Below, piece after piece: positions 1 through 64,000 of a stretch of 64,000 nucleotides of DNA. The stretch comes from Hyalangium ruber. GTDB lineage: Bacteria > Myxococcota > Myxococcia > Myxococcales > Myxococcaceae. How positions within the stretch are numbered: position 1 is the first letter of the stretch; the number at the start of each line of letters is the position of its first letter. The stretch covers positions 186,001 through 250,000 of the forward strand of contig NZ_JAXIVS010000007.1 of assembly GCF_034259325.1 (NCBI RefSeq), written 5' to 3'. The position numbers and the translations under genes were made by a program. The notes under the pieces were generated by a model that worked only from the letters and a program-made list of their open reading frames with translations, had not been told where the DNA came from and searched no databases.

Positions 1-13
1 CTGAAGGAACTCC

Positions 14-3000
14 ATGAAAGTCTCGTGCCCGTCTTGCCAGACGAACTACAACATCGATGACAAGCGGATCCCGCCCGGGGGTGCGAAGCTGAAGTGCGCC
101 CGGTGCCAGAACACCTTCCCCATCCGCCCAGCCTCGGAAGGGGTGGCGACGCCGGTCGCCATTCCGCTGCCTGGCGCCGCCGCTCCCCAGACCGCCATTC
201 CGCTGCCTGGCGCCGCCGCGCCCCAGACCGCCATCCCGCTGCCGGGTGCCGCCGCTCCCCAGACCGCCATTCCGCTGCCGGGTGCCGCCGCTGCCATCCC
301 GTTGCCGCCCGCGCCGGCCTCGGGTGCCATTCCGTTGCCGCCCGCGCCGGCCTCGGATCCGTTCGGCGACTACGACAGCGGGGACTACTCCCACCGCGAT
401 GAGTCGGAGTCCACCCGCGTGGTGGCGCTGTCTTCGCTGCCCACCGCCGCGTTTCGGGATGCCCCTCCGTCCGCGCCGCCCGCGCCGGCCTACGGCAACA
501 ACGACATGCTCGGCACCGCCCGGGACTTCGACTTCTCCGAGGAGCCCCCGCCGCCCGCCGATTCCTTCGGGCAGGACCCGAACGCCCTGCAGGGCCAGGC
601 CGGCCCGTTCGCCTCGTACGATGCCGGGCAGGCCGCCATCCCCCTGCCGGGCACCGCCTACCCGCAGGACCCGGGCAACGCCATCCCCCTGCCCGGCGCC
701 GCGGATCCGAATGATCCGTTCGCCCTCCCGCCGCCGTCCGGCAACTATGACGATGCCTCGGCCTATACCCAGGTGAGCGCGCCGCCCACGGAGGATCCGT
801 TCGCCCTCCCGCCGCCGCCCGCCGGCCCCGACGCGGACCCCTTCGCGCTGCCGCCGCCCGAGGATCCGTTCGCCCTCCCGCCGCCGCCGGCCGATCCCCA
901 GGGCGATGCCTTCGCCATGTCTCCGCCCATGGAGCAGGGCGGCTTCGATCTGCCGGAGATGGGCGCGCCGTCCGCGCAGGAGCCCATGGCCTTCGCGCCT
1001 CCGCCCCAGGCCGCTTCCTCCGAAGAGGATCCGTTCGCCGTCGACCTCTCGGATCCGCCCCCGGCCGCGCCCGCGCAGGACTTCAACCTCGACTTCAGCG
1101 AGCAGCCCCCTCAGCAGGCCGCGCCTCCGGCCGCGCCGGCGCCCCTCAACGTGGGCACCGACTTCGGGGACGTGAGCTTCGATGATCCGCTCCCTCCGGC
1201 GAGCGCCGCTCCGTCCATGGGCGACTCGCTCGAGTTCGACCCGACAGCCGCGCCGAAGCCCTCGGCGGGGGACGATCTCGAAGTGGACCTCTCCGCTCCC
1301 CTGCCGCCCCCGCCCACCTCGGGCGCCGCGGACGGCCTGGAGATGCTCAGCTTCATCGACGACGCCGCCAAGGACAACGGCGCCAAGGGCGCCACCAAGG
1401 CCAAGCGCTTCCACGTCCGCCGCCGCTCGGGCAAGGTCTTCGGCCCGTTCGAAGAGGGCGTCATCGTCAAGATGCTCGAGGACGGCCAGCTGCTGGGCAA
1501 CGAGGACGTCTCCACGGACTCGGAGAACTGGACGCCCATCGGCACGGTGCCCTCCTTCGCCACCGCCATCCAGAAGCTGATGGAGGGCCCTGCCTCGAAG
1601 ACGGGGCTGCCCGCCGTGGCCCCCAGCGCCGATGCGCCCCAGGCGCAGCAGGCGCAGGCGGCCGCTCCCGCCGCCAACCTGGATCGGATGAAGCAGCTGT
1701 ACGAGGGCCGCATGGCCGCGATCTCCGTCGTGGATCGCAGCGGTGCCTATGAGAAGTGGCGCAAGCGCATGCCGTTCCTCATCGGCGGAGGCGTGGCGCT
1801 GGTCTTGGTCCTCATCGGCCTGAGCTTCGGCCTGACGAAGTACGGCATCTTCGGCATGCGCAAGTTCTTCCCCGCGCGCGTGGCGGCCGGCACTCCCGCC
1901 GCCGCGGACGTGAAGAGCGCGCAGGATGCGCTCCTGGAGGACACCTTCAGCGGCTACCAGCAGGCGCGGGATCTGACCGCCAAGGTGCTCGCGGCCAAGG
2001 AGTACCCCGAGGTCCGCGCGCTCTGGTGCCAGTCCATCTTCTATCTGCAGCGCCGCTACGCCGCCGCGGACCAGAAGGACATCGCCCGCTGCCAGGCGGC
2101 CAAGGAGGACTTCGAGCTGCTGGGCACCAAGAACCCCGCGGCGCTCAAGGCCTTCGCGGGCTCGGCCCTGGCCCGTCGCCAGGCGGACGAGGTGCTCACC
2201 GAGCTGAGGGACGCCTACAACCACGAGGCCAATGCGAGCGACCTGGAGGTGGCCTTCCTGCTGGCCGAGGCTCATGGCCTCAAGCGCCAGGAGAAGGACG
2301 CCATCTCCACGCTGGACCGGGTGCTCAAGACGCGCAAGGACTCGGCCAAGGCGCTGCACATGCTGGGCAACCTGCACCGGGACGCCGGCCGCGCGGACGA
2401 GGCCGCCAAGGCGTACGAGGCGGCGCTCCAGGCAAACCCCACGCACGTCGTCTCCGCGGTGGAGCTGGCGGCGGTGGAGCTGCTGGTGCGCAAGGGCGAC
2501 GCCGCCAAGAGCCTGGCCGCCGTGGAGAAGGCGCTGGACGAGAAGGCCATGCAGGAGCTGGGGCCGGCGGAAGTGGCCCGCGCCCGCAGCCTCAAGGGCG
2601 TGGCGCTCGCCGCCCTGTTCAAGTTCAAGGAGGCCGAGACGGAGCTGAAGGCCGCCCTCGAGAAGGACCCGAACTCCATCTTCGTCAAGGCGACGCTGGC
2701 CCGCGTGCTGCGCGCCAACCGCGACTTCGCCGGCGCCCTGCCGCTCTACGAGGCCGCGGTGAAGGAGGAGGCCGGCAACCTCGACTACACCGAGGGCTTC
2801 ATCACCTCGCTGGTGATGACGGGCAAGATGGGCGACGCGCACAAGGCGGTGGAAGCCGCCAACGGCCGCTTCCCCAACGAGCCGCGCATCGCCCTGCTCT
2901 TCGGCCGCATCGACGACGCGCGTGACCAGATTGCCGCCGCCGAGGGCCACTACCAGCGCGCGCTGAAGGCGGACCCCAACCTCTTCGAGGCCAACCTCTA

Positions 3001-4153
3001 CCTGGGCCGCTTCTACCTGCGCCTGCGCCGCGGGGCCGATGCCCGCTTGCAGCTCGAGGAGGCCGCCAAGAAGGCGCCGGACAACGCGGGCGTTCGCGCC
3101 GGCCTGGGCGAGTTGGCCCTGGCGGAGAACAACGTGCGTCTGGCCGAGGAGGAGTTCAAGAAGTCCGCCGAGCTCAACCCCAGCCTCGCCGACGCCTACC
3201 TGGGCCTGTCCCGCGTGGCGCTGCTCAACGGGGACCTGGAGAAGGCCAAGACCGACTCCAACAAGGCCCTGGAGCTGGACCCGCACCTGCTCAAGGACGG
3301 GCGCCTGCAGCGCGGCACCGTGCTGTGGCGGCTGGGTCAGCTCGACGAGGCCGTCACCGAGCTGGAGAAGGCCAAGGAGGAGGATCCGCGCTCCATCAAC
3401 ATCCCCATCACCCTGGGCGCGGTGCTCTACGAGAAGGGCGACCTGGCCGGCGCGGAGAAGAACCTCATGCTCGCCATCGGCCGCGAGCCCTCCAACCACG
3501 AGGCCATCTATTACGTGGCCATGGTGAAGGCGAAGCGCGCCGAGTACACCGGCGCCATCGACCAGATGAAGCTGGCGGTGGAGAAGGCTCCGCAGCGCGC
3601 CGACTACCACTACGCCCTGGGCGAGATCTACCGGAAGGCCGAGCGCATCGCCGAGGCCATCGAGGAGTGGAAGGAGACGATCAAGCGCGATCCGGCTCAC
3701 GCCGATGCCTACGAGGCGCTGGGCCGCGCTTACCTGGACGCCGGCAAGGTGGACGAGGCGATTCCCGCCTTCGACTCCACCCTGGCGGTGGACCCCAAGC
3801 GCAAGCGGGTGCTCGGCGCCATTGGCGATGCGTACTTCACCGCCGGCCGCTGGGACGAGGCCATCAAGCGCTACGAGAAGGCGCTCAAGGAGGCCCCGGA
3901 GCTCACCTACGTCTATTACAAGATTGGCCGTGCCTGGTCCGAGCGCGAGCAGCACACCCGCGCCATCGACTGGTACAAGAAGGCCATCGCGGCCGAGCCG
4001 GACAACGCCCAGGCCCACTACTACCTGGGCTTTGCCTACAAGGATAAGTACAAGAAGAAGGAGGCCGCCGAGTCCTTCAAGAAGTACCTCGAGCTGAAGC
4101 CCAACGCCGAGGACAAGCAGGAGATCGAGGACGAGATCGCCGCCCTCGAGTAG
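14..4153 (+). CDS. Zinc-ribbon / GYF-domain / TPR membrane protein
   Basis: A 1379-residue multidomain protein. The N-terminus is an MJ0042-type zinc ribbon with Cys5, Cys8, Cys28 and Cys31. A long disordered Pro/Ala/Asp linker (about 50-450) carries AIPLPGAA and DPFALPPP repeats. A GYF_2/DUF4339-type domain lies at about 463-525 (GPF and W-x-P-I signatures). One membrane helix follows at about 587-610, and the rest (about 690-1379) is tandem TPRs. The predicted topology is a cytoplasmic ribbon and GYF with the TPR domain across the inner membrane; this is inference. The ribbon-plus-GYF arrangement resembles the cytoplasmic part of the myxobacterial gliding protein GltJ/AgmX, but the TonB-like C-terminus of GltJ is absent. 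The start ATG has an AAGGA ribosome site 4 nt upstream. The function is unknown; scaffolding or protein-protein contact is most likely. Confidence 0.85.
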   Translation: MKVSCPSCQTNYNIDDKRIPPGGAKLKCARCQNTFPIRPASEGVATPVAIPLPGAAAPQTAIPLPGAAAPQTAIPLPGAAAPQTAIPLPGAAAAIPLPPAPASGAIPLPPAPASDPFGDYDSGDYSHRDESESTRVVALSSLPTAAFRDAPPSAPPAPAYGNNDMLGTARDFDFSEEPPPPADSFGQDPNALQGQAGPFASYDAGQAAIPLPGTAYPQDPGNAIPLPGAADPNDPFALPPPSGNYDDASAYTQVSAPPTEDPFALPPPPAGPDADPFALPPPEDPFALPPPPADPQGDAFAMSPPMEQGGFDLPEMGAPSAQEPMAFAPPPQAASSEEDPFAVDLSDPPPAAPAQDFNLDFSEQPPQQAAPPAAPAPLNVGTDFGDVSFDDPLPPASAAPSMGDSLEFDPTAAPKPSAGDDLEVDLSAPLPPPPTSGAADGLEMLSFIDDAAKDNGAKGATKAKRFHVRRRSGKVFGPFEEGVIVKMLEDGQLLGNEDVSTDSENWTPIGTVPSFATAIQKLMEGPASKTGLPAVAPSADAPQAQQAQAAAPAANLDRMKQLYEGRMAAISVVDRSGAYEKWRKRMPFLIGGGVALVLVLIGLSFGLTKYGIFGMRKFFPARVAAGTPAAADVKSAQDALLEDTFSGYQQARDLTAKVLAAKEYPEVRALWCQSIFYLQRRYAAADQKDIARCQAAKEDFELLGTKNPAALKAFAGSALARRQADEVLTELRDAYNHEANASDLEVAFLLAEAHGLKRQEKDAISTLDRVLKTRKDSAKALHMLGNLHRDAGRADEAAKAYEAALQANPTHVVSAVELAAVELLVRKGDAAKSLAAVEKALDEKAMQELGPAEVARARSLKGVALAALFKFKEAETELKAALEKDPNSIFVKATLARVLRANRDFAGALPLYEAAVKEEAGNLDYTEGFITSLVMTGKMGDAHKAVEAANGRFPNEPRIALLFGRIDDARDQIAAAEGHYQRALKADPNLFEANLYLGRFYLRLRRGADARLQLEEAAKKAPDNAGVRAGLGELALAENNVRLAEEEFKKSAELNPSLADAYLGLSRVALLNGDLEKAKTDSNKALELDPHLLKDGRLQRGTVLWRLGQLDEAVTELEKAKEEDPRSINIPITLGAVLYEKGDLAGAEKNLMLAIGREPSNHEAIYYVAMVKAKRAEYTGAIDQMKLAVEKAPQRADYHYALGEIYRKAERIAEAIEEWKETIKRDPAHADAYEALGRAYLDAGKVDEAIPAFDSTLAVDPKRKRVLGAIGDAYFTAGRWDEAIKRYEKALKEAPELTYVYYKIGRAWSEREQHTRAIDWYKKAIAAEPDNAQAHYYLGFAYKDKYKKKEAAESFKKYLELKPNAEDKQEIEDEIAALE
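158..358 (+). repeat. In-frame tandem repeats encoding AIPLPGAA / AIPLPPAPAS
   Basis: Three near-identical 36-nt units (158-193, 194-229, 230-265) encode AIPLPGAAAPQT. A partial fourth unit (266-292) and two 33-nt units (293-325, 326-358) encoding AIPLPPAPASG/D follow. Single copies of AIPLPG recur later in the same linker. The repeats preserve the frame, so they are protein-level low complexity rather than a mobile repeat. Proline-rich motifs of this type are typical ligands of GYF domains, and this protein has one. Confidence 0.85.
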
Positions 4154-4165
4154 TCCGCTTTCCTG

Positions 4166-4195
4166 CCCGCGACGTCCGCTTCCGGGCGTCGCGGG
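4166..4195 (+). terminator. Hairpin between TPR gene and serS
   Basis: A perfect 9-bp inverted repeat (CCCGCGACG / CGTCGCGGG) with a 12-nt loop starts 13 nt after the upstream stop codon. There is no clear T-run, so termination strength is uncertain. Confidence 0.35.
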
Positions 4196-4232
4196 TCAGG
4201 TGCTGCTTGCCGGGCCCGTCCGGGCTGACTAA

Positions 4233-5525
<1,293 letters not shown>

Positions 5526-5537
5526 GCCACATCCCCA

Positions 5538-5565
5538 TTGCAATGGGCGATGGATCAGGTAGAAG
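5538..5565 (+). promoter_or_regulatory. Possible promoter of the tRNA-Ser cluster
   Basis: TTGCAA (5538-5543) and TAGAAG (5560-5565) are separated by 16 nt and lie about 45 nt before the first serine tRNA. They are a fair but unproven match to a housekeeping sigma promoter; read-through from serS is the alternative. Confidence 0.35.
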
Positions 5566-5609
5566 GGCGGCCCCGCGCAGCTGGCGGGACCGCGCGGCTT
5601 GATAGCAGT

Positions 5610-5696
5610 GGAGGAGTGGCCGAGCGGCTGAAGGCAGCGGTCTTGAAAACCGCAGAGGGTGAAAGCTCTCCGTAGGTTCGAATCCTACCTCCTCCG
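5610..5696 (+). tRNA. tRNA-Ser (anticodon TGA)
   Basis: An 87-nt class II tRNA. The acceptor stem GGAGGAG pairs with CTCCTCC, the anticodon loop is CTTGAAA (TGA), there is a long variable arm, and the T-arm is GTAGG/CCTAC around TTCGAAT with discriminator G. It reads UCA. No CCA is encoded. Confidence 0.97.
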
Positions 5697-5740
5697 ATTT
5701 TTTGTTCTTGTCTTTCGCAGTTCTTTGACAGAGAAGAGTT

Positions 5741-5830
5741 GGAGAGATGGCCGAGAGGCTGAAGGCACAGGTTTGCTAAACCTGCATACTCGAAAGGGTA
5801 TCGAGGGTTCGAATCCCTCTCTCTCCGCCA
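5741..5830 (+). tRNA. tRNA-Ser (anticodon GCT)
   Basis: The acceptor stem GGAGAGA pairs with TCTCTCC, the anticodon loop is TTGCTAA (GCT) and there is a long variable arm. The T-arm is intact and the 3' CCA is encoded (5828-5830). It reads AGC and AGU. Confidence 0.97.
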
Positions 5831-5859
5831 CTTATCGTTGTAGCAGCGTTGGAAGACAC

Positions 5860-5936
5860 GCTCCCTTAGCTCAGCTGGATAGAGCGTCGGACTACGAATC
5901 CGAAGGCCGGAGGTTCGAATCCTCCAGGGAGCGCCA
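5860..5936 (+). tRNA. tRNA-Arg (anticodon ACG)
   Basis: The acceptor stem GCTCCCT pairs with AGGGAGC, the anticodon loop is CTACGAA (ACG), and the 3' CCA is encoded. In bacteria A34 of this tRNA is deaminated to inosine by TadA so that it reads CGU, CGC and CGA. tadA begins 21 nt downstream on the same strand. Confidence 0.97.
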
Positions 5937-5957
5937 CACTTCCTCGCCGCTTCTCTC

Positions 5958-6425
5958 ATGAGTGAAGACGAAGCTTTCATGCAGCAGGCGCTTGCGCTGG
6001 CGCGGGAAGCAGAGGCACTCGGAGAGGTTCCCGTCGGCGCGGTGGCGGTACATGAAGGCCAGGTCATTGGCACTGGCTTCAACCGCCGCGAGATCGACCG
6101 CAACCCCCTGGCACACGCGGAGCTGTTGGCGATGGATGCCGCCGCGAAAGCACGGGGTGCCTGGCGACTGTCGGGAGTCACGCTGTATGTGACGCTGGAG
6201 CCGTGCGCGATGTGCGCCGGCGCGCTGGTGCAGAGTCGAGTGACGCGGTTGGTATTCGGGGCGATGGACCCCAAGGCTGGAGCGGTGGGTTCGCTCTACA
6301 ACCTGGCCGAGGAGCCTCGGCACAACCATCGGCTGCAGGTAACAAGTGGCATCCTGGCGGACGAGAGCCGCCTGCTTCTCAAGAGCTTCTTCGAGCGCCT
6401 GCGCGAGAAGAAGCGTGACAAGTGA
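5958..6425 (+). CDS. tadA: tRNA-specific adenosine deaminase
   Basis: Zinc-dependent deaminase that converts the wobble adenosine (A34) of tRNA-Arg(ACG) to inosine in the cytoplasm. The 155-residue length is typical. The cytidine/deoxycytidylate deaminase fold shows the zinc and catalytic motif HAE at about residue 53 and the PCAMC zinc motif at about 84-88, together with the GAVGSLYN segment typical of TadA. The gene sits between tRNA-Arg(ACG) and tRNA-Ser(CGA) with very small gaps, so it may be part of a mixed tRNA-mRNA transcript. The ATG at 5958 gives the standard N-terminus with an early active-site helix. Confidence 0.96.
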   Translation: MSEDEAFMQQALALAREAEALGEVPVGAVAVHEGQVIGTGFNRREIDRNPLAHAELLAMDAAAKARGAWRLSGVTLYVTLEPCAMCAGALVQSRVTRLVFGAMDPKAGAVGSLYNLAEEPRHNHRLQVTSGILADESRLLLKSFFERLREKKRDK

Positions 6426-6430
6426 ATACT

Positions 6431-6517
6431 GGAGAGCTGGCCGAGTGGTCGAAGGCACCTGACTCGAAATCAGGCGTACCGGTAACGGTACCGTAGGTTC
6501 GAATCCTACGCTCTCCG
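6431..6517 (+). tRNA. tRNA-Ser (anticodon CGA)
   Basis: The acceptor stem GGAGAGC pairs with GCTCTCC, the anticodon loop is CTCGAAA (CGA), there is a long variable arm, and the T-arm is intact. It reads UCG and starts 5 nt after the tadA stop codon. No CCA is encoded. Confidence 0.97.
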
Positions 6518-6533
6518 CTTGTAGCAAGCCCCT

Positions 6534-6620
6534 GGAGAGGTGGCCGAGCGGTTGAAGGCACACGCCTGGAACGCGTGCATACCTTAACGGGTATCGTGGG
6601 TTCGAATCCCACCCTCTCCG
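6534..6620 (+). tRNA. tRNA-Ser (anticodon GGA)
   Basis: The acceptor stem GGAGAGG pairs with CCTCTCC, the anticodon loop is CTGGAAC (GGA), and there is a long variable arm. It reads UCC and UCU. With the other three serine tRNAs here it completes serine decoding. Confidence 0.97.
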
Positions 6621-6653
6621 TAGCTCTTGCTCGAAGTCGTCGAAAATCTTTGT

Positions 6654-6733
6654 GGTCGGGACAACGTGGGGACGTGAACCCCGCCAGGTCCGGAAGGAAG
6701 CAACGGTAGCGCACCTTCGCGTGTGTCCCGGCC
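6654..6733 (+). ncRNA. ffs: 4.5S signal recognition particle RNA
   Basis: A compact bacterial SRP RNA. The hallmark domain IV sequence, CCAGGTCCGGAAGGAAGCA, is present at about 6684-6702, with the GGAA tetraloop and the asymmetric loop that bind Ffh. The ends pair (GGTCGGGACA with TGTCCCGGCC, one G-U) to give a hairpin of about 80 nt. It partners with Ffh to target nascent membrane proteins. It lies 33 nt after the last serine tRNA and is followed by a strong terminator. Confidence 0.94.
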
Positions 6734-6749
6734 GTTTCTCTTGAAGTGA

Positions 6750-6783
6750 AGAGCCGATGCCTCTCGTGGGCATCGGCTCTTTG
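6750..6783 (+). terminator. Rho-independent terminator after SRP RNA
   Basis: A perfect 12-bp stem (AGAGCCGATGCC / GGCATCGGCTCT) with a 7-nt loop is followed by TTTG. It ends the tRNA/tadA/ffs unit just before a convergent gene. Confidence 0.8.
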
Positions 6784-6792
6784 CTTTGCGGG

Positions 6793-8247
6793 CTAGCGGG
6801 CGAGCATCGTCTCGCGGCCCACCTGCCCCACCACCCGGAAGCCCGCGGCTTGGAGCTCTGGCAGGGCCCGGCCCTCGAAAGTGACGGCGCGGTTGAAGGC
6901 TGGGTCCTGGATGGCGCGCTGGAAGGCCCAGTCATGGGGCCAGTCGCAGGTGAGCCAGGGGATGTTCTTGCCGAGGTAGAAGAAGCCCCCCGCGCCCCAC
7001 AGGCCCTCGTTGACAATGAGCAGGCCGGTGGCTCGGGCGTCCCGCGTGGCGGTGACGATGGCCCGGAACTGGTCCGCCCGCAGGTCCTGCGGCGGATAGG
7101 AGGCGGCTGGCGCCACGGTGGCCACCAACGCCAGGGCCGCGCCGCCCCAGCGGAGCCGCTCCAGGCGGGAGGGGGCCATGAGCCAACCCGCAATGGCCGG
7201 CGCCGCCGCGAGCACCAGCAGCACGAGCGCCGGGTAGAGGAAGCGCTCCTCCTTATGCGGGGTGGCGCTCACCGCCGCCACGTACACCGCGGCGCAGAAC
7301 AGCGGCAGGGAGACGGCGCGGCGGCGTAGAGAGGCTAGCCCTAGCGGCGCGGTCAGCCAGACCCAGAGGGGAATGGCCGTGAGGAGCACCGGCACGTAGA
7401 AGCCGCGTGGGTGGGCGCCGAACTGCTGCGCGGCTCCGTTCGTGAAGACGTTGAAGCGCAGGTAGGCCAGCAGGGAGTGGAAGGGCGAACCCCAGGTACT
7501 CCAGTCGAGCGCGCCCAGCCCCAACGCCACCGCCAGGCCTCCAAGGCAGGTAAAGGCCAGCACCCGCCACCGCCCCGCCAACCCCAGCCACACGAGCGCC
7601 GCGAGGACGACGACGGCCGAGCCGTAGCGCGTCACCACCGCCAGCCCGAGCGCCAGCCCGCCCAGCAGCCCGGCGCGCTCCAGGCGCTCCCTGCGGTCGA
7701 GGGCCTCCAGGGCGATGACGAGGAAGGCCGCGGAGAAGGACTCGCTCATCGTCCGGCCCCCGAAGACGAGCACCGGCCCATAGAGCCCCATCAACAGGGT
7801 CGCGAGCAGACCCGCCGCCTGCCCTGCCCGGCGCTCGGCATAGCGGTATGTGGCCAGCAACATCCACCCGTGCAGCGCCAACTGCGGCAGTTCCAGCAGG
7901 GCCCGGTAGGCCTGGGGGTGGGTGAGCCCCAGCAGGGAGGCCAGGCGCAGCAGCCACGAGAACAGCAGGGGCACCGCCCAGTTGCGCAGCCCGTCCTGCC
8001 ACTCCCAGGCGAGCACGCCATAGCCATGGGCGCGGTGCCAGGCCGGCTCGAGCACCTGGTACACCTCGTCAGGATGGATGCGGCCCAGCTGCGTCACGGC
8101 GATGACCGCGGGCGCCAGGGCCACGGCCCCCATCAGGGCGAGCCACCCTCGCCCCAAGGCTCGGGCAGCGGGCGCGGCACTGGCGGCGAACGCCTGCGAA
8201 GGCTCGGGCGAGGTGGAAACGGAGGGCTGAGGCGCGGGCACGGACAT
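6793..8247 (-). CDS. GT22-like (ALG9/PIG-B type) mannosyltransferase, membrane
   Basis: A polytopic integral membrane protein of about 484 residues with roughly nine or ten hydrophobic helices. After the first helix it has the motif HPDEVYQ, matching the HPDE signature of the ALG9/PIG-B/SMP3 family, whose members transfer a sugar from a polyprenyl-phosphate donor. It is therefore probably a glycosyltransferase acting on the outer face of the inner membrane; the acceptor is unknown. I chose the ATG at 8247 (MSVPAPQP) because the longer frame upstream runs through the divergent flavoprotein gene. It ends convergently with the SRP RNA terminator. Confidence 0.8.
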   Translation of the reverse strand: MSVPAPQPSVSTSPEPSQAFAASAAPAARALGRGWLALMGAVALAPAVIAVTQLGRIHPDEVYQVLEPAWHRAHGYGVLAWEWQDGLRNWAVPLLFSWLLRLASLLGLTHPQAYRALLELPQLALHGWMLLATYRYAERRAGQAAGLLATLLMGLYGPVLVFGGRTMSESFSAAFLVIALEALDRRERLERAGLLGGLALGLAVVTRYGSAVVVLAALVWLGLAGRWRVLAFTCLGGLAVALGLGALDWSTWGSPFHSLLAYLRFNVFTNGAAQQFGAHPRGFYVPVLLTAIPLWVWLTAPLGLASLRRRAVSLPLFCAAVYVAAVSATPHKEERFLYPALVLLVLAAAPAIAGWLMAPSRLERLRWGGAALALVATVAPAASYPPQDLRADQFRAIVTATRDARATGLLIVNEGLWGAGGFFYLGKNIPWLTCDWPHDWAFQRAIQDPAFNRAVTFEGRALPELQAAGFRVVGQVGRETMLAR

Positions 8248-8353
8248 GGGTGGCGGCGCGACTCTCCCCGTCCCGGAGCCCACACGCAAGCCGAGGGAAT
8301 TTGTCCGCCTGCCCCAAGCTCGGCTAAGAGCCTTGGGAGCGGAGGGAATCCAC

Positions 8354-9889
8354 ATGCCAGATGTCATCGTGGTAGGCGCGGGCCACAACGGGCTCGTCAC
8401 CGCGGCGCTGCTCGCGCGCCGGGGTTTGAAGGTCACCGTCCTCGAAGAGAAGGACATGGTGGGAGGGGCCAGCAAGACGGAGTACCCGTTCCGCTCGGCG
8501 CCCAAGCTGGGCGTGTCCACGGGCGCCTACCTGCTCGGCCTCATGCCTCCGGAGTTGATGCGCGAGCTGGAGCTGGAGCTGCCCCTCAAGCGCCGGGATC
8601 CGCACTACTTCCTGCCCACCCTGGACAAGCGCTACCTCCTGTTCGGCTCGAACGAGCAGGAGATGAAGCGCCAGTTCCTGGCGTTCTTCTCCGAGGCGGA
8701 CTGGAACGCCAACCAGGCGATGAACACCGAGCTGGCCGCCATGCGCGATGACCTGGCCCCGGCGTGGCTGATGCCCCCGCTCTCCCTGGAGGAGACCGCC
8801 GAGCGCTTCATCCGCCCTGCCCTGCGCACCCCCTTCATCAACCTGTGTCGTGGGACCGCGCACGAGTACCTGGACCGCTTCGGCTACCAGTCGGACCTGC
8901 TCAAGGCCATGTACGCGGTGACCGACGCCTTCTCCGGGCTGGACGCGGGCTACGACACGCCCGGCGCGGGCATGAACCTGCTCGTCCACAACATGTGCCG
9001 GCTGCCCGGCAGCGGCGGCACGTGGATGATCGTCGGCGGCGGCATGGGCACCGTCACCCAGTCCCTCGAGAAGCTCGTGCGCAAGCACGGCGGCGAGGTG
9101 CGCACCCGCGCCAAGGTGGCCTCCATCCGCACCGACCGGGGCGTGGTGAAGGGCGTGGTGCTGGAGGGCGGCGAGGAAATCTCCGCCTCCGTGGTGGTGT
9201 CCAACGCGGATCCGTTCCGCACGCTGAAACTGGTGTCCGACTCGGCCCTGTCCGCCGACTACCGCCAGAGCATCGACGCCATGGCTACCCCGGGCACCAC
9301 CCTCAAGGTGAACCTGTGCCTCAAGGGCCTGCCCACCTTCACCTGTCTGCCCGAGGACCGCGGCCAGTTCGGCCCCACCATCCACCTGCTGCCCCAGGAG
9401 GACGTGCTCGAGTCGCTCACCCAGTCCTACGCCGACACCAAGGCCGGCAAGCTCGCCGAGTTCCCCTCCATCGAGTGGTACTTCCACACGCCCGTCGACC
9501 CCTCGCTGCGCGACGCCGAGGGCCACCACAACTCCGCCCTCTTCGTGCAGTGGGTGCCCTACCAGCCCAAGGGCTCCACCTGGGAGAAGGAGGAGTCGCG
9601 CTACGTGCAGCACCTGCTGTCCATCTGCGACCGCTTCGCTCCCGGCACGAGCGATCTCGTCGTGGAGACCTTCACCCTGTCTCCGCCGCGCATCGAGGCC
9701 CACTTCGGGATTACGCACGGCCACATCCACCACGTGGACAACAAGCGCGGCTTCAACGAGCGGCTCCCCTATGAGACGCCCGTGCAGGGGCTCTACTTCT
9801 GCGGCGCCGGGTGCCACCCCGCTGGCAGCGTCATTGGCGCCGCCGGGCACAACGCCGCCGGAGTCGTGCTCAAGGCGCTCGGACGTTGA
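8354..9889 (+). CDS. FAD-dependent oxidoreductase, PYROXD2 / phytoene-desaturase-like
   Basis: A 511-residue flavoprotein. The N-terminus has a Rossmann FAD-binding motif (VVGAGHNGLV, then a VLEE acidic strand end and GGA). The C-terminus has the family-typical FCGAGCHPAGSV and AAGHNAA segments that close over the FAD. The overall pattern fits the CrtI-like/PYROXD2 group of NAD(P)/FAD-dependent oxidoreductases. No carotenoid gene lies nearby, so a carotenoid substrate is not supported and the substrate is unknown. The ATG at 8354 places the dinucleotide motif right at the N-terminus; the open frame upstream of it overlaps the divergent glycosyltransferase and is not used. Confidence 0.88.
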   Translation: MPDVIVVGAGHNGLVTAALLARRGLKVTVLEEKDMVGGASKTEYPFRSAPKLGVSTGAYLLGLMPPELMRELELELPLKRRDPHYFLPTLDKRYLLFGSNEQEMKRQFLAFFSEADWNANQAMNTELAAMRDDLAPAWLMPPLSLEETAERFIRPALRTPFINLCRGTAHEYLDRFGYQSDLLKAMYAVTDAFSGLDAGYDTPGAGMNLLVHNMCRLPGSGGTWMIVGGGMGTVTQSLEKLVRKHGGEVRTRAKVASIRTDRGVVKGVVLEGGEEISASVVVSNADPFRTLKLVSDSALSADYRQSIDAMATPGTTLKVNLCLKGLPTFTCLPEDRGQFGPTIHLLPQEDVLESLTQSYADTKAGKLAEFPSIEWYFHTPVDPSLRDAEGHHNSALFVQWVPYQPKGSTWEKEESRYVQHLLSICDRFAPGTSDLVVETFTLSPPRIEAHFGITHGHIHHVDNKRGFNERLPYETPVQGLYFCGAGCHPAGSVIGAAGHNAAGVVLKALGR

Positions 9890-9931
9890 GTGAAGTCCGA
9901 GGGTGAAGACCGGATTTCCCCTGACTTACGG

Positions 9932-9952
9932 GCGGAGAATGTCGTTCTCCGC
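9932..9952 (+). terminator. Hairpin between flavoprotein gene and dnaX
   Basis: A perfect 8-bp stem (GCGGAGAA / TTCTCCGC) with a 5-nt loop, located 43 nt after the stop codon. No T-run follows, so this is only a possible terminator. Confidence 0.35.
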
Positions 9953-9998
9953 GCGGGGGCGGGAGTTGCGCATGGATCATTCGCGCCGCCGTGTTTAG

Positions 9999-11216
9999 AT
10001 GACGGCCCCCATGAGCTACCTCGTCCTCGCGCGTAAGTGGCGCCCGCAAACCTTCGACGACATGACCGGACAGGAGCACATCGTCCGGACCATCGCGAAC
10101 GCCATCAAGATGGACCGCGTGGCTCACGCCTATCTGTTCTGCGGCCCGCGTGGCGTGGGCAAGACGACGGCCGCCCGCCTGCTCGCCAAGGCCCTCAACT
10201 GTGAGAAGGGCCCCACCGCCACTCCCTGCGGCACCTGCCGCGCCTGCACCGAGATCGCCACCGGCACCTCCGTGGATGTGGCCGAGATCGACGGTGCTTC
10301 CAACAACGGCGTCGAGAACGTCCGCGAGATTCGCGAGAACGCCAAGTACCTGCCGCAGCGAGACCGGCACAAGATCTACATCATCGACGAGGTCCACATG
10401 CTCTCGGGGGCCGCGTTCAACGCGCTCCTCAAGACGCTGGAGGAGCCGCCCGGGCACGTGAAGTTCATCTTCGCCACCACCGAGGCCCACAAGCTCCCGG
10501 ACACCATCCTCAGCCGCTGCCAGCGCCACAACTTCCGCCGCATCCCCGCCGCGCGCATGCTCCAGCGCCTCAAGCAGATCTGCGAGGCCGAAGGCGCCGG
10601 CATCTCCGATCGCTCCCTGTCGCTCGTGGTCCGCCAGTCCGAGGGCGGCATGCGCGACGCGCTCAGCCTGCTCGACCAGATCCTCGCCTCGTGCGGCGCC
10701 AACCCCACCGATGAGGCCGTGGCCGAGGCCCTGGGCGCCATCGATCGCACCATGGTGCAGGACTTCGCCGAGGCACTGGTGCGCAAGGACGCGCGCAAGG
10801 TGCTCTCTCGCGTCGAGGAGGTCTTCAACCGCGGCCTCGACCTCAAGCGGCTCGCCGAGGAGCTCGCGCTCCAGCTGCGCCACCTCTTCGTCACCAAGGC
10901 GCTGGGCGAGGCCCCCGCCGAGCTGGCCGAGTCCGAACAGAAGGCCCTGCTGGCCCTCGCCCAGGAGGCAGACTCGGCGCAGATCTCCCGCCTCTTCGAC
11001 GTGGTGCATGGCTCGGTGTGGGACGTGTCCCGCGCCGCCCAGCCCCGGCTCGCGATGGAGATGGCGCTGCTCAAGGCCATCCAGCTCTCGCCGGCCGGCA
11101 GCATCCCGGACCTCATCGCCAAGATGGATCGGCTCGCCAGTGGCCTGAATGGCACCTCGCAGTCCCAGTCCGGAGCGCCGGGAGGTCGCTCCGGTCCCAC
11201 CAACTTTCGCGTCTGA
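9999..11216 (+). CDS. dnaX: DNA polymerase III subunit gamma/tau, zero-frame (gamma-like) product
   Basis: The clamp-loader ATPase of the replicative polymerase. The 405-residue zero-frame product holds the AAA+ core: Walker A GPRGVGKTT at about 49, a Cys4 zinc module at about 64-79, Walker B IIDEVHML at about 128, the SRC arginine-finger motif, then the domain III collar. The frame ends at a TGA (11214-11216) shortly after a Ser/Gly-rich linker begins, which gives a gamma-like length. The tau-type C-terminus is encoded in the next frame (from 11149). Either a +1 frameshift joins the two or the assembled sequence carries an indel. ybaB and recR follow, the classical order. Confidence 0.95.
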   Translation: MTAPMSYLVLARKWRPQTFDDMTGQEHIVRTIANAIKMDRVAHAYLFCGPRGVGKTTAARLLAKALNCEKGPTATPCGTCRACTEIATGTSVDVAEIDGASNNGVENVREIRENAKYLPQRDRHKIYIIDEVHMLSGAAFNALLKTLEEPPGHVKFIFATTEAHKLPDTILSRCQRHNFRRIPAARMLQRLKQICEAEGAGISDRSLSLVVRQSEGGMRDALSLLDQILASCGANPTDEAVAEALGAIDRTMVQDFAEALVRKDARKVLSRVEEVFNRGLDLKRLAEELALQLRHLFVTKALGEAPAELAESEQKALLALAQEADSAQISRLFDVVHGSVWDVSRAAQPRLAMEMALLKAIQLSPAGSIPDLIAKMDRLASGLNGTSQSQSGAPGGRSGPTNFRV

Positions 11217-12117
11217 GCGCCCCGCGGACCCCGTCCGCGCGCCTCAGCCCCCGCGTCCCGCCCCCGCTCCTGTGGCCGTCGCCGCGCCGGAAGTCCGGAA
11301 CGGCAACGGCAACGGCACCGCTCCGTCCGCGCCTCCGCCTCGCCCGTGGCAGCCGCCCCGGAACGAGGCCCCCGCGCCTGCTGCTCGCCCGCCGGAGCCC
11401 CCTCGCGGCCCCGAGGCCAGCACGCCCGTGGGCGCCACCCCGCTGTCGCGCGTCACCGAGCCCGCTCCCGAGGTGCGCGTCATCAACGTGCGCAAGCCTC
11501 CCGAGGCACTGGTCGCCAGCGCTGATGAGCGCATGTTCCCCGAGGAGGGCTCCGCCGAGGGCTGCGCCTCGGGAGAATGCCTGCCGGAACCGCCGGAGCC
11601 CGAGCCCGAGCCCGCTGTCGCGCAAGCTCCCGTGAGCTCCGGGCGCGACATTCCGACCCAATCCAACGTGGAGCGCTGGCGCGCGGCCGTGGAGGCAGTC
11701 CGCATCCAGAGCCCCCGCCATGGCACGGCTCTCGCCCATGGGCGGCTGCTGTGGCTGCGCCCCGGAGAGGTGGGTCTGGCCTATCCCCCGACTGCCGGCT
11801 TCCACAAGGCCCAGGTGACGGGCGCCGGCGGCCGGCCTGGGGTGGAGAAGGCCCTCTCGGACCACTTCGGCCGTCCCACCAAGCTGATAACGCAGGACGG
11901 CAACGCCGAGGCCGCCGCCGCCCCTCCCAGCCTCGCCGAGCAGGATGCCCAGGCCCGCGCCGCGTACACCCACAGCACCGAAGGCAAGGTCCGCACCCAC
12001 CCCTCCGTTCGCGCCGTGTTGAAAATCCTGGGGGGTGAGATCGAACACATTCAGGTTCTCGAACCTGAACGGCCCCCCGCCAGCCCGGCGGTCGAATCTC
12101 CCGACGAGAGCGCCTGA
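11149..12117 (+). CDS. dnaX: DnaX tau-type C-terminal region in the +1 frame
   Basis: This frame starts right after an in-frame TGA (11146-11148) and overlaps the gamma-like frame by 68 nt. It encodes a Pro/Ala/Glu-rich linker (about 1-165) and then a folded segment (about 170-260: VERWRAAVEAV, AHGRLLWLRPGEVGLAY, VEKALSDHFGR). That segment has the pattern of the tau C-terminal domain which, in other bacteria, contacts the polymerase alpha subunit. Its position between dnaX and ybaB and its tau-like content argue that it is the second part of dnaX, not a separate gene. The ATG at 11149 may simply be chance. About 322 residues if counted from there. Confidence 0.75.
   Translation: MAPRSPSPERREVAPVPPTFASERPADPVRAPQPPRPAPAPVAVAAPEVRNGNGNGTAPSAPPPRPWQPPRNEAPAPAARPPEPPRGPEASTPVGATPLSRVTEPAPEVRVINVRKPPEALVASADERMFPEEGSAEGCASGECLPEPPEPEPEPAVAQAPVSSGRDIPTQSNVERWRAAVEAVRIQSPRHGTALAHGRLLWLRPGEVGLAYPPTAGFHKAQVTGAGGRPGVEKALSDHFGRPTKLITQDGNAEAAAAPPSLAEQDAQARAAYTHSTEGKVRTHPSVRAVLKILGGEIEHIQVLEPERPPASPAVESPDESA
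11180..11217 (+). other. Candidate +1 frameshift region in dnaX
   Basis: Both frames are open between 11149 and 11213. The zero frame ends with GTC TGA; skipping one base at the stop gives GAG and continues in the tau frame, the same geometry as the prfB (RF2) stop-codon frameshift. No upstream SD-like stimulator is obvious. A one-base error in the sequence would look the same. Confidence 0.45.
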
Positions 12118-12216
12118 CAACGGGCGCGCACGACGGTAGGTTGCGGACCCACGCCTTTCATTTCGAGCGGCGCCCCCCGGCGGGCGCCCGCTCCCCCGCT
12201 CGAAGAAGGAAGAAGC

Positions 12217-12534
12217 ATGCCCGGCATCGACCTGAACTACTTCATCCGGCAGGCGAACAAGCTCACCGAGAAGATCGAGCAGCGCAAGCAGGAGCTCGCC
12301 AGCGAGACCGTTGAGGCCAAGTCCGGCGAGGGCCGCGTCACGGTGGTCGCCAACGGCATCCAGGAGATCCAGAGCATCAAGATCGACAAGGCGGCCATCG
12401 ATCCGAATGACCCTGGAATGCTCGAGGACCTCATCACCGCCGCCGTGAACGCTGCCCTGGCGACCAGCCGTCAGCACATGCAGAAGGAGCTGGGCAAAAT
12501 CTCGGGCGGCATCAAGATCCCGGGCATTACCTAA
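12217..12534 (+). CDS. ybaB: YbaB/EbfC family nucleoid-associated protein
   Basis: A 105-residue member of the YbaB/EbfC DNA-binding family, which forms a tweezer-shaped dimer and binds DNA with little sequence specificity. An N-terminal amphipathic helix (about 5-30) is followed by the beta sheet containing VTVVANG and IKIDKAAIDPND, a typical family pattern. A GAAGGAAG ribosome site sits just before the ATG. It lies between dnaX and recR, its conserved position across bacteria, and recR begins 6 nt after its stop codon. Confidence 0.93.
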   Translation: MPGIDLNYFIRQANKLTEKIEQRKQELASETVEAKSGEGRVTVVANGIQEIQSIKIDKAAIDPNDPGMLEDLITAAVNAALATSRQHMQKELGKISGGIKIPGIT

Positions 12535-12540
12535 AGCCGG

Positions 12541-13134
12541 ATGACTCCCGATCCTCTCAACCGACTCGTCGCCCAGCTGGCGAAGCTGCCGGGCATCGGC
12601 GAGAAGACCGCGCAGCGCCTCGCGTTCCACATCCTGCGCGCTTCCGGCGACTACGCCGTGGAGCTGGCCCAGGCCATCCGCGAGGTGAAGGAGAAGGTGC
12701 ATCTCTGCACCCGCTGCTACTCGCTCACGGACTCGGACCTGTGCGGCTTCTGCCGCGACACCCGCCGCGATGAGCGCTCGCTCTGCGTGGTGGAGACGTT
12801 CGCGGACCTGATGGCCCTGGAGAAGACGCGCGAGTACAAGGGCCGCTACCACGTCTTGCACGGCGTCCTCTCGCCGCTGGAAGGCATCGGCCCCGACCAG
12901 CTGCGCATCAAGGAGCTGCTGGAGCGGCTGACCGACAGCCGGGTGGAGGAGATCATCCTCGCCACCAACCCGGACGTGGAGGGCGAGGCCACCGCGCTCT
13001 ACCTCACGCGCCTGCTCAAGCCGCTGGGGCTGCGCGTGAGCCGCATCGCCCAGGGCCTGCCCATGGGCGGAGACCTCGAGTACGCCGACCAGGCCACGCT
13101 GGCCAAGGCGCTCAGCGCCCGGCGCGAGCTGTAA
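12541..13134 (+). CDS. recR: Recombination mediator protein RecR
   Basis: A 197-residue RecR, the partner of RecF/RecO in loading RecA onto SSB-coated gaps. Features in order: an N-terminal helix-hairpin-helix (LPGIGEKTAQRLAFH), a Cys4 zinc finger at about 58-73 (CTRC and CGFC), a Toprim domain starting around the VVE of LCVVETFADL, and the C-terminal Walker-like segment. The end, with GLPMGGDLEYAD, is the conserved RecR tail. It is the last gene of the dnaX-ybaB-recR unit and its stop codon lies 6 nt from a convergent gene. Confidence 0.97.
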   Translation: MTPDPLNRLVAQLAKLPGIGEKTAQRLAFHILRASGDYAVELAQAIREVKEKVHLCTRCYSLTDSDLCGFCRDTRRDERSLCVVETFADLMALEKTREYKGRYHVLHGVLSPLEGIGPDQLRIKELLERLTDSRVEEIILATNPDVEGEATALYLTRLLKPLGLRVSRIAQGLPMGGDLEYADQATLAKALSARREL

Positions 13135-13140
13135 CGCGCG

Positions 13141-14934
13141 CTACCGCGTCACCCGGTAGTCGAACGGCAGCACCACGTTGACCTCCTGGTCTCGGTGGGC
13201 GGGGAAGCGCAGGCGCTCGGCCTGCGTCTCCAGGCACCGGCCCACGGACTTGGAGGCCAACGCGCCCTGCGTCGTGGCCTTCACCCGACCCGAGGAGGCG
13301 ATCGCCAGCTGCACGCGCACCACACCCGTGTCCGAGGGCAGGTCCGCCTTGAAGCGCTCGAAGCAGGTGGCGATCTTCGAGCGGCCGCGCGCCACCACGC
13401 GCTCCACGTCCGCGATGCCCAGCGTCACCACGCGCGACTTCGTCGTCTTGGACGTCGTCTTGGTCGGCACCTTCTCCTCGGGCGCCTCGGGAGGCGCCAC
13501 GGGCACTGCCTCGGGGACAGGCGTCTCGGTCGGAGACACGGCCGCTGCGGCGACGGTGGATGGCTCGGGGGGGGGCTCCGGCTCCACCACGGGCGGCGTC
13601 GCGGGAGGCGCTGCGACAGGGGCCGGGGGTGGCGTCGTGATGGCGGCGACCGGCGTCGGCGGCTGGCTCGAGATGCCTCGCCAGGCGATGAAGCCTCCAC
13701 CCGCCGCCAACAGCAGCCCGCCCACCCCAATGGCCATCAACCCCCGGCGACGCGACTTGCCGCGCGCGGGCGCCTGCGTCGCGCCAGCATGAGGCGCACC
13801 GAGCGCCGGGGAAACCTCCCCATGCCCATTCGGGGTAGGAGCCCCCGCGGCGGGGAAGACGCCGCTGCTGGCGAACACCACGGATTTGGGCGGCGAGCTG
13901 TTGTTGCCCGCCTGGGCGTAGGTGGTCTTCAGGGTGGACAGCGTGGGGATGCGCGTCTTGCCCGAGAAGCGCTCCTCGCCGAACTGCTCCCGCAGGTAGT
14001 CGGCGAGCTCCTTGTTGGTAGCCAGCGGCACCTTGCCCGCGAGGCAGCGCTCCAGCGCGTCGGCGAACTCGGCCGCGGTGGCGTAGCGGTCCTCGGGGCG
14101 CAGGGCCATCGCCTTGAGCACCACCGCCTCCAGCTCGGGCGGAATGTCCCGGCGCAGCGCCGAGGGCGGCATGAAGTCGCCCTGCAACAGCGCGTTGAGC
14201 ACCGCCAAGTCGTTCTCCCGCGCGAAGGGCCGCACGTTGGTGATCGACTCGTAGAGGCTCACCCCCAGCGAGAAGATGTCCGCGCGCCGGTCCACCTCCT
14301 CGCCCTTGGCCTGCTCGGGGGCCATATAGATGTACTTGCCCTTCACCACGCCGGTGCGCGTCTGCACCACGCGCGAGGTGGCCTTGGCGATGCCAAAGTC
14401 CAGCACCTTCACCTGCCCCTGGTACGTCACGTACAGGTTGGAGGGCGAGATGTCGCGGTGGACGATGCGCAGCGGCTCGCCCGCCTCATTGGTGAAGTCG
14501 TGCGCGAAGTGGAGCCCCCGGGCCGCGTCCACCAGCACCCGCATGGAGATGGGCAGCGGCGTGTACTGCCGCTTGCGGCCCGCCTGGCGCAGCGTGGTGG
14601 AGAAGTCCTCCCCCGCCAGGTACTCCATGCAGATGTAGTAGCAGCCCTCGATGAAGCCCAGTTCGTGGATCTGGATGATGTTCGGGTGCGACAGCCGCGC
14701 CGCCAGCCGCGCCTCGTCCCGGAACATCTCCACGAAGTCGGGCAGGCTCGATAGGTGCGACAGCATCCGCTTGATGACGACGTTGCGCTCGAAGCCGTCG
14801 GCGCCCAGCAGCTTGGAGAGGAAGATCTCCGCCATCCCGCCCTCGGCGAGCTTGCGGACCAGCACGTACTGACCGTAGGGCAGCAGGAGCGGCGCTGAGG
14901 GCGAACTCCCGGGCTCGGGCTGCTGGGTGGTCAT
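13141..14934 (-). CDS. Membrane Ser/Thr protein kinase with AgmX/PglI-type C-terminal domain
   Basis: A 597-residue Hanks-type kinase. The kinase domain (about 20-290) shows the glycine-rich loop (LAEGGMAEI), the VIK lysine, HRDISPSN (Ser replaces the usual Lys of HRDxKPxN), DFG and APEQ. A basic segment and one membrane helix follow at about 400-420, then a Pro-rich spacer. A C-terminal domain (about 510-597) resembles the AgmX/PglI/TonB-like C-terminal domain, with a Cys-F/Y-E start and a RFPAH strand. The predicted topology is kinase inside and the C-terminal domain in the periplasm. Its ATG overlaps the stop codon of the FecR gene (ATGA), so the two are translationally coupled. Substrates are unknown. 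Confidence 0.87.
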   Translation of the reverse strand: MTTQQPEPGSSPSAPLLLPYGQYVLVRKLAEGGMAEIFLSKLLGADGFERNVVIKRMLSHLSSLPDFVEMFRDEARLAARLSHPNIIQIHELGFIEGCYYICMEYLAGEDFSTTLRQAGRKRQYTPLPISMRVLVDAARGLHFAHDFTNEAGEPLRIVHRDISPSNLYVTYQGQVKVLDFGIAKATSRVVQTRTGVVKGKYIYMAPEQAKGEEVDRRADIFSLGVSLYESITNVRPFARENDLAVLNALLQGDFMPPSALRRDIPPELEAVVLKAMALRPEDRYATAAEFADALERCLAGKVPLATNKELADYLREQFGEERFSGKTRIPTLSTLKTTYAQAGNNSSPPKSVVFASSGVFPAAGAPTPNGHGEVSPALGAPHAGATQAPARGKSRRRGLMAIGVGGLLLAAGGGFIAWRGISSQPPTPVAAITTPPPAPVAAPPATPPVVEPEPPPEPSTVAAAAVSPTETPVPEAVPVAPPEAPEEKVPTKTTSKTTKSRVVTLGIADVERVVARGRSKIATCFERFKADLPSDTGVVRVQLAIASSGRVKATTQGALASKSVGRCLETQAERLRFPAHRDQEVNVVLPFDYRVTR

Positions 14935-16919
14935 TCCGCGGAACCTCGCTTCAGGGTGCGCACCAGGTACACCTCCGGTGCGCTGGCGTGCTGCATCTTA
15001 AACAGCAACAGGGGGGGCGAGCCCACTGGCTCCACCCACGTATCGAAGCGGTGCTTGCCATCCAGCGCCACGGGGCGTCCATTGACGGACACCTTCGCCC
15101 CCACCGGAGCCACTCCCACCGCTCGCACCCGCTTGCCTGCTCGCTGTCCGTTCTTGGGCGCTGTAACCACCAGTACGGGGACCGAGTTGTCGTAGACCAG
15201 GTCCAGCTTGTTCATCCGGCCCCCGCGCAGGGCCTGCCCCGTCTTCGACAGGGGCGTCACGGACCACAGGAAGCTGCCCTCCCCCAGCACGCCCGCCTCC
15301 AGGGGGGCCCGCGTCTCCGATACCGTCTGCTCGGCCACCGGCTTGGTGAGTTCTCCACTGCGATACACCGCGATGCGGTACCGGGCCGCCTGGGGCTCGG
15401 ACGCGTAGGAGAAGGTCACCGCCGGAGGCTTGTCCTGGTAGAAAATGGTCGTCTTCTCCGGGCCCTCGGGCACCTCGTTGGTGAGGCGGGCGAGATCCTT
15501 CGGCGCCCGCTCCGGCGCGAAGCTCGCGCTGCCCCGGGTCAGCTCCGTTCCATCTGGCCGCCGCACCCGCCAGTACAGCGTGCCGCGCGTGGGCACGGGC
15601 ACGTTGGCGAACGGCTGGTGGACCACGCCCCGCATCACGGTCCTGGTGAAGGCCGCGTCCGAGGCCACCTCCACCACCGCGTCTCCCGTTCCTTCCCAGG
15701 ACAGCGCCACCTCGGACAGGCCTCGGTGAAACACCTGGGCCTTCTCCACCGACGGCAGGGCCAACGGCGCCTGGGCCAGCGGCGCCACCCGCGCCTGCTG
15801 CGCTCCCGCCACCGAGGCCTGCTCGCCGGCGCGCAGCGGCTGGCGGTCGGCGCCTCGCACCAGCACCACATCTCCGGCGCGCGCGGCCACGTCGAAGCCG
15901 TCCGCCGTGCGCCGCACGTTGAGGTGCGCTGCCCCGCCGCTCTCCAGTGTCAGCCCCGGCATCACCACTCGGCTGTCACGCTCGGACGCGAGCTTCAGGG
16001 CCACTTCGCCCTTGCGCAGGTCCACGCGCGCCTCGTCGCGAGAGCCCTGTTGTCCCGCGCCCTCCAGCACCAGCTCGCCGCCCGGAGCGAGCGCGAGGAT
16101 CGACGAAGAGCCCGACAGGCTGAGGTGCGCCGTGCCTCCGCGCGCGCGCACCCCGTCTCCCGAGACGAGCGTCTGGCCCCCCTTGGAGACCGTGCGCCAC
16201 TTCGCGCTGCCCTTGGAGCGAACCTCCACGCGCCCCGTGTCGCCCCGCACCGTCACCTGGATGGGCGCCAGCTCGATGACCTTCGCCGGCTGCTCCACCA
16301 GCTCCGCGCGGCCCGCGGAGACGGCCACGGACTGGCCCGCCGCGGCCTGCAGCGCCTGCCCGTCCTTCGACACGAACTCGATGGCGCCCAGCCGCACTTC
16401 CACGCGGCCCGAGTCGGGGCCGACGTCCACGCTCACCTCGCTGGCCGTCTCGCCGCTCACGCGCGTAAGGCCGTACGGGGTGAGGATGCGCAGCTCCACC
16501 TTCGGGCCTGGGCGCCCGGGCGAGGCCGCCGGCACCCGGGAGAGCAGGATGCCGCGTGCGACCTGCAGAACCACGCCGTTGGAGTCCTCGTCGAGCACGA
16601 AGCGCGCGTTGGGCCCCACCTCCACCGTGCGTCCGTCCGCGAAGTGGACCGTGGCGGAGCCGTCAGCTCCCGTCTCCAGGGCATCTCCCCGGTGCAGCGG
16701 CCCCTCGACGGCGGGGGTGGACTTCCCGTCCCGCTCCAGCTGCACCGCTCCCTTGAGCGCCTCCAGGCGGGCGAGCGAGCCGAGGCCCGCATCCGGAGAA
16801 GCCTCCGGGGCTCCCGGAGCGGGTTGTGCCGAAGGCGGAGGAGGCATTGGGGCCTCCTCGTCACACCCCCACGCCAGGCACAACAGCAGCGCGGCAAGAC
16901 TCGCGCGAAGGGCTCTCAC
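14931..16919 (-). CDS. FecR-domain lipoprotein
   Basis: A 662-residue exported protein. The N-terminus is a lipoprotein signal with lipobox LAWGC (Cys at about 19). The region at about 50-200 matches a FecR domain (GALETG-type start, ADGRTVEVGPNARF, and a LTPYGLTRVSG variant of the TP-G motif), and a second related beta-rich region follows. The middle and C-terminal parts are repeated beta domains with fibronectin-like strands (YWRVRRPDG, FLWSVTPLS). It starts with GTG overlapping the preceding gene (GTGA) and its stop overlaps the kinase start, so the three genes form one operon. A structural or sensory role at the cell surface is inferred; no enzyme motif is visible. Confidence 0.8.
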   Translation of the reverse strand: MRALRASLAALLLCLAWGCDEEAPMPPPPSAQPAPGAPEASPDAGLGSLARLEALKGAVQLERDGKSTPAVEGPLHRGDALETGADGSATVHFADGRTVEVGPNARFVLDEDSNGVVLQVARGILLSRVPAASPGRPGPKVELRILTPYGLTRVSGETASEVSVDVGPDSGRVEVRLGAIEFVSKDGQALQAAAGQSVAVSAGRAELVEQPAKVIELAPIQVTVRGDTGRVEVRSKGSAKWRTVSKGGQTLVSGDGVRARGGTAHLSLSGSSSILALAPGGELVLEGAGQQGSRDEARVDLRKGEVALKLASERDSRVVMPGLTLESGGAAHLNVRRTADGFDVAARAGDVVLVRGADRQPLRAGEQASVAGAQQARVAPLAQAPLALPSVEKAQVFHRGLSEVALSWEGTGDAVVEVASDAAFTRTVMRGVVHQPFANVPVPTRGTLYWRVRRPDGTELTRGSASFAPERAPKDLARLTNEVPEGPEKTTIFYQDKPPAVTFSYASEPQAARYRIAVYRSGELTKPVAEQTVSETRAPLEAGVLGEGSFLWSVTPLSKTGQALRGGRMNKLDLVYDNSVPVLVVTAPKNGQRAGKRVRAVGVAPVGAKVSVNGRPVALDGKHRFDTWVEPVGSPPLLLFKMQHASAPEVYLVRTLKRGSAE

Positions 16920-18505
16920 CGGGGCCTCGGGAAGAGATCGACGTTGAAGATGGCCTGCTCGCCATCACGCACGATGACGGACTTGGTCTGCGTCAGATAG
17001 CCCTTGGCGGAGATGATGATGCGATAGGTGCCCGGCTTGAGCTTCAAGGAGAAGGAGCCCTTGGCATCCGCGCGCGAGCGCACCTTCGCCGCGGGGATGA
17101 CGAGCGTCGCGGCCAGGGGCCGCCCCTGCGTGCTGCGCACCGTGCCGGCGATGGTGGCGAAGCCCACGCGCCTGGCGAGCTGGAGCGGGATCGGCAGCAC
17201 CGCCTCCTGGCCCGCGACGATGACCACCGCTTCCTCCACGGGCTGGAAGCCCGCCACGGAGACCTTCACCTGCACCGGCCCCGGAGGCAGCTTCTCCAGG
17301 CGGGCCTGTCCGGCCGCGTCCGTCCGCACTTCCCGCTCACCCACCACCACCGTCACCTCCGGCATCGGGACATTGCCGCGCTTGTCGGTGACGGCAATCC
17401 TCAGGCTCCCCACGGGCGGCGGAAGCTTGCGCGCGCGCACCTCCAATGTGGCGCGACCGCCCGGCGCGACCGTGGCGCGGCCCTCCGCCGGCTCATAGCC
17501 CGAGGCGCTCACCCGGGCGACCACCTCTCCCGGCGCCAGCTCCGGCTCCAGCACCTGTCCCTGGGCGTCGGTGGCGCGCGGAGCCTGGGCCGCGCCCTCT
17601 CCCAAGAACGTCACCTGGGCCCCCGCCATCGGAGTCCCCGTCTCCGCGTCCAGCACCTGGACCGCCAGCGCGCCCGGACGCACCTGGGGCTCCCCTGCTC
17701 CAGGAGACCGAGCGGACACGTCCGCGTCGAACCAGGAGAGCTGCAGCGCCGCGCCCACCCGCTGCAGCGTCTGCTCGGAGCGCACGCCACTGTCGGCCGT
17801 CAGCCGGTCCTGGACATATTGATAGTCCAGCACCAGCGCACCCTCCCAATGCCCCGCCTGCTTCACCGGGAAGAGCAGCGCGGCGCCTGCCCCGAAGCCC
17901 TTGGCGGAGGCGCCTCCTCCCGCCGCGTCCTGAGCGGAGAAGGCCAGGGGAAACTCTCCACGCAGCTCCCCTTGCGCGCGCAGAAACAGCGGGAAGCGCA
18001 GCCGGCCGCTCAGCAGCGCGGCATGGCGCCCTCCTCGCTGGAAGACAGGCTCGGGGTCGGCCGAGTCCGAGAACGTGGGCAGCTGGGCGAAGCCATACCC
18101 CGCGCCCAGCTCGCCCCGGACGGGCCCGAGCCGCCCACGCGCCACCAGTCCCGCGGACGCGCGCAGCAGGCTGCCCTCTGTAACGAGCGTGGACTCACGG
18201 TTGAGGGTGAAGGCCTCGCGCTGAACGCCGAGCTGGGCGCCCAGCCACTCCAGCCCCAGGCCATACACCGTCCCCCACACCGCGACGTCGTTGGGCGTCA
18301 AACCGGAGTAGGTGAGCCCCGGGCCGGGATCCACCTGCGCTCCCTCGCGCAGAGCCACCCCGTAGCGGAGCCGCAGCGCCACTCGCTCCAGCGCGGGGCC
18401 TGCCTCTAGAGCGGGCTCCTCCTGCGCGGAGGCCACGACCGGTGCTGTCACCAGGGTGAGCGCAAGGAGGGCGAGGAAGGCAGGGGTATGGCGCGGTCGG
18501 GCCAA
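16916..18505 (-). CDS. Exported protein with carboxypeptidase-regulatory-like repeats
   Basis: About 529 residues. A signal peptide ends around VASAQ. The N-terminal half (about 30-250) is rich in alternating hydrophobic strands ending in aromatic residues, suggesting an outer-membrane barrel-like region (LDYQYVQDRL). Three Ig-like carboxypeptidase-regulatory domains follow in the C-terminal half (for example GTPMAGAQVTFLG, VTDKRGNVPMPEVTVVV, GTVRSTQGRPLAATL). I prefer the TTG at 18505 because it gives a clean signal peptide (MARPRHTPAF); an ATG at 18556 is the alternative. It is the first gene of a coupled operon with the FecR lipoprotein and the kinase. The exact role is unknown. Confidence 0.72.
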   Translation of the reverse strand: MARPRHTPAFLALLALTLVTAPVVASAQEEPALEAGPALERVALRLRYGVALREGAQVDPGPGLTYSGLTPNDVAVWGTVYGLGLEWLGAQLGVQREAFTLNRESTLVTEGSLLRASAGLVARGRLGPVRGELGAGYGFAQLPTFSDSADPEPVFQRGGRHAALLSGRLRFPLFLRAQGELRGEFPLAFSAQDAAGGGASAKGFGAGAALLFPVKQAGHWEGALVLDYQYVQDRLTADSGVRSEQTLQRVGAALQLSWFDADVSARSPGAGEPQVRPGALAVQVLDAETGTPMAGAQVTFLGEGAAQAPRATDAQGQVLEPELAPGEVVARVSASGYEPAEGRATVAPGGRATLEVRARKLPPPVGSLRIAVTDKRGNVPMPEVTVVVGEREVRTDAAGQARLEKLPPGPVQVKVSVAGFQPVEEAVVIVAGQEAVLPIPLQLARRVGFATIAGTVRSTQGRPLAATLVIPAAKVRSRADAKGSFSLKLKPGTYRIIISAKGYLTQTKSVIVRDGEQAIFNVDLFPRPR

Positions 18506-18606
18506 GGCTCGGCGGAGTATAGGGAAGGCCGCCAGCGTCCCCAAAACACCGGCCAAAGAAATCTCATGGGTTGTCAGCGCCGCGTCCCATCCCGTAAAGA
18601 CAGGGC

Positions 18607-19611
18607 ATGCGCCTCATGTCCCTCCTCTTATTGCTGGCGGCCACCGACGCTCGCCTGCAACAGGGAGAAAAGCTGCTGGCGGCCCGGGACTGCGAGGGCC
18701 TCGAGGCGCTGTTCGCCCCCGCCGGCACCGCGAGCCCCGAGCGCAACACCGAGCGCAATATCGACGCCGCGCGACTGCTCGCCCAAGGCGCCACCGCCTG
18801 CCGGGAGCAGGACAAGGTGCTGGCCTTCGCCCTCACCCAGCGCGCCCTCGCCCTCGCGCCGGACGACTATGGCGTGCGCACCGCCCACGCCGAGAGCCTG
18901 CTGGCCGTGGACGAGCGCTCCGCCGCCGCGCGCCTGCTGGACGAGACCCTCCAGGCCCACCCGCGAGACGCCGTCCGCGCCCGCTTCCTGCGCGCCCGGC
19001 TGGCCGATGAAGAGGCCGAGAGCGCGCTGGTGGTGCGTTTGCTCGAACCCATCCTCCAGGAGCCCGAGTACGGAGAGCCCGCGCGCGCCCTGCACGCCCG
19101 CAACCAGAGCGCCCTCCAGTCCCACTCCCAGGCGCGCGAGACGATGGCCCGCGAGGAGCAGGCCCTCTCCGAGTCCGCCGCCCGCGCCCAGGAAGTCGCC
19201 TCCAGCCGCTCCTCCGAGGCTGATCGCCACGCCCCCCGCTCGGGCTCCGAGGTCTGGAGTGCGCGTGCCACCCTCAAGAGCGGTGCGCAGCGCACCTTCC
19301 GCACCAAGAACATCCAGGCCGGCGCCACCTACATCTTCCACGCCACCGGCGGCTGCACGGCGCCCTCCTCCAATAAGAAGGGGCGCAAGAGCCGCCTCGG
19401 CCCCACCGTGGACCTCTTCGGCCAGGACTTCCGGGTGCGAATCGGCACGCTGGACGCCATGCCTCTCAAGGTAGGCTTGGAGCCCGAACAGAACGCCCTC
19501 ACTTTCCGTGCGGCCGAAAACAACCCCCAAATCTTCATCGAGGACCGAACGGACCTTCGTCCCGAGCGTCCCCGGTGTACGATCAGCGATGTAGCTGTGC
19601 GGGTGCCCTGA
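18607..19611 (+). CDS. Exported hypothetical protein with TPR-like N-terminus
   Basis: A 334-residue protein I do not recognise. The first 14 residues are hydrophobic and may be a short signal. Residues about 15-170 are Ala/Leu/Arg-rich helices consistent with TPR-like repeats (ALTQRALALAPDDYGVR). A Ser/Ala/Arg-rich coiled segment follows at about 175-215, and a C-terminal beta-rich domain (about 215-334) contains a Lys-rich patch and a Cys pair (TGGCTAP, RPRCTIS). It is divergent from the preceding operon and lies immediately upstream of mglB. A link to motility is possible only by position. Confidence 0.7.
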   Translation: MRLMSLLLLLAATDARLQQGEKLLAARDCEGLEALFAPAGTASPERNTERNIDAARLLAQGATACREQDKVLAFALTQRALALAPDDYGVRTAHAESLLAVDERSAAARLLDETLQAHPRDAVRARFLRARLADEEAESALVVRLLEPILQEPEYGEPARALHARNQSALQSHSQARETMAREEQALSESAARAQEVASSRSSEADRHAPRSGSEVWSARATLKSGAQRTFRTKNIQAGATYIFHATGGCTAPSSNKKGRKSRLGPTVDLFGQDFRVRIGTLDAMPLKVGLEPEQNALTFRAAENNPQIFIEDRTDLRPERPRCTISDVAVRVP

Positions 19612-19765
19612 GTGAACCAAGGATCTCCGAGGAAGAACGGTCCGCTAAGCTTGCTGGACCCTGTGGTGTCTGCTAAGCATCCGCCGGTCGGGAGCGACGC
19701 ATCTAACCTCCGAGATTCACTCCGGAAACCCTGGGGCCGCCAAATCGCGGGGCGAAGCGAACGCT

Positions 19766-19785
19766 GAGGAGCGTAGAGGAGCGTA
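19766..19785 (+). promoter_or_regulatory. Tandem Shine-Dalgarno-like repeat before mglB
   Basis: The 10-mer GAGGAGCGTA occurs twice in direct tandem, ending 7 nt before the mglB ATG. Each copy contains a GAGGAG ribosome-binding core, so the leader offers two registers for 30S binding. The 181-nt gap upstream of mglB also has two GCTAAGC motifs about 19 nt apart; no sigma promoter could be assigned there with confidence. Confidence 0.5.
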
Positions 19786-19792
19786 TACGCCC

Positions 19793-20272
19793 ATGGGCAC
19801 GCAATTGGTGATGTACGAAGAGGAGTTCACCAAGATCAACGCCGTTTGCGACCGCCTCACCAAGGACGCGAACGCGAAGGTGGTGTTCCTCGTCGACAAG
19901 AACGGGCAGCTCATCTCCTCGGCGGGGCAGACCCAGAACATCGACACCACCTCGCTGGCCTCGCTGACGGCCGGCAACGTGGCGGCGATGGGCGGGTTGG
20001 CCAAGCTGATCGGTGAGAACGAGTTCCCCAATCAGTTTCACGAAGGGGCGAAGGACTCGCTCTACATGACCATCGTCGGCAGCCGGGTGGTGCTGGTGGT
20101 CATCTTCGACAACCGCACCAGCCTGGGTCTCGTCCGCCTTCGCATCAAGAAGGCCAGCGACGAGCTGGCGAAGATCTTCGAGAGCCTGGTGAAGAAGACC
20201 GACAGTCCCGGGATCGGCTCGCCGTTCGCCGAGATCTCCGACGACGATATCGACAACCTCTTCAGCGAGTAA
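19793..20272 (+). CDS. mglB: MglB, roadblock-domain GAP of MglA
   Basis: A 159-residue roadblock/LC7 protein. Its sequence closely matches M. xanthus MglB (start [12 protein letters not shown]). MglB dimerises, is the GTPase-activating protein for MglA, and marks the lagging cell pole, setting the polarity of both motility engines; this is family knowledge. The roadblock fold spans about 10-135 ([11 protein letters not shown] strand, [16 protein letters not shown] helix, [16 protein letters not shown] strands). The acidic tail ([10 protein letters not shown]) matches the C-terminal segment known to contact MglA. mglA begins 12 nt downstream, so the two are cotranscribed. Confidence 0.97.
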
Positions 20273-20283
20273 CCCGGGAAGCC

Positions 20284-20871
20284 ATGTCCTTCATCAACTA
20301 CTCCTCCCGCGAGATCAACTGCAAGATCGTCTATTACGGGCCGGGTCTCTGCGGGAAGACGACGAACCTGCAGTACATCTACAACAAGACCGCCGCCGAC
20401 ACGAAGGGCAAGCTCATCTCGCTGTCCACCGAGACGGACCGCACGCTCTTCTTCGACTTCCTGCCGCTGTCGCTCGGTGAGATTCGCGGCTTCAAGACGC
20501 GCTTCCACCTGTACACGGTGCCGGGTCAGGTCTTCTACGACGCCAGCCGCAAGCTGATCCTCAAGGGCGTGGACGGCGTGGTGTTCGTGGCCGACAGCCA
20601 GATCGAGCGCATGGAAGCGAACATGGAGTCGCTGGAGAACCTGCGCATCAACCTGGCCGAGCAGGGCTACGACCTGAACAAGATCCCGTACGTGATGCAG
20701 TACAACAAGCGGGACCTGCCCAACGCGGTGACGGTGGAAGAGATCCGCAAGGCGCTCAACCCACGCAACATCCCCGAGTACCAGGCCGTTGCGCCGACCG
20801 GCGTGGGCGTGTTCGACACGCTCAAGGCGGTGGCCAAGCTGGTGCTCACCGAGCTGCGCAAGGGCGGCTAG
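20284..20871 (+). CDS. mglA: MglA, Ras-like polarity GTPase
   Basis: A 195-residue small GTPase nearly identical to M. xanthus MglA, the master switch of gliding and type IV pilus polarity at the leading pole. The P-loop is GPGLCGKTT (about 19-27). The switch II motif is TVPG, with Thr where canonical Ras proteins have Asp, an MglA hallmark. The NKRD motif (N-K-x-D) gives guanine specificity, and the SAK equivalent is APTG. No lipid anchor or signal is present. It is cotranscribed with mglB. The extreme conservation together with the gene order makes this the surest taxonomic marker in the window. Confidence 0.98.
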
Positions 20872-20899
20872 CCGACAGGAGAGCGGGCTGCCATCCAAC

Positions 20900-20922
20900 C
20901 CCCCGCCGCTGCGACGCGGGGG
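20900..20922 (+). terminator. GC-rich hairpin after mglA
   Basis: A 7-bp stem (CCCCCGC / GCGGGGG) with a 9-nt loop, starting 29 nt after the mglA stop codon and not followed by a T-run. It could dampen read-through into the downstream envelope genes; it is unproven. Confidence 0.3.
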
Positions 20923-20977
20923 CCAAAGGGTGGTATGACCGCAGTCCGGTCGGGCCGGCTCCCCGTCGAGGTCGCTC

Positions 20978-21808
20978 GTGCGTTCCGCTTCCTCCAGTTT
21001 CTGTCTCTTCGCGCTGCTGAGCGTCAGCCTCTGTCTGCCGGCGCTCGCGCAGGAGACACCCGCGACGCCCGCGCCCGCATCCCCCGCTACCGAGGTGACC
21101 GTCACCCCGCCGGCCTCTCCGGCCGCGGCTCCGGCTCCGACTTCAGCGCCGAGCTCGGAGGCCATCTCCCCCACCCCGCCGGGGCCCTCCGCGCAGACGG
21201 CGGACGAGGCCTTCGACACGCGCGTCAAGACGATGGAGGAGCAGGTCGTCGACTTGAAGGAGAAGATCTACCGCTCCAAGGCGCGGCTGCTGCTGTTGCA
21301 GGAGACGGTGCTGGGTGGAGACCTGTCCACGGGCGCCCGCGCGGTGCTCTTCCACAAGAACGAGATGGGCAGCTCGTTCGTCCTGGAGTCGGTGGCCTAC
21401 GCGCTGGACGGCGCGCCCATCTTCACCAAGGTGAACGAGAACGGTGACCTGGACAAGCTCGAGGAGTTCGAGATCTTCAACGGCCGCATCGTCCCCGGCC
21501 AGCACCAGGTGGCCGTGCGGCTGGTGTACCGCGGCAACGGCTACGGCGTGTTCAGCTACCTCGAGGGCTACAAGTTCAAGGTGCAGTCCAGCTACACCTT
21601 CAACGCCGAGGGCGGCAAGGTGACCACGGTGCGCGTGGTCGGCTTCGAGAAGGGCGGGCTCACCACGGACCTGAAGGACCGCCCCACGGTGCGCTACGAC
21701 ATCGAGGTGTCGCGCGACGCGCCCCAGCCCAAGAGTGCCCCGAAAGCTCCGGCGGCGACTCCGACGGCGGCCCCGGCCTCTCCGCCCTCCGCTGCCGAGA
21801 CGAAGTAG
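20978..21808 (+). CDS. Secreted Pro/Ala-rich protein with coiled coil, mgl-linked
   Basis: 276 residues. The signal peptide ends near LPALAQ, then a Pro/Ala/Ser/Thr-rich linker runs to about residue 75. A short coiled coil follows (about 80-110, MEEQVVDLKEKIYRSKARLLLLQET), then a beta-rich domain (about 115-240) with VSYAL- and VRLVYRGNGYG-type strands, and an Ala/Pro-rich tail. I recall this gene beside mglBA in M. xanthus, where databases called it a dihydrolipoamide acetyltransferase; that label only reflects the Ala/Pro linker, as no catalytic domain is visible. It is probably periplasmic and structural. Confidence 0.75.
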   Translation: MRSASSSFCLFALLSVSLCLPALAQETPATPAPASPATEVTVTPPASPAAAPAPTSAPSSEAISPTPPGPSAQTADEAFDTRVKTMEEQVVDLKEKIYRSKARLLLLQETVLGGDLSTGARAVLFHKNEMGSSFVLESVAYALDGAPIFTKVNENGDLDKLEEFEIFNGRIVPGQHQVAVRLVYRGNGYGVFSYLEGYKFKVQSSYTFNAEGGKVTTVRVVGFEKGGLTTDLKDRPTVRYDIEVSRDAPQPKSAPKAPAATPTAAPASPPSAAETK

Positions 21809-21818
21809 GGGTCCGCCG

Positions 21819-24188
21819 GTGAACGCGTCTGACCCTCGCGTCCTCTTCCTCTCGGCGGTGCTGTCCCTGGCCCCCGCCGCCCGGCCCGCGCTCGCCGCTC
21901 CGGAGACGGTGGAGGTGCGCGCCAGCCGCGACGTGAAGCGCCAGCTGGAGCAGGTGGACAAGCAGCTGCAGAACGCTGACGAGAACATCCGCTTCGTCGA
22001 GACGCAGTTCACCCAGCGCCCCGAGCCCAGCGACGAGGAGGCCAAGCTGCGGCGCTTCTCGGACGGAGAGATCCAGTACCTCCTGGGCGACTGGACGGCC
22101 GCCTCCGTCCTCTTCTACGACCTGGTGAGCGATCCGCGCTTCCGCGCTCACGCGCTCTACCCGGACGCCCTCTTCTATCTGTCCGACTCGCTGCTGGAGC
22201 AGCAGAACTACATCGGCGCGCGGCTCTACCTGCGCGAGCTGCTCAGCCTGCCTCCCACGGACCGTTATAAGGATGCGCTCAGCCGCTACCTGAACGTCGC
22301 CAGCCGGCTCAACCAGTTCGACGGCATCGACGACTACATCGCACAGGCCCGGAAGCTCTCCGGAGGCCAGCTCCCGCCCGAGCTGGCGTACGTCTACGCC
22401 AAGTGGCTCTTCCGGCGCGCGGACCTCAAGAACGAGGAGCGCATCGCCCGCGCCCGTGAAGCCTTCGAGCCGCTGATGCGCTCCAACATCCGCCTCGTGC
22501 GCCTGCAGAGCGCCTACCACCTGGGCGTGCTGTCCGTGCAGGCCGGGGACTTGAAGGACGCCATCGAGCGCTTCCGCGAGCTGGCCTCGCTGCCCGTCAA
22601 CGTGCCGGAAGAGGTGCGCATCCGCGAGCTGACGAACCTCTCCCTGGGCCGGCTCCTCTATGAGACGGGCAACCTGGACGAGGCGCTGGATCGCTACCAG
22701 CAGATTCCCGGCGAGAGCGAGTCGTTCGTGGACTCGCTCTATGAGGTGTCCTGGACGTACGTGAAGAAGGGCGACTTCAGCCGCGCCAAGAACGCCATCG
22801 ACATCCTGCTGCTGGTGGACCCCGAGTCGTCGTTGGCCCCCGACGCGAAGCTGCTGCAGGGGCATCTGCTGCTCAAGCTGCAGCAGTACGAGGAGGCCAC
22901 CACCACGTACCAGGGCGTCATCGACACGTACGGCCCGGTGCGCAACAAGCTCGACGAGCTGCTCTCCCGCACGATCGACCCGGTCGCCTACTTCGACAAC
23001 CTGCTGAGCCGCAACGAGCGGACGCTCGACCTGAGCGTGCTGCTTCCGCCGGTGGCGCTGCGCTACGCGCAGACGCAGGAGCAGGTCGCGGGCGCCGTGG
23101 CGCTGGTGAACGACCTGGAGAGCGGCCGCAAGGGCGTGGGCGAGGCGCGGGCGCTGGCCACGCGCATCCTCCAGGCGCTGGAAGAGCGCGGGCTGGAGAC
23201 GTTCCCCGAGCTGCAAGAAGGCTACACGCGCGCGGACGCGGTGGAGAGCGGCCTTACGCGCGTGGAGCAGGTGCTGGTGGCGGTGGAGTCCTCGGCGGTG
23301 CTGGAGCACCTCACGAGCGAGGAGCGCAAGAAGCTGGAGGCGGTGCGCGAGGAGCGCGAGGCCCTGGCGCGACGCTTTGCCCTGCTGCCCACCACGCAGC
23401 GCGAAGTAGAGGAGCGGCGCCAGCGGATGCAGGCGCGCGTGGACGAGCTGGACCGCGAAGCCTTCCGGCTGGGCTACGAGCTGCAGAGCCTGCGCGCCGT
23501 GGCCACCGCGGTGCGCAAGTGGGTAGAGGACACGCGCGCCGAGCGCAACACCCCGCCCGAGGAGGAGGTGGCCTTCCTCGGCCAGCTCCAGGCCGAGGCG
23601 GACACGCTGGAGGGGCTGCAGAGCGAGCTGGAGCACACCCGGCTCAAGCTGGCCGACGAGCGCAACGCCGTGGCCACCTCCGTGGGCGGCGAGGAGCTCA
23701 TCCGCCAGCAGTTCTACGAGGTGCTGCAGCGCGAGCACCTGCTGGTGGCCTCCTTCGCGGGGCGCCTGCCCGACGATGTGGCGGCGCTGATGACCCGCCT
23801 GCAGCAGGTGCGCGAGCGCACGGACGCGCTGCGCACCCGGGTGACGACGGCCAAGGGGCAGCTCCGCGCCCAGCTCGAGCGCCGAGGCCGCGTCATCCGC
23901 GACAAGGTGCAGGCCGAGCAGGCCCTGCTGGGGCAGTACGACACGGAGGTGGCCGCCGTGTCCGGGCAGGCACGCAACCTCGTGGGCCGCATCGCCTTCG
24001 ACAGCTTCCGCCGGGTGCGGCAGCAGTTCTACGACCTGGTCCTCAAGGGCGACGTGGGCATGGTGGACGTGGCCTTCACCCGCAAGCAGGACAAGACGGT
24101 GGAGATCCAGAAGCTGTCGGCGCAGAAAGACAAAGAGCTGCGCGAGCTGGAACGGGACTTCAAGGAAGTCCTCAAGGACGTTGAATAG
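21819..24188 (+). CDS. Periplasmic TPR / coiled-coil protein
   Basis: 789 residues. The GTG at 21819, with AGGGG 7 nt upstream, gives a signal peptide ending near ALAA and lies 10 nt after the previous stop codon. An upstream in-frame ATG would run back into the previous gene and produce an Arg-rich, unlikely N-terminus. The N-terminal half (about 25-420) is TPR/Sel1-like helical repeats (for example FSDGEIQYLLGDWTAASVLF and LGRLLYETGNLDEALDRY). The C-terminal half (about 480-789) is long coiled coil. The lack of membrane helices after the signal points to a soluble periplasmic scaffold, the first of three TPR proteins in a row downstream of mglA. Confidence 0.8.
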   Translation: MNASDPRVLFLSAVLSLAPAARPALAAPETVEVRASRDVKRQLEQVDKQLQNADENIRFVETQFTQRPEPSDEEAKLRRFSDGEIQYLLGDWTAASVLFYDLVSDPRFRAHALYPDALFYLSDSLLEQQNYIGARLYLRELLSLPPTDRYKDALSRYLNVASRLNQFDGIDDYIAQARKLSGGQLPPELAYVYAKWLFRRADLKNEERIARAREAFEPLMRSNIRLVRLQSAYHLGVLSVQAGDLKDAIERFRELASLPVNVPEEVRIRELTNLSLGRLLYETGNLDEALDRYQQIPGESESFVDSLYEVSWTYVKKGDFSRAKNAIDILLLVDPESSLAPDAKLLQGHLLLKLQQYEEATTTYQGVIDTYGPVRNKLDELLSRTIDPVAYFDNLLSRNERTLDLSVLLPPVALRYAQTQEQVAGAVALVNDLESGRKGVGEARALATRILQALEERGLETFPELQEGYTRADAVESGLTRVEQVLVAVESSAVLEHLTSEERKKLEAVREEREALARRFALLPTTQREVEERRQRMQARVDELDREAFRLGYELQSLRAVATAVRKWVEDTRAERNTPPEEEVAFLGQLQAEADTLEGLQSELEHTRLKLADERNAVATSVGGEELIRQQFYEVLQREHLLVASFAGRLPDDVAALMTRLQQVRERTDALRTRVTTAKGQLRAQLERRGRVIRDKVQAEQALLGQYDTEVAAVSGQARNLVGRIAFDSFRRVRQQFYDLVLKGDVGMVDVAFTRKQDKTVEIQKLSAQKDKELRELERDFKEVLKDVE

Positions 24189-24190
24189 CG

Positions 24191-27100
24191 ATGCGCCGCC
24201 TGTTGCTCACGCTGCTGACGCTGACGCCCCTGCTCGCCGCCGCCCAACAGCCGGCCGCGACGCAGGAGAGCGCCGCGTCACTGCCGAAGCCCTCGTCCGC
24301 GCCCAAACCCACCCCGGGGCGCTACCTGGAGGGCATGGGCCGCACTCCCGAGGAGGAGGCGCTGCTGCAGGACATCAGCCGCGCCATGCAGGCGTATGAG
24401 GAGGAGTCGCGCGAGTACCGGCGCGAGGTGCAATTGCTGGTGGAGCGCAAGTACGAGGAGAAGCGCAACACGCTGGCCTCCTCGTACGAGAAGGCCATCA
24501 GCGATCTGGAGCTCACCGAGCGCAAGGAGCGCCTGGACGCCATCGCCCGCTTCGAGGAGTTCCTGCGCCGCTACCCGAAGGAGCCGCGCTACGCGCCGGA
24601 CGTGATGTTCCGCCTGGCGGAGCTCTACTACGAGCGCTCCAGCGACCAGCACCTGGCGGCCCTGCGCGCCCACGAGGAGAAGCTCCGGGCGCTGGCCGAG
24701 AACGCGGAGGCCCCACCCGAGCCGGCGGTGGACTTCGCCCCGTCCATCGCCCTGTACTGGCGGCTCATCGCCGACTTCCCGGACTACCGGCTCAATGACG
24801 CCGCCTGGTACCTGCTGGGCTACTGCCAGGAGAAGCAGAACCAGTTCGACGAGAGCCGGGCCACGTACCAGGAGCTGATCGCCCGCTACCCCAAGAGCCG
24901 CTTCGCCACCGAGGCCTGGGTGCGCATCGGCGAGTACTGGTTCGATTCCTACAGCGATCCGTTCGCGCTGCCCAAGGCCGCCGAGGCGTACGAGGCCGCC
25001 ACGAAGGACACCACCCACCCGCTCTACGACAAGGCGCTCTACAAGCTGGGGTGGACGTACTACCGCCTGGACCGCTTCGACGACGCGGTCGAGAAGTTCC
25101 TCACGCTCGCCGACTTCTACGAGGCGCAGAAGGAGCTCCAGGGCGAGGAGGGCGGCGGCGGAGACCTGCGCGAGGAGGCGCTCCAGTACGTGGCCATCTC
25201 GCTGGCGGATGAGACCTGGGGCGGCATGGCCAAGGCCCAGGCCCTGTTCTCCCAGCGGGGCGCGCGTCCCTACGAGGCGGAGGTCTACCGGCGCCTGGGC
25301 AATGTCTGGTTCGACCAGACGAACCACACCGCCGCCATCGAGGCGTACCAGGTGGTGCTACAGAAGGATCCGCTGGCCAAGGACGCGCCGCAGGTCCAGC
25401 AGAAGATCGTCCAGGCGTACGAGCGGGACCGGAAGATGGCCGAGTCCTACGCCGCGGCGTCCCAGCTGGCCGAGGTCTATGCGCCGGGCGGCGCCTGGTA
25501 CAAGGAGCACGCGGGCGAGCCGGACGTGCTGGCCACCGCCGACGACCTGGCGGAGAAGAGCCTCTACAACACCGCGCTCTACCACCACCAGCAGGCGCAG
25601 GTGTTCAGCAAGGAGGGCAAGCTCGAGCAGGCCATGGTGGGCTACCAGGTGGCCGCCCGCGCCTACGGCGCCTATCTGGAGCGCTTCCCGCGCACCAAGG
25701 GCTCGTACGAGATGCGGTACTACTACGCCGAGTGCCTCTACTACTCGTTCCAGTTCGCGCTGGCGGCGCGCAACTACGAGGAGGTGCGCGACTCGCGGCT
25801 GGACGAGAAGTTCCGCAAGGACGCGGCCTTCAGCGCCGTCACCTCCTGGCAGCAGCAACTGGCGGCGGACCTGAAGGCTGGCACGGTGAAGGAGTACAAG
25901 CCCCTGCGCTCCACCGAGCGGCCCGAGGGCGAGGCCGTGCAGGTCATCCCCCTGGCGGCGACCGAGGCCCACCTGGTGTCGGCCTCGGATGCATACGTGA
26001 AGCTGCTGCCCCAGGACGAGAAGAGCCCGGGCATGGCCTACAAGGCCGCGGAGCTGTTCTACGCGCACAACGACTTCCCCGAGGCGCGCCGGCGCTTCGA
26101 GGCCATCGTGAAGAGCTACCCGAAGAACGAGGTGTCCAAGTTCTCCACCAACTTCATCGTGGAGAGCTTCCTCATCGACAAGGACTGGCGCAGCGTCGAG
26201 GAGGTCAGCGGCAGGCTCGCCGCGAACAAGGACGTCATCGATCCGTCCAGTGAGCTCTACAAGGACCTGGTGAAGTTCAAGCTCGCCGGCCGCTTCAAGC
26301 TGGCCGACCAGCTCATGGCCGAGGGCAAGTACGAGGAGGCCGCCAAGAAGTACATCCTCCTGGTGGACGAGGCGCCACGCCACGAGTTCGCCGACAAGGC
26401 GCTCAACAACGCCGCGGTCTGCAACGAGAACACCCGCCGATTCGACTCGGCGCTCAAGCTGTACGAGCGCATCTTCCGCGAGTACCCCACCTCCACCCTG
26501 GCCGACGCGGCGCTGTTCCGCGTGGCGGTGAACGCCGAGCAGTCCTACGACTTCGAGAAGGCGGTGGTCAGCTACCAGAAGCTGGTGAAGGACTACCCGG
26601 CCTCGAAGAACCGCGAGGCGGCGCTCTTCAACGCCGCGCGCCTGCTCGAAGGCCAGCAGCGCTACGCCGAGGCCGCCGGCGCCTTCCTGCGCTACGCGGA
26701 CCTGTTCCCCAACGCCGAGGACGCACCGAAGAACCAGTACCGCGCCGCCCTCATCTACGAGAAGCAGGAGGACTGGCGGGGGCAGATCCGCGCCCTCAAG
26801 GAGTTCGTCGACAAGTACGCCAAGAAGCCCGCGCAGGTGGAACTGGTGGTGGACGCCCAGCGTCGTATTGGCGATGCGCACAAGAAGCTGGGAAACGAGA
26901 AGGAGGCCGAGCGCGCGTGGGCCGCCGCCGCCGATGAGTTCGATCGTCGCAAGCTCAAGCCGGATGCCCAACCGCTGGCCGCAGACGCGGCCGCCTACAG
27001 CCGCTTCCAGCTCGCCGAGCTGGAGCTGCAGACGTTCGACAAGTTGAAGATCAGCGGCTCGGGCAAGGCGCTGGAGCGCAGCTTCACCGCCAAGCGCAGC

Positions 27101-27565
27101 GCGGTGAAGACCGTCAACGAGGCCTACGCCAAGGTCTACCCGTACAAGCGCCTGGAGTGGACGCTGGCGGCCCTCTACCGGCGCGGCTACGCCCTGGAGC
27201 GCTTCGCCACCACCGTCATCGAGACGCCCGTGCCGGCGGACGTGAAGCGCCTGGGCGAGGAGGCCGTGGTGGCCTACCAGGACATGGTCGCGCAGCAGAC
27301 GGCGACCCTGGAGGACGCGGCGGTGGAGAGCTACACGACCACCCTCCAGGAGGCGCGCAAGAACCGCGTCTCCAACGAGTGGACGCGGCGCACGCTCGAG
27401 GCGCTCAACCGCTTCCGCCCCAAGGAGTACCCCGTGCTCAAGGAGCCCAAGGAGGCCATCGCCTTCGAGGGCACCTACCCCGAGGGCATGGTGGGCAGCC
27501 TCCTCGGGCCGCAGCGCGTCGAGGAACAGGCCCCGCAGAAGCTCAGTGGTGGAGGTGACAAGTGA
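24191..27565 (+). CDS. GltD/AgmU-like periplasmic TPR protein
   Basis: 1124 residues with a signal peptide (cut near LLAAAQQ), then TPR-type helical repeats over nearly the whole length, interrupted by a coiled segment around 75-110. TPR consensus is visible in YLLGYCQEKQNQFDESRATY and in FDSALKLYERIFREYPTS. Size, export signal and TPR content, together with the following lipoprotein TPR, small protein and FHA/TonB-like gene, resemble gltD (agmU) in the gliding-machinery cluster. This copy sits behind mglBA instead of in the gltDEFGH cluster I recall, so I call it a paralogue, not the orthologue. It starts 2 nt after the previous stop codon, and its stop overlaps the next start by 3 nt. Confidence 0.75.
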   Translation: MRRLLLTLLTLTPLLAAAQQPAATQESAASLPKPSSAPKPTPGRYLEGMGRTPEEEALLQDISRAMQAYEEESREYRREVQLLVERKYEEKRNTLASSYEKAISDLELTERKERLDAIARFEEFLRRYPKEPRYAPDVMFRLAELYYERSSDQHLAALRAHEEKLRALAENAEAPPEPAVDFAPSIALYWRLIADFPDYRLNDAAWYLLGYCQEKQNQFDESRATYQELIARYPKSRFATEAWVRIGEYWFDSYSDPFALPKAAEAYEAATKDTTHPLYDKALYKLGWTYYRLDRFDDAVEKFLTLADFYEAQKELQGEEGGGGDLREEALQYVAISLADETWGGMAKAQALFSQRGARPYEAEVYRRLGNVWFDQTNHTAAIEAYQVVLQKDPLAKDAPQVQQKIVQAYERDRKMAESYAAASQLAEVYAPGGAWYKEHAGEPDVLATADDLAEKSLYNTALYHHQQAQVFSKEGKLEQAMVGYQVAARAYGAYLERFPRTKGSYEMRYYYAECLYYSFQFALAARNYEEVRDSRLDEKFRKDAAFSAVTSWQQQLAADLKAGTVKEYKPLRSTERPEGEAVQVIPLAATEAHLVSASDAYVKLLPQDEKSPGMAYKAAELFYAHNDFPEARRRFEAIVKSYPKNEVSKFSTNFIVESFLIDKDWRSVEEVSGRLAANKDVIDPSSELYKDLVKFKLAGRFKLADQLMAEGKYEEAAKKYILLVDEAPRHEFADKALNNAAVCNENTRRFDSALKLYERIFREYPTSTLADAALFRVAVNAEQSYDFEKAVVSYQKLVKDYPASKNREAALFNAARLLEGQQRYAEAAGAFLRYADLFPNAEDAPKNQYRAALIYEKQEDWRGQIRALKEFVDKYAKKPAQVELVVDAQRRIGDAHKKLGNEKEAERAWAAAADEFDRRKLKPDAQPLAADAAAYSRFQLAELELQTFDKLKISGSGKALERSFTAKRSAVKTVNEAYAKVYPYKRLEWTLAALYRRGYALERFATTVIETPVPADVKRLGEEAVVAYQDMVAQQTATLEDAAVESYTTTLQEARKNRVSNEWTRRTLEALNRFRPKEYPVLKEPKEAIAFEGTYPEGMVGSLLGPQRVEEQAPQKLSGGGDK

Positions 27566-29055
27566 GCGCGTCCCGCCTGCTGACCGCCTGCCTGGCCCTG
27601 CTGCTGGGTGGCGCCTGCGCTTCCACGCCCAAGCCCGCGCCCACGCCTCCACCGGCGGAGAGCGCCGCCACGAGCACCCCCGCGCCCACGGAGAGCGCGC
27701 CCACTCCGGGAGCCGCTCGCCCCTCCGAGCCTGCCACCTCCGGCGGCGCCCAGGTGGTGAAGACGGTACCCGCACCATCGGCCACGCCCTCGGTCGAGCC
27801 GAGCCCTGCCCCTCCCCGGCCGCAGGCCACGGGCGCGCGGGGAGACTTCGAACGCGCGGTGGAGATCGCCCGACGCGGAGAGCTGGAGGCCGCCGAGCGG
27901 GGCTTGGAGGCCCTGCTGGAGGCCAACCCCAAGCTGGACTACGCCTGGACGAACCTGGGCGTGCTGCGCGAGCGCAAGGGCAAACCGGAGGAGGCTGAGC
28001 GCGCCTACCGCAAGGCCCTGGAGCTCAAGCCCGAGCAGGAGTCCGCCTGGGACTTCCTCACCCGGCTCTACTGCCGCACTGGCCGCGCCTCGCGCATCGA
28101 GGCCGAGCTGCGCCAGAAGCTGGAGGCCAAGGCCGACTCCGCGAGCATGCGCACCTCCCTGGCCCTGGCCCTGCTGCACCAGCAGAAGCTGGAGTCGGCC
28201 GCCACCGAGGCCAAGCGCGCCCTCAAGGTGGAGGAGCGCTACGTGAAGGCCATGCAGGTGCTCGCGCAGGTGTACTACCGCGAGAAGAAGTTCGAGCTGG
28301 CCCGCATGGTGCTGGAGAACGCCCGCGCCATCGACACGCAGGACGCGGCCACCCACAACGCGCTGGGCCTGGTGCAGCTGGCCCTCAAGGCCCGCCCCCT
28401 GGCGCTGGAGAGCTTCAAGCAGGCCGCGCAGCTGCGCCCGGACTTCGCCGAGGCGCGCAACAACTTCGGCGCCATGCTCAACGAGGCCCAGGACTACCCA
28501 GCCGCCATCACCGAGCTGGAGGCCGCCGTGCGCTCCGCGCCGGACTTCGCCTCCGCCCGGCTCAACCTGGGCAACGCCTACCGGGGCACCGGGGATTTCG
28601 TCCGCGCCAAGGACGAGTACGGGCAGGTCATCAAGCTCCAGCCCCAGCTGGCCGACACCTACTTCAACCTCGCCATCCTCTACCTCGACCTGGAGCCGCA
28701 GGGCATGGACACCCTGGAGCGCTTCAAGGCGGCCATCACCTGGTTCGAGCAGTACAAGGGCAAGGGGGGCAAGGACGAGCGCGTGGAGCAGTACGTCAAG
28801 GACGCCCAGAAGGGCATCGACAAGGAAGAGCGTCGGCGCGAGCGAGAGAAGCGCGATCAGCTCCGCAAGGCCCAGAAGGCCGAAGAGGACCGCAAGAAGG
28901 CCGAGGAGGAGGCGAAGCAGGCCCAGCAGGCCGCCCCCTCGCCCTCCGAGCCGGCGACCGCCACGGCGACACCGGACAAAACGTCCACACCTCCCAGCAC
29001 ACCCTCTGCCACCCCTACCCCGGGCTCGGGTAAGCTGACCTCCGACGATAAGTAG
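27562..29055 (+). CDS. GltE/AglT-like TPR lipoprotein
   Basis: 497 residues. The lipobox LGGAC places the lipid-modified Cys at about residue 19, followed by an Ala/Pro/Thr linker to about 95. Residues 95-380 form about seven TPRs (AWTNLGVLRERKGKPEEAERAY, HNALGLVQLALKARPLALESF). A highly charged Glu/Lys/Arg coiled tail (about 410-460) and a Thr/Pro-rich end follow. The GTG start overlaps the preceding stop codon. Lipidation plus TPRs and the gene order match the GltE/AglT position of the gliding complex; the function here is inferred from that parallel. It is predicted to be anchored in a membrane and face the periplasm. Confidence 0.75.
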   Translation: MSASRLLTACLALLLGGACASTPKPAPTPPPAESAATSTPAPTESAPTPGAARPSEPATSGGAQVVKTVPAPSATPSVEPSPAPPRPQATGARGDFERAVEIARRGELEAAERGLEALLEANPKLDYAWTNLGVLRERKGKPEEAERAYRKALELKPEQESAWDFLTRLYCRTGRASRIEAELRQKLEAKADSASMRTSLALALLHQQKLESAATEAKRALKVEERYVKAMQVLAQVYYREKKFELARMVLENARAIDTQDAATHNALGLVQLALKARPLALESFKQAAQLRPDFAEARNNFGAMLNEAQDYPAAITELEAAVRSAPDFASARLNLGNAYRGTGDFVRAKDEYGQVIKLQPQLADTYFNLAILYLDLEPQGMDTLERFKAAITWFEQYKGKGGKDERVEQYVKDAQKGIDKEERRREREKRDQLRKAQKAEEDRKKAEEEAKQAQQAAPSPSEPATATATPDKTSTPPSTPSATPTPGSGKLTSDDK

Positions 29056-29066
29056 AGGCCCCGCCC

Positions 29067-29312
29067 ATGCGCACCTTCCTCGCACTCCTTCTGATGATGG
29101 CCGCCCCCGCGCTCGCGCAGGACTCGGGCGACGCCCAGGGTGCCAAGAAGAAGAAGGTCATCCGCCTGGATGCCCTCACCGTCGAGGGAAAGATCCAGAA
29201 GCCCCAGGCCTTCTACATCCTCCAGCGCTCGAACCTGAACTTCGAGGAGCTCAACCGGCCCGAGAGCTTCGTTCCCAAAGTCGTCCAGAGCGTGGACAAG
29301 CAACCTTTCTAG
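29067..29312 (+). CDS. Small exported GltF-like protein
   Basis: 81 residues. The signal peptide ends at APALAQ, leaving a mature part of about 62 residues. After a short Gly/Lys stretch (KKKKVIRLDAL) comes VEGKIQKPQAFYILQRSNL and a short C-terminal segment; no cysteines or enzyme motifs. The motif of a charged strand followed by a P-x-A-F/Y-Y-I-L-x-R-S stretch recurs in small proteins placed between the TPR lipoprotein and the FHA/TonB-like gene in gliding-type clusters (GltF position). It lies 11 nt after the TPR lipoprotein and 17 nt before the next gene. Probably a periplasmic linker; the function is inferred. Confidence 0.7.
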   Translation: MRTFLALLLMMAAPALAQDSGDAQGAKKKKVIRLDALTVEGKIQKPQAFYILQRSNLNFEELNRPESFVPKVVQSVDKQPF

Positions 29313-29329
29313 GGCGGCCCCAGAAAACC

Positions 29330-30676
29330 ATGGCTTCACCCCAGTCCCAGCCCAGCAAGTTGTTGCGCGTCGGCATCATCCAGGCCGACCGCATCCTCGA
29401 GGAGCGTCACGTCCTCCGGGACGACGTCACCATCGGCCACGACGCGAAGAACACCATCGTCCTGCCGCCCTCCGACGACCTGCCGGCCAAGTTCGCCCTC
29501 TTCGAGAACCGCAACAACCAGTACCAGCTCGTCTTCGACGACACGATGCAGGGCCGGGTGAACCTGGGCTCCTCGGACGTGGACTTCGACCGGCTGCGCA
29601 AGCAGGGCCTGGCCCAGGAGCGCGGCACCAACTACGTGCTGCCCCTGCAGGAGAGCGCCCGCGGCAAGGTGGACCTGGGCGACCTGACCCTCTTCTTCCA
29701 GTTCGTCTCGCCCGTGCCCGAGGCGGACAAGCCCAAGCTGCCGCCGGACGTGTCCGCCGGCTTCTGGAAGGGCCTGGACCGCACCTTCTTCCTCATCCTC
29801 GGCGTCTCCCTCTTCCTGCACTTCGCGTGGGGCGCCTACGTCTTCGCCGCCCAGCCACCGCCCGAGCCCGAGCTGACGCTGGACGAGCTGGAGGACCGCT
29901 TCGTCCGCGCCGACATCATCCCCAAGCAGCCGCCCAAGCAGGAGCAGGTGGCCGAGGCCCCCCAGGCCGAGGAGAAGCAGCAGGCCAAGGAGGACAAGAA
30001 GGATCCGAGCGAGGCCAAGCCCGCCGAGAGCAAGTCCGCCGACCCCGCGGAGCGCAAGGCGGAGGTCATCAAGAAGGTGTCCGGCAAGGGCCTGCTGAAG
30101 ATCCTCGGCTCCTCGGGCGACGGCAGCGGCGGTGCGTTCGCGGACGTGCTCGGCGGCAGCACTGGCGGCGGAGAGATCGCCGAGGCGCTCGCGGGCGCCG
30201 GCGGCGTGGGCGTGGCCACCGCGGAGTCCATCGGCGCTGGAGGCCCCAAGGGCGGCGGCGCGGGCCAGGTGGCCGGCATCGGCGAGCTGGGCACCAGCGG
30301 CGGCGGCAAGGTGGACCTGGGCGCCAAGAAGGAGACCGCTGTCTCGGGACGGGTGAGCGACTCGACCCCCGAGGTGGAGAGCTCGGACGTGGATCGCGAC
30401 GCGCTGACGCGCTACGTGAAGGCGCGCCTGAAGGCCATCCAGGGTTGCTACGAGAAGGAGCTCAAGCGCAACCCCAACCTCAAGGGCAAGGTGGTGGTGC
30501 GCTTCAGCATCATGCCCTCCGGCCGCACCGGCAACATCGACGTGGAGGAGAACACGCTGGGCAATGACGCGGTGGGCAGCTGCATCCGCACCGTCATCCG
30601 CAGCTGGGTGTTCCCCTTCAAGCCGGACGACGAAGTGCCTGTCGCCTACCCCTTCGTCTTCTCTCCCGCGGGGTAG
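29330..30676 (+). CDS. GltG/PglI-like protein: FHA-like, TM, TonB-like C-terminal domain
   Basis: 448 residues. The N-terminus (about 10-130) is an FHA-like sandwich (VTIGHDAKNTIVLP and a following FALFENRNNQYQLVF segment). One membrane helix lies at about 143-168, then a Glu/Lys/Pro-rich periplasmic spacer, a Gly-rich stretch (about 240-340), and an AgmX/PglI C-terminal domain at about 355-445 (Cys-Tyr-Glu start, FSIMPSGRTGNI, SWVFPFKPDDEV). This is the domain order of GltG/PglI, the inner-membrane gliding protein whose TonB-like part spans the periplasm. The kinase at 13.1-14.9 kb shares the C-terminal domain. No proton-channel motor genes (aglRQS) occur in the window. Confidence 0.82.
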   Translation: MASPQSQPSKLLRVGIIQADRILEERHVLRDDVTIGHDAKNTIVLPPSDDLPAKFALFENRNNQYQLVFDDTMQGRVNLGSSDVDFDRLRKQGLAQERGTNYVLPLQESARGKVDLGDLTLFFQFVSPVPEADKPKLPPDVSAGFWKGLDRTFFLILGVSLFLHFAWGAYVFAAQPPPEPELTLDELEDRFVRADIIPKQPPKQEQVAEAPQAEEKQQAKEDKKDPSEAKPAESKSADPAERKAEVIKKVSGKGLLKILGSSGDGSGGAFADVLGGSTGGGEIAEALAGAGGVGVATAESIGAGGPKGGGAGQVAGIGELGTSGGGKVDLGAKKETAVSGRVSDSTPEVESSDVDRDALTRYVKARLKAIQGCYEKELKRNPNLKGKVVVRFSIMPSGRTGNIDVEENTLGNDAVGSCIRTVIRSWVFPFKPDDEVPVAYPFVFSPAG

Positions 30677-30694
30677 CTCCCAGAGAGGGGCAGC

Positions 30695-31138
30695 ATGGAG
30701 AAGCTGGACGTCATCACCGCTTCGCCGCTGTTCGAGATGCTCTCCCAGGAAGAGCTGGCGCACCTGGCCGAGCTCGCCGGGCAGCGCCGCTACGCCGCCG
30801 GCGAGGTCATCTTCGAGGAGGGAGCGCTGGGCGACAGCCTCTTCGTCATCGTCAAGGGCGAGGTGGAGGTGGTGCATCGCGAGGGTGACGCGGTGCGCCC
30901 CATCACCGTGCTCACCTCGCCAGCCTTCTTCGGGGAGATGAGCGTCATTGACAAGGAGTACCGCTCGGCCACCCTGCGAGCGCGCACGGACGCGGAGCTG
31001 CTGCAGCTCACCATGAAGGAGCTGGGGCGCTTCCGGCAGGCGCACCGCGACGGCTTCACCTTCATCGTCATCAACATCGCGCGCATCCTCTCGGCCCGGC
31101 TGCGCGAGGCCAACGCGCGTCTTGCGGGCAACGCCTGA
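30695..31138 (+). CDS. Cyclic nucleotide-binding domain protein
   Basis: 147 residues forming essentially one cyclic-nucleotide-binding (CNB) domain. Visible features: the beta-roll with FEEGALGDSLFVIVKGEVEV, the phosphate-binding cassette around FFGEMSVIDKEYRSATLRA (Gly-Glu and Arg conserved) and a C-terminal helix. There is no DNA-binding helix-turn-helix, so it is not a Crp/Fnr transcription factor but a stand-alone sensor of cAMP, cGMP or a related nucleotide. It follows the GltG-like gene by 18 nt and is probably in the same operon. The partner is unknown. Confidence 0.85.
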   Translation: MEKLDVITASPLFEMLSQEELAHLAELAGQRRYAAGEVIFEEGALGDSLFVIVKGEVEVVHREGDAVRPITVLTSPAFFGEMSVIDKEYRSATLRARTDAELLQLTMKELGRFRQAHRDGFTFIVINIARILSARLREANARLAGNA

Positions 31139-31188
31139 GCCCCCTCGTGCGTTGACACCCCCGCCCCTCGCTTCTACGCTCGCGGCGT

Positions 31189-31749
31189 ATGCGCATTGTC
31201 GGACTGCTGCCTGTGCTGCTCGTGGCGGGGTGGGCCGCCGCTCAGGGCACCAGGCCCGCGGCCCCTCCGGCTGCGCCCATGCCCTCGCTGCAGAAGGCCA
31301 GCGAGGTGCCGGATCCGGAGAAGCTCGAGCGCAGCGCCAAGGCCATCGCCGGCATGCGCACCGCGCTGCGCGAGGTGCTCGAGAAGCTCGAGGAGGCCCG
31401 CCGCACCAAGGACGTGGTGAAGCTCAACTGCGTCAACGAGAAGCTGACCCAGATCAAGGGCCTGCTTCGCATCTCCGAGCAGGCGGACGTGGGGCTGCAG
31501 GAGTCGGTGGCCCGCAAGGAGACGACCTCCGCCGAGCACGAGTACACCAAGGTGATGATCGCCCAGCAGAAGGTGTCCCAGCTGCGCTCGGAGACCGAGG
31601 AGTGCATCGGCCAGCTCGCCTTCCGCACCGACGAGAACCTCTCCGTCGAAGTCGAGGAGCCCCGGGACCTGCCCGGCGGTGATCCGACCAAGCCGCCCCC
31701 GCCGGGCGACGTCGTCGTCCGTCCGCCCCCCGCCAGTCCCACCCTGTAG
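31189..31749 (+). CDS. Exported coiled-coil protein of unknown function
   Basis: 186 residues. The signal peptide ends near GWAAAQ. A Pro/Ala linker precedes a helical, probably coiled-coil region (about 42-150) with two Cys (LNCVNEKL, EECIGQL) that could form a disulfide in the periplasm. The tail is Pro-rich. I do not recognise the family. The gene sits between the cyclic-nucleotide-binding gene and the export beta-barrel gene on the same strand. Confidence 0.7.
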   Translation: MRIVGLLPVLLVAGWAAAQGTRPAAPPAAPMPSLQKASEVPDPEKLERSAKAIAGMRTALREVLEKLEEARRTKDVVKLNCVNEKLTQIKGLLRISEQADVGLQESVARKETTSAEHEYTKVMIAQQKVSQLRSETEECIGQLAFRTDENLSVEVEEPRDLPGGDPTKPPPPGDVVVRPPPASPTL

Positions 31750-31895
31750 GTTGGCGCGGGTTTCGTTACCCACCAGGCCGGACGGTGTCCAAGAAATTTG
31801 TGCGGGGGTCGGAGGGGTGCGTGTTATGACCCCCCTCAGGGCCCCAGTCAGCGGTAGGGAAAGGTAGCCGGCGTGCCGGCGTGATCGTCCGACTC

Positions 31896-33164
31896 ATGAC
31901 GCAGTCTGGCAACAAGTGCTGGGCTCTGTGCGTGCTGGTATTGGGGATGCTGGGTCCCGCCGTGGTCGGGGCGCAGACTCCGCCTGTGCCCACGGGCGGC
32001 AACGGCTTCAAGGTGGGAGAAGGGCGGCTGCACCCCTTCTTCGACCTGGAGACGCGGCTGGACACGGGCGTGGGCTACTTCCTGAACGAAGCCACGCCCG
32101 AGCCGAATGATCTCGAAGAGGGCCCCTCGAGCGAGATGGTGCTGCGGCTGCGGCCCGGGCTGAAGCTGGACGTGCCCTCCTCCAAGCTCACCTTCAACGC
32201 GTCGGCGCGGCTGGAGTACGTGCTCTACACGGGGCTCTTGGAGCCCCAGTCGACGTACGGCTCGCACCTGGAGGGGGCGGCGGACATCTCGGCCCACTTC
32301 AACCCCGAAGCGCCGTTGAGCTTCGTGCTGTCCGACCAGTTCATCCGCTCGGACCAGACGCGCAACGTGGCGCTGGGCGCGGGGGTGCTGTCGCTCTTCA
32401 ACGAGCTGCGCGCCAAGATGCCCTACCGGCCCGGTGGCGGCGCGGTGGAGATCACCCCCGAGCTGGCCTGGGCGGTGGAGTTCTTCTCGCCCATCGGCCT
32501 GGCCGTGCCGGTGGGGTGCGAGGAGGGCGTGTGTGATCCCGACACGGTGGACGCCTTCGACTACAACAACCTGCACGCGGGGGTGGATGGGCGCTGGCGC
32601 TTCCTGCCGAAGACGGCGCTGGTGCTGGATGTGGACCTGGACCTGCGCAACTACTTCCAAGGGGACAACCCGGATGCGCTGCTCCTGCGCAGCATGGCGG
32701 GGCTGGCGGGCCTGGTGTCTCCGAAGATCGCCGTCACCGCCAAGGTGGGCTGGGGCTTCAACTTCGGCTCCACGGGGGGCAACACCTTCCTGGCGCAGCT
32801 CGAGGGCACCTACCTCTACAGCCCGACGATGACGTTCAAGGGCGGCTACTACCGCACGCTCAACCCAGTGGCCGCCTATGGGCTGTACCGCAATGATCGG
32901 GGTTATGTGGAGGCGCGGGCGCTGTTCGGCGGCAAGCTGGTGATGCATGGGTACCTGGCGGCCGACTTCCTGGGCTTCTACACCGCGACGGCGCCTCGCT
33001 CCGACACGCTGGTGAGCGTGGACCTCGGGCCGGAGTACCAGTTCAAGCCGTGGCTTGTGGGCGCGGCGGGCTACTTGCTGAGCACGCGGTCGTCCTCGAT
33101 CGAGGGCACGGGCCTGAACTACACGCGCCACGAAGTCTACCTTCGGCTGACCCTGGTGTACTGA
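31896..33164 (+). CDS. Outer-membrane beta-barrel, Wzp-type polysaccharide porin
   Basis: 422 residues from the ATG at 31896 (MTQSGNKCWAL), which gives a good signal peptide ending at VVGAQ; a GTG at 31881 would add five residues. The mature protein is a series of amphipathic strands ending in aromatic residues (LEYVLYTG, VDLDLRNYF, GYYRTLNPV) and finishes in LTLVY, as outer-membrane barrels do. It is followed 9 nt later by a short polysaccharide-export (OPX) lipoprotein. In M. xanthus such barrel/OPX pairs (WzpX-WzaX, WzpS-WzaS, WzpB-WzaB) export secreted polysaccharides, and I recall the pair near mglBA as WzpB/WzaB, for the biosurfactant polysaccharide. Assignment rests on that synteny. 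Confidence 0.78.
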   Translation: MTQSGNKCWALCVLVLGMLGPAVVGAQTPPVPTGGNGFKVGEGRLHPFFDLETRLDTGVGYFLNEATPEPNDLEEGPSSEMVLRLRPGLKLDVPSSKLTFNASARLEYVLYTGLLEPQSTYGSHLEGAADISAHFNPEAPLSFVLSDQFIRSDQTRNVALGAGVLSLFNELRAKMPYRPGGGAVEITPELAWAVEFFSPIGLAVPVGCEEGVCDPDTVDAFDYNNLHAGVDGRWRFLPKTALVLDVDLDLRNYFQGDNPDALLLRSMAGLAGLVSPKIAVTAKVGWGFNFGSTGGNTFLAQLEGTYLYSPTMTFKGGYYRTLNPVAAYGLYRNDRGYVEARALFGGKLVMHGYLAADFLGFYTATAPRSDTLVSVDLGPEYQFKPWLVGAAGYLLSTRSSSIEGTGLNYTRHEVYLRLTLVY

Positions 33165-33173
33165 GCCCCGCCG

Positions 33174-33785
33174 ATGAGAACCCCTCCCGCCCTGCTGCTT
33201 GCCCTGCTGATCGCGGCGGCACCCGCGTGCCGCTCGGCCGCGCCGACACCGGACCTGCCCCTGCCCACGGCGGAGGAGGCCCGCTCGGTGCCGGCGACGA
33301 GCAACACCCTGGGCCCGGGGGACCTGGTGGAGGTGCGCGTCTTCCAGGAGCCGGACCACTCGGGCATCTGGCGCGTGTCGCCCGAGGGCACGATCGACTA
33401 CCCGCTGTGCGGCAAGGTGGAGCTGGCGGGCCGCACTTCGAGCACGGCGGCCGACTCGCTGCGCGAGTGCCTGGGGCGCTACGTGCGCAGGCCCCAGGTG
33501 TCGGTGCTGATCCGCGAGTACAACTCGAAGAAGATCTTCGTCTTCGGCGAGGTGCAGAAGCCGGGCACGTTCCCGTACGAGGGGGAGATGACGATCATCC
33601 AGGCCGTCACCCTGGCGGGCGGCTTCACCAAGCTGGCCGCCAAGAACAGCACCAACGTGACGCGGCTGGTGGAAGGCCAGGAGCGGAAGATCCGCGTGCC
33701 GGTGGAGGACATCGGTGTGGGGCGGGAGAAGAACTTCCTGCTCCAGCCCGGCGACATCGTCTTCGTGCCGGAGAGCTTCTTCTAG
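33174..33785 (+). CDS. Short (class 3) polysaccharide export lipoprotein, Wza-like
   Basis: 203 residues. Lipobox AAPAC puts the lipidated Cys at about 19. The Poly_export domain (about 40-115: [25 protein letters not shown]) and one SLBB domain (about 118-175: [13 protein letters not shown]) follow, and the protein ends at [12 protein letters not shown]. It lacks the C-terminal helix that forms the outer-membrane pore of E. coli Wza (379 residues). This is the class 3 OPX type that relies on a separate beta-barrel, which is the gene before it. The predicted location is the periplasmic face of the outer membrane. Its stop codon shares the CTAG with the convergent kinase gene. Confidence 0.87.
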
Positions 33786-36700
33786 GCGGAGCAGCCTTCC
33801 ATGCTCGCGCCCCAGCGCTGACGGGCCAGGTGGAGCACGCGGGCGTTCTCGGGCACGTGGCACAGGAAGCGCTCGCGGGTGGCCGCGTCCGGAAGGTCTC
33901 TCGCCCGCTGGTGCAGACACTCCATGGCCAGGCGCAGGGCCTCTTCCGCCGCCTCCTCATCCCTCTGTGCGTGACAGGCCTGGAACAGGGCCAGGCAGAG
34001 GCCCACGGAGGCCACGCCCGCTCTGCCCGTCCGCTCCAGGGCGCGCATGCCCTGCTCCGCCTCGCCCCGCGCCTCCAGGGCACGCCCTCGCGCCAGTAGC
34101 GCCGTGCTCCGGCAGGTGCGCGCGAGGAGCTGGTAGGTGCTGAGCGCGCTCAACAACTCGCACGCCTCGCGGGCCCACTCCTCGGCGTCGGAGGGCAGGT
34201 CCTGCGCGAGGGCCACCCGTGCGAGCGCCAGGGCGGCGAGGCCCCGGTGCATCGGGCTCGTTCGCTGCGTCTCCCGTGCGTGGAGCGCCATGCGCCGGGC
34301 CTCCTCGTGGTGGGTGGGCTCGGCGCTCCCGGATAACACCAGGGCCAGGTGGACATGGAGCCAGGTATCGGCCTGATCGAAGTACCTGGCCCTCTCCAGT
34401 CCCTCCCTCATCACCTGCACGGCCCTGGACAGCTCGCCCAACGCCGCCAACCCCAGCCCGCATACGGTGCGCGCGACGAACTCCTGCCGCTCCGTGCCGA
34501 GCGTGTCGAATGCCTTCATCCCCTCTTCCGACGCGACCTGACACCACCAGGGACGGGCATCGAAGTAGTACGCGAAGGAGCCCTGCCCTGCGTGCCACCA
34601 TGCGTGGGCGAAGCTGTCAGGCCCTGGGTATTTCCTCGCCATCTGGCCCATGCGCTCCAGGACGCGCAGAGCCTCGTTTCGCTGGCCGGTCCATTGGTAC
34701 AGGACACAGAAGTGAGCGATCGCCTCGCAGTAGACGGCCACGGCCTCGGGCGCGGGCTCGATGCCCAACAGCTGGTGCCCCAGCGCGACCGCCTCCTGGG
34801 TGCGACCGCTCTTGGCGTTCATGATGATGAGGTTGCCCACCACCTGAATCCATGAGGCGCTGCCCTCGGCCAGCTTGGGGAGAACCTCGCGGCCCACCGC
34901 GATGGTGCGCTCGAAGTCCTCCGTCCAGAAGGAGATCTCCGCCTCCAGCACCTGGAGCTCAATGAGGGCCTGGTCCGTGGGCTCACAGTCCAGCGCGGCC
35001 TTCAGACACTTCAGGGCCCCTTGCATGTCCGTGCGCTGCCGCTCGCAGTTCTGCTTGCAGGCCCGGGTGAAGAACTGGAGCGCCTTCTGCTTCTGTCCAC
35101 CGAGCTTGTAATGCTCTGCCAGCACCAGGGGCTCGGACTCGCCGGCGGACTCCAGCCACTCACCGGCCCGCTGGTGCCAGCTGAAGCGGAGGCTGTCGGG
35201 CACGAGGCTGGCGGCGGCATCGCGCACCAAGGCATGGTGGAAGCGGTACTCGACCTCCGCCGAGAAGCGGCTGCAAGCCTGGGGCTGCACCACCTCCAGC
35301 TCCACCAGGCGTTGCAGCGAATGCGCCAGCTCCTCCGAGGAGAAGTCAGGTGCTAGCAGCGCCCCCACCCCTCCCGCCCAGAAGGTGCGCCCGAAGATGC
35401 TGGCGGCCTGCACCACGCGCCTCGCCTCCGGCTCCAGGCGCTGCAGGCGCGACTGGAGCATGGCCAGCACCGAGCCGGGAGGTTCCTCGCCCTGCCCTTC
35501 CGCCACCCCACGAATCAGCTCTTCCAGGAACAGGGCATTGCCAGCGGCCAGCCCCACCAGGCGTGCCACCACGTCCTCTGGCACCTGGGGCCCGAGCACC
35601 TCATGCACCAGCCGGGCGCAGGCCTTCTGACTCAGGCCCCGCAGCGAGACCTCCTGAGCGCTCCGCCCCCACAGCTCCGGGAACAGCTTCTTCACCTCGG
35701 GCCGTGCCAGAGCCAGCACCATGAGCGGCTGCTCGGAGAACTCTCGCAGCACCTCCTCCATCAGCTTGATGCTGGGCCCATCGCTCCAGTGCAGATCCTC
35801 CAGCATCCACAGCACCGCCCCCTGGGCACACTCGGCCCTGAGCCAGACGACCAGCGCCCGTGTCACCAGGGCGCTCATCAACTGGGGATCCTCCCGGGCC
35901 GCGCGCAGCCGGGGGTTGTCCTCCGAGGGGAAGGGAATGGCGCACAGCTCGCCCAGGAACTCGGTGACTTCCTTGTGCAGCGAGGCAGGCAGGTGACGCG
36001 TCAGCCGCTGGGCCAGTCTGGCTCGGCGCACCTCCAACGGCTCGCCATCCACCACCTCGCAGAGCCGGCGCACCGCCTGTCCCAGCAGGCCATGGGCCGT
36101 GCTGGTGTTCATGGGCTCACCCCGCCCCAGCAGCATGAGCGGTGGCCGGGCGTGGCGCTCCAGGCGCCGCAGCAGCTCATGGCGCAGGCGGGACTTGCCC
36201 ATCCCCGCCGGAGCGGTGATCAGCAGGACGCGAGAGGCGGAGTCCTCCACGCAGCTGGTGAACGCCAGCTCCAGGAGGGCCAGCTCCTGCTCACGACCGA
36301 CGCAGGGGGTGGGCCGGCCCAGCAGCGGACGGGACTCATCCGCTTCCAGGTTTTCGCAGCGCAGCAGGAAGCGGCTCGAGGAGGCCCGCTCCATCTGGAA
36401 CCGCGCGCCCAACAGGCCCGCCGTGGTGTCATCCACCAGCACCGAGGCATCGGAGACCAGGGCGTGGGTCTTCTGGAGGTGGAGCAGCTCGCTGGCCTTG
36501 TCGACCGCCTCTCCCGCGGGCAGGAGACGATCGCGCAGGCTCAGGCCGGTGGTGAGCGCCACGAAGCTGTCCGGCCAGCGCTCCCGGACGGACAGCGCGC
36601 AGTGCGCGGCCAGGGAGGCCTGATCATTGGCCGAGCCACGCTCCAGGACGAAGGTGGCCACCAGAGAGCCATCGGCCAGCAAGGCGGCCTGTGCACTGTG

Positions 36701-37765
36701 AAGCTGGAGCTCGTTCAGCAACGCGAGGAGGTGCTGCCGCGCCCGGGCCTCCTCGTCCAGGTTGAGCGTGGGTGACTCCCGGAGGGAGGAGCGAGGCGTG
36801 GCCAGCAGCACGCTCACCAGGTGCTGCTCGGGGTGCGGCGGCTCGGGAGGCATCGAGACCGTGGAAGGCTGCGCGGGCAGCGCCGGGCGCGTCACCCGAG
36901 GCGGAGGCAACTCGAAGGGAGCCTCCAGGGCCTCCATCGCGCGCAGCAGGTGCCGCGCATCCGCGGGCCGAGGCCTGGGCGCCTTGGACAACATCCGCTC
37001 CACCAGGGCTTGGAGCGAGGTGGGCAGCTCCGGCCTCAGGGTGCGCAGCGGCACCGGCTCGGAGAAGAGGATCCGGGCCAGCACGGCGGCCACATGGGGC
37101 GCGCGGAACGGAGCCTGGCCCGAGAGGCACTCATAGAGCACACACCCCAGGGAGAAGATGTCGGCGCGAGGGGTGAGCGTGTCGAGGCTCGAGGCCTGCT
37201 CGGGCGCCATGTAGCCCGGAGTTCCCATCACCGCGGCGCTGCCCGTGAGCGGCTGGGAGGCGGTGTGGAGGTGCGCGAGGCCGAAGTCCAACAGCACCAC
37301 ATCGTGCGGCTGGCCCGCGCGCAGGAAGAGGTTCGAGGGCTTGATGTCGCGATGGATGATGCCCTGGGCATGCGCGACGGCCAGGGCCTCCGAGGCTCGC
37401 CGCAGCAACTGTAGGGACTCGGAGAGGCTCAAGGGCTTGTGGAGCAGCCGCTGGGCGAGGTCCTCTCCCTCCAGCCACTCCATGGCGAGGAAGGGCTGGC
37501 CCTCCTCCGTGAGGCCATGGGCCACGTAGGAGACGATGCCTGGATGACGCAGCGAGGCCAACAGCCGTGCCTCGCGAGCGAAGCGGCGGACCGAATCCGC
37601 GCTGCCCTGGGCATGGAGCAGCTTGAGCGCCACGGGCTGCCCGGAGAGCTCATCTTGCGCCAGGAAGACAGAGCCCATGCCGCCAAAGCCCGCCGGGCGC
37701 TGGAGCATGAATCGATGGGCGACAAGGGAGCCCGGAACAGGCAGCACGGGCAGAACGGGAGGCAT
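33782..37765 (-). CDS. Ser/Thr kinase fused to AAA/STAND ATPase and TPR region (PknK-like)
   Basis: 1327 residues, predicted cytoplasmic. The kinase domain (about 17-290) has GFGGMGSV, an active-site HRDIKPSN loop, DFG and APEQ. A spacer of about 200 residues is followed by a P-loop ATPase (Walker [11 protein letters not shown] at about 515, Walker [13 protein letters not shown] at about 655). A long helical TPR-like region fills the C-terminus from about 850. This architecture matches PknK-type kinases and the kinase/ATPase regulators common in myxobacteria. It is convergent with the OPX gene, with overlapping stop codons. The target is unknown. The ATG at 37765 gives the kinase start; no membrane helix is visible. 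Confidence 0.88.
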
Positions 37766-37812
37766 TCCCCGTTAACGTACTATGGTTGACAGTCCTCTCA
37801 GGAGAGGGTCCC

Positions 37813-38622
37813 TCAGGACCACCCCAGGTCCTTGAGGAACTCTCCGCACTCCGTGTGAAGCTTGTCCGCCAGCCCTGGCGCGCTTGCCAGCACGTCCCCA
37901 CGCATCACGTCGAAGGGCGAGCCGTCCATCAGCGTCATCACCCCGCCCGCCTCCATCACCAGCAGCGCGCCCGCGGCAATGTCCCAGGGCTTGAGGCGGA
38001 ACTCGAAGAAGCCATCGAAGCGGCCCGCCGCCACGTAGGCCAGGTCCAGCGCCGCACTGCCCGTACGGCGGATGCCCTGCGCGCGGCGGATGAAGCGGTT
38101 GAAGAGGCCCACCGGCCCCTCGGGACGCTCACGCACATCGTACGGGAAGCCCGTGCAGAGGAGCGCCCGCTCCAGCTGGGTGGTGTCACTCGCCTTGAGC
38201 GGCTGGCCGTTGAGCGTGGCCCCCTGCCCGCGCGCCGCGGAGAAGAGCTCGTCCAGCATCGGGTCATACACGGCGCCCGCCAGCACGCCGTCGGGCCCAT
38301 CCACCGCGATGCTCACGCAGAAGTGCGGCACGCGGTGGGCGTAGTTCGTCGTGCCATCCAGCGGGTCGATGAGCCAGCGCAGGCCCGTGCCCTGGGAGGC
38401 GCCGCTCTCCTCCGCGAGGATGGCGTGGCCCGGGTAGCGCTCACGCAGGAACTTCAGCAGCGCCTCCTCGGAGGCCTTGTCCGCGTCGGTGACCAGATCG
38501 ATGCCGCTGCGCTTGAACTCGATGGTGCGCTCGCCCTGAAAGCGCTCGGCGAGGATGCGGCCGGCCAGCCGAGCGCCCTCCTCCGCGGTGCGGCGCAGCG
38601 CCGCGGGCGTCTCCTGCTCCAT
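37813..38622 (-). CDS. Inositol monophosphatase family protein
   Basis: 269 residues with the lithium-sensitive sugar phosphatase fold. Motifs: the metal-binding EES at about 77 (AILAEESG), the catalytic DPLDGTTNYAH at about 91-101, and the C-terminal WDIAAGALLVMEAGG. Family members hydrolyse myo-inositol-1-phosphate, other sugar phosphates or PAP; which one here cannot be decided. I chose the ATG at 38622, which has GAGGGGAAGG just upstream; a GTG at 38637 overlapping the previous stop codon is the alternative. It is coupled to the TlpA-like gene. Confidence 0.9.
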   Translation of the reverse strand: MEQETPAALRRTAEEGARLAGRILAERFQGERTIEFKRSGIDLVTDADKASEEALLKFLRERYPGHAILAEESGASQGTGLRWLIDPLDGTTNYAHRVPHFCVSIAVDGPDGVLAGAVYDPMLDELFSAARGQGATLNGQPLKASDTTQLERALLCTGFPYDVRERPEGPVGLFNRFIRRAQGIRRTGSAALDLAYVAAGRFDGFFEFRLKPWDIAAGALLVMEAGGVMTLMDGSPFDVMRGDVLASAPGLADKLHTECGEFLKDLGWS

Positions 38623-38633
38623 GGCCCTTCCCC

Positions 38634-39200
38634 TCACTCCGCGCGTTCGGCGAGGAGCTGTTCGATCTGCGTCTGGTACTTCTGGAGGAACTCCTCCGCG
38701 AAGCCCTCGTGGACGAAGCGCACCACGCCCTGACGGTCCACCAGGAAGGTGGTGGGCATCAGCTTCACGCTCAGCGTCTTCTCGGCCACCTGCGCGTTGG
38801 CGTCCAGGAGGATGGGGAGGTTCACCTTCGTCTCCTCCAGGAAGGGGGGGATGGCGCGCTCATCCTCGTCCACGTTGAGCGCGTACACCTTGAGGCCCTT
38901 CGCGCCGTACTCCTTGGCGAGCTGCTCGTAGATCGGCAGCGCATCCCGACACGGCTCGCACCAGGTGGCCCACACATCCAGCAGCACCACGCTGCCGCGG
39001 TCGCTCACCACGCTGTACGGCTCACCGCCCGGGTAGCGCTTGACCTGGAACGTCAGCGGAGCGCCCCATTCGGGCTTCGTCTCCGCGGGAGCCCCCGCCA
39101 GGGAGTTGGCCCGCGCGCCCGCAACCAGCGGGGGAAGCGAGCTGTTCTGGGAGCAGCCAACGAAGGCCAGGGAAACCAGAGCGAGGAGGAACGTGCGCAT
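38634..39200 (-). CDS. TlpA-like thioredoxin lipoprotein
   Basis: 188 residues. The lipobox AFVGC places a lipidated Cys at about 16. The thioredoxin fold (about 60-185) carries the redox motif WCEPC and the cis-proline region MPTTFLVD. This is the TlpA/ResA type, membrane-anchored reductases working in the periplasm, often in cytochrome c maturation or disulfide control. No cytochrome genes are nearby. It starts 10 nt from the end of the mpl gene and overlaps or nearly overlaps the next gene, so it is probably part of the reverse-strand run. Confidence 0.88.
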   Translation of the reverse strand: MRTFLLALVSLAFVGCSQNSSLPPLVAGARANSLAGAPAETKPEWGAPLTFQVKRYPGGEPYSVVSDRGSVVLLDVWATWCEPCRDALPIYEQLAKEYGAKGLKVYALNVDEDERAIPPFLEETKVNLPILLDANAQVAEKTLSVKLMPTTFLVDRQGVVRFVHEGFAEEFLQKYQTQIEQLLAERAE

Positions 39201-39209
39201 GGCCTCACC

Positions 39210-40670
39210 CTACCCTGACCGGGCCTGGAGCGCCGTGAGCAGCTTGTCGATGAAGCCCCCGAAGGCGCCGTTGCTCATCACCAGCAGCACGTCGCCGCGC
39301 TGGGCCTCGCGCGCCACGCGCTCCACCAGGGAGGGCACATCGGCGGCATGGTCCGCCTGGATGCCCTGGGCCTTCAGCGCCTCGCAGACCTGGGGCACGT
39401 TGAGCTCCTCGTTCGCGGGCACCTTGTCGTGGCGCTCAGGCACTTTGAGGCTCGCCCGGTTCGCGCCGGTGAAGGCGTGGGCGTAGTCCTCCTGGTGGAT
39501 GTTGCGGCGGCTGGTATTGGAGCGCGGCTCGAAGATGGCCCACAGCCGCCGGTCCGGGTAGCGGTGGCGGATGGCGGCGATCGTCTCCCGCACCGCCGTG
39601 GGGTGGTGCGCGAAGTCGTCCACCACGAGAATGCCGCCCGGCTCACCGCGCACCTCCTGGCGCCGCTTCACGCCGCTGAACGAGGCCAGCCCCTTGGCGA
39701 TCTCCTCGAAGGAGAGCCCCAGGCCGCGCGCGGCGGCGATGACGCTCAGCGCGTTCTCCACGTTGTGCGCTCCGGACATCTGCATCCGGGCCGTGCCCAG
39801 CACCGTGCCGCGCTCCACCACCTCGAAGCGCGCGCCCTCGGGGCCAAAGGAGACGTTGCGCGGCGTGTAGTCCGCCTGGGCGCCTTCCTTGCCCATGTAC
39901 GTCACCACCTTGCCCGGGGTGCCGGTGGCGATGCGCACCGCGTTGGGGTACGCCGCGCAGACCACGAGCTGGCCGTCCGGAGGCACCAGCCGCACGAACT
40001 TCTCGAAGGTGGCCTCGTAGTGCGGCAGGTCCCGGAAGATGTCCGCGTGGTCGAACTCCACGCTGGTGAGGATGGCGGTGCGCGGCTGGTAGTGGAGGAA
40101 CTTGGAGCCCTTGTCCCAGTACGAGGTGTCGTACTCATCCCCCTCGACCACGAAGTGCGGCCCTTTGCCCACGCGGTAGTTGCCCGCGTAGTTCTGGGTG
40201 ACGCCGCCCACCAGGAAGGACGGATCCTTGCCGGCCTCCACCAGCACGTGGGCCATGAGCGAGGAGGTGGTCGTCTTGCCGTGGGTGCCGGCCACCACCA
40301 CCGAGTGCGCGCGCTTGAGGAACAGCGAGCCCAGCGCCGCCGGGAAGCTCATCTGCGGCACGCGGCGGGTGCGCACCTCGGTGGCCTCGGGGTTCACCCG
40401 GCGGATGACGTTGCCGATGATGACGAGGTCCGCCTTCGCCGCGTCCAGATTCTCGGGACGGTAAGGGGTGAGCACGGGAATGCCCCACGTCTTGAGCATG
40501 TCGCTCATGGGTGGGTAGACGTTCTCGTCGCTGCCCGTCACCTCGTAGCCGGCGGCCTTGAGCATGCCGGCGAAGGAGCCCATGCCGGTGCCTCCCACAC
40601 CCACGAGGTGGATGCGGCGCGCGGCGCCGGGCTCGATGGTCTCCAGGACGTTTCCGTTGTCGTCAGCCAT
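39210..40670 (-). CDS. mpl: UDP-MurNAc:L-Ala-gamma-D-Glu-meso-Dap ligase
   Basis: 486 residues. Mpl joins the recycled tripeptide L-Ala-gamma-D-Glu-meso-diaminopimelate to UDP-MurNAc in the cytoplasm, saving de novo peptide synthesis. The Mur-ligase layout is clear: an N-terminal Rossmann domain (HLVGVGGTGMGSFAGML), a central ATP-binding domain with GTHGKTTTSSL, Mur-type residues around EGDEYDTSYWDK (characteristic of Mpl) and a C-terminal domain with DDFAHHPTAV. I chose the ATG at 40670; the open frame extending further upstream is a by-product of the neighbouring gene. It overlaps the preceding serine hydrolase by 8 nt. Confidence 0.95.
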   Translation of the reverse strand: MADDNGNVLETIEPGAARRIHLVGVGGTGMGSFAGMLKAAGYEVTGSDENVYPPMSDMLKTWGIPVLTPYRPENLDAAKADLVIIGNVIRRVNPEATEVRTRRVPQMSFPAALGSLFLKRAHSVVVAGTHGKTTTSSLMAHVLVEAGKDPSFLVGGVTQNYAGNYRVGKGPHFVVEGDEYDTSYWDKGSKFLHYQPRTAILTSVEFDHADIFRDLPHYEATFEKFVRLVPPDGQLVVCAAYPNAVRIATGTPGKVVTYMGKEGAQADYTPRNVSFGPEGARFEVVERGTVLGTARMQMSGAHNVENALSVIAAARGLGLSFEEIAKGLASFSGVKRRQEVRGEPGGILVVDDFAHHPTAVRETIAAIRHRYPDRRLWAIFEPRSNTSRRNIHQEDYAHAFTGANRASLKVPERHDKVPANEELNVPQVCEALKAQGIQADHAADVPSLVERVAREAQRGDVLLVMSNGAFGGFIDKLLTALQARSG

Positions 40671-41841
40671 GGTTCCCTTGGTTCGGTTCGTCGAGCTGCT
40701 CGAGGCCGAGCGCACCGACGACGAGATCGTGAAAGACGGGCCGGAACTCGCGGATGCGCGTCTCCTTGCGGCCGTGGGCCACGCGGTTGGTGACGAGCGC
40801 CACCACGAGCGCGCGGCGCAGGTCCACCCAGAGGCTGGTGCCGGTGAAGCCCAGGTGCCCCACGGCGCCCGGCGCGGCGTTGCCAATGAAGTGGCCGGCG
40901 CTGGAGCCCTCCAGCGAGGGCGAGTCGAAGCCCATGGAACGCGTGCTGCCCGACACGAGCGGATCCGTGGCGAGCAGTCGGTGCCACAAGGGCGCCGGGG
41001 CGAGGCTGGGGTTGCCGGCGCACCCGTCCAGAATGGCCTGCCCGAAGCGGGCCACGTCCACGGCGGTGCCGAACAGCCCCGCGTGCCCGCTCACGCCGTC
41101 CATCACCCAAGCGTTGTCATCATCCACCTCGCCGGGAGGGCTGGAGCGCGTGGGCAGCTCGCCCCACATGCCCTCCTGGCCCGGCGCGGGCTCGCGGGGA
41201 CGCGTGGGGCCGGTGGGAGCGGCCTTGCCGTCCGTGAGCAGCTCGGAGAGGCGGTGGAAGCGCGCGCCGAGGCCCAGCGGCTCGGCGACGTGCTGCTGGA
41301 AGAGCACGTCCAGGGGCGCGCCGGCCACGCGGGAGATGATCTCCCCCAGGAGGATGAAGCCCACGTCGCTGTACGCGGTGCGGGTGCGCGGAGGCGCGGC
41401 GAGCGAAGTGCTCGCGGCGGCCTGGACCACCTCCTCGCGCACCCGGGCGCGGGTGGCCTGAGGGCAGGTGGGCTCGAGCAGCTCCGGGTGGGCGGTGAGC
41501 GCCTGGGAGAAGAAGGGGACGAAGGGCGGCAGGCCCGAGCGGTGGTAGAGCAGGTCCGCGACGGTGGCTCCCGCGTCCGCCACGGGCGAGCCGGGGAAGA
41601 AGCGGGCCACTGCCGTGTCGGGGCCGAGCTTGCCGGCCCCCCACAGGCGCAGGAAGAGCGCGGTGGTGCTGAGCACCTTGGTAACGGAGGCCAGGTCGAA
41701 GCGCGTGTCGCCGGTGGTGGCGCCGGCCACGCCGCCGAACACCTGGGCGCCGCGGTGGAGCACCACCGCCTGGGCGGAGGGGAAGAGTCCCTCGTTGACG
41801 CCCTCTTCGAGGAGAGCCTGGAGACTGCCGATGGGGTTCAT
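40663..41841 (-). CDS. Beta-lactamase-fold serine hydrolase (class C-like)
   Basis: 392 residues of the beta-lactamase/transpeptidase-like fold. The nucleophile motif is SVTK (S52-x-x-K55), the second motif YSD (about 154) replaces the YxN of class C beta-lactamases, and HLGFTG stands in for the KTG strand motif. There is no clear signal peptide, so it is probably cytoplasmic, unlike true AmpC. It lies between an LD-carboxypeptidase and Mpl with overlaps of 4 and 8 nt, so a role in muropeptide recycling (peptidase or esterase on cell-wall fragments) is inferred instead of beta-lactam resistance. Confidence 0.85.
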   Translation of the reverse strand: MNPIGSLQALLEEGVNEGLFPSAQAVVLHRGAQVFGGVAGATTGDTRFDLASVTKVLSTTALFLRLWGAGKLGPDTAVARFFPGSPVADAGATVADLLYHRSGLPPFVPFFSQALTAHPELLEPTCPQATRARVREEVVQAAASTSLAAPPRTRTAYSDVGFILLGEIISRVAGAPLDVLFQQHVAEPLGLGARFHRLSELLTDGKAAPTGPTRPREPAPGQEGMWGELPTRSSPPGEVDDDNAWVMDGVSGHAGLFGTAVDVARFGQAILDGCAGNPSLAPAPLWHRLLATDPLVSGSTRSMGFDSPSLEGSSAGHFIGNAAPGAVGHLGFTGTSLWVDLRRALVVALVTNRVAHGRKETRIREFRPVFHDLVVGALGLEQLDEPNQGNHG

Positions 41842-42749
41842 GCGCGCACGGCTCCTTCCAGGAAGGTGAGGCGCGCCTCGCCCGCGTCCAGTCGGACGGT
41901 GGTCCCCAGCGGGACGGGCTGGTTCACGGCGCCATGGCCGATGGGGAATCCCGCGGCGCAGGGTACCCCGGCCTCCTGCGCCAGCGAGCGCAGCACATCA
42001 GCGGAGTTGTAGGCGGCGTTCTTCTCGTCGCAGTCGGTGAAGTCCCCGAGGACGATGCCGCTCACGCGCTCGAAGACACCCGCGAGCCGCAAGTGGGTCC
42101 ACATGCGGTCCACGCGGTAGGGGCGCTCGCCGATGTCCTCCAGGAGGAGCACGGCGCCATCGAGCGAGGGCAGATAGGGGGTGCCCAGCAGGCTGGCGAA
42201 GAGCGAGAGGTTGCCGCCGATGAGGGGGCCCTCGGCGGTGCCGGGGACGTAGGTGGCGGTGCCGGTGAGCGGGGGCGCGGGCTCGGGGGACTCGAGGAGG
42301 CGGAAGAGGCGCTCGTGGACGTCGGAGGACTGCCTGCCGAGCTGGGTCAACACAGGGCCGTGGATGGAGACGCGGCCGAGCGCCTGAAGGGCGAGGTGAA
42401 CGGCGGTGATGTCCGAGAAGCCGACGAGGACGGAGGGAGCGGCGTCGGCGAGCGGCAACTCCGGGAGCAGCCGCATGGTGCCGTAGCCACCCCGGGCACA
42501 GAAGAGGGCACGGGCCTGGAAGTCCATGAGCGCGCCGGAGAACTCGTCCTGGCGGCGCTCGTCATCGCCGGCGAGGTAGCGATGGGACTCGAAGAGGTCG
42601 GGGCGGTGTACGGGGGTATACCGCTGGCGGATGATGGCCAGACCTGCCTCGAAGCCGGGCCTGTCGAAGGGGCCGGCGGGGGCGATGACGTGGACAGTGT
42701 CCTGAGGACGGAGCGGGAGCGGCTTCTGCCAGCGCACGGGGGCCTTCAT
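41838..42749 (-). CDS. ldcA: LD-carboxypeptidase (S66 family)
   Basis: 303 residues of the S66 family, which contains LdcA and MccF. LdcA removes the terminal D-Ala from cytoplasmic murein tetrapeptides to give the tripeptide that Mpl reuses. The nucleophile is Ser112 in VGFSDIT; a GGYGTMR segment precedes it, and a Glu in LLLEDIGERPYR and a His in FPIGHG supply the rest of the triad. I chose the ATG at 42749; the longer open frame upstream enters the neighbouring methyltransferase. Coupling with the serine hydrolase and mpl supports the recycling role over a MccF-type immunity role. Confidence 0.9.
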   Translation of the reverse strand: MKAPVRWQKPLPLRPQDTVHVIAPAGPFDRPGFEAGLAIIRQRYTPVHRPDLFESHRYLAGDDERRQDEFSGALMDFQARALFCARGGYGTMRLLPELPLADAAPSVLVGFSDITAVHLALQALGRVSIHGPVLTQLGRQSSDVHERLFRLLESPEPAPPLTGTATYVPGTAEGPLIGGNLSLFASLLGTPYLPSLDGAVLLLEDIGERPYRVDRMWTHLRLAGVFERVSGIVLGDFTDCDEKNAAYNSADVLRSLAQEAGVPCAAGFPIGHGAVNQPVPLGTTVRLDAGEARLTFLEGAVRA

Positions 42750-42820
42750 AGCACCCGGAGCGCGAGGGGCACGGGACTTCGGAGGGACCCGGCGGGCAAT
42801 CGTCCAAAACCCCCCTCCCC

Positions 42821-44050
42821 CTACCCCGAGCGTTCGAGCACCGCCGCGAAGAACCCATCGGTGCCCTGCCGGTGGGGGGAGCAGAGGAGAAACCCGTCCT
42901 GGATGCACTCCGGGCGGAGCCACCCCGGCCCCGGAGGCGCGAGCTGGTAGTCCGGCCGCAGGCGGAGGAAGTGGGCGACGAGGTCCTGGTTCTCGGCGTG
43001 GTTGACCGTACAGGTCGCGTAGACGAGACGCCCGCCTGGACGTACCAGGTCTCCTGCCCGGGCGAGCAGCTCGCGCTGGACGGGGACGAACTCCTCCAGA
43101 ACGGAGGGGGTCTTCAGGAAGCGCAGGTCGGGTCCACGGCGAAGGGAGCCCAGCTCGGAGCACGGCGCATCCACGAGCACCCGGTCCACGCGCAGGTCCG
43201 CCGGAGGGGCGCGGAGCACCTGGACATTCGAGAGCCCGGCGCGGGAGCAGCGCCGCATGAGGCGGTCGAGCCGCTCGGCGTCCGGGTCATAGGCCAGGAG
43301 CCGGCCCTGGTTCTCCATGGCGGCGCCGAGCTGGAGCGTCTTGCCGCCCGCCCCCGCACAGAGGTCCAGCACGGTCTCACCGGGCCGGGCCTCCACCAGC
43401 AGACCCAGGAGCTGGCTCCCCTCGTCCTGGACCTCCAGGAGTCCCTCCTGCAAGGCCCCGAGCCCATAGAGGTTGGGCCGAGCGCCCTCCACCCGGAGCG
43501 CCAGGAGACTCCAGAGGCCAGGGCGCGTCTCCACCCCCTCGGCGCGCAGCCGCTCGGCGAGGGCCTCACGAGAGGTGCGCAGGGTGTTTACCCGGAGCGA
43601 GATGGGGCCCGGGACATTGAGGTGGGCACAAAAGTCGTCCGCCTCGGCCCCCCACTCGCGGGCGAAGTGGTCGGCGAGCCAGTCCGGAAGGGAGGCGCGG
43701 AGGGCCAGCGAGGGGGGCTCTCCGGGGGACAGCCTGGGCGGAACCGCCACTCCGGCCAGCCGGGAGGCCTCGTCCGAGGGCACTCCCGCGAGCCCATGTA
43801 GGAGTGCATGGAGGAGCAACGGGGCCGGGGCGTCGAGCTGGCCCAGGAGGAAGCCGAGGCGTCGCCGCCAGAGGCCGACATTGAAGACGGCCTCCTTAAG
43901 GGCCTGGCGCTGCTCCCGGGAGAGGGCGCGATGCTCCCGGAGGGTGCGGTCCAGGACGCGTTCGGCGGGGGTCCCCGCCAAGACCCGGGCGATGGCGTCG
44001 GCGGCGAGAGGAGCCAATCCCGAGAGGGCTTCCCAGGGCTGGACACGCAA
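42821..44050 (-). CDS. RsmB-like rRNA (cytosine-C5) methyltransferase
   Basis: 409 residues. The N-terminal helical region (about 1-130) has the NusB-like fold seen in RsmB, and the C-terminal Rossmann domain shows VLDLCAGAGGKTLQL (SAM binding), DAPCSELG (catalytic PC motif) and YATCTVNHAENQ (TC motif with the second Cys). These two Cys motifs define the RNA m5C family. The likely target is C967 of 16S rRNA by family analogy. The start is a TTG at 44050; no better ATG is available in frame. It lies 71 nt upstream of the LD-carboxypeptidase gene, so cotranscription is possible. Confidence 0.85.
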   Translation of the reverse strand: MRVQPWEALSGLAPLAADAIARVLAGTPAERVLDRTLREHRALSREQRQALKEAVFNVGLWRRRLGFLLGQLDAPAPLLLHALLHGLAGVPSDEASRLAGVAVPPRLSPGEPPSLALRASLPDWLADHFAREWGAEADDFCAHLNVPGPISLRVNTLRTSREALAERLRAEGVETRPGLWSLLALRVEGARPNLYGLGALQEGLLEVQDEGSQLLGLLVEARPGETVLDLCAGAGGKTLQLGAAMENQGRLLAYDPDAERLDRLMRRCSRAGLSNVQVLRAPPADLRVDRVLVDAPCSELGSLRRGPDLRFLKTPSVLEEFVPVQRELLARAGDLVRPGGRLVYATCTVNHAENQDLVAHFLRLRPDYQLAPPGPGWLRPECIQDGFLLCSPHRQGTDGFFAAVLERSG

Positions 44051-44076
44051 GCGGGCAAGCGGATCAAATCGATCTG

Positions 44077-44105
44077 TTGACAGGTGCGGCTCCGTTCTCT
44101 AGAAA
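44077..44105 (+). promoter_or_regulatory. Promoter of tRNA-Asn
   Basis: A perfect -35 TTGACA (44077-44082) and a -10 TAGAAA (44100-44105) are 17 nt apart, with the tRNA beginning 42 nt after the -10. This is an excellent sigma-70-type match for a stable RNA promoter. Confidence 0.65.
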
Positions 44106-44147
44106 GCTCCCCGTCGCGGCGCTCACAAAGCACAGCGACGGACATAT

Positions 44148-44220
44148 TCCCCGATAGCTCAGCTGGTAGAGCGGGTGACTGTTAATCACCATGTCCGTGG
44201 TTCGAGTCCACGTCGGGGAG
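44148..44220 (+). tRNA. tRNA-Asn (anticodon GTT)
   Basis: A 73-nt tRNA. The acceptor stem TCCCCGA pairs with TCGGGGA, the anticodon loop is CTGTTAA (GTT), the T-arm is GTGG/CCAC around TTCGAGT, and the discriminator is G. No CCA is encoded. It marks the border between the core reverse-strand genes and the defence-rich region. Confidence 0.97.
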
Positions 44221-44240
44221 CAAGACTCCTAAAGAATTTG

Positions 44241-44280
44241 GGGTCCTGGACAACAACAACAGTCCAGGGCCCTTTTCTTT
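44241..44280 (+). terminator. Rho-independent terminator after tRNA-Asn
   Basis: An 11-bp stem with one G-U pair (GGGTCCTGGAC / GTCCAGGGCCC), a 10-nt loop of CAA repeats and a T-rich tail TTTTCTTTT. It lies 20 nt after the tRNA. Confidence 0.8.
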
Positions 44281-44806
44281 TGCCCTTCCCTGCCCGTGGG
44301 CAAAATTTGGGCACCCCATGGGTCTTCCCAGTAGAGGTGCTCATGGGGAAGGACGCGTCCAGCGCGGCGGGTACTCGGTACGAGGAGACGTGGGCCGGAG
44401 GGTACGTCCCCGCAGCGATGGACCGGCTCCTGCCCACCATCTGCAGCCGCTGCCAACCTGGCGCACTGCTCGGGCAGCCCTCGTCAGCGGCCCTCCCTCG
44501 GCCCCTCCCGCTCCGGTCCGCCACCTCTCAACAGGCCTTCAATCCTTCCTGTGCCCTTGGGGGTTCTTCTCCGCTATCGTGCTCCAGCAGCCTAGCACGG
44601 CCCGCCCCCAGCGCCCTATATGCCTGCGCGGGCGGGCTCGGGTACTCGGAGCCCTGCGCAAGGCCGGCGACGCGCAGCGGGCAGCCCAGAGCGGTGCGAA
44701 ACCTGGCTGGAGTCCAGGCTCCGAAGTCGCTCCGCTCGGAATTTGGTGGTACGGGAGGCCCAGACTCGTAACGGGTCGCCTGCCCTGTCCTGGACTGCTT
44801 GCGTCG
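44281..44806 (+). other. Gene-free stretch downstream of tRNA-Asn
   Basis: About 525 nt with no supportable gene. Open frames exist on both strands but have no domain, no ribosome site and atypical composition (runs of Pro/Arg/Ser). An inverted motif, TGCCCGTGGGCA, lies near 44293-44304 just beyond the terminator. I see no integrase, no direct repeat of the tRNA end and no IS ends here. Confidence 0.5.
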
Positions 44807-46186
44807 ATGCCTTCCGTCGAGTTCCCGCCCTTGAGTGAACCCGCTGCCGTTGAGCCTTTCCAGCTTCCGTTGATGCCCCCCACGGCAAGCCCTGGTTTCA
44901 CTGGCGCACCTCAGGAAGAGTACGGCGTCGAAGGCCGCCAGCTCTGGAAGCGAGTCCAAGCGGGTGCCAGGGTGGGACCACGGATGGCGCTGCCTGTCCC
45001 CCCAGGCCTCGCGCGGGAGCGAGAAGCCATGAGGGCTGCTTGGGAGCTAGCCTTCCTGCAGGGGAGAAAACCCAGGAGGCTCGATTCCCCGACGAGGAGC
45101 GAACAACTACGCGTGGTGGATCTCTTCGCCGGTTGCGGCGCCATGTCTCTGGGGTTGAAGTGCGCAGCGGAGGCGCTGGGACTCGATTTCGTCCCCCTCC
45201 TGGTCGCGGACGCCAATGTGGAGATTCTCGACATCTACGAGCACAACCTGAATCCCCTGCAGCGATTTGATGGGGACCTGTCGCAGGTCGTCCAGTTCGA
45301 CTCGAATGAGGGTTCCGAACAGGGGGGATTCCGCAAGCAGCCCGCGTTGCTCGAGCAACGGTTCTCGTCGTTGGGCAAGGTCGATGTCCTGATCGGTGGA
45401 CCTCCATGCCAGGGGCATTCGGACCTCAACAACCACTCACGTCGGAACGACCCCAAGAACGCACTGTACCTGCTCATGCCAGCCATTGCGGCCTGTCTCT
45501 CGCCCCGGGCCATCATCATTGAGAACGTCCGCTCAGTCGTGCATGACAAGTCGAGAGTGGTGCAGAGAACCAAGAGCCTCCTTGAGGGCATGGGCTATCA
45601 CGTGGACGATGGCCTGGTATTGGCCTCGGAGGTCGGCGTTCCCCAGCTGCGGCGCAGGCACTTCCTGCTGGCGACTCGAGAGCGGAAGGTTCGCGTAAGC
45701 GACGTCGTCAGTGCCTTTCGGACCGCGCCGCGTCCTATCGGTTGGGCCATCGAAGACCTCTTGGATGTCGCCGAGAACGACGTAATCGACACGCCATCCA
45801 AATTGAGCGCCATCAACCAGAAGAGGGTCGACTGGTTATTCAAGCACAAAAAGGATGACCTACCTGATGAGTTGCGCCCCTCGTGCCACAAGGACAAGCC
45901 GCACAGCTACAAGTCGATGTACGGCCGCATGAAGTGGAGCGAGCCAGCGCAGACCATCACGAGCGGCTTTGGCTCACCCGGCCAGGGACGATTCATCCAT
46001 CCTAGGCAGCGGAGGCTGATCACCCCCCACGAAGCAGCACGCCTCCAATTCATCCCCGACTCCTTCCAGTTCTCGGGGAAGAACGGCTTCCCCAAAAGGA
46101 CCCGCCTTGCAGAAATGATTGGCAACGCGGTGCCACCCAAACTGGCCTACGTCATGGGGCTCGGCGCCATGAGCGCCTTCCTCTGA
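44807..46186 (+). CDS. C5-cytosine DNA methyltransferase (island copy 1)
   Basis: About 459 residues from the ATG at 44807; the start is uncertain, since MALPVPPGL at 44984 also fits and the catalytic core only begins at VVDLFAGCG. It methylates a cytosine in DNA at C5. Motifs: I DLFAGCGAMSLG, IV GGPPCQGHSD (catalytic Cys), VI ENVRS, VIII PQLRRRHF, and X GNAVPPKLAY. The target domain between VIII and IX is short. It is followed 42 nt later by a DUF262 gene and then a HEPN gene, with no adjacent classical restriction enzyme; a Vsr-type gene lies in the facing operon. Composition is less GC-rich than the core genes, consistent with acquisition. Confidence 0.93.
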   Translation: MPSVEFPPLSEPAAVEPFQLPLMPPTASPGFTGAPQEEYGVEGRQLWKRVQAGARVGPRMALPVPPGLAREREAMRAAWELAFLQGRKPRRLDSPTRSEQLRVVDLFAGCGAMSLGLKCAAEALGLDFVPLLVADANVEILDIYEHNLNPLQRFDGDLSQVVQFDSNEGSEQGGFRKQPALLEQRFSSLGKVDVLIGGPPCQGHSDLNNHSRRNDPKNALYLLMPAIAACLSPRAIIIENVRSVVHDKSRVVQRTKSLLEGMGYHVDDGLVLASEVGVPQLRRRHFLLATRERKVRVSDVVSAFRTAPRPIGWAIEDLLDVAENDVIDTPSKLSAINQKRVDWLFKHKKDDLPDELRPSCHKDKPHSYKSMYGRMKWSEPAQTITSGFGSPGQGRFIHPRQRRLITPHEAARLQFIPDSFQFSGKNGFPKRTRLAEMIGNAVPPKLAYVMGLGAMSAFL

Positions 46187-46228
46187 ACGCAGCAAGTCGT
46201 CCGGCGTAGACTTCCAAGAGGTGCATCG

Positions 46229-47299
46229 ATGCAGCAACTTCGCCTCATTTCCGAGCAGGAAAAGCAGGAAGCCGAAGAGCAGATCGTCGAGAAGCAGCGT
46301 GACGTCGACTACGATACGAAGGAGTACCCCGTCGAAACGGTGGTGCAGAAATATCTTGAGGGGAAGGATGAAGACGAGAACGAAATCTTCATTCCAGACT
46401 ACCAGCGAGACTTTGCTTGGGACGTCAAGCGACAGTCCAAGTTCATCGAATCCGTCTTGATAGGGCTTCCCATCCCCTACGTGTTCGTAGCCGATGCGCA
46501 CGAGAATCCAGGGCGTTTGGAGATCGTCGATGGTTCCCAGCGCATCAGGACGCTGGCGGCATTCCTGTCAGGAGATCTGGTGCTGAGTGAGATGGAGAAG
46601 CTGAACAAGCTGAATGGCTTCCGCTATCAAGACCTTCCGCTCTCGCGTCAGCGGCGATTCAATCGCCGGACCATCCGCATGATCGAGTTGACGGAAATGG
46701 CGGACGAAGAGGTGCGGCGGGACATCTTCGAGCGCATCAACACGGGGAGCGAGGAACTCAACGACATGGAGAAGCGGCGCGGGATTCTCGAAGGGCCGCT
46801 CACCGACTTCCTGTCCGAATGTGCGCAAGAGCCGCTGCTCGCTAGGCTGGCTCCACTTCCCCAGGCTGCGATCAGGCGGCGGGAGCGCGAGGAGTTCATC
46901 CTGCGCTTTTTTGCCTACCTGAACAACTACACCGCCTTCAAGCACAACGTCAACGACTTCCTCAACGACTATCTCAAGACCAATCAGGGCACCTTCGATC
47001 GCGCCACGATGAAGGCCGAGTTCGTGCGGATGCTGGAGTTCGTCGCGCGCTACCTGCCGAACGGGTTCAAGAAGGCCAGGGGGCATACGCGTACGCCGCG
47101 CATCCGGTTCGAGGCCATTGCGGTGGGGGTGGCTCTTGCCTTGCGCCAGATCGCCGATCTGGTGCCACAGTCGGTTACCTGGGTGGAGTCCGACGAGTTC
47201 CGAGAGTTGACGACCTCCGATGCAAGCAATTCGCGCGTGAAGGTCGTCAAGCGAATCGAATACGTCCGTAACAATCTGCTGGCGGGGTCGAGCGGGTGA
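46229..47299 (+). CDS. DUF262 domain protein
   Basis: 356 residues. The N-terminal DUF262 domain (ParB/Srx-like fold, GmrSD-type) is shown by IPDYQRDFAW at about 51-60, the DGSQRIRTL motif (a DGQQR variant) at about 93-101, and the FERINTGSEELN segment at about 167-178. The C-terminal part is helical with no clear nuclease motif. DUF262 proteins are frequent parts of modification-dependent restriction and other defence systems, where the domain can bind or hydrolyse nucleotides. It starts with ATG 42 nt after the methyltransferase and overlaps the HEPN gene as TGATG, so the three form an operon. Confidence 0.88.
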   Translation: MQQLRLISEQEKQEAEEQIVEKQRDVDYDTKEYPVETVVQKYLEGKDEDENEIFIPDYQRDFAWDVKRQSKFIESVLIGLPIPYVFVADAHENPGRLEIVDGSQRIRTLAAFLSGDLVLSEMEKLNKLNGFRYQDLPLSRQRRFNRRTIRMIELTEMADEEVRRDIFERINTGSEELNDMEKRRGILEGPLTDFLSECAQEPLLARLAPLPQAAIRRREREEFILRFFAYLNNYTAFKHNVNDFLNDYLKTNQGTFDRATMKAEFVRMLEFVARYLPNGFKKARGHTRTPRIRFEAIAVGVALALRQIADLVPQSVTWVESDEFRELTTSDASNSRVKVVKRIEYVRNNLLAGSSG

Positions 47300-47988
47300 T
47301 GACGACGCTCAGGGGTGAGTTCGAGATCCGGAAGAAGGAGATCGAGGGGTATTTCTCGTTCATCGAAATGATTGCCAGTGATGGCGCCACGGTTTCTTTC
47401 GTAGATACCGAGGGTAATCCAGTCTCCAGGCCTGTCGACAAGGACGTCGCCAAGACGTTGAAGGCCGCAGGGTTCTTGTTGCTCTACAATCTCGTCGAGT
47501 CCGCGATGACCAACGCGATTGGGGCGATCTTCGACGAACTCAAACAGAAGCGCGTGAACTTCGACACGGTGCGGGAAGAGCTGAAGAGGGTAGCCATCGA
47601 TAATTTGAAGCGCAATGGAGGACGTGACCTGCATGCCTCCATCCAAGATCTCTCGGTGGACATCCTGACGGCCGCGTTCGATAGAAGCAAAATCTTCTCA
47701 GGGAACCTCGATGCGCGAAAGATTCGCGAGGCGGCGGAGGAGTACGGCTTCTCCGCGACGACCAACGCCAGACTCACCAACAACGGCAAGAGCCTGTTGA
47801 CGGTGAAGACCAATCGCAATGACCTCGGGCATGGCGACAAGTCATTCTCCGAGGTGGGGCGTGACTACGAGATGATGCGCCTTGCCGAGATCAAGACGGA
47901 GGCCATTGCCTACTTGAGCGACATCATCGGCAACATCGAGAAGTACATCTCCGAGATGCACTATCTCGCTGCGCCTCCTAACTCGTGA
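47299..47988 (+). CDS. HEPN protein, MAE_28990/MAE_18760-like
   Basis: 229 residues (230 if the overlapping GTG at 47296 is used). All-helical apart from a short beta stretch, with the HEPN active-site motif R-N-D-L-G-H (Rx4H with a polar residue after Arg) at about 173-178. HEPN proteins of this kind are RNases or toxin-like effectors. In databases the MAE_28990/MAE_18760-like group is often encoded beside a DUF262 gene, exactly as here. Probably the effector or partner of the DUF262 protein. No antitoxin is visible. Confidence 0.82.
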   Translation: MTTLRGEFEIRKKEIEGYFSFIEMIASDGATVSFVDTEGNPVSRPVDKDVAKTLKAAGFLLLYNLVESAMTNAIGAIFDELKQKRVNFDTVREELKRVAIDNLKRNGGRDLHASIQDLSVDILTAAFDRSKIFSGNLDARKIREAAEEYGFSATTNARLTNNGKSLLTVKTNRNDLGHGDKSFSEVGRDYEMMRLAEIKTEAIAYLSDIIGNIEKYISEMHYLAAPPNS

Positions 47989-48070
47989 CGCGGCACCGCC
48001 GACAGTGGGGTTATGCCCAAGGCGTGAAATGCGCGCACGACGTCGGATGCTCTGGAGTCTCGGCCATGCG

Positions 48071-48496
48071 TCACTGCTCGATTCCTAGTTCCCGAGCCAG
48101 GAGCGCCGGAAAGTCCGGGCTTCTCGTCTGGCACTCCCAGAGGACGATCACCCGGAAGCCCAGTTCGCATAGCGACTGCACCTTGCGTCGATCCCGCTGT
48201 ACGTTGTCCTCGAACTTCTTGCTCCAGAACTCCTGATTCGAGCGCGGGAACGTCGCGTGCCGACATCCCGGGTGACGGTGCCAGAAACACCCATGGACGA
48301 ATATGGCGAACCGCCGACGCACGTTGGCGACATCCGGTGAGCCCGGAAGTGAGCGAACGTTGAGCCGGTAGCGAATGCCTCGGGCGACCAGTACTCGCCG
48401 GACGACCAACTCCGGCCGCGTCCCCTCTTGCCGGACCGCTTTCATCCTGCGGCTCGTCACGGCCAGGGGCTGGTGTTTGCCCCCCCGCTTCGTCAT
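48071..48496 (-). CDS. vsr: Vsr-type very-short-patch endonuclease
   Basis: 141 residues. Vsr nicks DNA 5' of a T:G mismatch produced by deamination of 5-methylcytosine. The sequence matches the family: an N-terminal RMKAVRQEGTRPEL helix, catalytic GSPDVA (Asp), then FVHGCFWHRHPGC (zinc and active-site His/Cys) and VIVLWEC near the end. It normally accompanies a Dcm methyltransferase; here it is the last gene of a four-gene operon whose other members are signalling-like. Its ATG overlaps the stop codon of the previous gene (ATGA). In this context it may act as the effector nuclease instead of in mismatch repair; this is inference. Confidence 0.92.
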   Translation of the reverse strand: MTKRGGKHQPLAVTSRRMKAVRQEGTRPELVVRRVLVARGIRYRLNVRSLPGSPDVANVRRRFAIFVHGCFWHRHPGCRHATFPRSNQEFWSKKFEDNVQRDRRKVQSLCELGFRVIVLWECQTRSPDFPALLARELGIEQ

Positions 48497-49239
48497 TTGC
48501 CCCGCCTACCCTTTTTCCCGCTGGGCGCCCCACTGCCGGCGGCTGCCTGCCTCATGCGTGCCCGCCGGGAGTCCTCCATGCTTGTCATGAACTTCCCGAG
48601 GCTGTCCTGTAGCACCCGGTCGTCCCGGCCAGCCTCCATGACCCGACGGATACCGTCCCGGCCATAGATGCTCAAGAGCAGGCAGCTCAAAAGCTCCACG
48701 GGCGTCTGGGCCTGTAGGGGAAACGCTGGCAACTTACAGGGGAGCCAGGGCGGGCAGTTGAGCAGGTTGTCGCTGTCCTTGAAGAAGGAGTTGATGGGCT
48801 GTGCATGATAATAGTCGTGCAGCCCTTCCTCTCCATCGACGCCGTGAGGCGTCTCGAAGCGAAAGCCGATCGAAACAGGCCGCTTGTCATCGTCGAGTAG
48901 GAAGAAGGCCAGGCGAAGCCCTACGTTCGGAAGCGAGCCACTGAAGTCGCAGTTCAGATTGAGGACCGGCAGGCTCCGCGAGGCCTTCTCGGGTGGCTTC
49001 AGGTAGATGAAGGCCCTGCGGCCTTGTGCATGGTCGCTGAGGAACCGCTCATTGTCGGGGTCGGGAAGGAACTTCTGCAATGCGTCTCGACCCATGGGCG
49101 GGTACACGGGCGCAACATAGGGGTGTACTGGCCCCAGCGGCATCGTCTGTGGGTCCAGTTGGAGCGCGTCGAACACTGCAAAGACAAGGCTTCTGAACTG
49201 GCGGGCATCTCGACTCATGCTTGCCAACCACCACCTCAC
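48493..49239 (-). CDS. Unrecognised protein in the GHKL-receiver-Vsr operon
   Basis: 248 residues from a GTG overlapping the previous stop codon (GTGA), or 241 from the ATG at 49218. I do not recognise the family. It looks like a globular alpha/beta protein with several aromatic-rich strands (RAFIYLKPPEKA, LRLAFFLLDDDKRPVSIGFRFETPHG), a DYYHAQPINSF stretch, and a helical, basic C-terminus ending in Lys/Arg-rich residues (GKKGRRGK) that could bind nucleic acid. No signal peptide or membrane helix. The four-nucleotide overlaps on both sides show that it belongs to the operon. It could be the sensor or adaptor that links the receiver-like protein to Vsr. Confidence 0.75.
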   Translation of the reverse strand: MRWWLASMSRDARQFRSLVFAVFDALQLDPQTMPLGPVHPYVAPVYPPMGRDALQKFLPDPDNERFLSDHAQGRRAFIYLKPPEKASRSLPVLNLNCDFSGSLPNVGLRLAFFLLDDDKRPVSIGFRFETPHGVDGEEGLHDYYHAQPINSFFKDSDNLLNCPPWLPCKLPAFPLQAQTPVELLSCLLLSIYGRDGIRRVMEAGRDDRVLQDSLGKFMTSMEDSRRARMRQAAAGSGAPSGKKGRRGK

Positions 49240-50477
49240 ATGGAGAAGCGAACCGCTGGCTTATAGGTCACCCGAGCCACCTCCTCGACGTACCTGCGAA
49301 CGAACGGGGAAGGCAGGTCCGCCGCGAACTCCTTGGCCTTGTCGTGCCGAACGAACCGGGACGTATCCTCACAGAAGACGACGTCTGGAGCCTTGCTCGA
49401 CCAGGGCCTCGCGACCTCCTCAATGTCCTGGCACTCGGACAGTTCCCGCCAGAACCAAGCAGGGCGGGAGAGCCAGTGGGCCTTCTTGAACGCGAAGCGC
49501 GAAATCTTCTCGTGATGGATACCCAGCCGGTCGAGCGGAGCGGCGAGGAAGGTCGTTGCATTCCAGGACTCCAGGATGGTCGCTTTCTTCTTCAACAGGC
49601 TTGGATACCTGAGCACGAGGTGGGGGGCATCCACCAGGATATCCTGCCCGGGCAACACCATGCGCTCGAGCCACTTGGAGATGCGCGCCACGGCGATCCG
49701 CTCCTTCGCTCCGGCTTGGGGCCATGGCGCGTCCTTGCGCTTCAGTCCGTTGCCCATGGGCTCAAGGAAGTCCTCGAAGGTCACCTCCTGTGGCTTCTTG
49801 GTTCCTCCCGCGATGAACGCGAGGATGGAATTGGGAATCGAGGACACGACGCTCGCGGGGAACTCAAGAAACTCAAGGATCGGCCGATCCATGTTGTTCT
49901 TGATGTCCTGAATCCTCTGGTCGAAATCAGCAAGGGCCTTGGGAAGTGACGGCCATGCCCAGGGACAGAAGCGCTTGGTGTGCTCCCCCCAGAGGCCCGG
50001 CTCATGCACCTGACTTCCCCCGAGGTTGAGATCGGCGAAGGATTCGGGATGGCCCTTGAGCGTCAGGTCAAATACGTTGTCACCGAACTGGTTGAGCGCC
50101 AGGATGATCTTGCAGCGCGAGTAGCACCGGGCCAAGTAGGCAACGGATTCACCTGTCAGGTACACCTCCTCCTTGCCCTGGTCGAGGCGTATCAGGTCGA
50201 AGTCGACGATGAGAATGGATGCCTCGTCGAAAATCGATGGCTCCCCAGAGTCCTTGCCCTTGCGGGCCTCGCTGCGTCGGCGCTCCAGGATGGCAATCTC
50301 TTCTCTGAACGTACGGACGACTCTCTCGGGTTTAGACTCATCGATGCCCTTCACGTCGAAGTGGCCCTTGACCGCCTGGACCCGCTCCAAAGCTTCATGC
50401 CATTTGCGTTCAGCGGTGGTCTCGTCATCGCAGATCAGGACCAGGGGACGCGCCTTCTGCTGTTTCTTCCGCTTCAT
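49236..50477 (-). CDS. Receiver-like (response-regulator) protein
   Basis: 413 residues. The N-terminal about 150 resemble a response-regulator receiver: VLICDDE with the acidic pair D17-D18, then ILIVDFDLI with a candidate phospho-acceptor Asp (D92 or D94), then a KIILALNQFG strand. The loop between the first two strands is unusually long and charged. The remaining about 260 residues match no domain I know and contain no DNA-binding motif. It is downstream of, and overlaps (ATGA), a protein with a histidine-kinase-like C-terminus, which suggests a kinase/receiver pair. The output region probably regulates the last two genes' products. Confidence 0.8.
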   Translation of the reverse strand: MKRKKQQKARPLVLICDDETTAERKWHEALERVQAVKGHFDVKGIDESKPERVVRTFREEIAILERRRSEARKGKDSGEPSIFDEASILIVDFDLIRLDQGKEEVYLTGESVAYLARCYSRCKIILALNQFGDNVFDLTLKGHPESFADLNLGGSQVHEPGLWGEHTKRFCPWAWPSLPKALADFDQRIQDIKNNMDRPILEFLEFPASVVSSIPNSILAFIAGGTKKPQEVTFEDFLEPMGNGLKRKDAPWPQAGAKERIAVARISKWLERMVLPGQDILVDAPHLVLRYPSLLKKKATILESWNATTFLAAPLDRLGIHHEKISRFAFKKAHWLSRPAWFWRELSECQDIEEVARPWSSKAPDVVFCEDTSRFVRHDKAKEFAADLPSPFVRRYVEEVARVTYKPAVRFSM

Positions 50478-52672
50478 TCCTTCTCACTCCATTGTATTTC
50501 GAACGAGGTGTTGAAACCTTCGTCGGGTTCGATGAAGGCCACCTCGCACCCCAGATTGGTTGCCAGCATGCGGACGATAGTAAGGCCCAAGCCCATTCCA
50601 CCCATGCCCATGGCACTGCGCTCGGTGGAGAGCTTCAGCCGTCGCACGAAGGGCTGGAAGAGCTCTTCCGCCGATTCAAGGCCGACGCCGCAACCGGTGT
50701 CGAGGACCCGAAGGGAGCGGCCCTGCCCCCGGGCCCGAGAGCGGACGGCGATGTGCCTCTTCTTCGAGTCCAGCATGGCGTTGGTCGCATTGACGAAGGC
50801 GTTCTGAAAGATGGCGCTCCACTCGGCGAAGGTCCCCTTGGGCAGGCGCAGTTCCGCGTCGACCTCCGAGGTGTCGATCTCGATGCCCCGGGTCAGCACG
50901 GCCGTCTGTCTCTTCACCTGATCGAGCAGGGGGCGGGCGCGCAGGCGGGCGACCCGCTCACGATCTTCCGCATCCAGCAGGGGAGAGAAGAGCATGCGCG
51001 TGGCACGGGCCTGTTCGATCCACTGGGTGAGCTGCTCGCGAATCTCCGCGAGTGTCCTTCGGACAGCTGCATCCTTGATCGAAAGCTCCCCTAGGTGCTC
51101 CGCGATTCCCTCAAGCGCATGGAACTGCTTTCCCACCTCGTGTTCGTAGGCCAGTGCGGCCATTCCCGCCGTGGCCAGCGGGCCGAGCAATCTCATCTTC
51201 TGCTGGCTCAGCTCGGTCTCGGCATCGGTAGCGGAGGCTGCCTCGCGCAACTCCTTGCGAAATTTCTCGTATGTCTTGGGTGGGAGCGCGGCAGCGTGCG
51301 CGGAAACGATGCTCTCGATACGTTCGATCTTGGTGCGGCTTGGCTCCGTGGGGCGCCGGGCCTCGGCCTCGGCCAGCTTTCGCCGCGTCTCCTCCATCGC
51401 GTAGTAGTCGAGTGCCCAGCGGACCGCGTTCTTGAGAGCTTGATAGGCCGCGTTCTGAACGAGCCTGTCGCGCGACACCTGAACCGTCAGGTGTTCACCG
51501 CGGCCTTCGAGACTCCGTCGTGCTGCTTCGGCGCGCTCCTTGCCCGTGTTGACATGGACCACCCCAAAGATGCGTGACTGGGTAGGCAGGTTGTTCAGCC
51601 CTGCGGAAACCTGCAGGTCGTCAGGGAGGAGCTTCGAGGTAGAGAGTCGGTGAGAGTGGTCTCTTTCGATGTCGAGCCAGTCCTGGTGTCTGCCGTAGTA
51701 GGGCAAGTGGAAACCCGCGTCGTAGACATGGACCCCACCGAAGAAATTGAGATACTCCCTGGCATCGTAGACCTTGACGCCCTGGGCCTGTCTGTATTTC
51801 AGATGGAAGATGCGGATCTCGAAGTCTAGGGAGGAGAGATGTCCCCCCTGGACCCGATAGCGCAGGCTCCTGCGGGTACCATCGTTGAACTCCAGCGATA
51901 GCTCGATCTCTTGGGGCTGATTCTTGCCGCCAGGAGAGGAGTCGACCCTCCTGCCCACGAGCTTCGAATACCAGAGCCCGAGAGCCGCATCCAACTGCTG
52001 CCGGAAGGCCGCTTCCTCCTCGGGATTGGGGCTCTCCAGGTTAATTGAGAAGCGATACCGGTCGCTCTCTGCATCCTGGGGATTGCTGCGAAAAGGAGGA
52101 CGGAGCGTCCATATCTCCCGTGCCAACCCCCTGAACATCTCGGTGTCCCACTTCTGGTTCAGGTCCTTCAGGATGATGGAGGTCCCATGAGGGAACTTCT
52201 CGGGGAGTTTGGTCGCGGGCGCATCGTCATCGAGCATGGCAACCGCCTTGGTCAGCTCCCCTGCCTGGACGGCCTTGTCCCAGTCGACCGAAACCTTGTA
52301 CGCGCGCACGGGGTCCTTTTTGGGAACGGTGTGAAGCTCTACGTGGCGGGCCAGGAACTGTACGGCCAGTCGACCAATCCCCTTGGACCCGGTCAGCGGG
52401 CGCCGCAGTTCACGCGAGAACCCTTCGGCCTGCTTGTGGGGCGTGCCGATCCGCATCCAGAAGTTCTGGATGTCCTCCTCGGTCATGCCATGACCGTTGT
52501 CGGAAATTTCGAGCTTGTTCGGAGCGATACGAATGCTCACCTCGTGGGCATCCGCGTCGTAGGCATTCTTCACCAACTCGGCGAGGGCAATGTGCGGCTG
52601 TCCCACCAAGCGCTCGCCCAACTCGCGAAGCAAGGCTGCATCAACAGTGAAATTGATCGGCCTCTTGCTCAT
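50474..52672 (-). CDS. Dual-GHKL ATPase: MutL/Hsp90-like N-terminus, histidine-kinase-like C-terminus
   Basis: 732 residues from the ATG at 52672 (AAGGGGA ribosome site; a TTG 24 nt upstream is unlikely). The first GHKL ATPase (about 12-200) has N-box ELVKNAYDA (E32-N36), G1 SDNGHGM (D58) and G2 GSKGIGRLA, of the MutL/Hsp90/MORC type. The middle is a beta-rich transducer followed by helices. A second GHKL module near the C-terminus has an H-box-like YEHEV, N-box NAFVNATNAM (about 627), G1 DTGCGVG and G2 GMGLGLTIV, of the histidine-kinase type. The protein therefore joins a chromatin/repair-type ATPase to a sensor-kinase-type domain. It is the first gene of the operon; the protein is soluble. 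Confidence 0.88.
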   Translation of the reverse strand: MSKRPINFTVDAALLRELGERLVGQPHIALAELVKNAYDADAHEVSIRIAPNKLEISDNGHGMTEEDIQNFWMRIGTPHKQAEGFSRELRRPLTGSKGIGRLAVQFLARHVELHTVPKKDPVRAYKVSVDWDKAVQAGELTKAVAMLDDDAPATKLPEKFPHGTSIILKDLNQKWDTEMFRGLAREIWTLRPPFRSNPQDAESDRYRFSINLESPNPEEEAAFRQQLDAALGLWYSKLVGRRVDSSPGGKNQPQEIELSLEFNDGTRRSLRYRVQGGHLSSLDFEIRIFHLKYRQAQGVKVYDAREYLNFFGGVHVYDAGFHLPYYGRHQDWLDIERDHSHRLSTSKLLPDDLQVSAGLNNLPTQSRIFGVVHVNTGKERAEAARRSLEGRGEHLTVQVSRDRLVQNAAYQALKNAVRWALDYYAMEETRRKLAEAEARRPTEPSRTKIERIESIVSAHAAALPPKTYEKFRKELREAASATDAETELSQQKMRLLGPLATAGMAALAYEHEVGKQFHALEGIAEHLGELSIKDAAVRRTLAEIREQLTQWIEQARATRMLFSPLLDAEDRERVARLRARPLLDQVKRQTAVLTRGIEIDTSEVDAELRLPKGTFAEWSAIFQNAFVNATNAMLDSKKRHIAVRSRARGQGRSLRVLDTGCGVGLESAEELFQPFVRRLKLSTERSAMGMGGMGLGLTIVRMLATNLGCEVAFIEPDEGFNTSFEIQWSEKE

Positions 52673-53082
52673 GACGCTCCCCTTGGGGTTCTCCAAGGCG
52701 GATGTGCCAACGGACAGATGCGTGGGTAGCTAGGACGCATGCGGAACTCAAGAGAATAGGGCCTGCATCTGACGAGTCCAGCTGCGTGAGGTGTGGAGGC
52801 AGGGTGCGAGGCTGGCCCCCCGCCAGCGCGCTCGCTATCAAGGGAATGAGCGCCAGGGCGACCCACGAAGCGGATTGGGCCAAGTCGAGCAACCTCCAGG
52901 GTCAACCCTACCATAGCCGAGAGCCCTATCTCGCCGCCTTGGGAGCCGCTCGGCTGGTGCTCGCAACCCTGACTTTTTCGACTCCCTCCAGGGTACGCAG
53001 GAGGTCCCACGACGGCTGGCGCCCGTCACAACAGGACACGACGAACTCTTACAGCACCACGACCAGGGGCTATCTTAGGAGC
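52673..53082. other. Gene-free stretch between defence operon and toxin-antitoxin remnant
   Basis: About 410 nt without a supportable gene. An open frame covers part of it on the forward strand but only because the antitoxin frame extends upstream. It probably holds the promoter of the reverse four-gene operon and of the antitoxin; I could not assign boxes with confidence. Confidence 0.5.
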
Positions 53083-53304
53083 ATGGCGAGTGTGACCCTC
53101 TCCAGGCTGCTGCACCTGAGCGTGGCTGAGCGCATCCAGCTAGTTGAGGACCTGTGGGACAGCGTGGCCGCCTACCCCGAGCAGGTGGAGACCTCGCCGG
53201 AGCAGCTCGCCGAACTCGAGAAGCGACTGGCCGAACTGGACGCAGCCCCTGAGGGGCGCGAGTCCTGGGACGAGGTCAAGGCGCGCATTCTCAAGTCGCT
53301 GTGA
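53083..53304 (+). CDS. Addiction-module antitoxin component (Unstab_antitox-like)
   Basis: 73 residues, mostly helical. The pattern LSVAERIQLVEDLWDSV, a Glu-rich middle and the ending SWDEVKARIL match the putative addiction-module family that pairs with ParE/RelE toxins. I chose the ATG at 53083 with a TAGGAGC ribosome site; the longer frame upstream has no coding character. The toxin frame begins 3 nt before its stop codon ends (GTGAG overlap), the usual coupled arrangement. The toxin itself appears broken, so this antitoxin may be a relic or act in trans. Confidence 0.83.
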   Translation: MASVTLSRLLHLSVAERIQLVEDLWDSVAAYPEQVETSPEQLAELEKRLAELDAAPEGRESWDEVKARILKSL

Positions 53305-53567
53305 GCCACTTGCCGCAGATCCGCAAGCCCGCGCAGGCCGACATAGAGGATGCGGCCCGCTGGTACGAGGCGCGAGACAAAGGCCTGGGCGCGGAGTTCC
53401 TTCGAGCTGTTGAGGCATGCCTCTCGAACATCCAGCGCAGCCCGTGGAGGTTGCCGGCAGCAGTGTGCCCTCACCGTCAAGGTGTCGGGATTTCTTCGTC
53501 GACGTCGGGTGGAATCGGGTCGGGGTCGGACGCCAGCGCGGCGCTCGGCTTTCGGGGATGCGTGTAG
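53301..53567 (+). pseudogene. Truncated/frameshifted ParE-type toxin
   Basis: The first about 45 residues match the ParE/RelE fold (A-x-x-D-I-E-D-A-A-R-W-Y-E-A-R, then GLGAEFLRAVEACLSNIQRSPWRLP). After about nucleotide 53460 the frame loses the family pattern and becomes Ser/Gly-rich. The typical next strand of the toxin (ALTVKV) appears in the next frame near 53470-53490, exactly where the facing restriction gene ends at 53477. I read this as a toxin gene damaged by an indel and cut short by the arrival of the restriction-modification block. An 88-residue product would lack the catalytic C-terminal strand. Confidence 0.7.
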
Positions 53568-54535
53568 CGCTCCTGCCCTACCCCAATCACCAGCTTCCCA
53601 GCTTCGAGGTGGAGCGAGAGATCGGGAGGATCTTTCTCCGGCGCCGCCTTGAGCATGTCCTCGATGGGGGCGCGGACGTACTTCTTCAAGAACACGGCCA
53701 TGGTCTTGCCCGCCTTGGCATCCAAATGGGCCCAGGCGTCCTTGCCGACATGCACTTCGCCGCCTTGAGCGAGGAACGCCTTCTTGAGCTCGTCCAGCTT
53801 CGGGTTCGAAGTGCTGTCGAAGACCACCAGCACGGGCTTGTACCGGCTCGCCTTGCAGTCCTTCGGGAAGTCCAACTCCTCGCCCCAACGGCCTTGCCCC
53901 GATGCCGCGATGGTCACCCGCATCTTGATCTCGTATGCGGTCTTGCCCAGCAGACAATCGACCTGCCGCCCACCCTTCCCGCTCCGCCGCTTCACCGGGC
54001 TCTTCTTCGCGGGCGCAGGCGTGCCGCCAACGCTGAGGGCGATGATGGGCTCGAACAGGTAACCCGTCTCCTGCGCCGCTCGGTTGTCGATGTCGTAGAC
54101 CCACTTGCGCCACAGCAGGAAGGCCGTCAGCGCCTTGGGCGACATCGTGCCGTACTGAAGCAGGCCGCGAGCGCCAACTTGCTCCATCGTGGGCAGCGGC
54201 TGGCGCTCCAGAATCCGGGCGTACTTCAGGCGGTGCTTGTGGAGCGCCGCCAGGCACACGAAGAAGGTGATGGCTTCCGCATCCTTGGCCGCAAGACGCT
54301 CGATGAGCGGCCCGAACGGAACGCCAGGAAGCGCCAGCTCAGCTGGCGGCGCGTCCCCGTAGAAGTCCTTCAAGTCCTTGGGCAGCTTGGGGAAATGCTT
54401 GGAGAGGCCAAGGTCTCGCGCAACCACTGCAGCAAGGTATGAACAGATCGGGTCGGTCAGTGGCACCGCGAGGTCCGCCGCGCCCACGCTGCGCGCCTTC
54501 TCCACCATCGCCGACTGTGCTCGCGTCAGCCCCAT
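53477..54535 (-). CDS. Type II restriction endonuclease, ApaLI-like
   Basis: 352 residues. A PD-(D/E)xK-type active site is visible around 190-203: an Asp in RQVDCLL and Glu-x-Lys in YEIKMR, followed by VTIAASGQGRWGEEL and a PVLVVFD strand, a pattern I associate with the ApaLI restriction endonuclease family (ApaLI cuts GTGCAC). The C-terminal region has VGKDAWAHLDAKAGKTMAVF and an acidic tail. It overlaps the upstream C5 methyltransferase gene by 10 nt, the standard pairing of a type II system. The recognition sequence cannot be read from the protein; ApaLI-like specificity is a guess by family. Confidence 0.8.
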   Translation of the reverse strand: MGLTRAQSAMVEKARSVGAADLAVPLTDPICSYLAAVVARDLGLSKHFPKLPKDLKDFYGDAPPAELALPGVPFGPLIERLAAKDAEAITFFVCLAALHKHRLKYARILERQPLPTMEQVGARGLLQYGTMSPKALTAFLLWRKWVYDIDNRAAQETGYLFEPIIALSVGGTPAPAKKSPVKRRSGKGGRQVDCLLGKTAYEIKMRVTIAASGQGRWGEELDFPKDCKASRYKPVLVVFDSTSNPKLDELKKAFLAQGGEVHVGKDAWAHLDAKAGKTMAVFLKKYVRAPIEDMLKAAPEKDPPDLSLHLEAGKLVIGVGQERYTHPRKPSAALASDPDPIPPDVDEEIPTP

Positions 54536-55749
54536 AGCTGCAGTTGCTCCTTCGGTTCGAACCGCACCCCGAAGGTCGCCATCACCAGCTCGGTTGTACG
54601 TTCGAGCGCGGGGCTCATCCCCTGCGACGCCGTGGGCACGAAGCTCAAGAGAGCCCCGGGCTTCGGCTGGAAGCCGCGTTTGATGCGCTTGAGGTCGGCT
54701 GCCAGACCGCGGCCGATCACTTCGCCGAGCGCTGGCGGGACCGCGTTGCCAATGTGGAGCATCTGGGCGGTTGGCGGGCCCAGGAACTCAAAGTCGTCAG
54801 GGAAGGTCTGCAGCCGCGCACACTCACGGATGGTCAGGAAGCGGTCCTCGACCGGGTGGAGGAACTCATTGCGAGAGGCGCTCGTGATCGCCTTCGACGG
54901 CTCGTCCCCCTTGAGACGCCGGATTCCAGAGGGCGCGCCGCCACGCCGTTCGGTGGGCGTCCCATCCATCACCCGCCGGAAGGCACGTCGCGTGTAGCTC
55001 TGATGCTGAAGCTCCGGCGGGAGATCGCGCATTCGCTGCCCAGGCAGCAGAGCTCGAATCCGCTTCAGGTCCATCGCACTGACCGGCGGAGCGTAGTGCC
55101 CTTGAGGGCGCCCTTCCGGCCCGGAGGCTGGCTCTGACAAGCCCTCGAGCCCATCCAGGATCGTCGGGGTCTTGGGCCGCTCGCGTGCCACCAGATGGGC
55201 CCCTGGAGCTCCGAACGCCATGTGCGTGGGCGCGGGGAACGACGGGTCCCACCCCAAGCCTCCGATGGCGAGCACCCGCTTGCGGTGCTGAGGTACGCCG
55301 TAATTCGCGGCGTTCACCTTTCGCATGTGGATGCGATACCCGGCATCCACCAAGGGGCGGAGCAATTCGAGAACGTGAGCCCCGTCCTCCCCGGTCAGGA
55401 ACCCTTCCACGTTCTCGAACACGAACGCCGTGGGCTTCCTCTCCGCGATGAGGCCCGCGTAAACCCCCACCAACGTGTTCCGTGCATCTCCGCTGCGACG
55501 CGAGCCCGCGGACGAGAAGCCCTGGCACGGAGGTCCGCCCACGATCACCGAGGCTTCTGGCAGACGGGTGTCCAGCCCGATGTCCGCCTCGACAACGTGG
55601 TCGCCGAGATTGCGCCTGTAGGTCTGGACCGCCCATTCGTCATGATCGATGGACGTCAGCACGCGAAAGCCCGCTTGCCGCAGACCGAGCGAGAGCCCTC
55701 CAGCGCCGCAGAACAGGTCGACGACCGTGAGTTCGGGTGCCTTCTTCAT
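54526..55749 (-). CDS. C5-cytosine DNA methyltransferase of the type II R-M pair
   Basis: 407 residues from the ATG at 55749. Motifs in order: I DLFCGAGGLSLG, IV GGPPCQGFSSAG (catalytic Cys), VI ENVEGF, VIII PQHRKRVLAIG, then a target-recognition region, IX and X GNAVPPALGEV. It would protect host DNA from the downstream endonuclease, whose gene it overlaps by 10 nt. It differs clearly in sequence from the other methyltransferase at 44.8 kb, so it is not a duplicate. The open frame above 55749 is not coding. The endonuclease gene follows the methyltransferase gene, the order that delays the nuclease. Confidence 0.95.
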   Translation of the reverse strand: MKKAPELTVVDLFCGAGGLSLGLRQAGFRVLTSIDHDEWAVQTYRRNLGDHVVEADIGLDTRLPEASVIVGGPPCQGFSSAGSRRSGDARNTLVGVYAGLIAERKPTAFVFENVEGFLTGEDGAHVLELLRPLVDAGYRIHMRKVNAANYGVPQHRKRVLAIGGLGWDPSFPAPTHMAFGAPGAHLVARERPKTPTILDGLEGLSEPASGPEGRPQGHYAPPVSAMDLKRIRALLPGQRMRDLPPELQHQSYTRRAFRRVMDGTPTERRGGAPSGIRRLKGDEPSKAITSASRNEFLHPVEDRFLTIRECARLQTFPDDFEFLGPPTAQMLHIGNAVPPALGEVIGRGLAADLKRIKRGFQPKPGALLSFVPTASQGMSPALERTTELVMATFGVRFEPKEQLQLWG

Positions 55750-55802
55750 CGGAGCCCGGACTGTACAGGATCCACCCGGTCGTCGACCCGGGGAATTGGA
55801 GC

Positions 55803-56387
55803 TCAGCGCCCCTTGAGGTTCTGCGCGACGAAGTCCCAGTTCACGAGCTTCTCGAGGAACGTGTCGATGTACTTGGGACGCGCGTTGCGAAAGTCCACGT
55901 AGTACGCGTGCTCCCACACATCGAGCGTGAGCAGGGCCTTCTGGCCGTGCTTCATGGGCAGGTCCGCGTTGCCCGTCTTGGTCACCGCGAGCTTGCCCTT
56001 CTCGAGCACGAGCCACGCCCACCCCGAGCCGAACTGCGTCGCGGCTGCGTTGGCGAACTCCTCGCGGAAGCGCTCGAAGGAGCCGAAGTCCCGGACGATG
56101 GCCTCCGCGAGCTCACCCGTGGGGCGGCCGCCCCCGTTCGGCTTCATGCAGCTCCAGTAGAATGTGTGGTTCCACACCTGGGCCGCGTTGTTGAAGACCC
56201 CGCCCTCGCTGCCAAGGATGACCTCTTCGAGCGTCTGGTGGGCCTCGGGCTTGCCCTCGAGCAGCTTGTTCAGGTTGTTCACATACGCGGCGTGGTGCTT
56301 GCCGTGGTGGAACTCGAGCGTCTCCGCGCTGAGGTGCGGGGCGAGGGCGTCCTTCGCATAGGGGAGCTCTGGCAGCGTGAAGGGCAC
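55803..56387 (-). CDS. sodB: Superoxide dismutase, Fe type
   Basis: 194 residues from a GTG at 56387 with AAGGACG upstream; this gives the standard VPFTLPELPY N-terminus, while the longer frame adds a His-rich, unlikely stretch. It dismutates superoxide in the cytoplasm. The four metal ligands are visible: His in FHHGKH, His in VWNHTFYW, and Asp and His in LDVWEHAYYVDF. The AATQFGSGWAWL segment with Gln is the iron-type signature, as manganese enzymes usually place the Gln elsewhere. It lies between the two restriction-type loci, suggesting that accessory genes have inserted around it, or that it was carried along. Confidence 0.95.
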   Translation of the reverse strand: MPFTLPELPYAKDALAPHLSAETLEFHHGKHHAAYVNNLNKLLEGKPEAHQTLEEVILGSEGGVFNNAAQVWNHTFYWSCMKPNGGGRPTGELAEAIVRDFGSFERFREEFANAAATQFGSGWAWLVLEKGKLAVTKTGNADLPMKHGQKALLTLDVWEHAYYVDFRNARPKYIDTFLEKLVNWDFVAQNLKGR

Positions 56388-56510
56388 GGGGTGCGTCCTT
56401 TCGTGAGGCGGGTGGGGTGATGCGTGCGTCTGCTCTACCGGCACGCCGCGCGCGCGTCAGCCCCGCGACCAATAGATGAGCAAAATGCCAATGGACTGGC
56501 AGGGCACCCG

Positions 56511-58646
56511 TCAAGCCCTGGGCGCGGTGAAGAGGCCTCGCAGGCTCGCGGGCAGGACGCCGCCCAGGAGCTTCAGCGCTTCGTCCTGCAGCTTCACCAG
56601 CTCCGCCAGCTCCGCCGCGGCCCGCGCCACTTCGGCCACGAGGCGACGCTGCACCTCCACCGAAGGCAGGGGCAACCGCAGCAGCGGGAAGTGATGCGCC
56701 CGGATCGCGGCGTAGTTCGTCGAGCCCTTCACGAAGGGCCGGATGTCCGCCTCCGGGATTCCCGACCGCATGTACCAGTCCAGGTACTCCGGGAGCGCCA
56801 CCGCGCGGTCGATCTCGTAGACGAAGTAGTGGCTGCTCACGATGGCGCCCTCCAGCTCCGCGGGCACGAGGCCGAAGCCTCCCAGCTTCGCGTCGATCTC
56901 CGCGACGATGAGGTCGTCCTTGCGCACCACCTGCTGCCGCCGGGTCTTTATCTCCGCGCCTCGCTTCTTCCCTCGGAACGCGAGGCCCCGGCCGTGGAGC
57001 TGGACCGTGAGCAGCGTGTACTCCACCGCGTCCTCGATCTCGATGAACTCCTTGCGAAGCTTCAGGCAGTCCGAGAGCGGACGCTCCGAGCCTTGAGGCG
57101 ACATGTCCCGTAGGAGCTCCAGCGCGCGCTCGCTGCGTGCCGCCACCTGCTTCGAGACCTCCGCCGCGCGCCGGAACAGCTCCGTCGGCGAATGGGCTTC
57201 GACCTCCTTCCGCACCCGAGGATTCGGCACATCCAGGTCGAAGTCCCGCGCGACCAGCTCCTCCACGGGTACGCGCCAGGAATGAGGCCCCTCGGCGCGC
57301 GCGCGCCACCACTCGATGCAGGGGGTGAACTCCTCGAACCGGAAGGGCCGGGTCTTCGAGTACATGTGGCGATCCGTCGGCCCCGGCACCTCGTAGAACC
57401 ACACCTCCTTCGTGGGACCCGACCGATCGAAGAACAGCAGGTTCGACGCGATGGGGGTGTAGGGCGTGAAGACGCCGCGAGGCAACCGCACCACCGTGTG
57501 CAGGTTGCACTCCGAGAGCAGCTGGCTCTTGATGCGCGCGGCAACCCCCTTCGTCGACAGGAACCCGTCCGAGACGACGATCGCCGCGCGCCCGGGCTGG
57601 TCGCCCCGCCTCAACCTCCACATGATGAGCTGCAGGAACAACAGCGCGGTCTCCGCCGTCTGCTTGTCCTCGGGAAAGTTCTCGAGGATGCCCCGCTCCT
57701 CTTCCCCGCCAAACGGCGGATTGGTGAGGATGACGTCGACGCGGTCCTTCGGGCCGATCTCCCGCAGCGGCGTGGCCAGGCTGTTGCCCAGCACGATTCG
57801 CGGGGACTCCAGCCCATGGAGCAGCAGGTTCATCTGCGCCAGCATGTAGGGCAGCGGCTTGGCTTCACCGCCCAGGATGGAGTCGGCCTGGAGCTGGGTC
57901 CTCTGCCGGCTCGTCCTGCACTGCGCCGAGAGGTGCTGGAACGCCTCGACGAGGAATCCGCCCGTCCCACACGCGGGATCGAGCACCCGCTCTCCGAGCT
58001 TGGGCTCGACCATCCGCACCATGAACCGGACCACCGACCGCGGCGTGTAGAACTCGCCCGAGTCGCCCGCTCCGTCCCCCATCTCCTTGAGCATCGACTC
58101 GTAGAAGTTCCCCAGCGTGTGGATCTCCTCGGACGCGGTGAAGTGGATGCCGTTCACCTTGTTGAGGACATCTCGCAGCAGGTACCCGTTGATCATCCGG
58201 TTGACCGTGCCCTTGAACACGGTGGCGATCACATCCCGACGGTCCCCGTCCTTCGCGCCGCGCAGGCTCCTCAAGTAGGAGAACAGGCCCGCGCCCCTCG
58301 AGCCATCCGGGCGGCGGCACCGCTCCTGGTTGATGAAGGCGATGAGCTCCTCGCCGGTGATTCCGTCCTCCTTGGCGGCCCAGTCGCGCCAGCGGTAGGG
58401 GGCCTCGATCGCGGGCTTGAGCCGCTTGCCCTCGCGCCGGGCCTCCGCCTCCCGAAGCGCCTCCATGTCGTCGAGGAACTTCAGGAACAGGATCCACGTG
58501 AGCATGGGCAGTCGATCCAGGTCCCCGTTGAGCCCCTTGTCCTTGCGCATGATGTCGCGCGCGGACTTGAGGAGACTCCCGAGCCGCTCGGCCGTGGTCA
58601 CCGGAGCACTGCCCTGCTTCGCCTTGGCCTTCATCATCGTCGCCAT
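56511..58646 (-). CDS. Orphan type I DNA methyltransferase fused to a specificity domain
   Basis: 711 residues from the ATG at 58646. The N-terminal HsdM-like helical bundle (about 20-150) precedes an adenine N6 methyltransferase domain with DPACGTGGFLVEA (motif I, about 220) and NPPFGG (motif IV, about 310). The C-terminal about 200 residues resemble an HsdS target-recognition domain (GFGLVPAELEGAIVSSHYFVYEID, then PLPSVEVQRRLVAEV and a coiled helix). HsdM and HsdS functions are thus fused. No HsdR or other nuclease gene is adjacent, so it is probably an orphan methyltransferase. A type IIG enzyme is unlikely because no PD-ExK motif is evident. Confidence 0.88.
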   Translation of the reverse strand: MATMMKAKAKQGSAPVTTAERLGSLLKSARDIMRKDKGLNGDLDRLPMLTWILFLKFLDDMEALREAEARREGKRLKPAIEAPYRWRDWAAKEDGITGEELIAFINQERCRRPDGSRGAGLFSYLRSLRGAKDGDRRDVIATVFKGTVNRMINGYLLRDVLNKVNGIHFTASEEIHTLGNFYESMLKEMGDGAGDSGEFYTPRSVVRFMVRMVEPKLGERVLDPACGTGGFLVEAFQHLSAQCRTSRQRTQLQADSILGGEAKPLPYMLAQMNLLLHGLESPRIVLGNSLATPLREIGPKDRVDVILTNPPFGGEEERGILENFPEDKQTAETALLFLQLIMWRLRRGDQPGRAAIVVSDGFLSTKGVAARIKSQLLSECNLHTVVRLPRGVFTPYTPIASNLLFFDRSGPTKEVWFYEVPGPTDRHMYSKTRPFRFEEFTPCIEWWRARAEGPHSWRVPVEELVARDFDLDVPNPRVRKEVEAHSPTELFRRAAEVSKQVAARSERALELLRDMSPQGSERPLSDCLKLRKEFIEIEDAVEYTLLTVQLHGRGLAFRGKKRGAEIKTRRQQVVRKDDLIVAEIDAKLGGFGLVPAELEGAIVSSHYFVYEIDRAVALPEYLDWYMRSGIPEADIRPFVKGSTNYAAIRAHHFPLLRLPLPSVEVQRRLVAEVARAAAELAELVKLQDEALKLLGGVLPASLRGLFTAPRA

Positions 58647-58713
58647 GGAGGTTCTGGCTCGACGCCATAGGCCGCATCGAGGAGCATCCGCAACCCCACC
58701 CCTCGGAGCCCCC

Positions 58714-59118
58714 ATGCACCGTAGCCGCTTCTGTGCCCTCGTCATCGACTGCAAGGTCGATGACATTGACGCCGCCGCGACCTTCTGGAGCAGCGCGTTC
58801 GGCAAACCCGTCGTGCCCCCCTCGCCCGATAGCGGCAACTACCGCGAGCTGTCCACCGGGGACGATGAGCCCATCATCCTCTTACAAAAGGTAGATCACG
58901 AAAGCCGCGTACACCTGGACATCGAAGCCGATGATTTGGATGCCGAGGTGAAGCGCCTGGAGGCGCTCGGCGCCAAGCGGGTGGCCTTCGTCCGCCAGCG
59001 CTGGTGGGTCATGGAGGCCCCCACCGGCCACCGCTTCTGTGTCGTCCGCCCCCAGCGCGGCGCCCTGGAGGGTCGCCCCCGCACTAACTCCTGGGACGGA
59101 GGGGCAACCTCACCGTAA
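58714..59118 (+). CDS. VOC-family (glyoxalase-like) protein
   Basis: 134 residues of the vicinal oxygen chelate fold, two beta-alpha-beta-beta-beta modules (IDCKVDDIDAAATFWSSAFG; RVHLDIEADDLDAEVKRLEALG; APTGHRFCVVRP). It is closest in pattern to the single-domain Glyoxalase_6-like group, many of which have no known substrate. I chose the ATG at 58714; the frame upstream overlaps the divergent methyltransferase. Its 3' end overlaps the convergent histidine kinase gene by 35 nt. Confidence 0.85.
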   Translation: MHRSRFCALVIDCKVDDIDAAATFWSSAFGKPVVPPSPDSGNYRELSTGDDEPIILLQKVDHESRVHLDIEADDLDAEVKRLEALGAKRVAFVRQRWWVMEAPTGHRFCVVRPQRGALEGRPRTNSWDGGATSP

Positions 59119-61975
59119 AGGTGGTGCCATCCCCCTCGTGGGAGCGCACCTCGATGTTCCCCCGGTGCGCTTCGACGATCTGCCGGGAGATGAAGAGCCC
59201 CAACCCCAGGCTGCCTCGACTCCCCGTCCGGTGCTCCTGCCCCCGCTGGAAGGGCTCGAACAGCGTCGGGAACACCTCCGCGGAGATGGGCGCGCCCAGG
59301 TTGTGGACCTCGAAGAGCACGCCCTCCCCTTCCACCCGGGCCGACGCCTGGATGGGTGAGTCCGGGGGGCTGTGCTGCATCGCGTTGCCCAGCAGGTTCG
59401 CCATCACCTGCGCCAGCCGATCCGGATCGGCCTCCACCCAGCTCCCCGCCTCCACGCGGAGCTCGAGGTGCCGCTCGGGGTAGGCGGACCGAATCTCCTC
59501 CACCACCTGCCGGGCCAGCCCCCCCAGCTCCACCGGCTGGGGGTGGATGGGAATGCCCCCCACGCGCGCCTGCGTGAAATCCAGCAAGTCCCGGATGAGC
59601 CGGTGTGCCCGGTCCGCCGCCGCGTAGATGCGCGTGGCCGCCTTCGCGGTGCGCGCGTCGAGGTCCTCGCGCTTGATGAGCGTCGAGGCCGACAGCGAGA
59701 TGGCGTTCAGGGGGTTGCGCAGGTCATGGCTGACGATGGCCACCACGTCCTCGCGCACGCGCACCGCCTCCCGGGCCTCCTGGTAGAGCCGCGCGTTGTC
59801 GATGGCGATCGCCGCCCGGTCCGCGACCCCTTGCGCCACCGTCACCAGGGAGGGGCGCGCCATGCGCCCCGGCTCCCGCGATGCCAGGTTGAGCACCCCC
59901 AGCATCCGGCCCCGGGCCTTCAGCGGGAGGATGACGGAGGAGCGAGGCGCGAGCTCCTCCAGCACGGCCCGGTGCTCCGCGTTGCGCGCGGCGCGGTCCA
60001 GCCACTCGGAGGTGATGTCGACCACGGCCATCTCGCCCGTCTCGAACACCCGGGCCACCGGGCTCTCGGAACCGAGCCGCGGGGAGAAAGGCATGACCTG
60101 GCGGATGAGCTCCTTGTGGGCGGGATCCCTCGACAGCACCTCCAGCCGGTGCAACTGCCCGTCCTCTCCCAGCAGATCCATCATGCAGTAGTCCGACAGG
60201 TGTGTGACCACCAGGGAGGCGATGTTGCGCAGAATGGTGTGTACGTCCAACGACTGCGCGAGCACCGTGCCTGCCTCCACGAGCAGGGCCTGCGAGCGCT
60301 CGGCCTCCTTGCGCTGGCTGATGTCCCGAACGAGGCCGGTGAACACGCGCCCTCGCGCCAGCCGCGTCTCGCTGACCGCCAGCTCCATGGGAAAGACGCT
60401 CCCGTCCTTGCGCCGGCCCAGCACCTCGCGACCAATGCCGATGACCTTCCGCACCCCCGTACGCAGGTAGTTGCGGATGTACCGGTCATGCTCGCGACGG
60501 TAGGGCTCGGGCATCAGCATGCTCACGTCGCACCCCAGCAGCTCTTCCGGCGCATACCCGAACAGCCGCGTCGTGGCCGCGTTCACCCCCTGCATCACTC
60601 CGTGCTCGTCGATGGTGATGATGCTGTCCACCGCCGTGTCGAGGATGGCCCTCATGCGCTCGCTCGTCTCGAGCAGCGCCTCCTCCACCTGCTTGCGCTC
60701 GGTGATGTCCGTGGAGATGCTGCCCAGGGCGGCGGGACGGCCGTGCTCGGCCGGCAGCGGGAACTTCACCGAGAGATAGGTGTGCGGCCCGTCCTCCCCG
60801 GGGACGACCTCCTCGACCGTCACGGGGACCCCTCCCGCGAGCGCCCGAAGGTCCGTGGCCCGCAGGGTCCGGGCCACCTCCTCGGGCCACAGCTCCTCGT
60901 CCCGCTTTCCAATCAGCTCCTCGCGCGGACGGCCCAGCCGGGCCTCCATGTGGCGGTTGGTGACCAGCAACCGGCCCTCGGCGTCCTTCACGTAGATGGC
61001 GGCCCCGGCATGGTCCACGATGGCCTGCAGCCGCGCCTCGCTCTGCCGCAGCCGCTCGGTGAGCTGCGCCTGGACGATGAGCGAGGTGGCGCGCTGCGCC
61101 ATCATCCGCAACAGCTGCTGGTCGTCCTCCGAGAAATCGTAGGCGGTACACGAGCCCATGTAGGCCACGCCAATCACCCGATCCTCGTGGATGAGCGGTA
61201 CCCCATAGAGCGCGTGGATGCCCCGGCCCCGAGCGCTCGCGCCACGCGCCAGCGGATCCACGGCGGCGTCGCGCAGCAGCAGCGGCTCACGCCGGGCGGC
61301 CACCGTGCCCGCGAACCCCTCCCCCACCCGCGTGGAGCCGCCCTGCAGCCGCTCCTGCTCGAGCCCCATCGCCGCGCGCACGCGCAGGGTGTCCTGCTCA
61401 TCCCTCAGGAGGATCGCCACCGAGTCCACCGCGGCGACCGTCTCCAGCAGGACCGTCATCAGCTGGGGAAGGAAGGTGTTCAGGTCCCCCGTCCCCAGCG
61501 CCGCCGAGGAGACCCGATCCAGGGCGCGCAGCGTGCGCTCGCGCGCCAGGGAGAACCGGGTCGCCGAGGCGGTGATGGTCTCGTCGATGGCCCGGTCGAG
61601 CTGCCGCACCTCGCGGACGCTGATGCCCACCGCCACCTCCTGCTCCCAGAGCTCCAGGATGGTGTCTCGCAGGGCACTCAGCTCCTCGGTGGCCGTTCGC
61701 AGGTCATAGCCCTCGTCCAGCCGCTCCAGGGCATGCTTGTCCGGAAGCTCCTCCAGCTTGCCGCGCGTGCCTGGGTAGCTGGAGCCCACCACGAGGGAGA
61801 TGCGCTCCAGGATCTGCGGGATGTGGTCGCGCAAGGCCACGCGCTGCAGGTGCTTCGCGACAGGGAGGCTCCGGGCGCGGCGCTCCCACTCCTCCAGGAT
61901 GGCGGCCTGGCGTGCCTGGATGAAGTCGCACAACCGGATGCCCCCCGCCGCCGTCTCAGCGCCTTGTTCCGCCAT
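59084..61975 (-). CDS. Multi-sensor histidine kinase (RsbRD-GAF-PAS-PAS-GAF-HisKA-HATPase)
   Basis: 963 residues from the ATG at 61975 (MAEQGAET). Domains in order: an N-terminal RsbRD-like helical domain (about 15-150), GAF (about 165-310), PAS (about 325-440, LQAIVDHAGAAIYVKD), PAS (about 445-570, MRAILDTAVDSIITIDEHG), GAF (about 585-725), HisKA with SHDLRNPLN (phospho-acceptor His at about 746) and HATPase_c (about 850-960: NLLGNAMQHS, LGLGLFISRQIVEA). There are no membrane helices, so it senses cytoplasmic cues. No response regulator is nearby, so it is an orphan kinase. Ligands are unknown; the second PAS motif resembles those of oxygen/redox sensors but no haem ligand can be assigned. 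Confidence 0.92.
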   Translation of the reverse strand: MAEQGAETAAGGIRLCDFIQARQAAILEEWERRARSLPVAKHLQRVALRDHIPQILERISLVVGSSYPGTRGKLEELPDKHALERLDEGYDLRTATEELSALRDTILELWEQEVAVGISVREVRQLDRAIDETITASATRFSLARERTLRALDRVSSAALGTGDLNTFLPQLMTVLLETVAAVDSVAILLRDEQDTLRVRAAMGLEQERLQGGSTRVGEGFAGTVAARREPLLLRDAAVDPLARGASARGRGIHALYGVPLIHEDRVIGVAYMGSCTAYDFSEDDQQLLRMMAQRATSLIVQAQLTERLRQSEARLQAIVDHAGAAIYVKDAEGRLLVTNRHMEARLGRPREELIGKRDEELWPEEVARTLRATDLRALAGGVPVTVEEVVPGEDGPHTYLSVKFPLPAEHGRPAALGSISTDITERKQVEEALLETSERMRAILDTAVDSIITIDEHGVMQGVNAATTRLFGYAPEELLGCDVSMLMPEPYRREHDRYIRNYLRTGVRKVIGIGREVLGRRKDGSVFPMELAVSETRLARGRVFTGLVRDISQRKEAERSQALLVEAGTVLAQSLDVHTILRNIASLVVTHLSDYCMMDLLGEDGQLHRLEVLSRDPAHKELIRQVMPFSPRLGSESPVARVFETGEMAVVDITSEWLDRAARNAEHRAVLEELAPRSSVILPLKARGRMLGVLNLASREPGRMARPSLVTVAQGVADRAAIAIDNARLYQEAREAVRVREDVVAIVSHDLRNPLNAISLSASTLIKREDLDARTAKAATRIYAAADRAHRLIRDLLDFTQARVGGIPIHPQPVELGGLARQVVEEIRSAYPERHLELRVEAGSWVEADPDRLAQVMANLLGNAMQHSPPDSPIQASARVEGEGVLFEVHNLGAPISAEVFPTLFEPFQRGQEHRTGSRGSLGLGLFISRQIVEAHRGNIEVRSHEGDGTTFTVRLPLRPRS

Positions 61976-62168
61976 GAGCGAAAGGTAGCCACCCGCCAAC
62001 CTCTCGCCTGGGGAAGCACTCGGGAGAGCGACAGGGCCCAAGCGCCGCGCTCACGCCACGGAGCGGGGTGCCTGGAGGCTCGCTCTGCCACCAGCCGAGC
62101 CACCGAAAGACAGCAGCCTCCCTACCTGCGGGGTGCTACGGTGCCGGTCCGTGGCGCGCGATGAATCC

Positions 62169-62957
62169 ATGGCAGAGCGGGCGGACCGGCTGGAACTGCC
62201 GTTCAACGAGTTCGGCGTGGATCCGTATGGCATCTCCAAGAAGCACATTGCCCTGGCGGCGTCCGTCCTCGCCGTCCTCTACCGGAACTACTTCCGGGTG
62301 AAGTGCTACGGCATCGAGCACGTGCCGCCGCGGGGGCGCGGCATGCTGGTGGGCAACCACTCCGGCGGCTACGCCGTGGATGGGGCCATGGTCCTCACCT
62401 CCATGTTCCTGGAGATGGAGCCCCCCCGGCTCGCCCAGGGCATGGCCGAGAAGTTCATCAACCGCTTCCCCGTCGCCTCCCTCTGGACGAGCCGCACCGG
62501 CCAGTTCACCGGCCTGCCCGAACATGCGCGACGGCTGCTCGAGGACGACCGGCTGCTCATGATCTTCCCCGAGGGTGCGCGCGGCACCGCCAAGCTCTAC
62601 AGCGAGCGCTACTCGCTGGTGGACTTCGGCACCGGCTTCATCCGCCTGGCCCTCCAGACGCGCAGCCCCATCATCCCCTTTGCCTTCCTCGGCGGCGGCA
62701 CGGCGCTGCCCACCGTCGCCAACCTCTATGGGCTGGGGCGCCTGCTCGGAGTGCCCTACATCCCCGTCACGCCCTATCTGCTGCCCCTCCCCCTGCCCGC
62801 GCCGCTGGAGATCCACTACGGCGAGCCGCTCACCTTCTCCGGCAACGGGGACGAGGACGACGAGGTCATCGCCGGGTACGTGGAGCAGGTGAAGTCGCGC
62901 ATCGCCGGGCTCATCGAGAAGGGGCGCGCGACGCGCGGCCGGAGGAAGGCGGAATGA
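62169..62957 (+). CDS. Lysophospholipid acyltransferase family protein
   Basis: 262 residues from the ATG at 62169. PlsC-like fold with the acyltransferase block GNHSGGYAVDG (His in block I), then the FPEGARG block III and a PFAFLGGG block IV. It probably transfers an acyl group to a lysophospholipid or glycolipid at the inner membrane; the substrate is unknown. It overlaps the following epimerase gene by 4 nt (ATGA), so the two are coupled and may act on the same lipid or glycan. Confidence 0.85.
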   Translation: MAERADRLELPFNEFGVDPYGISKKHIALAASVLAVLYRNYFRVKCYGIEHVPPRGRGMLVGNHSGGYAVDGAMVLTSMFLEMEPPRLAQGMAEKFINRFPVASLWTSRTGQFTGLPEHARRLLEDDRLLMIFPEGARGTAKLYSERYSLVDFGTGFIRLALQTRSPIIPFAFLGGGTALPTVANLYGLGRLLGVPYIPVTPYLLPLPLPAPLEIHYGEPLTFSGNGDEDDEVIAGYVEQVKSRIAGLIEKGRATRGRRKAE

Positions 62958-63889
62958 GGGTCCTCATCCTCGGCATCGCGGGAGGCATCGCCCGGAAGCT
63001 GGCCACGCGGCTGCACAGCGCCGGGCACGAGGTGATTGGCATCGACGTCCGCCCCTGGTCGAGCGCGCCCCAGGGCATCGAGTTCCACCGGGTGGACGTG
63101 CGCAAGCGCGCCGCGGAGGACGTGTTCCGCCGCCGCCGCCCCGAGGCCGTGGTGCATATGGCCACCATCACCGCCCTCACCATGCGGGGCGGAGAGCGGG
63201 GCCGCATCAACCTGGACGGCACCAAGGCCGTCTTCGACCACTGCCGCGCCTACGGCGTGAAGCAGGTGCTCTTCGTGGGGCGCCACACCTTCTATGGCGC
63301 CGCGCCGGACTCGCCGCTCTACCACACCGAGGATGAGCCCCCTCGCGCCCTGGAGAAGGTGCCGGAGCTGGCCGATCTCGTCGCCGCCGACCTCTTCGCC
63401 GCCACTGCCCTGTGGCGCATGCCCGAGATCACGGCCGCCGTGCTGCGCATCTGCTACACGCTGGGCGCTCCGGGCACCGGCACGCTCGCGGGCTTCCTGC
63501 GCGGCCGGCGCGTGCCGATGGTGCTCGGCTATGACCCGCTCTTCCAGGTGATGCAGGAGGAGGATGTCGTCACCGCCGTACAGCTCGCGCTGGAGAAGCG
63601 CGTGCGCGGCATCTTCAACGTCGCGGGACCGCCTCCGGTGCCGTTCTCCGTCATCATTCGCGAGACGGGCCGCACGCCCGTGCCGATGCCCGTGTTCCTG
63701 CTCGCCCGATTGCTCGGGCGCGCGGGGTTCCCTCCGCTCTCACGGGGCGCGCTGGACCACATCAAGTACCCCATCGTCGTGGACGCCAAGCGCTTCCGCG
63801 AGGCCACCGGCTTCCAGTACGCCTTCGACGAGGGCCGTCTCATCCGCATCTTCCGGGAGTCCGCGCCGCTGCCGGGGGCGAAGTGGTGA
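62954..63889 (+). CDS. NAD-dependent epimerase/dehydratase family protein
   Basis: 311 residues of the extended SDR type. It starts with the NAD-binding motif in a variant form (LILGIAGGIARKLA, GxAGxxA in place of the usual GxxGxxG) followed by GIDVRP at the end of strand 2. The catalytic Tyr-x-x-x-Lys is not obvious: the region around FVGRHTFYGAAP has YG but no YxxxK, so catalytic activity is uncertain. Translation is coupled with the acyltransferase. It may be a sugar or lipid-modifying enzyme or a NAD-binding regulator; the substrate is unknown. Confidence 0.82.
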   Translation: MRVLILGIAGGIARKLATRLHSAGHEVIGIDVRPWSSAPQGIEFHRVDVRKRAAEDVFRRRRPEAVVHMATITALTMRGGERGRINLDGTKAVFDHCRAYGVKQVLFVGRHTFYGAAPDSPLYHTEDEPPRALEKVPELADLVAADLFAATALWRMPEITAAVLRICYTLGAPGTGTLAGFLRGRRVPMVLGYDPLFQVMQEEDVVTAVQLALEKRVRGIFNVAGPPPVPFSVIIRETGRTPVPMPVFLLARLLGRAGFPPLSRGALDHIKYPIVVDAKRFREATGFQYAFDEGRLIRIFRESAPLPGAKW

Positions 63890-63910
63890 GGCGGCGCGCC
63901 TGAGCGGTCG

Positions 63911-64000
63911 TCACGCCGCGCGGAGCAGGTAGAAGACGTAGCCGTAGCTGTCCCCGAAGCGCTCGTAGAGCTCGATCTCCCGAGCGGTGGAGGCGATGAC
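63911..64000 (-). CDS. C-terminal end of a reverse-strand protein, cut by the window
   Basis: Thirty codons including the stop are visible (ending YGYVFYLLRAA). The segment looks like the last helix and strand of a cytosolic enzyme; an ending of this type (GD-x-YGYVFY) is common in SAM-dependent methyltransferases, but this is a weak guess. The gene is convergent with the epimerase gene and its start lies outside the window. Confidence 0.4.
   Translation of the reverse strand, partial: VIASTAREIELYERFGDSYGYVFYLLRAA

Follow-up and report, generated by a model that had tools for sequence, protein, structure and literature searches.

A Glt/Nfs-like gene cluster behind mglBA in Hyalangium ruber and its links to a polysaccharide exporter and the motor M2

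Introduction

In M. xanthus, three clusters, G3 (nfs), G4 and G5, together with the motor M2, have been listed as paralogous to the gliding clusters (Luciano et al., 2011; PMC3169522). The GltD homologue of G4 is MXAN_1922; G4 and M2 were left there with unassigned functions, and neither a polar mutation in MXAN_1922 nor a deletion of M2 caused a motility defect (PMC3169522). The same authors described an additional gene in non-myxobacterial core complexes (PMC3169522). The main text of that article mentions neither mglB nor M2 as the motor of G4, and its available portions contain no mention of an OPX/barrel pair beside G4. The G3 genes nfsA-H belong to the Agl-Nfs spore-coat machine, in which AglR binds NfsG as it binds GltG, while MXAN_3003 binds neither, so that M2 is left without a known partner (PMC3858216).

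A separate line of work has assigned MXAN_1916 and MXAN_1915 as WzpB and WzaB of the biosurfactant polysaccharide (BPS) pathway (PMC9603273, PMC7310880). M. xanthus wzaB mutants are BPS-defective (PMC7310880) and show altered swarm behaviour; the gene, at a distance of 1.016 Mb from the BPS cluster, has been called orphan-like (PMC7310880, PMC9603273). Neither of these two papers discusses the location of wzpB-wzaB behind mglBA-G4, and neither mentions mglA.

The mglB and mglA genes of M. xanthus are MXAN_1926 and MXAN_1925. The encoded MglA presumably belongs to Group 1 of the Ras-like GTPases. In the available portions of a survey of Ras-like GTPase neighbourhoods, those of Group 1 MglA are described as varying widely, and a linkage between mglBA and the present cluster is not mentioned (PMC4316618).

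Results

Twelve genes from mglB to an OPX lipoprotein

The window, by which we mean the whole 64,000-nucleotide stretch that was analysed, lies on contig C7 of the 10.8 Mb Hyalangium ruber genome. Twelve same-strand genes with intact frames occupy positions 19793-33785 in the order mglB-mglA-X-C-D-E-F-G-N-Y-barrel-OPX. They are spaced by 2-18 bases or overlap by 4 bases, apart from three larger gaps: 106 bases between mglA and X, 50 between N and Y, and 146 between Y and the barrel gene.

19793..20272, + strand: mglB, roadblock/LC7 GAP, orthologue of MXAN_1926 (Robl_LC7, E 2e-20; NF052242 MglB model)
20284..20871, + strand: mglA, Ras-like GTPase, orthologue of MXAN_1925, 95-100% identity to MglA of other Myxococcaceae
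20978..21808, + strand: X, exported coiled-coil and beta-sandwich protein, the cluster marker
21819..24188, + strand: C, GltC-like exported TPR protein (NF033756 gliding_GltC, E 2e-20, 73 bits)
24191..27565, + strand: D, GltD-like large periplasmic TPR protein, MXAN_1922 type (1124 aa, signal peptide)
27562..29055, + strand: E, GltE-like TPR lipoprotein (NF033758, E 1e-37; lipobox LGGAC)
29067..29312, + strand: F, GltF/CglF-like small exported protein (81 aa; NF033764, E 4e-7)
29330..30676, + strand: G, GltG-like protein with FHA domain, one TM and TonB-like C-terminus (NF033760, E 2e-50)
30695..31138, + strand: N, cyclic-nucleotide-binding-domain protein (PF00027, E 7e-21), kept 3' of G
31189..31749, + strand: Y, exported protein, conserved in its position just 5' of the barrel gene
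31896..33164, + strand: WzpB-type outer-membrane beta-barrel at the MXAN_1916 position (barrel-like Pfam match)
33174..33785, + strand: WzaB-type class-3 OPX polysaccharide export lipoprotein at the MXAN_1915 position (Poly_export, E 4e-21; SLBB, E 4e-13)

The first-pass annotation had described a GltD-E-F-G-like gene order directly behind mglBA, lacking GltA/B/C barrels. The four proteins are indeed present, with signal peptide, lipobox and family models in agreement, and their order is that of the glt (L187) and nfs-like (L191) clusters of the same genome. The genes do not directly follow mglBA, as X and the GltC-like gene intervene; the latter, upstream of D, supplies the GltC relative that had been reported as absent, and GltC is a TPR protein rather than a barrel. 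Nor does the cluster end with G at 30676, since it continues through the cNMP-binding protein and the exported protein to the barrel and OPX genes. The C-D-E-F-G core of the Agl-Glt/Nfs class is united in one gene cluster. No model for GltA, GltB or GltH matched any of the window's cluster proteins, among which a WzpB-type barrel is found instead, and GltI/J/K were not found in the cluster.

Counting genes from mglB places D at MXAN_1922 and the barrel and OPX genes at MXAN_1916 and MXAN_1915, so that the count fits 1926 to 1915 exactly. Because two independent anchors fit, the locus is most probably the orthologue of M. xanthus G4, as judged from gene count and MXAN numbering. The cluster itself is therefore already published and not new; its ties to the exporter and to M2 are not reported in the literature that we searched.

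A putative trans-envelope set of Glt relatives

X has no family in Pfam or NCBIfam and is present as one full-length copy in the Hyalangium ruber genome. AlphaFold models its residues 121-250 with pLDDT of about 82-97 (block means), and the model gives weak transthyretin-like matches in Foldseek. D can be aligned colinearly with the GltD and NfsD of its own genome; each alignment spans about 950-1000 aa and has 25% identity (E-values of 1e-59 and 1e-77). E, C and F score under the curated equivalog cut-offs (130 of 225, 73 of 450 and 30 of 90 bits, respectively), which points to relatives, not equivalogs, of the gliding proteins GltE, GltC and GltF.

The GltG-like protein aligns only with positions 225-649 of the 650 in NF033760 (172 bits, below the equivalog cut-off of 650) and is without the N-terminal part of canonical GltG, while it exceeds the cut-off of the AgmX/PglI C-terminal domain model NF033768 (103 bits against 40). 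Its AlphaFold model comprises a beta-sandwich (11-126), a TM helix (151-173), a flexible linker and a TonB-like C-terminus; FHA structures are among the best Foldseek matches of the N-terminal fold (E 0.007-0.05, prob about 1), and the C-terminal part has a TonB-CTD fold in AlphaFold and Foldseek. An S-x3-H pattern in the TM helix is found in 20/33 cluster GltG proteins, including that of Hyalangium ruber, versus 5/25 others. In TonB, where the same pattern occurs, these residues are important for motor coupling. The set as a whole looks trans-envelope, as the first reading had proposed.

Conservation of the mgl linkage

A survey set of 117 Myxococcota genomes, MAGs or isolates of unequal completeness, was searched with cut-offs chosen by eye post hoc (230 bits for 'M2-type', 200 bits for 'X' and E below about 1e-45 for 'WzaB-type'). 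The X profile search was positive in 96 of the 117. In 17 GTDB families, mglA is the immediate same-strand 5' neighbour of X, which excludes chance as the source of the linkage; this arrangement is found in all 42 X-bearing genomes of the family of Hyalangium ruber. In some lineages the X start overlaps the mglA stop. The order mglBA-X-C-D-E-F-G, or the part of it within the contig, is kept from Myxococcaceae to deep MAG lineages. Among the MglA loci inspected in named genomes, those of Myxococcaceae and of several deep 'Deltaproteobacteria' MAGs have X-C-D-E-F-G behind mglBA, and those of Geobacter, Sorangium, Minicystis and Nannocystis do not. The linkage to mglBA is thus real and conserved at phylum level. 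Several families place the machine away from mglA, and a few lineages have it with a divergent MglA or with no MglA detected. Hyalangium ruber and Hyalangium versicolor have identical MglA proteins.

A second MglA paralogue has a weak X-like protein close by (L239, L240) and no Glt-like genes beside it. No MglA was found beside the G5 cluster of the same genome (L192).

A clade separate from Glt and Nfs

The earlier suggestion of paralogy with Glt and Nfs, for which phylogenies had been proposed as the check, is borne out by GltG and GltD trees. In the GltG tree (58 proteins), all 33 cluster proteins fall on one side of a branch (100/98), separate from the Glt (99/98) and Nfs (99/99) clades, both of which include deep lineages; the GltD tree, which has just three outside rows, gives the same picture. 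As the cluster clade stands apart from Glt and Nfs at phylum depth, these trees argue for an ancient paralogue: on their branching, the paralogy is as old as the phylum and not a recent copy.

M2 groups with in-cluster motors

The first-pass annotation had found no motor, which is correct for the locus in this genome. A matching motor is nonetheless encoded elsewhere in the genome, and in other lineages it lies in the cluster: in deep lineages about 2 kb between F and G encodes ExbB and two ExbD, an AglRQS-type composition, as seen in ten fully read deep loci, with in-cluster ExbB in 20. Hyalangium ruber has two ExbB/ExbD/ExbD motors, both outside the cluster. One (L198; 246/162/195 aa) matches AglR/Q/S (245/162/194), and the other (L199; 256/189/195 aa) was taken as M2. 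A typical in-cluster motor scores 214 bits to L199 versus 125 bits to L198. In the ExbB tree the Myxococcia M2-type clade (97/95) is nested within the in-cluster motors (98/97, 96/85), and AglR/M1 lies apart from both. This nesting, together with the co-occurrence described below, suggests that M2 is most likely the relocated motor of the mgl-linked machine; a single relocation out of the cluster would be the simplest history.

The exporter pair and its joint loss with the machine

A short class-3 OPX gene lies beside the gene for an outer-membrane barrel, and the two are paired across the phylum. By gene order and MXAN numbering, they are the probable counterparts of WzpB and WzaB; the barrel gene stands directly 5' of the OPX gene in both cases, at a spacing of 9 bases here and of 23 as reported for M. 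xanthus. In a profile search, OPX was found downstream of X, on the same strand and within 25 kb, in 47/47 genomes (ten families) that have both on one contig; in the other 34 genomes with X and OPX the two are on separate contigs, an arrangement that says nothing about linkage in fragmented assemblies. Deep lineages show the order G-(coiled coil)-N-(FG-GAP protein)-Y-barrel-OPX. Behind OPX, one genome (G014) has Wzy, Wzc, glycosyltransferase and sugar-modifying genes and another (G005) has Wzc; in G014 the machine lies away from mglA, and OPX is still linked to the machine.

In most genomes, transducer, M2 and OPX are either retained or lost as a group. The order and class are represented by 69 genomes: X, M2 and OPX all occur in 51 of them, 15 have none and three are mixed (G062, G095, G104). 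MglA, present in 15/15 of those with none, is thus independent of the machine. Pairwise Fisher tests over the 117 genomes gave p-values of 5e-15 to 3e-10, which ignore relatedness, and taxonomy gives an estimate of about three or four independent losses. In three genomes (G084, G113, G048) the locus is reduced to mglB-mglA-N, with machine and exporter excised, and a search for WzaB-type OPX in them found only OPX proteins of <=38% identity. G095 retains mglBA-barrel-OPX after losing both transducer and M2, so that export does not need the machine; in G011, M2 is present and X is absent.

Discussion

We propose, at a probability of roughly 0.6, that the locus belongs to a third surface transporter of the Agl-Glt/Nfs type, one that is powered by M2 and takes part in the export of a polymer. 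It would encode the envelope-spanning transducer of this phylum-old machine (G4). The force would come from a proton motor of the M2 type (ExbB/ExbD/ExbD), which would use the TonB-like TM and C-terminal domain of the GltG-like protein to pull on or rotate that protein; X and the periplasmic GltC/D/E/F-like proteins would then hand the force to the outer membrane. There, a polysaccharide made by Wzx/Wzy, most likely BPS in Myxococcia, would leave the cell through the WzpB-type barrel and the WzaB-type OPX protein, and the machine may move, extrude or place this polymer as Agl-Nfs moves spore-coat polymer (PMC3858216). Gene content, homology, clade membership, motor relocation, conserved linkage and joint loss are direct observations; from these we infer assembly into one complex, coupling to the motor, polymer handling and MglA control. 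MglA/MglB may set the place or time of the machine's activity, a tentative addition drawn from gene linkage and about half as probable as the machine itself.

The first-pass annotation had tied the cluster to the polarity switch. The ties to the polysaccharide exporter and to M2 are stronger than this one, of which the conserved linkage stands. A trans-envelope complex that MglA runs for motility or the control of reversals, and that has no particular part in exporting polymer, would account for the adjacency to mglBA in 17 GTDB families and for the mglA/X start/stop overlaps; in some lineages the linked MglA is itself divergent (L171, L177), and the pairing of mglA and machine therefore persists. 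Such a complex is nevertheless unlikely, given that mglBA stays in all 15 genomes of the order and class that have lost the machine, that several families have the machine away from mglA, with OPX still linked in G014, and that the polar MXAN_1922 mutant moves normally (PMC3169522). Alternatively, transducer and M2 could form an envelope-integrity or Tol-like machine, with the linkage to mglBA and OPX/barrel reflecting an old operon and not a joint function; the TonB-type TM and CTD of the GltG-like protein would suit this, as would the genome with exporter and no machine (G095) and that with motor and no X (G011). We consider it quite improbable, because machine, M2 and OPX are lost jointly in the same genera, which is hard to credit to operon inertia when M2 of Myxococcia lies elsewhere on the chromosome.

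A recent, partly degenerate duplicate of the glt operon, of little use to the cell, might be read from the shortened GltG-like protein and from the several family scores under curated cut-offs. The separate clade at phylum depth in the GltG tree led us to reject it, and the intact frames, the 25% identity to GltD/NfsD and the presence of X in 96/117 genomes leave it scarcely credible.

Some observations count against the M2-driven transporter. Besides G095 and G011, these are the mutants: neither the polar MXAN_1922 mutant nor the M2 deletion has a motility defect, whereas wzaB mutants have a swarm change. In a continuous operon the polar mutant might have displayed that change too, unless wzpB-wzaB, before which there is a gap of 146 bases, has a promoter of its own. 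A bolder and rather doubtful extension would make polarity switch, TolQR-type motor, Glt-like transducer and OPX/barrel exporter one phylum-old, MglA-governed polymer-extrusion unit, in which the early job of MglA was to place polysaccharide secretion and gliding came later.

The proposal joins G4 and M2, paralogues known since 2011, and the orphan wzaB, turning three loose ends into one machine. If true, it gives a testable role to several genes hitherto without function, would suggest a general role for such cell-surface motors in handling polysaccharides, and would give a hint of the way in which motility came under the control of a polarity GTPase.

Compared with the described systems, the cluster shares with Agl-Glt homologous C-D-E-F-G proteins, with D-E-F-G in the same order, and differs from it in its separate GltG clade, in having no GltA/B/H/I/J/K and in the normal motility of the mutated M. 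xanthus homologue. M2 (MXAN_3003-3005) has the ExbB/ExbD/ExbD composition of the in-cluster motors and differs in its location elsewhere on the chromosome in Myxococcia. Agl-Nfs uses AglRQS (M1) and NfsA/B/H, whereas the mgl-linked cluster includes X, showed no relatives of GltA/B/H, and co-occurs with M2. The two are alike in their C-D-E-F-G core, their TonB-like GltG and their separate motor, and by analogy with the spore-coat machine (PMC3858216), whose substrate is a surface polymer with an OPX system as its exporter, the mgl-linked machine would act on a Wzx/Wzy polymer, in Myxococcia BPS.

Variation of the mgl-linked cluster and its surroundings

Twelve loci of deep lineages encode a ~335-aa coiled-coil-like protein between the GltG-like gene and the gene for the cyclic-nucleotide-binding-domain protein N, and in such lineages a large protein of ~850-1300 aa is positioned after N (loci L148, L150, L155, L163 and L325). 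The single member of the latter that was scanned, from L325, contains FG-GAP repeats. Both proteins are absent from the window. In the in-cluster motors of L155 and L174, the Q-type ExbD carries Asn in place of the transmembrane Asp found in others, and the S-type ExbD retains this Asp. At the Anaeromyxobacter-type loci L183, L185 and L186, mglBA is followed by a remnant-like X gene and a short D-like gene, with neither M2 (the probable Myxococcia counterpart of the in-cluster motor) nor a WzaB-type OPX; here the cluster has apparently decayed or been altered.

Downstream of the cluster, the window contains:

33782-37765 (-), Ser/Thr kinase with AAA domain
44000-56000, two C5-cytosine methylases, a GmrSD-type protein and a HATPase_c_3 protein

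The kinase gene is convergent with the OPX gene, overlapping its end by 4 bases. G+C falls to ~0.61-0.65 across 44000-56000, compared to 0.69, and this stretch is probably a restriction/defence island.

MglA and GltG paralogues outside the cluster

Genomes of one genus encode an additional MglA paralogue that is longer and ~55% identical. A weak X-like protein lies ~5-6 kb away on the opposite strand (region L239:10637-17939, and L240), and no Glt-like genes were found beside this paralogue.

A second, solitary GltG-type gene (L189, G000:C3:623844-625691) scores 842 bits with the GltG model; a nearby D or E homologue was sought and none was found. Among deep Myxococcota families (genomes G020, G023, G034 and G038), GltG proteins of both the Glt (gliding) and Nfs (spore-coat) types are present, suggesting that the Glt/Nfs split predates a recent duplication within myxobacteria.
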